The notes under the pieces are model-generated. The model did not search any database and was not told the DNA's origin. It worked only from the letters and a program-made list of their open reading frames with translations. Shown here piece by piece: positions 1 through 31,702 of a stretch of DNA of 31,702 bases (the first letter of the stretch is position 1; each line of letters starts with the position of its first letter). The stretch is from a virus. The stretch spans positions 1 to 31,702 of the IMG/VR virus record IMGVR_UViG_3300023174_000456; one strand, written 5' to 3'. A program made the position numbers and the translations under genes.

Positions 1-389
1 TTAACAAACTGATGTGGTCCTACTAAGTGCTCAATCATTTCTGTTGCAATAGCAATATCTGCCCAGTCAATTTGGTCAAATACATTTCCATAACGAACGT
101 CTTGATTTCTATCTACTGCTCCAGCAACGTTTGATGGTTGCAAATCATAACCCCATTTTTGAGCTTTGGGAATTTCCGTTAGCAGCGACAAAAGACCACC
201 GTCACCAGCACCCAGGTCAACAATCGTCAAGCCTGACGACCACACAGACATAGCAAATCGTGCTGCGGTATCCAAACGAGGCCGGTGCATTTCTTGGTCA
301 ACGTGAGGCGCAATCTCCCGGTCTAGATACCATTCTGCAGTGCAATACTCAGGAATTGTATCTAATGGGAAAAGTCTGTCTTCTCTCAT
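1..389 (-). CDS. Class I SAM-dependent methyltransferase, 3' part cut by window edge
   Basis: The minus strand is open from an ATG at 389 to the window edge, giving about 129 N-terminal residues. Around residues 60-75 it reads VDLGAGDGGLLSLL, a standard motif I (GxGxG) of Rossmann-fold SAM methyltransferases, preceded by a hydrophobic strand (SGLTI). Further on, WADIAIATEMIEHLVGPHQF matches the motif of small-molecule and sugar methyltransferases in which an acidic/His pair follows strand 4 (EMIEHL). The start codon overlaps the stop of the upstream glycosyltransferase (ATGA), so the two are translationally coupled. The neighbours are three glycosyltransferases, so a glycan or nucleotide-sugar methylation role is plausible. 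The acceptor cannot be read from the sequence, and the C-terminal part lies outside the window. Confidence 0.8.
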   Translation of the reverse strand, partial: MREDRLFPLDTIPEYCTAEWYLDREIAPHVDQEMHRPRLDTAARFAMSVWSSGLTIVDLGAGDGGLLSLLTEIPKAQKWGYDLQPSNVAGAVDRNQDVRYGNVFDQIDWADIAIATEMIEHLVGPHQFV

Positions 390-1054
390 TTTATGTTTCT
401 TAGTTTTTGTAGGTCATCTTGTAGTTGAGTGGCAACATAATTGTGAAATGTTATTTCATCAGCACCCCATACCTCTGGGCTGTTTGCTTCGGTATACGTG
501 TTATCTGAAAGTGCTTTTTGAAAATTAGGATGCACGTGTTCAATAATCACATCATTAAAATATGTGATGTTTGTTCCACGCCCAAGCTCCATCCAGAAGT
601 TGTCCAAGAATAAGTGGATGCTTCCCGGAACGCATATGTACCCCAGGGTGTTGACAATATTGGATGTCATTGCGACTGACGTAGCCAACCCAACGCCGTG
701 AGCAAGGTCGTTGCCGTAAACCACCCCCACCTTGAGTCTGTCTAATTCGTTAATAAAAGTCTCATCCCACCCTTTAGTGCGAGGCAGGTGGTCATCCCCC
801 ATGAACCCAATATTTCGTGAAGTTGCTGCTATTTCTGGAGCAACAACATTAAGAGTGCCGCCAATTCTGATGCGCGGTCCGACTAGTATGTCAATATTGG
901 GGATAGAAAGATAGTCGTCAAGTTTCGAGTCGTCATCATCAACGAGTACAAGTAGACGCGTATTGCGTGTGGTTGTCGTACCCCATGCGTCTATTAAGCG
1001 AATTATGTTTTCAGGTCGTCCACGAGATGGGACGAGTATGGTCATTTCAGACAT
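386..1054 (-). CDS. GT-A fold glycosyltransferase-like protein
   Basis: A 222-aa protein. The N-terminus (MTILVPSRGRPENIIRLIDAW) has the first strand and helix of GT2-type nucleotide-sugar transferases. It is followed by LLVLVDDDDSKL (residues 34-45) and a second acidic motif NIGFMGDDHLPRTKGWDE near residues 81-97, where the DD would serve as the metal-binding DxD equivalent. It probably transfers a sugar from a nucleotide sugar in the host cytoplasm. The length is short, and the C-terminal acceptor-binding part is minimal. It lies 33 bases after another glycosyltransferase gene and overlaps the start of the methyltransferase. Donor and acceptor are unknown. Targets could be host surface glycan, phage DNA or virion proteins. 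Confidence 0.75.
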   Translation of the reverse strand: MSEMTILVPSRGRPENIIRLIDAWGTTTTRNTRLLVLVDDDDSKLDDYLSIPNIDILVGPRIRIGGTLNVVAPEIAATSRNIGFMGDDHLPRTKGWDETFINELDRLKVGVVYGNDLAHGVGLATSVAMTSNIVNTLGYICVPGSIHLFLDNFWMELGRGTNITYFNDVIIEHVHPNFQKALSDNTYTEANSPEVWGADEITFHNYVATQLQDDLQKLRNIK

Positions 1055-1087
1055 TTTAATCCTTGCTCTAATGATTCTATTAACATT

Positions 1088-1669
1088 TTACCAGCGACCT
1101 GGCAACCCGGACGTATTTGCGTGGTGATGATACCAATTCCACGTTGTGTCAGGAATTGCTAAAAATTTACCGCCAGCATCATAAATACTTTTCCAAAATG
1201 GAAAATCTTGAATTCCCCAAGCGCCTATATTGCTTTCTTCTGGCATAAACACGGCTTTTGAATCTAAAATTAATGAACGGCGAACAATACAAGTAATGGG
1301 AAAAATGTGTGGGTCATTTACATCCCATTGACGACCTTTGTGCATAGGGAACGGGTCAGAGCCTCCGATGACATCAAACCAACCCCACACGACATCCGCC
1401 TGATGCTCATTCGCCCTGGTGAGCAAGGTTCCAACATGATGAGGATGAAACTCATCGTCATCGTCCAAAAAAGCAATCCATTCGCTATTTGCCATCCTTA
1501 TGGCATTGTTTCGGTTTTCCCACGCACCTGCTTTTTTTGTGTCGACCGAAATACAAATTTCGGATACAGGATGTGTTTGTTTTAAAACGCTTGGAAATGT
1601 ACGAGTGGTCAACAAATCAGAACGTGTAGGGATGGATGGTATACAAACGGAAACTGTATCCAAAATCAC
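1088..1669 (-). CDS. Glycosyltransferase family 2-like protein
   Basis: A 193-aa protein with a clear GT2 signature. It starts SVCIPSIPTRSDLLTTRTF and continues SVLKQTHPVSEICISVD, then NRNNAIRMANSEWIAFLDDD at residues 53-72. The run of Asp at 69-72 is the expected DxD metal and nucleotide-sugar site. Trp-rich segments (VVWGWFDVIGG, IGAWGIQDFPFWKSIYD) follow, as in acceptor-binding regions of the family. It is short for GT2 but contains the full GT-A core. The start overlaps the stop of the upstream GT4-like gene by ATGA. Together with its neighbours it forms a sugar-transfer cassette. The sugar and acceptor are not recognisable. Confidence 0.85.
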   Translation of the reverse strand: MILDTVSVCIPSIPTRSDLLTTRTFPSVLKQTHPVSEICISVDTKKAGAWENRNNAIRMANSEWIAFLDDDDEFHPHHVGTLLTRANEHQADVVWGWFDVIGGSDPFPMHKGRQWDVNDPHIFPITCIVRRSLILDSKAVFMPEESNIGAWGIQDFPFWKSIYDAGGKFLAIPDTTWNWYHHHANTSGLPGRW

Positions 1670-2757
1670 AATTTCTCCAATATAAATTTGAACGTTGCAT
1701 CCCAGTCATCGCCTCTCGCGTTCATGTTAAATTTTTCTAACAACCTTCTGTTTTCATGCATCTCGTCAATTCTCATTTGATGATTCATCAATTCATCTAG
1801 GTGATAAATCCATTCTTCGTCAGTTTTTGCCAATCTTCCTATCCCTTTGGACGCAAGCAGCTCGTATTCTGGAGAATAAGAAGTTACGAAAGGTACGCCA
1901 GCAGCTGCATATTCAAGACCTTTTATAAAAGATTTAGCATGATTGAATTCAATGTTATTTAATGGAATAATTCCTATATCGATTGGTGTTAGTAATCCCG
2001 GATATGATTCTATTGGAGCCATAGGAGTTGTATTAAAACGTGATTTTTCTACACCAAGAAGTTCGCAAGCAGATGGTGCTGTGGTTGAGTGGCCGGAGTG
2101 GTGAAAGTATGTTCCTCTAGATTTTATGTAATCACCCATAAATCCAGAAAGCTGTTCAAGGTCATTCGAGCGCCAGTGTGTTGCCCCAACCCAGCCTATA
2201 TTTGGTTTTTTTTGGTAACGAATATTTTTTATTTTATATCTATCGGAATCAATTCCATTCCTGACCATAAACACATTGTTTCTTTTTTTCCCATAGTAAT
2301 CAAAAAGAAATGGTGTTGAAGTTATTACGGCATCAGCCTGCATGATTATTTGAGCGTATATTTCCCTATTGTTGTCGGGATTTTCTTTGGGGTCTGTTGC
2401 CTTGAATGCTCTATTGGTTTCGGACAACCCATCAAACCAGTCGTCTATATCAACTACTAGCTTTTGTCCCATTGCTTGAGCAAGTGGCATTTTTTCGAGT
2501 ACCTCACGCTGCATGAGGAGTTTGAAAACAATTATGTCCCAGCCATGAACTGATTGTGAGTCCGCCAGAACCATGCCAAAACCCCTATCGTCGCTAAATC
2601 CAGGGAATCCCACAGCAGTAAACCATCCACGCTTGTTGAGTTCGTGAGATGGAAGGGTGCACCTGTAGTAGCAACAGCCATTTGGCTGGAGCGGGTCTGT
2701 ACCCCAAGCCCAATCGTGGGTCATGAAACCAATAGTTGGCTTTTGAGGTTTCTTCAT
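1666..2757 (-). CDS. GT-B glycosyltransferase (GT4-like)
   Basis: A 363-aa protein with GT-B architecture. The N-terminal Rossmann half begins PTIGFMTHDWAWGTDPLQ and contains KLVVDIDDWFDGL and DAVITSTPFLFDYYG, followed by MVRNGIDSDRY, the usual hinge. The C-terminal half begins NIGWVGATHWRSNDLEQL and carries IKGLEYAAAGVPFVTSYSPE, the donor-binding segment of GT4 enzymes with its conserved Glu (EYAAAGVP). The length is normal for the family. It is the first gene of the minus-strand cassette and lies back to back with the plus-strand holin. A role in glycosylating virion or host surface structures is inferred from context only. Confidence 0.85.
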   Translation of the reverse strand: MKKPQKPTIGFMTHDWAWGTDPLQPNGCCYYRCTLPSHELNKRGWFTAVGFPGFSDDRGFGMVLADSQSVHGWDIIVFKLLMQREVLEKMPLAQAMGQKLVVDIDDWFDGLSETNRAFKATDPKENPDNNREIYAQIIMQADAVITSTPFLFDYYGKKRNNVFMVRNGIDSDRYKIKNIRYQKKPNIGWVGATHWRSNDLEQLSGFMGDYIKSRGTYFHHSGHSTTAPSACELLGVEKSRFNTTPMAPIESYPGLLTPIDIGIIPLNNIEFNHAKSFIKGLEYAAAGVPFVTSYSPEYELLASKGIGRLAKTDEEWIYHLDELMNHQMRIDEMHENRRLLEKFNMNARGDDWDATFKFILEKL

Positions 2758-2818
2758 AAGTCTGAAATGTTATATCACTTAACTCACACGGGTAATCAAG
2801 TGATTTTACAAAAAACAC

Positions 2819-2827
2819 TGTGATAAT
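2819..2827 (+). promoter_or_regulatory. Possible extended -10 promoter for the holin/fibre operon
   Basis: The only divergent gap of any size on the left (2758-2859) contains TGTGATAAT. This fits an extended -10 (TGnTATAAT) with one mismatch and lies 32 bases before the holin ATG. I see no good -35 at the usual spacing. The gap also holds the holin ribosome-binding site (TGGAGTAAACATG). The same TGnGATAAT followed by AAACAC recurs at 6182-6196, which is the main reason to list it. Confidence 0.35.
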
Positions 2828-2859
2828 ATATAAACACCCAACCAAAAAATGGAGTAAAC

Positions 2860-3075
2860 ATGAGCACAAAGTTTATTAAGGACATTGCAGAAAGAGCAGT
2901 AAAGACATTCGTGCAGGCATACCTGGCTGCATGGGTTGTTGCTGGTTCTGATTTTAACGCACTCACCGACATGGCGAACGTAAAAATCGGAGTTGTTGCT
3001 GTCGCGGCATCAATCGCCATGAGCATGGGTCTAAAGAATGTTGGTCCAAACAAGGATTCTGCTTCAGCTATTTGA
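2860..3075 (+). CDS. Holin, r1t/actinophage type
   Basis: A 71-aa protein. It has an amphipathic start, KFIKDIAERAVKTFVQAYLA, then a second hydrophobic stretch around residues 41-57 (VKIGVVAVAASIAMSMGL) and a polar C-terminus (NVGPNKDSASAI). The pattern 'xKDxAERAxKTFxQ' followed by two membrane segments and a Ser/Ala tail is what I know from r1t-type holins of actinophages. Holins form lesions in the inner membrane that release the endolysin at lysis. A clear RBS (GGAG, 7 bases before ATG) supports the start. No endolysin gene is visible beside it; the neighbours are glycosyltransferases and fibres. The family assignment is by eye and points to, but does not prove, an actinobacterial host. 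Confidence 0.75.
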   Translation: MSTKFIKDIAERAVKTFVQAYLAAWVVAGSDFNALTDMANVKIGVVAVAASIAMSMGLKNVGPNKDSASAI

Positions 3076-3145
3076 AATACTGCCTTTCTTGGCGGCGTTC
3101 CTAATCTACAATTTCTATGTCGTTAGTGAGGAGCGCGCGCCATGA
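3038..3145 (+). CDS. Small single-pass membrane protein (35 aa), overlapping ORF
   Basis: The ORF begins at an ATG at 3038, inside the 3' end of the holin gene in another frame, and ends with a TGA that shares ATGA with the next gene's start at 3142. The product starts MLVQTRILLQLFEILPFL and continues AAFLIYNFYVVSEERAP. It is a strongly hydrophobic segment with a charged end, so a single membrane helix is likely. It exactly bridges the gap between the holin and the next gene, and the ATGA coupling argues that it is translated. It could be a holin-associated or antiholin-type accessory protein. No SD is obvious, so termination-reinitiation would be needed. Confidence 0.5.
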   Translation: MLVQTRILLQLFEILPFLAAFLIYNFYVVSEERAP

Positions 3146-3522
3146 GGGCAGGTAAGTACGATATGACTTGTGAGCAAGGGACCACGTTTATACGAACCCT
3201 CGCCGTACTACAACCAGACCTCGAAAATGACCCAACTGGTGATACTTTCGAGATAATGGACCTCACTGGTTATACCGCAAGAATGCAGGTCAGAAGAACA
3301 ATTGAGAACACCAGCAAGATGCTTGAGCTGACCACAGCAAATGGCTCCCTAGACGTCACCTTCCAGGACCAGTCAAACGTTATTAGAATTTACCTACCAG
3401 CAGAAGTAACGGCAAGCGTCACCACGAGTGGTGTTTACGACCTTGAACTCATCAATCAAGGTGGAGAAGTCTCGCGACTTGTAGAAGGAAATTTTATAGT
3501 TGTTCCTGAGGTGACACGATGA
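3142..3522 (+). CDS. Phage structural protein, BppU-N-like beta protein
   Basis: A 126-aa protein. It opens GKYDMTCEQGTTFIRTLAVL and has LTGYTARMQVRR, then SLDVTFQDQSNVIRIYLPAE and a terminal strand pair (GVYDLELINQGG...LVEGNFIVVPEV). This arrangement (unusual 'x-x-D-x-x-QG-x-T/D' start, 'DLTGYTA.MQVR', 'G.Y.L.L....G....L.EG...V.P.VT') matches small baseplate or fibre-anchor proteins found in many phages, including those with BppU N-terminal domains. An RBS (GAGGAG) lies 8 bases upstream. It overlaps the next gene by ATGA. A tail-tip or fibre-attachment role is inferred from its place at the head of the fibre genes. Confidence 0.6.
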   Translation: MRAGKYDMTCEQGTTFIRTLAVLQPDLENDPTGDTFEIMDLTGYTARMQVRRTIENTSKMLELTTANGSLDVTFQDQSNVIRIYLPAEVTASVTTSGVYDLELINQGGEVSRLVEGNFIVVPEVTR

Positions 3523-3797
3523 GTGATATCCCAAACCGCGTAATAATTGACCAAGACGTTCCGAACAGAATACTAATCCAGACCGGAACTGCTGGTGCAA
3601 ATACAAGAAGACATGTTCACACTCAGGCCTCAGTCTCTAATGAATGGACAGTAACCCACTCACTTGGAGGCAAACCACAGGTAACCGTTGTAGATAGTTC
3701 GGATACCTGTGTCTTTGGTGAGGTAATATATATAAGCAATTCACAGCTGAAGGTGTTGTTCTCGTCACCTTTTTCGGGATTTGCCTACTTAACATAA
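3519..3797 (+). CDS. Small phage tail/fibre-associated protein
   Basis: A 92-aa protein. The first half is a short repeated motif (IPNRVIIDQDVPNRILIQTG), suggesting trimeric beta structure. The second half (VSNEWTVTHSLGGKPQVTVV ... GEVIYISNSQLKVLFSSPFS) resembles the C-terminal domain often found at the end of phage fibre proteins ('W.V.H.LG..P.V.V.D..G......V......V.V.F....SG.A.L'). The end of the next gene has a similar module (TVTHGFNTRDVQVEIYEA). It is coupled to the preceding gene by ATGA. It is probably a virion adhesin component. The specific role is not identifiable. Confidence 0.6.
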   Translation: MSDIPNRVIIDQDVPNRILIQTGTAGANTRRHVHTQASVSNEWTVTHSLGGKPQVTVVDSSDTCVFGEVIYISNSQLKVLFSSPFSGFAYLT

Positions 3798-3807
3798 GGC
3801 AGGACTA

Positions 3808-5091
3808 ATGGCTCAAAAGTTTCTAACAAATATAGACCTGGTAAATAACCAGATTCTTAACGCCCGGTTTGAGTCTGTTTCGTCGGACCCAGGCTCGAAT
3901 CTGTTTGAGGGCCGCCTCATCTACAACACCACAACGGACACCATCAAGGTTTATGGAAATGGCGCATGGCGCTCAATGCCACACACGATTACTTCTGGTG
4001 GGGCCAATACCGCTGGGATAACAATCGGTGAACTCAACGGAACAGTTACCCTCACCCTCAATCTTGCTACCGCTTCATCGGTCGGTTTGCTGACTGCAGC
4101 GCATTTTACAGACCTCAATACATCGACCAGCGCAGCAACTGGCTCCACTCTTGTAAAAAGAGACGCAAGCGGAAATATTTCGGTTGCTACCCCAACAGAA
4201 TCGTCACACGCTGCAACCAAGGGCTATGTAGACGCTGCTCGTTCTGGCTTGGATGTCAAGGATTCCGTAAGGGTTGCCACAACAGCGGCAATCAATATCT
4301 CCTCAGACCTTCAGAACGGTGACGTAATAGATGGGGTGACCCTTGTAACTGGAGACAGGGTTCTTGTTAAGAACCAAAGTTCTGGTGCAGAAAACGGTAT
4401 TTATGTTGTAGTTGCTACTGGCGCTGCATCACGTTCAACCGATGCTGATACTTCTGCTGAAGTCACAAGCGGAATGTTCACCTTTGTTGCAGAAGGTTCA
4501 ACAAACGCTGATAGTGGTTGGGTCCTTTCCACAAATGACACAATTACACTTGGAACAACTGCATTAGTGTTTGCACAGTTCTCGGGAGCTGGCCAAATTA
4601 CGGCTGGTGCTGGTTTAACAAAATCAGGCAACACGATTGATGTTGTTGGAACCACAGACAGAATAACCGCAAACGCAGACAGCATAGACATTGCTTCAAC
4701 CTATGTTGGTCAGTCAACCATCACTACTCTCGGCACGGTAACTACCGGCACATGGAGCGCGAGCACCATAGCAATCGCTAAGGGCGGTACAAACGCAACC
4801 ACTGAGTCTGGTGCTCGAACCAATCTTGCTGCAGGCGGAACTCAGGGTGCTGGTGTAACTGCCCCTGTTCTTTCAAGAAAAGTTGCGCTAACAATTGGTG
4901 ATGCCTCTTCTGCAACATTTACAGTGACGCATGGTTTTAATACCAGAGATGTGCAAGTTGAAATATACGAAGCAGCAAGTCCCTACGCATCTGTTATTTG
5001 TGATGTCGAAAGAACAACAGTGGATGCTGTGACTATCAGTTTTGCTACCGCCCCAGGCTCTGGAGCATATAGGGTTGTTGTAATAGGTTAA
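3808..5091 (+). CDS. Tail fibre protein
   Basis: A 427-aa protein low in charge and rich in Thr, Ser, Ala and Gly. It begins FLTNIDLVNNQILNARFESV, a typical start of phage fibre subunits. It contains LVKRDASGNISVATPTESSH followed by ATKGYVDAA, the phage 'trimerisation' segment. Residues ~150-260 form a domain with VLVKNQSSGAENGIYVVVA that is widespread in fibres and recurs in the 1376-aa gene. A segment around residues 325-350 (KGGTNATTESGARTNLAAGG) is the classic fibre KGGT..T..ARxNLG motif. The C-terminus (TVTHGFNTRDVQVEIYEA) is shared with the preceding small gene. The RBS (AGGCAGGA) is good. It is probably part of the receptor-binding apparatus. Confidence 0.85.
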   Translation: MAQKFLTNIDLVNNQILNARFESVSSDPGSNLFEGRLIYNTTTDTIKVYGNGAWRSMPHTITSGGANTAGITIGELNGTVTLTLNLATASSVGLLTAAHFTDLNTSTSAATGSTLVKRDASGNISVATPTESSHAATKGYVDAARSGLDVKDSVRVATTAAINISSDLQNGDVIDGVTLVTGDRVLVKNQSSGAENGIYVVVATGAASRSTDADTSAEVTSGMFTFVAEGSTNADSGWVLSTNDTITLGTTALVFAQFSGAGQITAGAGLTKSGNTIDVVGTTDRITANADSIDIASTYVGQSTITTLGTVTTGTWSASTIAIAKGGTNATTESGARTNLAAGGTQGAGVTAPVLSRKVALTIGDASSATFTVTHGFNTRDVQVEIYEAASPYASVICDVERTTVDAVTISFATAPGSGAYRVVVIG

Positions 5092-5144
5092 CCATAGTGC
5101 CTTGAGGGGTGCGAACGATTTAGAAAACAGTTGAGGCTGTATTC

Positions 5145-6077
5145 ATGACGAAATTTATAGGCACCCCGTTACGCGGGATAGAGTTTGCAAACCCAGGTGA
5201 TGAAGCAATTTCATCGCGCGTTAGCGGTGATACTCAACCAAGACTTCGAATTGATGCAGGCGGACGAATAACTTGGTCCGATGGTACAAACTCCGGGGAT
5301 ACAGTACTTTTTCGGTCTGATGCAAACGCATTAACCACATACGATTCGCTCACTGCAAGCGCGGGTTTAATCACACTTACCACCAGCGGCGTACCAACCC
5401 AGCCGTTGCCAAACGGCGCAATAGCAATCGACACGACCAATAACGTATTCTACTTCCGCTCTAATAGTCAATGGCTCGAAGTCAGTGGTGGGGCAACTGT
5501 CACCGTTTCTGACTCCGCACCAACACCTGCAAACGAAGGCGACCTTTGGTACAACTCAAGCGAACTTGAACTATATATATATTATTCGACTTGGATTCAG
5601 CTAACCCACACCCCAGAATTCCCAACAGTTGAAGAGCTGGATAATGTTTATGCCGAAAATCTAGCGGCTGGGGATGTACTCACATATGATGGGTCTGATT
5701 GGTACAACGAGCCAATAACCCAGTTGCTTGTCGAGAGTGTCACCGACGCAAGCACATCCGGGGGGTTGGTAACACTGGATTACACAACTGGCAATAACCT
5801 CTATATTCCATCCTCGCCATCAGCAAACTTTACGTTAAATCTTACAAATGCGCCAACCGAAAATGGCAAAGCAATAACTATCGGTTTGTTTGTGACACAG
5901 GGTGGTACTGGGTTTATTCCAAACGTAGTTCAGGTCGCTGGCGTGGCACAGACAATTAAGTGGACAAACAGTACTGCCCCAACACCATCACAAAATAAAA
6001 TAGATATTTTTTCATTCACATTTGTGCGCAGAAACTCTACGTGGACCGTGTTTGGTAGTGCAGAACTAGGTTACTAG
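5145..6077 (+). CDS. Tail fibre protein
   Basis: A 310-aa protein. The start, TPLRGIEFANPGDEAISSRV, leads into beta-repeat segments. Around residues 100-150 two copies of the phage 'YFRSNSQWLEVSG' / 'GDLWYNSSELELYIYYSTW' module appear. This module recurs at the C-terminus of the 1376-aa fibre and is common in the fibres of aquatic phages. The C-terminal half (ITIGLFVTQGGTGFIPNVVQ ... FTFVRRNSTWTVFGSAELGY) looks like a closing beta domain. The RBS (GAGG, 8 bases upstream) fits. The 53 bases before it hold no other gene. Fibre or tail-collar function is inferred from composition and position. Confidence 0.75.
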   Translation: MTKFIGTPLRGIEFANPGDEAISSRVSGDTQPRLRIDAGGRITWSDGTNSGDTVLFRSDANALTTYDSLTASAGLITLTTSGVPTQPLPNGAIAIDTTNNVFYFRSNSQWLEVSGGATVTVSDSAPTPANEGDLWYNSSELELYIYYSTWIQLTHTPEFPTVEELDNVYAENLAAGDVLTYDGSDWYNEPITQLLVESVTDASTSGGLVTLDYTTGNNLYIPSSPSANFTLNLTNAPTENGKAITIGLFVTQGGTGFIPNVVQVAGVAQTIKWTNSTAPTPSQNKIDIFSFTFVRRNSTWTVFGSAELGY

Positions 6078-6181
6078 TAGAAATTGATACCCAACAATTA
6101 CTTAAACCAACCCATTGATTGGGCAATTTTCTCAAAAAACCATGGGAAACAAGAGACTACAGACAATCGAAAACAAAAGTA

Positions 6182-6190
6182 TGCGATAAT
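6182..6190 (+). promoter_or_regulatory. Possible extended -10, maybe giving a leaderless start
   Basis: TGCGATAAT lies only six bases before the ATG at 6197, with no SD in between (AAACAC). The placement fits transcription beginning at or next to the start codon, as in the leaderless mRNAs common in actinobacteria. The same core plus AAACAC occurs before the holin (2819-2834). The rest of the 6078-6196 gap holds a weak CCCA/TGGG hairpin near 6111-6123 followed by TTTTCTC, at best a poor terminator for the preceding fibre gene. Confidence 0.3.
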
Positions 6191-6196
6191 AAACAC

Positions 6197-6379
6197 ATGT
6201 CAATCGTATTTCCTGTTTCCCCGTCAATGAATGATGAGTTTTTTGTTGCTGGTAAATCCTGGAAGTGGAATGGGTTCCGGTGGCAGAGGTTTAAATCTGC
6301 GATAATTGACGGCGGGTTTGCCAATATTGAAATAAATATTGCAAATGACGGACTAATTGCTGACGGAGGCGATGCTTAA
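6197..6379 (+). CDS. Small fibre-associated protein (60 aa)
   Basis: I chose the ATG at 6197 rather than an in-frame ATG at 6119, because the product then begins MSIVFPVSPSMNDEFFVAGK. This matches the fibre N-terminal module 'FP..P..gD.F..gGKxWxWNGxxW' that also opens the 259-aa fibre gene at 13590 (IDFPSGAQSGDQHVSAGKTW). The segment SWKWNGFRWQRFKSA completes it. The stop overlaps the next start (TAATG), so it is coupled to the giant fibre gene. It could be a small structural adaptor or a free-standing module left from fibre gene shuffling. Confidence 0.65.
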   Translation: MSIVFPVSPSMNDEFFVAGKSWKWNGFRWQRFKSAIIDGGFANIEINIANDGLIADGGDA

Positions 6380-9300
6380 TGGCTTATAAGAAGATTCTTT
6401 TCCGTCGTGATACATCTACGAATTGGGCTAGCACAAACCCCATTCTTGCTGGTGGTGAAATCGGACTAGAGTCCAATACCGGCAAGATAAAACTAGGCAA
6501 CGGCTCATCACAATGGAACGTCCTTCCTTATTTTTATGGAAGTATTGAAAATGCAAGCCTTGATGCGCTTGGCGATGTAGTCATAACCAGTGCCGCAAAC
6601 GGAGATTTTCTTCGTTGGAACGGAACTGCATGGATAAATGACCCAATAAACCTTGGGGATGACACTGTAGGCAGCTTCGTGCAGAACCTTGTCGCAGGAA
6701 CTGGGGTCACATTAACCAACAACTCTGGTGAAAAAGCAACACCGACCATAGAGATTGGCCAGGCTGTTGGGACTTCATCATCCGTGCAATTTGCTGCAGT
6801 TACTGCACCAGTAATAGGAAACGCAAGCACGGCAAGCACGCTACAAACTGCTCGAACAATTCAGGTTAGCGGTGATGTTTCTGGTTCCGCCACTTTCGAT
6901 GGTTCGCAGAATATCAATATCAGCTCAACCATTCAGCCAAATTCTGTAGCTCTTGGTACTGATACAACGGGTGACTACGTGACTTCACTTGTTGCAGGTA
7001 CTGGTGTGACGCTTACCAATAACACTGGTGAGAGCGCAACGCCCACTATCGCAATTGGCCAACAAGTGGCAACGTCATCGTCGGTAACGTTTGCTCATGT
7101 TCTCGGAAACGTGACAGGAAATTTAACCGGAAACGCTTCAACGGCAGCAGCTCTTCAGACACCTCGAACAATATCCCTTGCTGGCGATGTTGTTGGTTCG
7201 GTTTCGTTTGACGGTTCTGCCAATGCATCCATAACCACTGTAGTCCAACCAAACTCTGTAGCTTTAGGAACCGATACAACCGGAAACTATATGACCGAAG
7301 TAACCGGTGGTACCGGTGTAACAGTTAGCCATACTCCAGGCGAAGGTTCAAACGCAACAATATCAATCGGTCAGGCTGTGTCAACTGCAGATAGCCCAAC
7401 TTTTGCTGGAGCATATCTCGATGCAATAAGAGTTGGCATCACTGACGCAAACACAATTGATACAACCTCTGGTGGTTTGACACTCAACTCAAGTAACGGA
7501 ACCACAACTGTTGATGACAACTTGATTGTTACTGGAACATTGACTGTATCTGGTTCTGTTTCTTATGTAAACACAACCAATTTGGAAATTGGCGACAACA
7601 TCATCACTCTTAATAACGATGAAACTGGAGCTCCATCTCAAAATGCTGGTATTGAAATCGAACGTGGAACTTCGGCAAATGTACTGCTTCAGTACAACGA
7701 AACATCCGACGTATGGGAACTTACGAATGATGGTTCCATCTATTCTCCAGTCGAAACAACAGCAACGGTAGTAACAAAATTAAAGCAACAGCTGTGGCAC
7801 AACGACGTATATGCTGCAACAGTAGGACCACTTACAAACTCCCCTACCTACACCGCTGGAAGCGCTGATAAAAACGGTGGAACTGGCGTTGGTGCAAAAC
7901 TTACAGCAACAACAAACGGCGTTCTTTCCATCGACGGAGCACCAGCATCGCTGAATTATAGAGTTCTAGTGAAAGACCAAGCAAATACTATCCATAACGG
8001 AATTTACAAAGTTACTGCAGCTGGTACTTCAACTTCAAAATGGGAGTTAACAAGAGCAGCCGATTTTGATAACTCAACATTTGGCCAAGTCACTTATGGA
8101 AAATCTGTAAGAGTTGCAACTGGTGACGTTAACCAATTACAAACTTTTGCCCTTACATCTTTTGGCAGTGTTTACCTAAACGAGCTAGAAGAGATGGTCC
8201 ACGTAGTTGGGACCGAGCCAATTGTGTGGTCTCAGGTAAGCGGTAAAGCCGTACTCGTGCCGGGTAATGGTTTACAGGTAACAGAAAACGTACTTGCACT
8301 TCCTTCAATAAGCCAATCAAATAGTGCATCAACAGCCGGTGGGTATAATTTTATACAGGGTGTGAATGTTGACTCATATGGTCGCGTGCTCGGTGTTACG
8401 ACGAACAATGTTCTTATTGACTTGGGAACAAGAACTCAAGGTGATTATGTCCAGAGCGTTTCGGCTTCCGTCAATACTGGTATAACAGTTTCCGGAACTG
8501 GCGAGGGAGCCACGGTTTCTGTTGGTTCTAACGCAACTTCAAATAACACAAATAGCACCATTGTTATGCGCGATGCAAGCGGTAATTTTAGCGCTGGAAA
8601 CATCACAGCAGAGCTAACTGGAAATGCTTCCTCAGCAAACAATCTTTACGTTTCTCGCTCAATCGGTTTGACTGGTGATGTCAGTGGTTCTGTTTCGTTT
8701 AATGGCTCTCAGGATGTTGTAATAAATGCAACACTTCAGCCAAACTCCATAGCTCTAGGAACTGATACAACAGGGAATTACGTGTCCTCGCTTGTTGAGG
8801 GCACTGGCGTAACAATTACCAACAATTCTGGTGAAACATCAACTCCGACTATTGCAATTGGACAAGTAGTTGGAACAAGTTCTTCCGTGATATTTGCACA
8901 AGTAACCGCACCGGTAATTGGCAATGTAACAGGAAATCTCACAGGAAACGTAACGGGAAACGTTGCAGGAAACGTAACCGGAAACGTAACTGGAACAGTT
9001 TTTGGAAACGTAACTGGTAGTTCTGGAACCGTAACATCAATTGCAACTCACGCCTTAGGTGCACTTTCAAACGTAACCGCTCCGTCACCAGCTACGGGTG
9101 AATTCCTGAAATGGAATGGCTCGGCATGGGTTCCAGATGCAATTGACCTGTCAACAGACACAAACGGAAACTTTGTATCTTCAATTAATGCCGGAACTGG
9201 TGTTTCGCTAACAAACGGAACAGCCGCTGAAGCTGGCAATCCAACAATTAATATTGGCCAAGCTATTGGAACAAGCGACTCTCCATCATTTGCAAACATG

Positions 9301-10509
9301 AGCGTTGGTGCAGCGCAAGTAAACGCATCAGGTATTACGTACAACAGTGGAACTGGATTGGCGACCGTGACAGCAGTGGGTCACGGTCTTGCTGTCGGTG
9401 CAAGAATAACTGTATCGGGAGCAACACAGACTGGATACAACGGAACCTACTCAATTCTTTCGGTACCTGTTTCCTCAACTTTTACATATCAACCAACTGT
9501 TGGCCCATCGGCAAATATTGCCTCCGGCCCATTCCTTGTATATGTTGCCGGTGCAATAACCTTTGAAGGTTCTACCGATGACTCATACGAGACGACAATC
9601 GTTGCGATTGACCCAACAGCGGACAGAATTATTTCTCTGCCAAACGCTACGACCCAATTGGTTGGAACAGACACAACAGATACCCTCACCAACAAGACTC
9701 TCACGAGTCCGACCATTACAGGCGTATCGCCAGTAATCACACTTGCTGGAGACTTAAGCGGTTCTGCTACTTTCACTAATCTTGGAAACGCAACTCTTAC
9801 TGCAACGATTGCAGCAGATTCGGTTGCACTTGGAACAGATACAACTGGTAATTACGTTGCCAACCTCACGCAAGGTACTGGTGTAACAATAACCAATAAC
9901 TCTGGTGAGGGTGCGACTCCGACAATCTCGATTGGTCAAAACGTATCAACCTCTTCATCCGTAAGCTTCAATACAATTACGGTAGGGAACTTAGTCGTCA
10001 CTGGAAGCCAGACTTCAACAAGTCAGGCCAACCTAAACGTTGCAGACAGCATCATCACGCTGAACTCAAACGTAACTGGAGCTCCAACCCTAAACGCAGG
10101 GGTAAAAATTGAAAGAGGAACATCCCCGGATGTTGACATCAGGTGGAATGAAACCCTGGACCGTTGGGAAGCAACCGCCGACGGCTCAACCTATACGCAA
10201 ATAGCTGCTGGCGCAAAAATGACCATCAGCGACACGCCCCCTTCCTCTCCTTCAAATGGCGACTTCTGGTTCGAATCTGACTCGGCAATTACATTTGTTT
10301 ACTACGACTCTTACTGGATTGAAATCGGTTCATCTGGAATTGGTGCGGTAACCACGGCTACCGCTCCATCAAACCCTGCAAATGGTCAGTTTTGGTTCAA
10401 GAACACAACAAACGAAATGTACGTTTACTACAACAGTAGCTGGGTGCTGGTAAATAGCTCAACTAACACTAGCGATGTTGAAATTGCGTCTATCATGGGA
10501 GCGTATTAA
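6379..10509 (+). CDS. Giant repetitive tail fibre / adhesin with Mtd_N-like N-terminus
   Basis: A 1376-aa protein. Residues 1-52 (KKILFRRDTSTNWASTNPIL ... GEIGLESNTGKIKLGNGSSQ) match the Mtd N-terminal domain that anchors many phage receptor-binding proteins. Next come diverged copies of an ~85-aa unit containing 'NSVALGTDTTGxYVxxLVAG', 'TGVTLTNNSGExATPTI' and 'IGQxVxTSSSVxFA', starting near DNA 6649, 6945, 7242, 8420, 8736, 9140 and 9810. Inserted modules include two copies of the 'LEIGDNIITLNNDETGAP...IERGTS' block (7578-7750, 10030-10205), a 'RVLVKDQANTIHNGIYKV' domain (~7960) shared with the 427-aa fibre, and a 'GTGLATV...ATQTGYNGTY' block (~9340) shared with the 918-aa protein. The C-terminus has two 'FWF...YVYYNSSWVLV' modules. 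It is almost certainly a trimeric host-recognition fibre. Confidence 0.85.
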   Translation: MAYKKILFRRDTSTNWASTNPILAGGEIGLESNTGKIKLGNGSSQWNVLPYFYGSIENASLDALGDVVITSAANGDFLRWNGTAWINDPINLGDDTVGSFVQNLVAGTGVTLTNNSGEKATPTIEIGQAVGTSSSVQFAAVTAPVIGNASTASTLQTARTIQVSGDVSGSATFDGSQNINISSTIQPNSVALGTDTTGDYVTSLVAGTGVTLTNNTGESATPTIAIGQQVATSSSVTFAHVLGNVTGNLTGNASTAAALQTPRTISLAGDVVGSVSFDGSANASITTVVQPNSVALGTDTTGNYMTEVTGGTGVTVSHTPGEGSNATISIGQAVSTADSPTFAGAYLDAIRVGITDANTIDTTSGGLTLNSSNGTTTVDDNLIVTGTLTVSGSVSYVNTTNLEIGDNIITLNNDETGAPSQNAGIEIERGTSANVLLQYNETSDVWELTNDGSIYSPVETTATVVTKLKQQLWHNDVYAATVGPLTNSPTYTAGSADKNGGTGVGAKLTATTNGVLSIDGAPASLNYRVLVKDQANTIHNGIYKVTAAGTSTSKWELTRAADFDNSTFGQVTYGKSVRVATGDVNQLQTFALTSFGSVYLNELEEMVHVVGTEPIVWSQVSGKAVLVPGNGLQVTENVLALPSISQSNSASTAGGYNFIQGVNVDSYGRVLGVTTNNVLIDLGTRTQGDYVQSVSASVNTGITVSGTGEGATVSVGSNATSNNTNSTIVMRDASGNFSAGNITAELTGNASSANNLYVSRSIGLTGDVSGSVSFNGSQDVVINATLQPNSIALGTDTTGNYVSSLVEGTGVTITNNSGETSTPTIAIGQVVGTSSSVIFAQVTAPVIGNVTGNLTGNVTGNVAGNVTGNVTGTVFGNVTGSSGTVTSIATHALGALSNVTAPSPATGEFLKWNGSAWVPDAIDLSTDTNGNFVSSINAGTGVSLTNGTAAEAGNPTINIGQAIGTSDSPSFANMSVGAAQVNASGITYNSGTGLATVTAVGHGLAVGARITVSGATQTGYNGTYSILSVPVSSTFTYQPTVGPSANIASGPFLVYVAGAITFEGSTDDSYETTIVAIDPTADRIISLPNATTQLVGTDTTDTLTNKTLTSPTITGVSPVITLAGDLSGSATFTNLGNATLTATIAADSVALGTDTTGNYVANLTQGTGVTITNNSGEGATPTISIGQNVSTSSSVSFNTITVGNLVVTGSQTSTSQANLNVADSIITLNSNVTGAPTLNAGVKIERGTSPDVDIRWNETLDRWEATADGSTYTQIAAGAKMTISDTPPSSPSNGDFWFESDSAITFVYYDSYWIEIGSSGIGAVTTATAPSNPANGQFWFKNTTNEMYVYYNSSWVLVNSSTNTSDVEIASIMGAY
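8920..9018 (+). repeat. 12-bp tandem mini-repeat coding GNVT units inside the giant fibre
   Basis: Residues ~848-880 of the 1376-aa fibre are a run of tetrapeptides of the form G-N-[VL]-[TA] (GNVTGNLTGNVTGNVAGNVT and so on). They are encoded by imperfect 12-bp units close to GGAAACGTAACN. Wobble positions vary, but several adjacent units are nearly identical, consistent with expansion by slippage. The repeat lies where the ~85-aa unit ends in VTAPVIGN, so it appears to grow from the GN(V/A) seam of that unit. Confidence 0.85.
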
Positions 10510-10525
10510 ATGACTGGAGTAAGTA

Positions 10526-10831
10526 ATGGCTAATTCAGCTAAAACACTATTTAGAGGTGCGGCAACCACAACTACAAGCACAACTCTTTACACTGTGCCT
10601 TCCGCGACAACAGCAATTGTGACAAACATTGTTGTCACCAATACTGCAGCAACAGACGGAACATTTACTTTGTCCCTGGATGACGTAGCTTTTGCATCTG
10701 CTGTAACGGTTCCTGCTAAGGGTATTTTTACTCTTGACATCAAACAGGTTTTGGCCACAACAAAAACAATTAAGGGTGGCGCTAATGCCACTTCTGTTAA
10801 CTTCCACATCAGTGGAATGGAGATTGCATAA
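10526..10831 (+). CDS. Small phage structural beta-sandwich protein
   Basis: A 101-aa protein with almost no charge, rich in Thr and Ala. It reads AKTLFRGAATTTTSTTLYTV, then TAIVTNIVVTNTAATDGTFT, LSLDDVAFASAVTVPAKGIF and VNFHISGMEIA. The alternating strands with a 'VTNIVVTNTAATDGTFTLSL' core match small phage head- or tail-decoration beta-sandwich proteins known from many aquatic phages ('...P.gttaiVtsivvtNts.s..tvtl...'). It is flanked by fibre genes and overlaps the next start by one base (TAATG). A capsid or tail decoration or fibre-cap role is likely. The exact family is not certain. Confidence 0.6.
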   Translation: MANSAKTLFRGAATTTTSTTLYTVPSATTAIVTNIVVTNTAATDGTFTLSLDDVAFASAVTVPAKGIFTLDIKQVLATTKTIKGGANATSVNFHISGMEIA

Positions 10832-13587
10832 TGCCAGCTAACCAAATTCCTGCAGGTCTAACTCCAATAACACCAGAAGAGGTGCTGTTTGACCCTGTCC
10901 AAAAATTAAGGGTATCAAGCCCTCAGGCTTTGATTGACACCGACTTTGAATACGGTACTCAGATTTCAAAGTGGGAAAACTTAATTACTGTTGGAAACCG
11001 CCCATTTGTTTATGACCTTGCTTCGCCTGTATCAGGTATCACGGCAATCACGATGAGCACATCGTCAAGAACAGTGACCGTGTCGCTTCCAAGCACGGCT
11101 GGAATTGCTGTTGGTACGCCGATATCAGTAAGAGATACTTATCTTGCCATCGCAAACGGTAACTATTTGGTTGAGTCAGTTACTTCAAACACGTCTTTTA
11201 CCTACACAGGTAAAGCAGTCAATACTGGTGCAGTTACATCAATTCTCGATGCCAACAAGACGGTCGTCTTTACTGGAGCAATTTTTACGGGTGCACAAAT
11301 TGGTGCGGCCCCAACCGTTTCATATTCAGGAAACGCAGTAACAGTAACCACCACAATCCCTCACGGTTTGTCATTGGGTAATGAAGTTGCACTTACTGGT
11401 ATTACTACATCTGGAACAAACCCTCCAAACGGCTCAAACTTTGTTGCAAGAATTATAAGCGCAACACAATTTGTTGTTTATGTTCCAGCAACACCAACAG
11501 GAACGCTGACTGCAACATCTGCTGCTGTTTATTGTGTCCCTTCTGGACAGTTCCTGCACCGACCTTTTGACGGCGGTGTAATTTTTACAAACAACGGAAC
11601 ATCAAATTACGAAGCCGCAGTACGTCAGACGCGTCGTTATTTCCGTTATCAATCAGGAAAAGGCATCCAGATGTCATCTGGAACATTGCTTAAGCCAGCT
11701 CTTCAGGTTGACTCTTTGACATATGCTTCTGGAACAGGTTTGGTTACTGTTCAGACAAAAGAAAAGCATAACCTGTACCCAGGTTCAACAATTGTTGTTT
11801 TCGGTGCAACTGAATCTGGTTATAACGGAACATTCACCGTTTATACAATTACTGGATATAACACGTTTACGTATACTCCACAATCAACGCCATCGGCGGC
11901 AACCGCATCAGGCCCTTATTACATTACGGTTTCTGGCTGGTATGGGAACGTAAACAGGCTAGGACTTTTTGACCAACAAAACGGAGTTTTTTTTGAGTTT
12001 GACGGTCAAACTCTTTACGCCGTTAAGCGCTCATCAACATTCCAAATTTCAGGAAAAGTTTCCGTTACTGCTGGTTCTTGTACGGTTACTCAATCAAGTT
12101 CTGCATTTCCAACAAGATTTGCAAAGCAATTGGTGATTGGCGACAACATCGTATTGCGTGGTGCTTCGTACAGAATCACTGACATAGCAAGCGATACTTC
12201 AATGACAATAAGCCCTGCTTATCGCGGAGCAACAACAGATTACGTAATCTGCTCAAGAACTGTTGATGAAAAATACGCACAGTCAGATTGGAATCTTGAC
12301 AAGTTTGATGGAACTGGTTCTTCCGGTTACAACGTGGACCTTTCAAAAATGCAAATGTTCTACATCGACTATTCTTGGTATGGTGCTGGTTTTATTCGTT
12401 GGGGCATGCGTGCAACTAATGGCAAAGTAACTTATTGTCACAAGATTGTTAACAATAACGTCAACTCTGAGGCGTACATGCGTTCAGGAAACCTTCCTGC
12501 ACGTTACGAAACCGTTAGCAATCCGCCATTTACGAATCTCGCCGCATCGCTTTCGAACGTTGCGACATCGATGACTGTTGCTAGCACTTCTGGATTCCCA
12601 AATACAGGAACACTTGCGCTATTCAATCAAACAACTGGTTGGGAGTACGTCAACTACACAGGTAAGACGGCAACTACATTTACCGGTTTAACAAGACAAC
12701 AGACCGGTAACGCCTCACTTGCACTAACCATTGCAGCAGGCTCTAATGATGGAACGGTTGTTTCAGCTTCTGGCTTGCAGGTTGGGCAAAGAGTGAATGG
12801 AACAGATGTTCCAGACGGAACTTTCATTCAAGCAATCAGTGGAACAAATATCAAACTGAGTTCCGCTGTAACTGGAGCAAACCCAACAGTAAACGTAACC
12901 CCAATGGGCACAAACGCTGCCCTATCATGGACATACTCGGCAACAAACCCAATTGGCGTAGAACTTGCTTATCCAACATATGCTCCATCCATTTCTCACT
13001 GGGGTACATCAGCAATCATGGACGGTCGTTACGACGACGATAAGTCGCTCGTGTTTACTTATGGCTCCGCTTCGGCTGTTACGGTAGCCTCAGGAGCAAC
13101 CAACGCACTACTCGCAATCAGAGTTGCTCCGTCTGCAGACAACGGAACATCCGCTGCATTCGGCGCAAGAGAACTGATTAATAGAATGCAGTTGGTTTTG
13201 AATGCATTGGACATCACCACGACTACATCAGCAGCAAACCTTTTGATTACAGCCGTACTAAACGGTGTACCATCTGGAGCTATTACTTGGGCGAAGCCAG
13301 CTACAGTTACATCCTCACTTGCTCAGGTTGCGGACTATGGCGGTACGACAACAACTATTGCCGGTGGTGAAATCACTGGCGGTTTCTTTGTAGGTACTGG
13401 TGCAAACTCAATTTCTCTCAAAGAAGTACGAGACCTTGGTAACGCGGTTTTGGGTGGAGGAGGCACGACTACTACGACTGGTGTCTATCCAGATGGTCCA
13501 GACGTCATCCACATTATGGTGCGTAACCTTGGTTCCACATCGGCAACAGTGTTCGCCCGTCTCTCATGGACTGAAGCACAGGCTTAA
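10831..13587 (+). CDS. Large virion structural protein / fibre-baseplate protein
   Basis: A 918-aa protein. The first 60 residues (EEVLFDPVQKLRVSSPQALI ... GTQISKWENLITVGNRPFVY) form a conserved opening I associate with large structural proteins of aquatic tailed phages. They are followed by Ig-like beta repeats of the type 'VTVSLPSTAGIAVGTPISVR' and 'VTTTIPHGLSLGNEVALTGI'. A 'LTYASGTGLVTVQTKEKHNL' plus 'ATESGYNGTFTVYTITGYNT' block (residues ~290-365) is shared with the giant fibre. The middle (DQQNGVFFEFDGQTLYAVKR ... DWNLDKFDGTGSSGYNVDLS) and the region IDYSWYGAGFIRWGMRATNG are aromatic-rich and probably globular. The C-terminal part ends in a beta domain. A baseplate or side-fibre role is inferred. 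No lyase or hydrolase active site is recognisable to me. Confidence 0.7.
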   Translation: MPANQIPAGLTPITPEEVLFDPVQKLRVSSPQALIDTDFEYGTQISKWENLITVGNRPFVYDLASPVSGITAITMSTSSRTVTVSLPSTAGIAVGTPISVRDTYLAIANGNYLVESVTSNTSFTYTGKAVNTGAVTSILDANKTVVFTGAIFTGAQIGAAPTVSYSGNAVTVTTTIPHGLSLGNEVALTGITTSGTNPPNGSNFVARIISATQFVVYVPATPTGTLTATSAAVYCVPSGQFLHRPFDGGVIFTNNGTSNYEAAVRQTRRYFRYQSGKGIQMSSGTLLKPALQVDSLTYASGTGLVTVQTKEKHNLYPGSTIVVFGATESGYNGTFTVYTITGYNTFTYTPQSTPSAATASGPYYITVSGWYGNVNRLGLFDQQNGVFFEFDGQTLYAVKRSSTFQISGKVSVTAGSCTVTQSSSAFPTRFAKQLVIGDNIVLRGASYRITDIASDTSMTISPAYRGATTDYVICSRTVDEKYAQSDWNLDKFDGTGSSGYNVDLSKMQMFYIDYSWYGAGFIRWGMRATNGKVTYCHKIVNNNVNSEAYMRSGNLPARYETVSNPPFTNLAASLSNVATSMTVASTSGFPNTGTLALFNQTTGWEYVNYTGKTATTFTGLTRQQTGNASLALTIAAGSNDGTVVSASGLQVGQRVNGTDVPDGTFIQAISGTNIKLSSAVTGANPTVNVTPMGTNAALSWTYSATNPIGVELAYPTYAPSISHWGTSAIMDGRYDDDKSLVFTYGSASAVTVASGATNALLAIRVAPSADNGTSAAFGARELINRMQLVLNALDITTTTSAANLLITAVLNGVPSGAITWAKPATVTSSLAQVADYGGTTTTIAGGEITGGFFVGTGANSISLKEVRDLGNAVLGGGGTTTTTGVYPDGPDVIHIMVRNLGSTSATVFARLSWTEAQA

Positions 13588-13589
13588 TC

Positions 13590-14369
13590 ATGCCAAGCAT
13601 TGACTTTCCATCAGGAGCGCAATCTGGAGACCAGCACGTAAGTGCAGGAAAGACTTGGACGTATAACGGCTCTGGTTGGGTTCTCGTAACGATACCAACT
13701 GCAATGTTTACAGCATCGTCAATAAACGGTTCAACACTTGTTGATGGAACAGTCTCACTTGGCAAACTTGCGACCAGCACTGCTGGAAACATTATTGTTT
13801 ATAATTCATCCGGCGTCCCAACCGCTGTAGCTGAATCTGGAGATGTATTAATTTCTGATGCTGGTATCACGTCTATTGCTTCAGGTGTAATCGTAAACGC
13901 AGATATAAACGCTTCCGCCGCAATTGCTAATACCAAGATTGCTGGGACAGCAGTAACTCTTGCGGATTCTGGAACGGTTACCTCAGCGATGATTGCTGAC
14001 TCAACAATTGTTGACGGAGATATAAGTTCTTCCGCCAATATCTCCCAAGGCAAAATTGCAGATATCTTGACAAACGCGCAAGCAGCAAGCTACACACTCG
14101 TACTTGCCGACAAAAATAAGATTGTCGAAATGGGTGTTGGTTCTGCGAATGACTTGACAGTTCCTCCAAACTCGTCGGTGGCTTTCCCAATCGGCAGCCA
14201 AATACAGGTCCTTCAGACAGGAGCAGGTAAGACGAGAATACTGGCAGGCGCTGGTGTCACCGTGAACGCAACTCCAGGCATCTTCATGCGCGCTCAGTGG
14301 TCAGCTGTTACGCTTCTAAAAAGAGCATCAGATACTTGGGTGGCAACGGGAGACCTTTCAGCTTCATAA
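13590..14369 (+). CDS. Tail fibre protein, copy A of a duplicated pair
   Basis: A 259-aa protein. The N-terminal module (IDFPSGAQSGDQHVSAGKTW, TYNGSGWVLV) is the same as in the 60-aa gene at 6197. Residues ~45-155 are short repeats 'G.I.VNADINASAAIANTKIA' and 'ISSSANISQGKIAD', the phage fibre 'I..aDIsasAaIa.sKi' repeat. The C-terminal ~100 residues (NAQAASYTLVLADKNKIVEM ... VAFPIGSQIQVLQTGAGKTR ... RASDTWVATGDLSAS) form a fibre tip. The minus-strand gene at 31037-31702 has the same organisation and ends with the same DLSAS. The gene is followed, 3 bases on, by an FN3/PxFP protein, exactly as in copy B. I see no SD. Confidence 0.8.
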   Translation: MPSIDFPSGAQSGDQHVSAGKTWTYNGSGWVLVTIPTAMFTASSINGSTLVDGTVSLGKLATSTAGNIIVYNSSGVPTAVAESGDVLISDAGITSIASGVIVNADINASAAIANTKIAGTAVTLADSGTVTSAMIADSTIVDGDISSSANISQGKIADILTNAQAASYTLVLADKNKIVEMGVGSANDLTVPPNSSVAFPIGSQIQVLQTGAGKTRILAGAGVTVNATPGIFMRAQWSAVTLLKRASDTWVATGDLSAS

Positions 14370-14372
14370 ATT

Positions 14373-15407
14373 ATGGCAGTTTCGAGCAATAACCAAATCG
14401 ATTCTGGAGGTAAAGCACCTTCAGCGCCAACGATTGGTACCCCAGTGCTTGCAACAGGGACTTCAGCAAGCGTAGTTTTCACCCCATCGACCTATATCGG
14501 TAAAGGCACAGTAACCTACAGGGCCGCTGCAGACTCCGGTCAAACTGCTACTGGTAATAGCAGCCCAATTGTTGTTACTGGGTTGACACAGGGTTCAACG
14601 CGAACATTTACTGTTACGGCTGTTTCATCAAATGGAACAGAAACAACTTCCGGAGTAAGCGCCTCGCTGGTCATGGGAGTTGGTCCATCTGCACCAACAA
14701 TCGGAACAGCAGTCATAGTTCAGAACGTAGACAGAGCAATTGATGTTCCTTACACCGCTGGAGCTACAGGGACAAACCCAACAGTAACTTACACAGCCAC
14801 TTCAAGCCCTGGAAGCTTGACCGCTACCGGTGCAAGCCCAATACGTATAACTGGACTCACAGCTGGGCAGGCATACACATTCACGGTTTCAGCTTCTACA
14901 GAATTTGGAACAGCAACATCAGCCGCATCCAACTCGGTAACAGCTGGAAATAGGCCTGGTGCCCCAACGATTGGTACCGCCACTGGCGGCAATGCCTCGG
15001 CAACTGTTACATACACCGCAGGAGCTGCTGGGACAGGTGCTACAACATTTACTGCCATTCCATCGTCTGGAAGCGGTACGGGCTCTGGAGCGTCTCCTAT
15101 CACCGTTACAGGCCTTACTAACGGAACTGCCTACACATTCACCGTAAGAGCAAGCAACTCCTATGGATTTCAAGACTCTGCTGCATCAAACTCTGTAACC
15201 CCAGTCGCTCCTCCTTATTTTCCGCCGTTTTTCCCACCCTTCTTTCCGCCGTATTTCCCGCCATTCTTTCCACCGTTTTTCCCGCCATATTTCCCACCTT
15301 TCTTCCCCCCATTTTTTCCTCCATATTTCCCGCCATTTTTTCCACCATTTTTCCCGCCATTTTTTCCTCCGTTCTTTCCTCCATACTTCCCTCCGAGGTT
15401 TAAGTAG
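14373..15407 (+). CDS. Three-FN3 adhesin with tandem P-[YF]-F-P proline-aromatic tail, copy A
   Basis: A 344-aa protein. Three FN3/Ig-like domains of ~88 residues (about 15-102, 103-192, 193-278) each begin '(P)xAPTIGTA' and end '(S)PIxVTGLTxGxxYTFTVxA' plus 'S(N)xxG'. From residue 281 to the end it is a tetrapeptide repeat: fifteen copies of P-[Y/F]-F-P and a final PRFK, with Tyr mostly in every third unit (Y,F,F,Y,F,F...). This tail has no charged residues and no Gly, so it is not collagen-like; a polyproline/aromatic rod or sheet is possible. It directly precedes the GPx/oxygenase operon (4-base gap). I propose it as the substrate of the neighbouring prolyl-hydroxylase-like enzymes, which is inference. 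No signal peptide is present, consistent with a virion protein. Confidence 0.85.
   Translation: MAVSSNNQIDSGGKAPSAPTIGTPVLATGTSASVVFTPSTYIGKGTVTYRAAADSGQTATGNSSPIVVTGLTQGSTRTFTVTAVSSNGTETTSGVSASLVMGVGPSAPTIGTAVIVQNVDRAIDVPYTAGATGTNPTVTYTATSSPGSLTATGASPIRITGLTAGQAYTFTVSASTEFGTATSAASNSVTAGNRPGAPTIGTATGGNASATVTYTAGAAGTGATTFTAIPSSGSGTGSGASPITVTGLTNGTAYTFTVRASNSYGFQDSAASNSVTPVAPPYFPPFFPPFFPPYFPPFFPPFFPPYFPPFFPPFFPPYFPPFFPPFFPPFFPPFFPPYFPPRFK
15213..15404 (+). repeat. 12-bp tandem repeat encoding P-[YF]-F-P
   Basis: Sixteen 12-bp units: 15 encode PYFP or PFFP, and the last encodes PRFK. All four Pro codons and both Phe codons are used in an irregular mix, so units differ at most wobble positions while the peptide hardly varies. 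That points to selection on the amino-acid sequence over a long time rather than fresh polymerase slippage. The antisense strand is open across the repeat, but only as a shadow. Confidence 0.9.
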
Positions 15408-15410
15408 AAA

Positions 15411-15989
15411 ATGAAATCAATTTACGACATCGACCTCAAGTCATGGGATGGCGAACGAGATATCCTCAAGGACTGTGAAGGTAAGGTAACGTTAATCATT
15501 AATACGACTGGACACTGTGGAAACGCACCTCAGTTTGGAATTATTGAGGGTCTTTATCAGAAATATAAGGACCTTGGATTCAACGTTGTTGCTGTTCCTA
15601 CAAATGATTTTTGCGGCGGTGGAGTTACATACGGAGAGTACGCAGACGGTGTAAGAGATGCAAAGCACGCAAGGGATTATGGTGTTGACGAATGGAACGC
15701 TTCGTTTGATTTCTCCGAATTAATTGTTTCATGGCACGAAAAGCAAGAAGAAAGAAAAAACACGCCACATGAGTTGTATCAAAACCTTATGACAAATGAG
15801 GAAAAAAGACTTAAGCAAGATATGACTGGGAACTTTGAAAAGTTTCTAATTAACAAAAAAGGCGAAAGAGTAGCAAGACTTACCAACGGTGTACTTCTTG
15901 AGTATGCGTACAATGACGGTTATTGCGAGTCTCCAGAAGTTGAGCTTGAAAAACTATCTAAAATGATTGAAGACGAGTTAGCAAAATGA
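15411..15989 (+). CDS. Glutathione-peroxidase-like thioredoxin-fold protein
   Basis: A 192-aa protein. It starts SIYDIDLKSWDGERDILKDC, EGKVTLIINTTGHCGNAPQF, then GIIEGLYQKYKDLGFNVVAV and PTNDFCGGG. This follows the GPx layout ('SIYD....DG......GKV.LIVN.AS.CG.T.Q...L..LY..Y...GF.V..FP.NQF'). Cys36 sits at the peroxidatic Cys/Sec position. Of the other tetrad positions, Asn65 and Asn141 (TGNFEKFLI) appear kept, the Gln is Asp66 and the Trp before NFEKFL is Gly. The segment 70-135 differs from canonical GPx. It may reduce hydroperoxides or act as a thiol oxidoreductase. It lies 4 bases after the PxFP adhesin and is ATGA-coupled to the second GPx-like gene. Confidence 0.75.
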   Translation: MKSIYDIDLKSWDGERDILKDCEGKVTLIINTTGHCGNAPQFGIIEGLYQKYKDLGFNVVAVPTNDFCGGGVTYGEYADGVRDAKHARDYGVDEWNASFDFSELIVSWHEKQEERKNTPHELYQNLMTNEEKRLKQDMTGNFEKFLINKKGERVARLTNGVLLEYAYNDGYCESPEVELEKLSKMIEDELAK

Positions 15990-16879
15990 CAACCATTGAT
16001 ACATATCTAAAAGGTGACTATAAAAAAGCTTACGAAGTCGTTCACCCTGTTTCCCTTTACGACATTCCAATTGCTTCCGCAGACGGAAAAATCAAAGATT
16101 TATTTGCTGGTAGAAAAGGCAAAGTAACGCTTATATTCAACTGTGCTGCTGGTTGTGGAAATATCCCACAACATGGAATCATTGAGCGGTTGAATCAGCG
16201 TTACGCTAATGAAAAAGACTTTGACATCATCGCTGTGGTCGTGGACGACTTTCAGTGCCACGGATACAAAGAATTTCAAGATGGGATTGCCTCGTACTGC
16301 CAAGTCAATGGCCTTAATGTGTCAGTCGGTGAATTTGCCAAGGAGTATGCTGAGGAAAATTTTGGCACTACTTTTGAGTTTTCAGAACTCACAAACGCCA
16401 GATTTGACAAAGTTACATATGAATCAGATTTTGCCCCAAATACGGAAATAAATCAAACTCAAAATTCTCTTTGGTATTACCTAACCGAAGGCTACAAGGC
16501 AACAGTAAACAAACTAGGAATACCATATACGGGAGAAGTGGTTCCTTGGTCAAAAGGACAAGAAGAACATCTTGGTGGGGATGCCATAGCGGCAATGCCA
16601 ATAACGGGTAATTTTACAAAATTTTTGATTAATAGAACCGGAACCACAACAAAGCGATATTCCAACGGCTTCCTGCTTGGTGAGAGAGACGTAAATGGGG
16701 AAATCTATCCATGGTTGGAAGAGAAACTTCTTGAAGATGGTCGAAAAGACTGGAACCCATTTTTGGGCGTGAAAGAAGATGGTCAGCCTTGGGTAAATCC
16801 ACAGGTCAAAGAAAAGGGTGTTGACCTGTCGCTTGAACTAATCAGCAGGGATATTGACGAATTCCTTGGTCAGGCATAA
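15986..16879 (+). CDS. Glutathione-peroxidase-like protein, enlarged
   Basis: A 297-aa relative of the preceding protein. Residues 21-95 read VSLYDIPIASADGKIKDLF, KGKVTLIFNCAAGCGNIPQH, GIIERLNQRYANEKDFDIIA, with Cys57 at the peroxidatic position, and ITGNFTKFLINRTG at 206-219 gives the closing GPx motif (the usual Trp is Gly, Asn209 kept). Between them is an insertion of ~100 residues (EFAKEYAEENFGTTFEFSEL ... WYYLTEGYKATVNKLGIPYT), and the C-terminus is extended. It is longer than a normal GPx (~160-200 aa). Catalytic competence is uncertain because two tetrad positions deviate. It ends 26 bases before the first oxygenase gene. Confidence 0.7.
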   Translation: MTTIDTYLKGDYKKAYEVVHPVSLYDIPIASADGKIKDLFAGRKGKVTLIFNCAAGCGNIPQHGIIERLNQRYANEKDFDIIAVVVDDFQCHGYKEFQDGIASYCQVNGLNVSVGEFAKEYAEENFGTTFEFSELTNARFDKVTYESDFAPNTEINQTQNSLWYYLTEGYKATVNKLGIPYTGEVVPWSKGQEEHLGGDAIAAMPITGNFTKFLINRTGTTTKRYSNGFLLGERDVNGEIYPWLEEKLLEDGRKDWNPFLGVKEDGQPWVNPQVKEKGVDLSLELISRDIDEFLGQA

Positions 16880-16885
16880 ACATTA

Positions 16886-16904
16886 AAATAAGATAGTCTT
16901 ATTT
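16886..16904 (+). promoter_or_regulatory. Perfect inverted repeat before the oxygenase genes
   Basis: AAATAAGA - TAG - TCTTATTT is an exact 8-bp inverted repeat with a 3-base loop. It ends one base before the ATG at 16906 and fills most of the short gap after the second GPx-like gene. No SD is present; the arm occupies the place where one would be. It could be a weak terminator, a regulator site, or an RNA hairpin that limits initiation of the first oxygenase. An AT-rich -10-like GATAGT lies inside it. Confidence 0.5.
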
Positions 16905-16905
16905 C

Positions 16906-17523
16906 ATGGATTCGCCTTGGAAGATAGAACCGGGATTTTTTGGAACTGGTCCAGAAAATATCCATATCATCAAGAATTTCATTGATAAAAAAGATGCGTC
17001 TACCATCTCGTTGTTTGCTCGGACCATAAAAGAATGGTCGAATGGTTCAGACACGGATGTCTTTGACGAAAATGGCGTCTGCACCTACAATGCCGCATAT
17101 TGGAATAACAGGCAGTGCACCGCAGATATTTTACAAAGAATCAATAAGGAGGTATACGACCTTATTGATTTCTATCTCGACAAGATGGCCGTGACTGCGG
17201 GTGAGATTTTTAATTGCAAACTACAGAAACGACCACCATGCATAGTTAGGTGGTTCGGCGGAATTGAACAACGTCCGCACGCCGACAAACAAATGAACGA
17301 TGGTTCACCAAACCCATTTCCCACATATGACATCAACTCCCTTTTTTATTGGAACGACGACTTTGAGGGCGGAGAGCTTTACTACCCCGAACACGACATC
17401 GTTGTAAATCCCGAGCCAGGCCTTGCCGTAATACATCCTGGAGATATCAACTACTTACACGGAGTCAAGATGATTGAGAGTGGTGAGCGCTACACGTCAC
17501 CAGCGTTCTTTACGGTTGAATAA
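16906..17523 (+). CDS. 2OG-Fe(II) oxygenase, prolyl-4-hydroxylase-like (1)
   Basis: A 205-aa protein with the double-stranded beta-helix signature. The metal ligands are H125-A-D127 (QRPHADKQMNDG) and H185 (INYLHGVKMIESGERY), and R195 should bind the 2-oxoglutarate C5 carboxylate. The central FYWNDDFEGGELYY (148-160) is the hallmark strand-turn of this P4H-like group. Enzymes with this core hydroxylate a C-H bond using O2 and 2-oxoglutarate. The substrate is unknown; Pro in the neighbouring adhesin is the obvious candidate. It is the first of twelve oxygenase genes in the window and is followed by the next after one base. Confidence 0.85.
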   Translation: MDSPWKIEPGFFGTGPENIHIIKNFIDKKDASTISLFARTIKEWSNGSDTDVFDENGVCTYNAAYWNNRQCTADILQRINKEVYDLIDFYLDKMAVTAGEIFNCKLQKRPPCIVRWFGGIEQRPHADKQMNDGSPNPFPTYDINSLFYWNDDFEGGELYYPEHDIVVNPEPGLAVIHPGDINYLHGVKMIESGERYTSPAFFTVE

Positions 17524-17524
17524 T

Positions 17525-18187
17525 ATGGGACACGAACCGCTTCAAATAAACACACCGCGAATAGGTTTGTTTGTCGACTACTTGCCAGAAGAAGAGTGGA
17601 AAGTAGTAAAAGAATATTGCGAAAACAATGAAGACAAATTTGAGTTTGTTGGTCACAATCCAGAGATTGGTTGGAAGAAAAAAACTCATTCAAGTAATCC
17701 GGGGATAACTTTTCAAACGTCTTTCCTGCCAACCAAGGATGAAATTATTTTTGGTGGCTACATGACAAACGGTGACAACTACAAAATTTCCATGCATGAG
17801 CCGGAAGATGCACAGGTTAACAAAATTCTGTCGTGGATGTTGATAAATGTTAGAGACACAATAAAGGAAACTTACGGAAATAAGACCTATTTTGAAAGTG
17901 GTCCCTGGCTGTCAATGGCTAAAAAAGGCGACAACATGGGACTGCACTGTGACGGAGTATTTTTGGACAAGGTTGGCGCAGTCACCGACTTTTCTTGCGT
18001 TTATTATGTCAACGACGACTACGAGGGCGGTGAACTATACATGCCAATCCTTGGACTATCGATAAAACCAAAAGCTAATTCTCTGCTGATTTGGTCTCAC
18101 ACTTGGCACGAAGATATGGCCCATGGCGTGAAACCGATTACCTCCGGTACTCGTTATATGTCGCAAGGCTTCTTTACAACTGTATAG
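17525..18187 (+). CDS. 2OG-Fe(II) oxygenase, prolyl-4-hydroxylase-like (2)
   Basis: I start at the ATG at 17525, just after the previous stop, rather than at 17474 inside the upstream gene. This gives 220 aa. Metal ligands are H141-C-D143 (MGLHCDGVFLD) and H200 (DMAHGVKPITSGTRY), with R210 for 2-oxoglutarate. VYYVNDDYEGGELYMPILGL (159-178) is the family hallmark. The N-terminal 120 residues are unlike those of the other paralogues except for the placement of helices. All catalytic residues are present, so it should be active. Substrate inferred only from context. Confidence 0.85.
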   Translation: MGHEPLQINTPRIGLFVDYLPEEEWKVVKEYCENNEDKFEFVGHNPEIGWKKKTHSSNPGITFQTSFLPTKDEIIFGGYMTNGDNYKISMHEPEDAQVNKILSWMLINVRDTIKETYGNKTYFESGPWLSMAKKGDNMGLHCDGVFLDKVGAVTDFSCVYYVNDDYEGGELYMPILGLSIKPKANSLLIWSHTWHEDMAHGVKPITSGTRYMSQGFFTTV

Positions 18188-18196
18188 AATAGGGCA

Positions 18197-18862
18197 ATGG
18201 AAACCAAAACACTCAGCGACCCACGCCTAGGGATTTTGCTCTACAAAAATGCACTACCAAAAGAGCTGGACATAGTCAATCGCCTAGAGGCGACTATAGG
18301 AAATAGTACGACAATGCCGTTTATGTGGTGCGAGGCGCTTGTCGGGTACTCTCAAAAAATGCCAGAGTACCGAGATTGTGTTGATTGCAAAATTGGAACA
18401 ACACACATCGACCATCTTCATCAGTACCCGCAATTTGCAGAGCTAAAAAACATATACACAGATACAGCAAATGCCATACGTGCCTGCATGAACGATTATC
18501 AAAGTCGTTACAACATAAATATGGAGTACATGGAAGCCATCAATTTCATTCGGTATAAAGAAAATCAACATTTTCAAGTACATACAGACCATGGTTTTTC
18601 TTACACATGCACAGTCTCATCTGTTGTATATTTCAACGATGATTATGAAGGTGGGGAACTGTGGTTTCCGTATCTGGACCTAACGTTTAAGCCGGCAGCT
18701 GGTGACATTGTTATGTTTCCTTCGACTTTTATTTATGCCCACGCAGCAAAACCTGTTACTAGCGGAACAAAATACTCAGGTGTAACGATGTTTGATTACA
18801 ACGACAGAAATCATGACATCAAGGGAAGCTACGATGGCGTCAAGGCCCCAGCTGTTCAATAA
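18197..18862 (+). CDS. 2OG-Fe(II) oxygenase, prolyl-4-hydroxylase-like (3), Lys at co-substrate site
   Basis: A 221-aa protein. It has H129-T-D131 (FQVHTDHGFSYT), H182 (IYAHAAKPVTSGTKYSG) and the hallmark VVYFNDDYEGGELWFPYLDL (143-162). The position that carries Arg in its neighbours is Lys192 (SGTKYS). Collagen-type prolyl 4-hydroxylases also use Lys here to bind 2-oxoglutarate, so the change is compatible with activity. An RBS-like AGGG precedes the ATG. The stop overlaps the start of the dehydrogenase gene (TAATG). Confidence 0.85.
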   Translation: METKTLSDPRLGILLYKNALPKELDIVNRLEATIGNSTTMPFMWCEALVGYSQKMPEYRDCVDCKIGTTHIDHLHQYPQFAELKNIYTDTANAIRACMNDYQSRYNINMEYMEAINFIRYKENQHFQVHTDHGFSYTCTVSSVVYFNDDYEGGELWFPYLDLTFKPAAGDIVMFPSTFIYAHAAKPVTSGTKYSGVTMFDYNDRNHDIKGSYDGVKAPAVQ

Positions 18863-19410
18863 TGGCCGTTATAGGGATTTATTCACCAGGAGCCATGGGC
18901 TCTACCCTTGCTTACTCCTGCTCTCTAATGGGGCACAAAACAATATGGGCATCAGAGGGTCGTTCTGAAAAAACCATAATTCGTGCAAAAAAATTTGGGA
19001 TAGAAGATGTTGTTTCACTTAAAAACCTTTTAGAAAAAAGTGATTTTATATTCTCGATTGCCAGCAATTTTGACGCATTTGAATTTGCTCAAGTTGTTGG
19101 ATTAAGTGGTTTTAAAGGTATTTACGTTGATTTCAATACCATGTATACGGATACCGACGGAAGTGAGCTTGAAAACATACTTGCCCAAAACAACATAAGG
19201 TATACCGAAGGGGCACTTCGTGGTTGGCCGATAAAAGAGCCAGGCGAAGTAAACACCAGCGAAAAAACAATGTACCTATCAGGCCCATATGCTGATTCGG
19301 TGAAAGAGTTGTTTGGTGGTTTTTGGAGAATAAGAACCTTGCCAAAATCAGCAAAATTATTGAACCGCGTTCTTGCAGAGGAGATGGCAATTCTTTATGG
19401 TCAAAGTTAA
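18862..19410 (+). CDS. Beta-hydroxyacid dehydrogenase-like protein, C-terminally short
   Basis: A 182-aa protein. IGIYSPGAMGSTLAYSCSLM (4-23) is the NAD(P)-binding GxxGxMG loop of the 6PGDH/HIBADH family. DFIFSIASNFDA matches strand 4 and IYVDFNTMYTDTDG (87-100) the 'DmST' loop. YTEGALRGWP corresponds to the substrate motif. K165 and N168 (PKSAKLLNRVLAEEMAI) sit where the catalytic Lys and Asn of the family are. Full family members are ~290 aa with an all-helical C-terminal domain, but this one stops just after the first helix of that domain. It could act on a small hydroxyacid or imine, or it may serve only as an NAD(P)-binding domain. It overlaps the next gene by 14 bases. Confidence 0.7.
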   Translation: MAVIGIYSPGAMGSTLAYSCSLMGHKTIWASEGRSEKTIIRAKKFGIEDVVSLKNLLEKSDFIFSIASNFDAFEFAQVVGLSGFKGIYVDFNTMYTDTDGSELENILAQNNIRYTEGALRGWPIKEPGEVNTSEKTMYLSGPYADSVKELFGGFWRIRTLPKSAKLLNRVLAEEMAILYGQS

Positions 19411-20101
19411 TTTAAAACGAACCTACAACAACCCGCCAGAGATTCGACAATCAAGAATCAATCGCGACTGGATGGATGAGACATACAAAAAACACGCATA
19501 TCAATGCCTACCGATGACTGTTGCAAACGTCTATGGATGGGAATTGGTTCTTCCACAAACAGTTGTTGCTCAATGGGACGGTGGTAATACTGTTCCATCC
19601 ATTCTTGAGGGTGAGTCATACGGCGGAAGGCAATTGGCTTACGGCGGAATTGTTGGCATGGTTTCATTTTCTACTGGTTGGATTTTTGGAACCGAGCCTG
19701 GATATGAGACATTCATCGGTGGCTCACCAAATTATGTCAGAGACGATGCTCAGGCGCTATCCGCAATCATTCCAAGCAGCTGGTGGCCAGATGAGTTTCA
19801 GATGAACTGGAAGATAAACAAAGTTGGCGAACCTGTCGTATTTGAGGCCGGCACGCCATTTATGTTTTTTTCAATCTTTCAAAGCACGGTTTTGGAAAAT
19901 GTAAATTTTACTGTTGACAACCTTTGGGACGACAAAGAACTGATGGATTCTCGTCAAAAGTACGGTGATTTAAAAATGAAAAACAACCAAGAGCAGCCCT
20001 GGACCTGGACAAAGGGTATAAAAACAGGTCTTGATGCTGATGGAAATAAAATTGGTCCTACATTTACAGGAATGCCAAAACTTCAAATCCCAGGCCAGTA
20101 A
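19397..20101 (+). CDS. DUF6065-like protein
   Basis: I start at the ATG at 19397, which has AGAGGAG 12 bases upstream inside the dehydrogenase gene. The product is 234 aa. It contains RDWMDETYKKHAYQCLPMTV, ANVYGWELVLPQTVVAQWDG, GWIFGTEPGYETFIGGSPNY and IPSSWWPDEFQMNWKINKVG followed by a 'FEAGTPFMFFSIFQ' segment. I recognise this order as that of DUF6065, a beta-rich family of unknown function. It has no obvious catalytic motif to me. Its place among oxygenases suggests a shared pathway, perhaps as a binding partner. Confidence 0.65.
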   Translation: MVKVNLKRTYNNPPEIRQSRINRDWMDETYKKHAYQCLPMTVANVYGWELVLPQTVVAQWDGGNTVPSILEGESYGGRQLAYGGIVGMVSFSTGWIFGTEPGYETFIGGSPNYVRDDAQALSAIIPSSWWPDEFQMNWKINKVGEPVVFEAGTPFMFFSIFQSTVLENVNFTVDNLWDDKELMDSRQKYGDLKMKNNQEQPWTWTKGIKTGLDADGNKIGPTFTGMPKLQIPGQ

Positions 20102-20103
20102 CA

Positions 20104-20721
20104 ATGTCAATGCTCAATTACAAAGACTTGCTAACGAGAAACGTACATGTCGTTAATGACTTTGCAACCGATGATGAGCTGTCAAAAATCCTTGATAAAT
20201 GCAATGAGTTTTTGGACTGGGATAACACTTGGCAAGAACATATTGACGGACAGAGATACACCGAAAGACCAGACTGCCAGGAACGCGCTGCTGTTTCTTC
20301 TAGGGCGCTCTCACTTGTGTCCGCGACAGTTGGTAGGAGATTGTGTTTTCTGTATGAGCCATATCTGAGAAAATACCCACCGGGCTCGTATCTTAAGATG
20401 CATGCAGACTCAGAGGGTTATTACGGGAGCAGTCCAGAGCCGCTTAAAAACTACAACCCAGATAATCAAATGTCTGAAGTTCTCAATGAATACTCATCAA
20501 TCCTGTACCTCAACGACGACTACCAGGGCGGAGAGTTATATTTCGAAGAGCTCGACCTGCTAATTAAGCCAAAAGTTAATCAGCTAGTATTCTTCCCAAG
20601 CGGTTCTGAATTTAGGCATGAAGTCAAGCCCGTGCTCAGTGGAGATAGGTACACTCTTGCCTCTTTTTATACGACTGATAAGATTGTTGGCCTGCACGAG
20701 AGGATACGAGAACTTATATGA
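20104..20721 (+). CDS. 2OG-Fe(II) oxygenase, prolyl-4-hydroxylase-like (4)
   Basis: A 205-aa protein. YPPGSYLKMHADSEGYYG gives H100-A-D102. ILYLNDDYQGGELYFEELDL (133-152) is the hallmark, and SEFRHEVKPVLSGDRYTLAS gives H172 and R182. It is the closest in the window to the typical bacterial/phage P4H shape, including 'RKYPPGSYLKMHAD' where the family has 'RY..G..f..H.D'. All ligands are intact. The stop is ATGA-coupled to a small gene. Confidence 0.9.
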   Translation: MSMLNYKDLLTRNVHVVNDFATDDELSKILDKCNEFLDWDNTWQEHIDGQRYTERPDCQERAAVSSRALSLVSATVGRRLCFLYEPYLRKYPPGSYLKMHADSEGYYGSSPEPLKNYNPDNQMSEVLNEYSSILYLNDDYQGGELYFEELDLLIKPKVNQLVFFPSGSEFRHEVKPVLSGDRYTLASFYTTDKIVGLHERIRELI

Positions 20722-20933
20722 AACTTGGAAAATATGACTCTTTAATGGCAAAGAATCGCGCTGCACGGTTCTTGACTGCGTCAATCGGGGAAATGAGTCA
20801 GTTGATGGCAAGCGAGAACATGGCTCCTGTCTATTCTGGGGAAAATCCACACGAAGAAGGAACCATAGAGCACAATGCTTTTATGCTCATATCAAATGAG
20901 TACTCCGCATTGGAGGCACTGAAAGATGGATGA
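20718..20933 (+). CDS. Small unknown protein (71 aa)
   Basis: A soluble, mixed-charge 71-aa protein (KLGKYDSLMAKNRAARFLTA ... NAFMLISNEYSALEALKDG) with no motif I recognise; it looks mostly helical. It overlaps both neighbours by a few bases (ATGA with the upstream oxygenase), so it is part of the operon. I do not assign a function. Confidence 0.6.
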   Translation: MKLGKYDSLMAKNRAARFLTASIGEMSQLMASENMAPVYSGENPHEEGTIEHNAFMLISNEYSALEALKDG

Positions 20934-21117
20934 GTCTCAGGATTTCAAAATGAGCACCAGAAAAGGTGAAGCGATAACAGACACTGAAGAGTGGGATAAC
21001 GAGATTATTGAGTGGGACCCAAGCACTGGTGTTTACTATGTTGCCGGGAAGCCAGTGTCAATGTGTCAAGGTGTAGCAATGTTCGATGTTAAAGAGGAAA
21101 AAGATGAGCAAGTATGA
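20926..21117 (+). CDS. Small acidic unknown protein (63 aa)
   Basis: A 63-aa acidic protein (net charge clearly negative) with TEEWDNEIIEWDPSTGVYYV as its central strand-rich segment and a charged tail (FDVKEEKDEQV). It overlaps the gene before it by 8 bases and the next by 14. No domain is recognised. Its operon position and overlaps argue that it is expressed. Confidence 0.55.
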   Translation: MDESQDFKMSTRKGEAITDTEEWDNEIIEWDPSTGVYYVAGKPVSMCQGVAMFDVKEEKDEQV

Positions 21118-21385
21118 CCCAATTGCTGATTTAGAGTATCGCTCTGAACAGCTTGCAGCGTACCTATTCATACTCGGATTTGACGAATCACGATTTAATG
21201 AGGTCACAATAGACGACTGCATCAACGCAATTCGAGACAGATACCGCTATGACCATGACACCGAAATTAATTCAGCTGTTAAAGACTACATAAAAAGACA
21301 AAACATCACACTGACAAGAAATGTCCGCCGTGCCTGGTTTGATGTCCAGGTGGCATTGCATGAGGTTCAAAATGGAACAAAATAA
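21104..21385 (+). CDS. Small unknown protein (93 aa)
   Basis: I start at the ATG at 21104 because AGAGGAAAA lies directly upstream. An in-frame ATG at 21086 would give six extra residues. The product (SKYDPIADLEYRSEQLAAYL ... DDCINAIRDRYRYDHDTEIN ... VKDYIKRQNITLTRNVRRAW) is helical and charged, with no recognised domain. It overlaps the following methyltransferase-like gene by 14 bases. Confidence 0.6.
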   Translation: MSKYDPIADLEYRSEQLAAYLFILGFDESRFNEVTIDDCINAIRDRYRYDHDTEINSAVKDYIKRQNITLTRNVRRAWFDVQVALHEVQNGTK

Positions 21386-22106
21386 GAGGTACGAACCGGA
21401 AGTATCTTTTGACTTCAGCTCACTTCAGTTTGACTGGGAGCAATACGCAGACCAGTGCAACCGCGAAGATGGTGGACATTCTGTCGCTATAGCTGAATAT
21501 CTTTTTAACGAGGTAGGCATTGATAGAAGGAATATTGCCACTGGCGGAGCAAGCGACTACGAGTTTGTGGTTCACTACCCAAGACCGAACCTATCAAGTG
21601 CGTATGGTCAAGCTCAGTGGATGTCAATCCTTTTGATTCTCGGCATCATGGACATCTCTAAGAAGAAGAATGTATTGGCAGTTTCTGGCGGTCTAGATAG
21701 ATTCAGATTGAAGGTGTTCAAGTCGCTCCACGGCGCAAACATCACATTTCTGAATAACAAAAAACTTAGTTTGTACGAGAAATTCCAGGACCCTATTGAC
21801 CACTATGACGTTGTCACTATGCAGGATTTTGAGAAACATGTAAACAAAAAATACGACATGATGCTTGCTTGGTCCCAGGACATGGAGAACCCGCTAATTC
21901 CCATTAGCGCCTTTGTTGACAGGCTTGAAGATAATGGTGTTTTAATAATCCAGAACACCTCTGACAGCATGTTTTTATACAACAACCACACAAAGGCAAC
22001 TCCAATCTGGGGCTACCACGAAGCGCTAAAAAGGATGGGTGGTTGCAGCGTCTACCACATACCTGTATTTTATGGAATAACTCTTGTTGTTAAGAGTCCA
22101 CAATGA
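21372..22106 (+). CDS. Methyltransferase-like Rossmann protein (tentative)
   Basis: I use the ATG at 21372 (244 aa) rather than one 51 bases upstream in the previous gene. The C-terminal half has the alternating strands of a class I methyltransferase: KKNVLAVSGGLDRFRLKVF (strand and helix), ANITFLNNKK, YDVVTMQDF, then YDMMLAWSQDMENPLIPISA and LEDNGVLIIQNTSDSMF, the usual 'yD.i......l..l...L..gGvlii.n' run. A clear motif I GxGxG is missing, so SAM binding is not certain. It is ATGA-coupled to an oxygenase gene. A role in methylating a hydroxylated or glycosylated product is speculation. Confidence 0.45.
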   Translation: MEQNKRYEPEVSFDFSSLQFDWEQYADQCNREDGGHSVAIAEYLFNEVGIDRRNIATGGASDYEFVVHYPRPNLSSAYGQAQWMSILLILGIMDISKKKNVLAVSGGLDRFRLKVFKSLHGANITFLNNKKLSLYEKFQDPIDHYDVVTMQDFEKHVNKKYDMMLAWSQDMENPLIPISAFVDRLEDNGVLIIQNTSDSMFLYNNHTKATPIWGYHEALKRMGGCSVYHIPVFYGITLVVKSPQ

Positions 22107-22777
22107 TTGTAAAAGATAACGCCATTGGCGATTCTTTGTACAAAGAGGTACTGGCTGATGAACTGTTCTTTCCAGAATCAATGGGTTCTGACGAAAGATT
22201 AGCTACAGAATTAAATTCATACCACTATGAGAAGTCAAGCTGTTTTGCCCCATACATGTTTTGGGATGGATGGTGGGCCTCCCCGGCCAATACGTTAAGA
22301 AAGAAGGTCGTCCAGTCAATTTGGGAAGAAAACCTGCCCTGCGATACAAGCGAAATACTTGGAATTGAGTACTGGACCAGAACCTATCTTCCTGGTCAAT
22401 ACCTGGACGTGCACGTTGACGAAGACACTTTTCTTTATCAAGATTCAAAGACGTTCAGTGGTCCGTTGACTGGCTCGATATTCTATGGTGTCGACAATTA
22501 TGAAGGTGGTTTTGTTGAAATATACAACAAAGCGATTTTGAAAGATGGGGAAAAACTGGCCATTGAGGCTGAAAATATTAACGCCCTATTAGTTCCAGTT
22601 GAAGAGCGCGAAAGAATTGCTTACAAAGGCAACCGAGTAATCATCTTTGATACTGGCCATGTTGTTCATGGAACTACGCCTGCAAAAAGCGGAATTAGAC
22701 AAGTCATGGTAACAAATGTGTGGCATCGCAACAATCCCCCAACAGCTTTAAGATTGGGAGAATTTTTTTATGAGTGA
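22103..22777 (+). CDS. 2OG-Fe(II) oxygenase, prolyl-4-hydroxylase-like (5), divergent
   Basis: A 224-aa protein. LPGQYLDVHVDEDTFLYQD gives H104-V-D106, and DTGHVVHGTTPAKSGIRQVM gives H189 (or H186) and R199. The usual hallmark is replaced by IFYGVDNYEGGFVEIYNK (126-143), keeping only NYEGG. A ~25-residue insertion (LKDGEKLAIEAENINALLVP) follows. The ligand set is complete, so it should bind iron and 2-oxoglutarate, but the altered sheet suggests a different substrate from its neighbours. It overlaps the next gene by 8 bases. Confidence 0.75.
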   Translation: MIVKDNAIGDSLYKEVLADELFFPESMGSDERLATELNSYHYEKSSCFAPYMFWDGWWASPANTLRKKVVQSIWEENLPCDTSEILGIEYWTRTYLPGQYLDVHVDEDTFLYQDSKTFSGPLTGSIFYGVDNYEGGFVEIYNKAILKDGEKLAIEAENINALLVPVEERERIAYKGNRVIIFDTGHVVHGTTPAKSGIRQVMVTNVWHRNNPPTALRLGEFFYE

Positions 22778-23672
22778 TGTCAAAAAAATAAACCTTTTAT
22801 CAATTGATGTATTTAAAACCAAAATCCACGACATCAATAACCAGCGACTGTTGCAAGAGATTTTTAATTCAACTAATGATATTGATGATTCATTTATCAA
22901 AAATAAATATCACACCTATTACGAAGACAAAAGATATCCGTTTGGTTCTGTTGAGTCGGAAAAACTAATCAACAAATTAACAGAAGAAGTTTCTGGTGCT
23001 TTAAACAAAGAAATGGTGCTTAGTAGTATTTGGACACTGACGCTTGGTTACGGGCAGTCCGTGTCCGCTCACTCTCATAAGTCGAACATCCAACTTCGCC
23101 CAGAAGAGTACTTTTCAATTGCTTATTACCCAAGCGCCCCCAAAGGGAGCGCAGACTTGATATTTATGGTTAATGCAGGAAACACTATTGAGAAGTCTGT
23201 TGAACTAACACCGGAAACTGGTGACCTGATTATTTTTAACTCTTATTTAATGCATATGACGAATAGGCATGACAACAAGGAAGAGCCTCGAGTTGTTATA
23301 AGCGCCAATTTTTCTCCTAAATACCCTGATTTAACTCCAACTCAAGATTGGAGCGCGTACGCAAGAAACCCAGAAGATAGTGAAATCATCTACGATAAAC
23401 GTTACTCGTTGACAATACGAACTCCTTTTGGCAAAGAAGATGCAACACTCGGTATAAAAGGTGATATTGCAGAGATATTCAATCCAACAGGAAAGTATTT
23501 TATAGAAAAATTTACTGAAACAAAAGATTCATTTAAAGCTGAGTTTTCTGTTGATGTACCCATGGTTACAACTGTGGGCATTCAATTGTCGTTTATTGAA
23601 AACAGAGCTATTGAAGGTTCAATTTTTATTGGTGAATTTGCCGAATACTTGGTGACTGGGGTGGTGCTGTGA
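22770..23672 (+). CDS. 2OG-Fe(II) oxygenase of the 2OG-FeII_Oxy_5 type with an added C-terminal domain
   Basis: A 300-aa protein. Residues ~85-182 fit the 2OG-FeII_Oxy_5 (PF13759) pattern: YGQSVSAHSHKSNIQLRPEE (H101-S-H103, as in the family's H-x-H), FSIAYYPSAPKGSADLIF, TGDLIIFNSYLMHMTNRHDN (H162) and EEPRVVISANFSPKYP (R174). The remaining ~115 residues form a separate beta-rich domain (IIYDKRYSLTIRTPFGKEDA ... FKAEFSVDVPMVTTVGIQLS ... SIFIGEFAEYLVTGVVL). This may bind the substrate. It is not a member of the P4H-like set that makes up the rest of the cluster. The family assignment is by pattern, not search. Confidence 0.65.
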   Translation: MSDVKKINLLSIDVFKTKIHDINNQRLLQEIFNSTNDIDDSFIKNKYHTYYEDKRYPFGSVESEKLINKLTEEVSGALNKEMVLSSIWTLTLGYGQSVSAHSHKSNIQLRPEEYFSIAYYPSAPKGSADLIFMVNAGNTIEKSVELTPETGDLIIFNSYLMHMTNRHDNKEEPRVVISANFSPKYPDLTPTQDWSAYARNPEDSEIIYDKRYSLTIRTPFGKEDATLGIKGDIAEIFNPTGKYFIEKFTETKDSFKAEFSVDVPMVTTVGIQLSFIENRAIEGSIFIGEFAEYLVTGVVL

Positions 23673-24280
23673 GCGAGTCTATTTACAACATTCCAATAAA
23701 TTCAATTGACGGAGATAAAGATATTCTCTCAGGGCTTGATGGAATGGTTACACTGTTTTTTCCTTTTGCGTCAAAGGCCGGGTACGAGCCAAAATGCAGC
23801 CGTGTTTGGTCTTATGCTAGAACCTCCAGAAAGCTATGGGAGATGCAGAAACTACACGAAATGTTTGAAAACTTTTCTGTTGTTGGTGTTCCATCAAATC
23901 AGTTCTGGAACATGGAGCCTCTTGAAAATGAACAGATATCAAAATTCATAAAAGAAACATACCCATTTGTCAAGTTCCCAATTACTGAAAAAGTCGTAAT
24001 AAACGGAGATGACGAGCATGCAATCTGTTCGCACATGAAGGGCTACACTAAACGACTTGTTGATGACACGAAAGCCGGCAACAGTTTTGCTGCCTCACAA
24101 GGCCAAAATCTCGCTGGAGGAGCTGTTCACAAAATACCTGCATATTACGAAAAATTTGTAGTCAGCAAAGAAGGACGGCAGGTGTTTAGGTTTGGGTTTG
24201 CTACCAAACCGTTGGCAGACAGGGCTGAAACCACGGACATGGATATGACGGTCATTCAGGCAGTACAATCATTACTATGA
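23669..24280 (+). CDS. GPx-like protein lacking the peroxidatic cysteine
   Basis: A 203-aa protein with a GTG start overlapping the previous stop. SIYNIPINSIDGDKDILSGL, DGMVTLFFPFASKAGYEPK and FSVVGVPSNQFWNMEPLENE follow the GPx fold (family: 'VN.ASKCGYT', 'G.P.NQFg.QEP'). The peroxidatic Cys is Ala37 and the closing WNF is replaced by AYYEKFVV (158-165), so two or three of the four tetrad residues are lost; Gln78 is retained. Peroxidase activity is unlikely. A nearby Cys43 might play another role. It may be a substrate- or partner-binding form of the two GPx-like proteins upstream. It is ATGA-coupled to the next oxygenase. Confidence 0.75.
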   Translation: MSESIYNIPINSIDGDKDILSGLDGMVTLFFPFASKAGYEPKCSRVWSYARTSRKLWEMQKLHEMFENFSVVGVPSNQFWNMEPLENEQISKFIKETYPFVKFPITEKVVINGDDEHAICSHMKGYTKRLVDDTKAGNSFAASQGQNLAGGAVHKIPAYYEKFVVSKEGRQVFRFGFATKPLADRAETTDMDMTVIQAVQSLL

Positions 24281-25137
24281 GTAACTTCAACTTCAAGCCA
24301 GAGCACCTAGGTGGTGGAACGGTAATCTTCAGGAATGCAATCAATGTTCCACAAAAGGAGACATTCGATTATCTGGAAGAGATGAGAGAAGAAGCATTTA
24401 ATAACTCCTACACAATCGTCAATGATGAAAACGGCAATCCACTACATGCGGTAAATAGGGGTGGGTTTATCTACGACCTTGAGGACATGGACAGGGCTCC
24501 AATCCGAATAGGGAATTTAGACATTCCATTTTTTCAAGAATGCGAAAAAGCAATATACGAAGCACTTCTGCATTATGTAGAAATGTTCCCGGCTGTTCTA
24601 CAGTGCCTTTGGTGGAAGAGCCCTGGCCATGTTTTGCGTTACGCAAAGGGCGGCGGGCTTGGATTTCACGCTGACAACGATGTGAACTACCGCTACGGGA
24701 GAGAGCCAAAAGAACAGCATGCAACTCGCAATGTCCTATCTGCCCTTGTCTACTTCAACGACTGCACCGATGACCAATCGGTTGAGTATTCCTTTTCTGG
24801 TGGGCATATGACAATCCCATATTTTGACATAGATATTGCGCCGTCAACTGGTGCAATTGTCCTGATGCCCGCTAACTATATAGGCGCTCATCAAATCCAT
24901 GAAGTAACTAGGGGTGTTAGGTATTCATACTTGACCTGGTTTGCTCAGGGCTCCGAAGACCCAGAGCGTGGGTGCTCTCCAGCTCATCCAGAAGAAACAA
25001 TGTTTCAAAACAATGGACAATGGTGGCTTCCATCAATTCTCAAGGATTACGAAAACTATATAATCAAAAAGTATGGCTCTTTATTAAATGCTCCACAAGA
25101 AAAAGTGGATTATCTAAGCAGAGCCAACGACCACTAA
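24277..25137 (+). CDS. 2OG-Fe(II) oxygenase, LGGG/WWK-type P4H-like (6)
   Basis: A 286-aa protein, member of a subfamily of four here that share an N-terminal HLGGGTVIFRNAI motif and a WWKSPGHVLRYAKGG segment (112-126) just before the metal site. Ligands: H131-A-D133 (GLGFHADNDVNYR), H205 (ANYIGAHQIHEVTRGVRYSY) and R215. LVYFNDC ... FSGGHMTIPYFDIDIAPSTG is a variant of the hallmark with a short insertion. The C-terminal ~60 residues (NNGQWWLPSILKDYENYIIK) are shared in part with the paralogues (MPSLRSDFADYL). Its stop overlaps the stop of a convergent minus-strand gene by 3-4 bases. Confidence 0.85.
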   Translation: MSNFNFKPEHLGGGTVIFRNAINVPQKETFDYLEEMREEAFNNSYTIVNDENGNPLHAVNRGGFIYDLEDMDRAPIRIGNLDIPFFQECEKAIYEALLHYVEMFPAVLQCLWWKSPGHVLRYAKGGGLGFHADNDVNYRYGREPKEQHATRNVLSALVYFNDCTDDQSVEYSFSGGHMTIPYFDIDIAPSTGAIVLMPANYIGAHQIHEVTRGVRYSYLTWFAQGSEDPERGCSPAHPEETMFQNNGQWWLPSILKDYENYIIKKYGSLLNAPQEKVDYLSRANDH

Positions 25138-25457
25138 ATCTTTTTTGTAAACATCTTTTCGGTTACAAATAGATGTTTTGCGAGAGTGCTTGACGAATGA
25201 ATTATCCCAAGCGGATTTGGGACATTAAACTCGTTGAGAAGGTCTGCCATCTTTCCGTTTGTAATGTCTTCCCAAAAGGCCATCATCGCTTCTGCTCCAT
25301 TGCGGCCAGATATGTAGTATTTTTCTTCAATTTGCCCCGGGAGAACATTATCCGCCCAATGGTTGTAGCCATCTTTTTCCACCATGTTCGGTAGCTTGGC
25401 AAACTCTTGGACCATTACCTCTGTCCATCTATCAAATGCTTTATTCTTTTCGTTCAT
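25134..25457 (-). CDS. Small unknown protein (107 aa)
   Basis: The minus-strand frame is open to 25616, but the upstream part overlaps the divergent oxygenase gene, so I place the start at the ATG at 25457 (NEKNKAFDRWTEVMVQEFAK). The protein is mixed-charge and helical (NHWADNVLPGQIEEKYYISG, RNGAEAMMAFWEDITNGKMA, KHLFVTEKMFTKKI) with no domain that I recognise. It is a single gene on the opposite strand between two oxygenases, convergent with one and separated by only 18 bases from the start of the other, so the two starts share a tiny divergent gap. Confidence 0.6.
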   Translation of the reverse strand: MNEKNKAFDRWTEVMVQEFAKLPNMVEKDGYNHWADNVLPGQIEEKYYISGRNGAEAMMAFWEDITNGKMADLLNEFNVPNPLGIIHSSSTLAKHLFVTEKMFTKKI

Positions 25458-25475
25458 TGGGCTATCATACACGGT

Positions 25476-26348
25476 ATGAACCAAAAACCAAAGTTCAACG
25501 ATGTAGAGCCAAAACACCTTGGAGGTGGAGTAGTTGTTTTTAGTAAAGCTATTTCGTTTGATAACGAATGGGCGTGCTCGTTTGCTGAAAAACAAGTCTC
25601 TGAAGAGCGCTCCCAAATGTACGAAGAGGCAATAGACCCTGAGACAGGAGGTCCTGCATTTAAGAATAAAAGCGGGTACTACTTTGATGCCGCTGGAGTG
25701 AATCTAATGCCTCGTCGTGGTTCACAAATACACCAGAATCCAGATGAGGATATAAGTGATTTTCTGGAGTTTGTTGAGAAATCAAAAGATGCATATCTAC
25801 TTAAATACTTCTATCTTTTTCCTCTGGCATACAAGAATGTTTGGTGGAAAGTAAAAGGTCACTTAGTTTCTTACTCTGTGGAAAATGGTGGTAGGTTTCT
25901 TGGGCCGCACTCCGACACGAGTGCCGACTATGCATATGGATTCCCCCATCCACACGACCAGCTGGCCACCAGGAACACAGTCTCATGCATTGTGTACTTG
26001 AACGATAATTTTGACGGTGGTCACCATTACTTCAATTATCTCGACATTGACTACAAACCTTCTGCCGGAGACATCTTGATGTTCCCATCAAATTATATGG
26101 CAGCGCATGAGGTCAAGGAGACAACTTGTGGAAGTCGGTACACATATCTTGGTTGGTACTCACATGGAACTCCAAATAAAGAAGTCAATGAACACATCGT
26201 TGACCCAATTGAATCTCCAGAACTAGCAAAAACAGCAACGAATGTTTATATGCCATCGCTTCGCTCCGATTTTGCTGACTACCTGAATAAAGTTGACCCA
26301 GGTAAGACATCATTTGGACATAGTCTTGTTGAAAGTATGCACTCATGA
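25476..26348 (+). CDS. 2OG-Fe(II) oxygenase, LGGG/WWK-type P4H-like (7)
   Basis: I start at the ATG at 25476 (290 aa). The frame is open further upstream, but the paralogues all begin just before the HLGGG motif, here EPKHLGGGVVVFSKAI. WWKVKGHLVSYSVENGG (123-139) precedes H145-S-D147 (FLGPHSDTSADYAY). IVYLNDNFDGGHHYFNYLDI (172-191) is the hallmark. AAHEVKETTCGSRYTYLGWY gives H211 and R221. All catalytic residues are in place. ATGA-coupled to the next oxygenase. Confidence 0.85.
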   Translation: MNQKPKFNDVEPKHLGGGVVVFSKAISFDNEWACSFAEKQVSEERSQMYEEAIDPETGGPAFKNKSGYYFDAAGVNLMPRRGSQIHQNPDEDISDFLEFVEKSKDAYLLKYFYLFPLAYKNVWWKVKGHLVSYSVENGGRFLGPHSDTSADYAYGFPHPHDQLATRNTVSCIVYLNDNFDGGHHYFNYLDIDYKPSAGDILMFPSNYMAAHEVKETTCGSRYTYLGWYSHGTPNKEVNEHIVDPIESPELAKTATNVYMPSLRSDFADYLNKVDPGKTSFGHSLVESMHS

Positions 26349-27079
26349 TTGTCAAGCATCTTGGCAATGGGATAATGCTTTTTGAAGATGCATTAGACAC
26401 ATCCCTCTTTGAGTCATATCTTGAAAGAATTTTTGCAGAAAATTCAAGCGCTACAAACGGAGTCAATATTGACTCATCTCAAAATGACGGTGGGTACACC
26501 GTACAGGAATCTCATATTTCAGAATTACCAATTAGGTTTCACGGACTCTCCGGTGGTTCTGAATTCACAGCAGACGTTACAAAATCAATTGATGATGCGT
26601 TGTACAAGTGCTTAGTTGAGTACTGTCGAGTTTTCCCTTTAGCAATTGACTGTATAAAGTGGAGAACTAGTGGCCAGATTGCATCTTACTCGGTAGGGCA
26701 GAACATTGGTCCACATAGCGACTGCGCGCTTCCGTATGATGCCGATGGCAATGTTTTAAACTCATTCCCTCTTCACAACACTCTTACTGGCTCAATGGTT
26801 TTAAGTGAAAATCACGAGGGTGGAGCAATAAGATTTAGACCTTGGGGGATAACTTCAAATCCAAAAATTGGCTCAGTTTTGATTTACCCATCATCTTTCA
26901 TGGGTTGTCATGAAGTGGAGCAGGTAACTTCTGGTGTTAGAAATGTTTATCTGCAGTGGTTCTGTCAAGGAAAACCAGAGATGCAAATTTTAGAAAATAA
27001 CAAATTGGACAATCTTGCAACCGACGCAAAAAACTGCGGACAAGGCTATGTCCATGTTGGAATTATTCAACAGAATTAA
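26345..27079 (+). CDS. 2OG-Fe(II) oxygenase, LGGG/WWK-type P4H-like (8)
   Basis: A 244-aa member of the same subfamily, shorter and more divergent. HLGNGIMLFEDAL replaces the LGGG motif, IKWRTSGQIASYSVGQN replaces WWK..GH, and SMVLSENHEGGAIRFRPWGI (150-169) replaces the NDDYEGGEL hallmark. Ligands remain: H124-S-D126 (IGPHSDCALPYD), H189 (MGCHEVEQVTSGVRNVYLQW) and R199. It is probably active, but its altered hallmark suggests altered substrate recognition. It converges with the next gene, the two stops overlapping by a few bases. Confidence 0.8.
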   Translation: MIVKHLGNGIMLFEDALDTSLFESYLERIFAENSSATNGVNIDSSQNDGGYTVQESHISELPIRFHGLSGGSEFTADVTKSIDDALYKCLVEYCRVFPLAIDCIKWRTSGQIASYSVGQNIGPHSDCALPYDADGNVLNSFPLHNTLTGSMVLSENHEGGAIRFRPWGITSNPKIGSVLIYPSSFMGCHEVEQVTSGVRNVYLQWFCQGKPEMQILENNKLDNLATDAKNCGQGYVHVGIIQQN

Positions 27080-28146
27080 TACAAACTGTTGTGCTCTTTG
27101 CCGCGTTGCTCGTTATCGTATACGACCTGAGAATGTGAGTAGGCTTTCTTTAAACCGTTTTCACCCTCAAGCGTTCTGTTTTGATAAACCGGATTTGCCT
27201 TAAACATTCCGTTTGCGTCTTTTGCTGAATCACCATTTCCCATAAATTCGGTTTGTTTGCAGTAATGCTTGTAGTCGTCATAGAGTGCATCTATGAAGTG
27301 TGGCCTACACCATCCATCGTTGTCTTCGGGTTCGGAAATGTTGATTCCCACCTCGTCATGGCTGCTTCCTTGACTAAAGAATTCTAGGTACCCGTATCGG
27401 ACACCTTTCCTTACTGGCTCAACACCGTGAGTGGCCATAAAGTTTGCTGGGAAAATAACCACATCACCAGTCTTTGGAACATTCTTTATTCCTAGGTATG
27501 GGAATACAAGCTCTCCCCCGGTGTAGTTTTCTCCATCTAGCTCTGATTCGTCCTCTACGCAGTCATTGAGATAAAGCATTACTGCTAGCACTTGGCGCAT
27601 TTGTATTTGTCCGCGCGGCACAAAGCGCTCGCCATTTGTTGCTCTATAGTTTGAGTCGTTGTCGTTGTGTATTCCAAGAAAAGCACCTTCGTCGTACCTC
27701 ATGGCGTGACCCTTTGTGCGCCACCAGATTGTTCCTAAAACCATCGGAAATTCATCAACATACCTAAGAAGACACTTATAAATCATGTCTTCCCAGTACC
27801 TAAAGACCTCAATCATCTCTGGTTCAGTTTTAGAGTTGACAACTTCAAGAAGCCTAACTGGGACCATCTGGACTTGTTCTGGCGAGAACTTATTGCCGTC
27901 TTCGTTGATGGCGTAAAGGTTTCCCTCTTCATCATGGTCCCATGTCCATCTTTGTTCATGAGCTGACTTTGAGTGCTTGTCAATATATGGGAGAAGTGTG
28001 CTCCTATCAATTTTTACAACACCTGGAAACCTAAGCACTCCTCCACCAAGGTTTTCGTATTGCATGTTGAATATCTCGAAGATAGCGTCATCGTTACGGA
28101 CATCTGGGGTTGTCCCATAAAACCTGTTGTCATTAACCTTTTCCAT
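27076..28146 (-). CDS. 2OG-Fe(II) oxygenase, LGGG/WWK-type P4H-like (9), longest
   Basis: The ATG at 28146 has GGGAG five bases before it, so I prefer it to an upstream in-frame TTG (28161). The product is 356 aa. Residues 30-45 (YENLGGGVLRFPGVV) and 141-154 (WWRTKGHAMRYDEG) place it in the LGGG/WWK subfamily. Ligands are H160-N-D162 (FLGIHNDNDSNYRA) and H240 (ANFMATHGVEPVRKGVRYGY) with R250. LYLNDCVEDESELDGENYTG followed by GELVFPYLGIKN is the hallmark with a 14-residue insertion, also present in shorter form in the 286-aa paralogue. It has an extra N-terminal ~28 residues and a ~90-residue C-terminal extension. The start is 3 bases after the stop of the next oxygenase upstream. Confidence 0.85.
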   Translation of the reverse strand: MEKVNDNRFYGTTPDVRNDDAIFEIFNMQYENLGGGVLRFPGVVKIDRSTLLPYIDKHSKSAHEQRWTWDHDEEGNLYAINEDGNKFSPEQVQMVPVRLLEVVNSKTEPEMIEVFRYWEDMIYKCLLRYVDEFPMVLGTIWWRTKGHAMRYDEGAFLGIHNDNDSNYRATNGERFVPRGQIQMRQVLAVMLYLNDCVEDESELDGENYTGGELVFPYLGIKNVPKTGDVVIFPANFMATHGVEPVRKGVRYGYLEFFSQGSSHDEVGINISEPEDNDGWCRPHFIDALYDDYKHYCKQTEFMGNGDSAKDANGMFKANPVYQNRTLEGENGLKKAYSHSQVVYDNEQRGKEHNSLY

Positions 28147-28148
28147 AC

Positions 28149-28736
28149 CTACTCCCGCCAAAATTGAATTAAACTAAACCTAGAACCAGCCGTAACTTCT
28201 GTGACTCCATGGTAGTTTAAATCAGCGTTAAATATCAGTGCTTGCCCAGCTTTGAGTTGTATGTCAATATCAATGTTTGGCTGCTCTCTTGTCCCCGTAA
28301 GATAAAACTGTGTGTGTCCGCCCTCGTAGTCGTCATTCAGGCAGATAACAGATGAGTGAGTTATTCTGCCCATCCCGTAATCTCCATCCCCTCCATCGGT
28401 ATGGATATCATGGGATTGGCCTTTGACTTGACTCTTAATAGTGCAACTTTGGTTTGGGAATATTGGAGCCTGCAGACTAACCCCTGTTTTTAAGAAATAT
28501 TCTTTTGTTAATCTTTCGTACATTAGCCGAAAAATTGTTACAAGTCGGATGCCGCCAACGTAAGACAAATCGTTTATTGCGTAGGTTGTGAATTGATTCT
28601 TATTTGATGAAGAGTCAGGACTCTTTGATTCAAGTAATTTGACCGCGTTGGTTATACTAGTTGAAAGTTTTTTTCCAATCAACTGCCCAAAATAAATATC
28701 GTTACCTAGGTTTTCAAGATGATTCAAGTCTGTCAA
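28149..28736 (-). CDS. 2OG-Fe(II) oxygenase, P4H-like (10), non-ATG start
   Basis: A 195-aa protein. SHDIHTDGGDGDYGMGR gives H112-T-D114, VICLNDDYEGGHTQFYL (130-146) is the hallmark, and YHGVTEVTAGSRFSLIQFW gives H176 and R186. The only suitable start is TTG at 28736, with CGAGAAAA just upstream. The first internal ATG (residue 73) would remove the N-terminal third. The start is therefore less certain than the rest. It resembles cyanophage and aquatic-phage short P4H forms. The gene lies between two other minus-strand oxygenase genes. Confidence 0.8.
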   Translation of the reverse strand: MTDLNHLENLGNDIYFGQLIGKKLSTSITNAVKLLESKSPDSSSNKNQFTTYAINDLSYVGGIRLVTIFRLMYERLTKEYFLKTGVSLQAPIFPNQSCTIKSQVKGQSHDIHTDGGDGDYGMGRITHSSVICLNDDYEGGHTQFYLTGTREQPNIDIDIQLKAGQALIFNADLNYHGVTEVTAGSRFSLIQFWRE

Positions 28737-28779
28737 TTTTCTCGATAATGTCGTCAGGTTGGGTTCGACCGATGTTGGG

Positions 28780-29535
28780 TTAACACCTTTTGTCTGCTGG
28801 AAGTTCTTCTTGCCCTACTGCTTCTAGGTATGACTTCATTTTTGATAGTTGTGCTTCGTACATGGAGTGTTCTTTTTTGGTAGACCAAGTTGACGAAATC
28901 GTATAACGAGTCTTTCCGTGAATTTTTGTCACACCATGCAAATGTGAATGGTTTGAGTTATGAGCAAAAATTGCACCAGTTTTTGGGGTGTGCTCCCTGT
29001 CGTAATACGGGTAGAAGGTGTGTCCTCCCTCATAATCGTCGTTTAAATACACCACGCAACCAGCAACCCTACTGAGTTCGGGTACTTCATCTACGTGAAC
29101 CATTTGAAAACTGTTTGGCGGCCACTTAACTACTCCTATTTGGTCGGCGTAGCATTCAACATTGAAAGACTTCGAAACAAATTCTTTCATTTTTTGATGT
29201 ACACTTAGCGCTAATTTTATAGTTTCTATGCTTTGGTGTTTATGTTTTGGGATATTGGTAAGCAGTCCAATATTTCTTTCGCTCCAAAAAGGGTAAGTAA
29301 TATTTACCGGCCAGTTGCTTTCAGTTTCAGCCAGCCACACCAAGTACTCGCACTCATCTGCGCTAAGAAGTTCTTCTTTATAAAAAATTTCTGCTGGTTC
29401 TAGTTTTTCAACTATTTTATATGGAAATCGTGTTTGGTCTAAATCTTTGAATTTTTTGGGCTTGTTGGTTTGTTCGTCTACAAATACGCGGTGTTGTATG
29501 TTCTCGGGTAGCGATGTATTAAGAAAATCAAACAT
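28780..29535 (-). CDS. 2OG-Fe(II) oxygenase, P4H-like (11)
   Basis: A 251-aa protein. PPNSFQMVHVDEVPELSRVA gives H147-V-D149. CVVYLNDDYEGGHTFYPYYD (160-179) is the hallmark, and NHSHLHGVTKIHGKTRYTIS gives H200 and R210. The N-terminal ~125 residues (KIVEKLEPAEIFYKEELLSA, DECEYLVWLAETESNWPVNI) follow the helix/strand order of P4H catalytic domains before the metal site. All ligands are intact. It is the last oxygenase and, reading leftwards, the first of the minus-strand set, with 15 bases between it and the small Cys-rich gene upstream. Confidence 0.85.
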   Translation of the reverse strand: MFDFLNTSLPENIQHRVFVDEQTNKPKKFKDLDQTRFPYKIVEKLEPAEIFYKEELLSADECEYLVWLAETESNWPVNITYPFWSERNIGLLTNIPKHKHQSIETIKLALSVHQKMKEFVSKSFNVECYADQIGVVKWPPNSFQMVHVDEVPELSRVAGCVVYLNDDYEGGHTFYPYYDREHTPKTGAIFAHNSNHSHLHGVTKIHGKTRYTISSTWSTKKEHSMYEAQLSKMKSYLEAVGQEELPADKRC

Positions 29536-29550
29536 ACAACTGTCTTGTGT

Positions 29551-29778
29551 TTACCACTTACCCAGTGGGCAGGCCGCTGCGGGAAGTTTTACTTTAAGTT
29601 TCATAAAGCAACCACATTCCTTGCATTGTTTTGTGAGTTTGAGAAGACTGGGGCACGCTTCGCAAATCTCGTAGCGTTTTGATGAGACCTCTTCGGGCAC
29701 ATGTTCTATGTTTGGATTTACTACATCCCAAGGTCTTGTCTCGCCAATTTTTTTCTTCCACTCTTGATATGCAGACAT
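29551..29778 (-). CDS. Small Cys-rich zinc-ribbon-like phage protein
   Basis: A 75-aa protein. The C-terminal half carries C39-x2-C42 (YEICEACPSL), C52-x2-C55-x-C57 (KQCKECGCFMK) and C70 (ACPLGKW), a four-Cys zinc-ribbon-like arrangement. I know very similar small proteins, with the same 'ICE.CP.L.K...QCK.CGCFM..K..L....CP..KW' ending, from cyanophages and other aquatic phages, without a known role. The N-terminal part (YQEWKKKIGETRPWDVVNPN) is less typical. It lies between the oxygenases and a GNAT gene. Confidence 0.75.
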   Translation of the reverse strand: MSAYQEWKKKIGETRPWDVVNPNIEHVPEEVSSKRYEICEACPSLLKLTKQCKECGCFMKLKVKLPAAACPLGKW

Positions 29779-29795
29779 TTTGCCCCTTGTAATTT

Positions 29796-30260
29796 TTATT
29801 CCGTAGAAAACTTTTTAACATATTTATTTGCAAAATTAGCGCTTGCTAGTGTCACGGTAGTGTCTGACCATGATGTCGTATAGTCAAAATCTACTCCTTC
29901 TTCATTTTCCAATTGTTCAAGAATGTAGTCGGCAACTTTTGTTCCTATTCCTTGTCGTTGGTGGTCCGGGTGAACATCAAAAATAAAGGGTTTATATATA
30001 TTCTGTTCTTCGTTAAAGTATATGGCTACTACGCAAAGAAGTTTCCCGTCTTCTCCTCGATATAGGAAAGTATCTACATTTATTTCATTATTGTGACCGA
30101 AAATATGAGGAAATCTTGCTGGATGTACTTCCTTAGAGAAACCCGGGGTGCCAAATTCCCCAAATTTTCCTTCAAAGAAAGACCATGTAGTGAAAAAACT
30201 TTCTTCTGTTCTTTCTAAAGTTGGCAGTAAATCTTGCCATGATTCATCTTTTTTAACCAT
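29796..30260 (-). CDS. GNAT-family N-acetyltransferase
   Basis: A 154-aa protein with a clear motif A, FIFDVHPDHQRQGIGTKVAD (residues ~92-111), in which Q-x-x-G-x-G/T binds acetyl-CoA. It is preceded by strand LLCVVAIYFNEEQN and followed by helix YILEQLENEEG and a last strand/helix (TLASANFANKYVKKFSTE). GNATs transfer an acyl group to an amine or other acceptor. The acceptor is unknown. The context, between a fibre module and oxygenases, is compatible with modification of a virion protein or glycan, or with a host-directed role. Upstream, 60 bases (30261-30320) separate it from the FN3 gene, with no clear promoter or terminator. Confidence 0.85.
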   Translation of the reverse strand: MVKKDESWQDLLPTLERTEESFFTTWSFFEGKFGEFGTPGFSKEVHPARFPHIFGHNNEINVDTFLYRGEDGKLLCVVAIYFNEEQNIYKPFIFDVHPDHQRQGIGTKVADYILEQLENEEGVDFDYTTSWSDTTVTLASANFANKYVKKFSTE

Positions 30261-30320
30261 AATTCAACCATCTACTCCAATCTTTATCTTTATGTCCTAC
30301 ATTTTTACTTACTGACCATC

Positions 30321-31040
30321 CTAGAAGCAACCGTACTCGCCATTTCCCTTGAGGTCAACACATCCAGAACCAGAACCCCCTCCACAAGCATCACATGCAC
30401 CGGCTGGTGGTGGTGGTGTTCCGCCTCCACCGTCTGGTGGAGGTGGTGGTGTTCCGCCACCGCCTCCACCTCCTCCACCGTCTGGTGGAGGTGTGGTATA
30501 ACCACAGCAACCATTTCTATATGCGCCGTTGTAGCCACCCTCATAACCAGGGCAACCCTGGCACCAGTACTCGTAGGACATTTGGCCGTCACATGTATAT
30601 CCACAACCATTACCATCAACACATCCAGCGTTGCCTCCACAGCTCCTAGTGCAGGATGTATAGGCCGTTCCACCTTGTGGGGTTCCAGGTGGTGGACATG
30701 GTACAAAACTTGGCGGGAAGAATGGTGGGAAATAAGGTGGGGCGACTGGAGTAACCGGACTAGATGCGGTTGATATAGCACTGACTCCATACCCAGTAAC
30801 TGTTGTTACCGTAAATGTATAGGCGGTTCCGTTTGATAGACCGGTAACTGTTATTGGCGAAGTACTGCCGCTTGCTGTTGCGCCCCCAGGGGATGCTGTA
30901 ACCACATAGGTCGCAACCCCTTTTCCGTCATATACTGGGAGAGTAAACGAGACAGTTGCTTCCGTGCTTCCTGCAGTTGCGGAAACAGATGTCGGCGGGT
31001 CGGAGTATTTGCCCTGACTGGATGTATTTCCAGGAATCAC
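30321..31040 (-). CDS. FN3 adhesin with PYFPPFF linker and Cys/Gly/Pro-rich tail, copy B
   Basis: A 239-aa protein. Residues ~16-97 are one FN3-like domain (SPITVTGLSNGTAYTFTVTT) very like domain 3 of the 344-aa copy A. Then VTPVAPPYFPPFFPPSFVP (96-114) is the same junction as in copy A, but with only two full PxFP units. The rest is unlike copy A: 14 Cys between 115 and 238 (CTRSCGGNAGC, CDGQMSYEYWCQGCPGYEGG, CCGYTTPPP), two Gly runs, PPPPP segments and a closing CDACGGGSGSGCVDLKG. This tail could be disulfide-stabilised or bind metal. It overlaps the next fibre gene by ATGA. There is no signal peptide, so it is a cytoplasmically made virion protein. Confidence 0.8.
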   Translation of the reverse strand: MIPGNTSSQGKYSDPPTSVSATAGSTEATVSFTLPVYDGKGVATYVVTASPGGATASGSTSPITVTGLSNGTAYTFTVTTVTGYGVSAISTASSPVTPVAPPYFPPFFPPSFVPCPPPGTPQGGTAYTSCTRSCGGNAGCVDGNGCGYTCDGQMSYEYWCQGCPGYEGGYNGAYRNGCCGYTTPPPDGGGGGGGGGTPPPPPDGGGGTPPPPAGACDACGGGSGSGCVDLKGNGEYGCF

Positions 31041-31702
31041 GATGCGCTCAAATCACCAATCAGATACCACTCGTCTGTAGCCCTTTTGATAAGGGTGGCC
31101 GATGAGTATCGGTCACGTAGGTAGGAACCTGGTGTTGACCTAATGCTTGTCGTTCCAGATGTTACGGCAACTATTTGAGTTTTTCCAGTTCCATACTGGG
31201 TGATGTTGATTTGGGTTCCGATTGGAAAAGCCACTGATGCATTTGTTGGTACAGATACAGTATTCGCTGTACTTGTAATGTTCATTTCAATCAACTTGTT
31301 GGCATCGGTTAAGACAAGCGTGTAGTTTCCTGTCTTGGTGTCAATTGACATATCAGCAATTTTGCCTCTACCGATGGCCGCAGTCGCGCTGACATCGGCA
31401 TCAACAATCACTCCAGAACTAATTGCCGTAACCCCAGCGCCAGTAATTGTTACATCGCCAGAAACTGTGGTAGCGGTGACAACTCCCGTAGTTGTGGTCC
31501 CCAAAAGCACCTGACCAGCAGTTGCGGCGGCTAATTTAGTGTGCGCAATCGCAGCAGAAGCGCTTACATCAGCATTGACGATGGTTCCGTCGGCAATCAT
31601 TGTGCTCGTTACAGTGCCGGTGTCGGCAGCAGTGATTGCTGTACCAGAAATCTTTGATGCGGCAATGGCGGCAGAGGCATTTATGTCGGCATTGACTATC
31701 GT
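31037..31702 (-). CDS. Tail fibre protein, copy B, 5' end beyond window
   Basis: The frame is open from the window edge (31702), with no stop before the internal ATG at 31600, so the start lies outside. The visible 221 residues match the 259-aa copy A: TIVNADINASAAIAASKIS, GTAITAADTGTVTSTMIADG, then VSASAAIAHTKLAAATAGQV, GRGKIADMSIDTKTGNYTLV, VAFPIGTQINITQYGTGKTQ and RATDEWYLIGDLSAS. The repeat 'I.NADI.ASAAIA..KI' is the phage fibre unit, and the C-terminal ~100 residues are the shared tip. It runs into the FN3/PYFPPFF gene by ATGA overlap. The pair is an inverted, diverged duplicate of 13590-15407. Confidence 0.8.
   Translation of the reverse strand, partial: TIVNADINASAAIAASKISGTAITAADTGTVTSTMIADGTIVNADVSASAAIAHTKLAAATAGQVLLGTTTTGVVTATTVSGDVTITGAGVTAISSGVIVDADVSATAAIGRGKIADMSIDTKTGNYTLVLTDANKLIEMNITSTANTVSVPTNASVAFPIGTQINITQYGTGKTQIVAVTSGTTSIRSTPGSYLRDRYSSATLIKRATDEWYLIGDLSAS

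Follow-up and report, generated by a model that had tools for sequence, protein, structure and literature searches.

Why a single virus should carry a dozen oxygenase genes almost side by side is the question raised by this locus, which belongs to the IMG/VR record IMGVR_UViG_3300023174_000456 (31,702 nucleotides; the whole stretch was analyzed and is called the window here). Twelve intact 2OG-Fe(II) oxygenase genes lie within positions 16906–29535, and we consider it probable that the region is a cassette with which the phage hydroxylates prolines in the aromatic-polyproline tracts of its fibres. An earlier reading made from the letters alone (the sequence-only reading) had listed twelve such genes, and all 12 ORFs are present where it placed them; its division into eleven P4H-like genes and one 2OG-FeII_Oxy_5-like gene is backed by Pfam profile matches (PF13640 and PF13759, respectively). 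It had also described a single cluster between two FN3 proteins. The genes are there, but they form two convergent operons, with nine oxygenases on the plus strand and three on the minus strand, and each operon begins with two genes, one for a fibre protein and one for an FN3-PxFP protein (Table 1). For two P4H genes, translation starts at 17525 and 25476 were used in place of the mechanical ORF starts. In genomes G122 and G124, a gene encoding a homologue of the 13590 protein lies ahead of the FN3 gene. Among phage isolates, no match was found for the cluster DNA (megablast) or the FN3-PxFP protein (tblastn), and the isolates searched held no c0 or c1 orthologues. The terminases of the nearest isolates (Gordonia and other phages, methanogen phages) are just ∼40% identical, and host assignment by this route was therefore rejected.

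Table 1. Features of the two operons, with positions in the window; G113 is a relative used for comparison.
Feature	Position	Strand	Evidence
Minor tail/fibre protein, heads plus-strand operon	13590..14369	+	PHROG minor tail protein 1.8e-23; kept in G113, 84% identity
FN3-domain fibre protein, C-terminal PxFP tract, predicted substrate 1	14373..15407	+	fn3 7e-11; G113 homologue 83% identity over aligned part
65-residue [PP(F/Y)F]n tract, period 4	15210..15404	+	
Glutathione-peroxidase-like protein 1	15411..15989	+	PF00255 3e-11
Glutathione-peroxidase-like protein 2	15986..16879	+	PF00255 8e-5, below cut-off
P4H-like oxygenase, subfamily c1 (core)	16906..17523	+	PF13640 22.6 bits, E 2e-4; c1 profile best match P3H1
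P4H-like oxygenase	17525..18187	+	PF13640 7e-10; G113 91% identity, dN/dS 0.065
P4H-like oxygenase, subfamily c0 (core)	18197..18862	+	PF13640 3e-12; AlphaFold2 model with prolyl-hydroxylase fold, pLDDT 92.5; prolyl hydroxylases in Foldseek and VIA-align
NAD-binding dehydrogenase-like protein	18862..19410	+	PF02826 2e-4, below cut-off
DUF6065 protein (DUF6065a), conserved cassette partner, predicted dUTPase-like fold	19382..20101	+	PF19541 1e-45; family in 66 loci
P4H-like oxygenase	20104..20721	+	PF13640 8e-13
Protein without Pfam or PHROG match	21384..22106	+	Strongly conserved in G113: 92% identity, dN/dS 0.018
P4H-like oxygenase, cluster c7	22103..22777	+	PF13640 9e-5 (23.8 bits), below cut-off; relatives in 12 other PxFP loci
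2OG-FeII_Oxy_5 oxygenase	22770..23672	+	PF13759 about 8e-7; phrog_81 2OG-Fe(II) oxygenase 5e-21
Glutathione-peroxidase-like protein 3	23669..24280	+	PF00255 9e-14
P4H-like oxygenase	24277..25137	+	PF13640 1.5e-9
P4H-like oxygenase	25476..26348	+	PF13640 3e-13
P4H-like oxygenase	26345..27079	+	PF13640 1e-7
P4H-like oxygenase, minus-strand operon	27076..28161	-	PF13640 4e-11
P4H-like oxygenase, minus-strand operon	28149..28736	-	PF13640 4e-10
P4H-like oxygenase, minus-strand operon	28780..29535	-	PF13640 3e-6
DUF6171-like small protein	29551..29778	-	PF19668 1.4e-5, just below cut-off
GNAT acetyltransferase	29796..30260	-	PF00583 4e-6; 86% identity homologue at same place in G122/G124
FN3 protein, PPYFPPFFPPSF stub then Cys/Gly/Pro-rich tail, predicted substrate 2	30321..31040	-	fn3 5e-10
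Fibre-like protein heading minus-strand operon, resembles 13590 protein	31037..31600	-	ORF; no Pfam match

Nine of the eleven P4H-like ORFs passed the PF13640 cut-off of 27 bits, those at 16906 and 22103 falling just below it, and a separate genome-wide search also gave nine places above the cut-off. The iron ligands, said earlier to be complete in all 12 proteins, are indeed so: the eleven P4H-like proteins all have HxD...H and a basic 2OG-binding residue (K or R) ∼10 residues past the distal His, and the 22770 protein has HxH, as expected for the PF13759 family. Across the core families c0 and c1, the iron triad and the basic 2OG ligand are invariant or nearly so. Every oxygenase pair that yielded an estimate against G113 had a dN/dS of 0.02–0.07, which indicates that the array did not arise by chance and is under strong purifying selection.

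The first FN3 protein ends in a [PP(F/Y)F]n tail, recorded in the sequence-only reading as 64 residues of P-[YF]-F-P and measured here as 65. Its 16 twelve-nucleotide units have 15 different sequences, so the tract is preserved as protein sequence and does not represent a recently arisen DNA repeat. The same junction had been ascribed to the second FN3 protein (minus strand); its FN3 domain stands, but “repeat” is generous for a 12-residue PPYFPPFFPPSF PxFP stub (30705–30740) that is followed by Cys/Gly-rich sequence. The homologue of this protein in G122 and G124 carries SFPPAPSFPP and lies upstream of five P4H genes. PxFP tracts are abundant in IMG/VR (at least 120 stretches), with period-4 (PPYFPPFFPPFFPP) and mixed (PFFPFFPPFF) sequence types. 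In cellular genomes they are nearly absent: a search of 84,980 gave nine PxFP matches, four of which look real and phage-like, and three of these four have a P4H gene nearby.

The co-occurrence search proposed in the sequence-only reading showed that PF13640 was present in 48 of 50 PxFP contigs, mostly in 5–11 copies, vs. 2 of 50 random viral contigs, with one copy each, and P4H genes were found in 90 of 120 PxFP loci and 0 of 120 random loci of similar combined length, the contigs in these counts being not phylogenetically independent. In the two PxFP contigs from which PF13640 was absent (19.0 and 36.8 kb), the tract lies within a long FN3-like protein. The P4H genes were on the same strand as the PxFP gene rather than the opposite one (75:7) and followed it closely, with a gap of <150 b in 31 of 86 cases and <1 kb in 68 of 86. 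In the reverse direction, an ORF search detected PxFP in 28 of the 32 c1-selected loci of at least 12 kb, and the remaining four have PxFP frames lacking a start codon; the misses among c0-selected loci had such start-less frames or SPPAFF, PPPFPPPF, or FCPFFP variants directly upstream. Comparison was also made within one phage clade, defined by terminases ≥82% identical; this marker replaced T4 gp23, which had no match in 26 records and none in the controls. All three PxFP phages of the clade have 9–12 P4Hs. Of the 21 that lack strict PxFP, 16 carry no P4H, and the two with five P4Hs have an FN3-SFPP protein directly upstream. Equal frequencies with and without PxFP, which had been named as refuting the hydroxylation proposal, were thus not seen in the random contigs, the reverse search, or the clade. 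P4H genes that occur singly are common in viruses lacking PxFP, and a five-P4H array with no tract is present on one 23-kb contig; because such single genes are also found in PxFP-less phages, the tie to the tract holds for the c0/c1 cassette only, rather than for each P4H.

This cassette recurs in the order PxFP – P4H(c0) – DUF6065b – P4H(c0) – DUF6065a – P4H(c1), the c1 cluster having 79 members in 73 loci, and the accessory oxygenase paralogues vary greatly among loci (55 clusters). Mixed-period tracts are accompanied by two c0 copies in 36 of 38 loci and by DUF6065b in 37 of 38, and period-4 tracts by one c0 copy in 27 of 27 loci, with DUF6065b absent in 22 of 27. The enzyme complement therefore follows the tract type, as expected from the earlier idea that different paralogues serve different sites. 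DUF6065 is predicted to have a dUTPase-like fold (Foldseek 6e-5; Z 10.6 over 116 residues in VIA-align, which for both DUF6065 and c0 was a second look whose lists do not exclude unlisted families); no dUTPase sequence match was found in PDB, and a literature search on DUF6065 found no paper. TauD, Asp/Asn hydroxylase, and desaturase genes also gather in such loci, an Asp/Asn beta-hydroxylase gene being present in one cassette. Glycosyltransferases were rejected as a constant cassette component because they formed no recognizable cluster among the commonest conserved neighbours, and glycosylation of hydroxyproline is accordingly not argued here. A candidate sulfotransferase spotted by eye in one locus (L041) had no Pfam match.

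The linkage supports the earlier proposal of a phage that hydroxylates proline-rich adhesins of its own, in which we infer the chemistry, the target residue, and the adhesin function. The alternative that survives best, although we consider it unlikely, is that the oxygenases target host proteins (such as EF-Tu), surface glycans, or small molecules, and lie near PxFP genes because both share a hypervariable tail-fibre/host-range island. EF-Tu-hydroxylating bacterial P4Hs are among the nearest structures (4iw3, 5v7y), and the variability of the accessory paralogues and the gathering of the other enzyme genes would suit such an island. However, the same-strand closeness, the fixed gene order, and the dependence of c0 copy number on tract grammar exceed the specificity of hitch-hiking, and P4H is rare in control contigs.

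The c0 and c1 enzymes are just distantly related to characterized ones, and substrate prediction for 2OG oxygenases is unreliable. Prolyl hydroxylases filled 49 of the best 50 Foldseek rows for the c0 model and aligned with it in VIA-align at Z 18–20 (up to 20.3 over 193 residues), several of them with a peptide substrate. A nearly invariant Lys lies 10 residues past the distal His of c0 (H182...K192), a spacing that we take to be like that of collagen P4H. The c1 profile matched P3H1 best (8k0e, 5e-10) and PiuC next (2e-7), and its 2OG ligand, R195, is invariant; the likeness to P3H1 is one of similarity alone, and membership of the prolyl 3-hydroxylases is not claimed. There is, in our estimation, a rather small chance that the fibre is the substrate and the chemistry is a different one, directed at Phe, Tyr, His, or FN3/Asn/Asp residues rather than Pro. 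2OG oxygenases are catalytically versatile, an Asp/Asn beta-hydroxylase gene occurs in one cassette, and, in the tract, Phe is near-invariant just as Pro is, so conservation alone has no power to single out Pro; against this, the closest c0/c1 folds and profiles are overwhelmingly peptidyl-prolyl hydroxylases, and variant tracts hold P constant while the x of PxF varies. A metabolic or repair role, through 2OG consumption that shifts 2OG signalling or AlkB-like repair, has cyanophage precedents in the proposed 2OG/NtcA (PMC3037559) and DNA repair (PMC2984593) roles, but is very improbable here because the c0 and c1 genes belong to tail-fibre operons, whereas in S-SCSM2R the neighbours are recA and DnaB helicase, and a signalling role leaves the linkage to PxFP tract type without reason.

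If the cassette does hydroxylate fibre prolines, the two fibre-associated FN3 proteins with [PP(F/Y)F]n tracts would be the substrates, each co-produced from one operon with a set of prolyl hydroxylases that depend on non-haem iron and 2-oxoglutarate. At a late stage of infection, c0 (P4H-like) and c1 (nearer prolyl 3-hydroxylase) would hydroxylate tract prolines in the host cytoplasm, the paralogues differing in the Pro context or position that they write, and the accessory oxygenases may act on other sites of the same fibres. Hydroxyproline could make a polyproline-II-like spike stiffer, change the chemistry of its surface, or provide points of attachment. The DUF6065 proteins, as constant partners, are perhaps a scaffold or carrier, with no dUTPase activity implied, and the glutathione-peroxidase-like proteins may handle peroxide or redox. 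In many uncultured phages, operons place the gene for a tail-fibre protein that ends in a long Pro-Phe repeat ahead of genes for up to a dozen predicted prolyl hydroxylases. Such phages therefore probably use hydroxyproline to harden or decorate the fibres that they make, as animals do with collagen and plants with cell-wall proteins. We also suggest, tentatively, a phage hydroxyproline code, in which fibre-tract grammar might be matched to dedicated prolyl 4-/3-hydroxylases and DUF6065 scaffolds, giving dense hydroxylation and rigid spikes, perhaps further decorated.

Our literature search found no paper describing such a phage fibre-tract/P4H system, and the titles listed for “PPFFPP” dealt for the most part with antimicrobial peptides (cathelicidin PR-39), none of them being a phage study of this kind of tract. 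The present analysis puts forward a particular protein as candidate substrate, a set of core enzymes, and a testable rule linking tract type to c0 copy number. If true, the system would represent an equivalent, in phages, of the modification of collagen and extensin, would connect their fibres with oxygen, iron, and 2OG, and would offer compact prolyl hydroxylases for the bacterial cytoplasm, useful for hydroxylated protein materials; the code, if true, would help explain the presence of prolyl hydroxylases among common virus-encoded auxiliary genes.

Several known systems resemble this one in part. The 2OG-Fe(II) oxygenases of marine cyanophages (phrog_61), with up to five copies per genome (PMC3037559), match at the family level, but they are <30% identical to c0 in the best rows and stand beside replication genes in S-SCSM2R, and no PxFP was found in the three isolates and one single-cell virus that were searched whole. 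Bacterial P4Hs have the bacterial cytoplasm in common with the phage enzymes, and that of B. anthracis (3itq/5hv0) is the best c0 sequence-profile match (2e-6). The substrate of the P. putida P4H (4iw3), unlike that proposed here, is EF-Tu, and we know of no linkage of bacterial P4Hs to fibre genes. In collagen modification (C-P4H, prolyl 3-hydroxylase 1, LH3), several oxygenases likewise act on one repeat protein; in addition to the c1 match to P3H1, the c0 profile matches LH3 and C-P4H-II is among the fold matches, whereas the phage tract is PP(F/Y)F without Gly and has no Gly-X-Y repeat of the collagen type, and the phage system has no ER and no PDI subunit. The algal/plant Cr-P4H type I (PDB 2jig/3gze), the top c0 fold match (Z 17.9–19.9), hydroxylates hydroxyproline-rich cell-wall glycoproteins at polyproline-II-like Pro-rich repeats, but does so in the eukaryotic secretory pathway, with ∼22% structural-alignment identity to c0 and SP/PPPP substrates vs. 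PP(F/Y)F here. To our knowledge, one P4H is known in Paramecium bursaria chlorella virus 1 (PBCV-1), for which viral proline-rich repeat proteins have reportedly been proposed as substrates. This prolyl 4-hydroxylase (Eriksson et al., 1999, as cited in PMC9301287), vCPH (PDB 5c5t), is a virus-encoded P4H fold that matches the c0 structure at Z 17.9, with weak sequence similarity (E 0.009). PBCV-1 is a virus of an alga, whereas the enzymes described here are encoded in operons of bacteriophages, where as many as 12 oxygenases accompany aromatic PxFP tracts and DUF6065 partners.

All twelve oxygenase ORFs described in the sequence-only reading were found in the 31,702-base window, a virus record of IMG/VR. 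The complete iron ligands claimed for them were confirmed in the prolyl 4-hydroxylase-like (P4H) proteins, all 11 of which retain an intact iron triad together with the basic residue that binds 2OG. In a Pfam profile search, nine of these 11 proteins passed the PF13640 cut-off, 16906 and 22103 (genes are named by ORF start) scored slightly under it, and 22770 passed the PF13759 cut-off. The cluster consists of two convergent operons: the plus-strand operon comprises a fibre gene, the FN3-PxFP gene, two glutathione-peroxidase-like genes and then nine oxygenases accompanied by other genes, including one for DUF6065 and one that is dehydrogenase-like; the minus-strand operon comprises a fibre-like gene, an FN3 gene, a GNAT gene, a DUF6171-like gene and three P4Hs. 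The aromatic-polyproline repeats (PxFP) reported for both FN3 proteins were present in 14373, as a C-terminal [PP(F/Y)F]n tract of 65 residues encoded by sixteen 12-nt units with fifteen different sequences; in the second FN3 protein the repeat amounts to no more than a stub of 12 residues. Relatives of the three glutathione-peroxidase-like genes amid the oxygenases occurred in 19 loci. A 160-aa ORF opposed to the operon direction had no Pfam match and no counterpart in the gene list of G113, the nearest relative found. Near its left edge the window has three glycosyltransferase-like genes, one with a clear PF00535 match; such genes were not seen in relatives as a constant cassette component.

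Coordinates of features in the window and in related loci (single numbers are ORF starts)
Feature	Location	Position	Strand
Three glycosyltransferase-like genes	window	386-2757	-
Fibre	window	13590	+
FN3-PxFP protein	window	14373	+
Two glutathione-peroxidase-like genes	window	15411-16879	+
P4H, subfamily c1	window	16906	
P4H, subfamily c0	window	18197	
DUF6065a	window	19382-20101	+
P4H-like	window	22103	
PF13759 oxygenase	window	22770	
Glutathione-peroxidase-like gene	window	23669-24280	
160-aa ORF	window	25134-25616	-
Oxygenase	window	28783	
FN3 protein	window	30321	-
Fibre-like	window	31037	-
Single P4H and collagen-like protein	L493 (G126)	14450-15745; 8152-8730	
Extra non-haem iron enzymes	L490 (G130)	10557-12130	
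	L021	3009-3863	

G113 (79 kb), a myovirus judging by its tail sheath, keeps the window gene order and has counterparts of 11 of the 12 oxygenases at 65–93% identity, the exception being 28783. Every window/G113 oxygenase pair giving an estimate had a dN/dS of 0.02–0.07; synonymous sites were saturated in two pairs. We compared 24 contigs of 25–172 kb whose terminase was at least 82% identical to that of G113. Three contained PxFP, with 9, 12 and 12 PF13640 matches; of the 21 without it, 16 had no PF13640 match, three had one or two, and two (G122 and G124) had five. Both of the latter encode an FN3-SFPP protein, and they have only a minus-strand-type operon, in which genes for a fibre, the FN3 protein (with SFPPAPSFPP), a GNAT and a small protein precede five P4Hs. 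Within one phage group, therefore, the cassette is present or absent as one unit. G130 and G131 share one cassette, and so do G122 and G124, so these are not independent events. In G126, a clade member without PxFP, a single P4H lies a few kb from a collagen-like protein with the Gly-X-Y sequence GPQGPQGETGATG.

The co-occurrence search in viral genomes proposed from the sequence alone was undertaken with a nucleotide pattern encoding three successive PxFP units, which matched at least 120 stretches in IMG/VR. Among the matches listed, PF13640 was found in 48 of 50 PxFP contigs, mostly in 5–11 copies each, versus 2 of 50 contigs picked by a random pattern (a single copy in each). Likewise, among the matches listed, 90 of 120 PxFP loci contained a P4H versus 0 of 120 control loci that together were about as long, and the nearest P4H shared the strand of the tract in 75 of 82 cases, at a median gap of 456 bases. 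The finding as a whole is real and stronger than first reported, and the cassette is widespread in phages. In 84,980 cellular genomes the pattern had nine matches, about five of which were due to chance, judging from their reading frames; the other four were phage-like contigs inside metagenome-assembled genomes, three with a P4H nearby and the fourth with its tract at the edge of the fetched stretch.

Two core subfamilies predominate among the matches listed: c0, with 112 members spread over 74 loci, and c1, with 79 over 73. When loci of at least 12 kb were chosen by similarity to these enzymes, PxFP was present in 28 of 32 (c1) and 30 of 40 (c0), and most of those scored negative hold a PxFP frame without a start codon or a variant tract; SPPAFFSPPSFF, APPPFPPPFPPPF and FCPFFPNFCP occur directly 5' of the first P4H. 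In a third selection, by an unspecific P4H motif, the strict tract was found in 0 of 61 loci with one or two P4Hs, judged on the fetched stretch. The search of loci with five or more P4Hs (n = 28) covered the whole contig: nine had a strict and two a variant tract inside the locus, six more had repeated matches elsewhere on the contig, and one further contig had a single match. The remaining tract-less contigs were shorter than 14 kb, save one of 23 kb, whose P4H array is not of the c0/c1 type. A tblastn search of 50,697 phage records gave distant best matches for both c0 and c1: those of c0 had about 24–30% identity, and those of c1 were partial, none spanning 80% of the query; PxFP was absent from the three P4H-carrying isolates and one single-cell virus searched.

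Startless frames numbered 34 (e.g., L001, L066, L105, L267, L328, L022, L074 and L336), representing about 28 distinct PASTA-like PxFP proteins. Nearly all are preceded by a 20–47-codon ORF in a frame requiring a +1 shift, and CGGAA lies near the frame opening or junction in 23 of 34 (GCA CGG AAC, GGT CGG AAA, AAA CGG AAC). These genes may use a programmed +1 frameshift at the CGG codon; the window PxFP genes need no such shift.

The predicted structure of c0 (pLDDT 92.5) resembles prolyl hydroxylases. These filled 49 of its top 50 Foldseek rows and include algal P4H (alone or with (Ser-Pro)5), PHD2-HIF, chlorella-virus vCPH, P. putida P4H with EF-Tu, and collagen P4H-II. VIA-align gave a top Z of 20.3 across 193 residues. 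By sequence profile, c0 matched B. anthracis P4H first and LH3 second, and c1 matched prolyl 3-hydroxylase 1 first (5e-10) and PiuC second. Such likeness of a model is no proof of activity. DUF6065, a constant cassette partner with a predicted dUTPase-like beta fold (DUF6065a model, Z 10.6 across 116 residues), has two mutually homologous forms, DUF6065a and DUF6065b (hhalign 97%); one or both occurred in 69 of 90 P4H-bearing PxFP loci among the matches listed. Some cassettes hold further non-haem iron enzymes: Asp/Asn beta-hydroxylase, fatty-acid desaturase and TauD dioxygenase.

Within loci holding c0 and c1 together, mixed-period tracts (PFFPFFPP) were accompanied by two c0 copies in 36 of 38 loci and DUF6065b in 37 of 38, and strict period-4 tracts, the window class, by a single c0 in 27 of 27, with DUF6065b absent in 22 of 27. 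Matched enzyme-substrate sets would give this correlation between tract type and c0 copy number; two cassette lineages with separate histories could give the same. The analysis shows the genes and their intact active sites, together with selection, fold, linkage and matched grammar; the best explanation, which we consider probable, is prolyl hydroxylation of the PxFP tract. Adjacency to minor-tail and fibre genes supports a predicted virion role. In the proposed mechanism, c0 and c1 would hydroxylate tract prolines of fibre-associated FN3 or PASTA-like proteins, sequence contexts would be split among paralogues, and the fibre tip would become stiffer or chemically altered; peroxidase-like proteins may guard against uncoupled turnover.

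One study lists P4HA with the auxiliary genes that are most abundant in Baltic viruses and terms its purpose cryptic (PMC9301287), and cyanophage 2OG oxygenase relatives have been ascribed to 2OG/NtcA signalling (PMC3037559) or to repair (PMC2984593). Phage PxFP tracts, or their tie to prolyl hydroxylases, were not found in the open-access literature searched and are possibly described elsewhere. Viral and host prolyl hydroxylases acting on Pro-rich repeats are already known from other systems; this multi-enzyme phage system, a widespread cassette for which we found no description in that literature, is not so far known.
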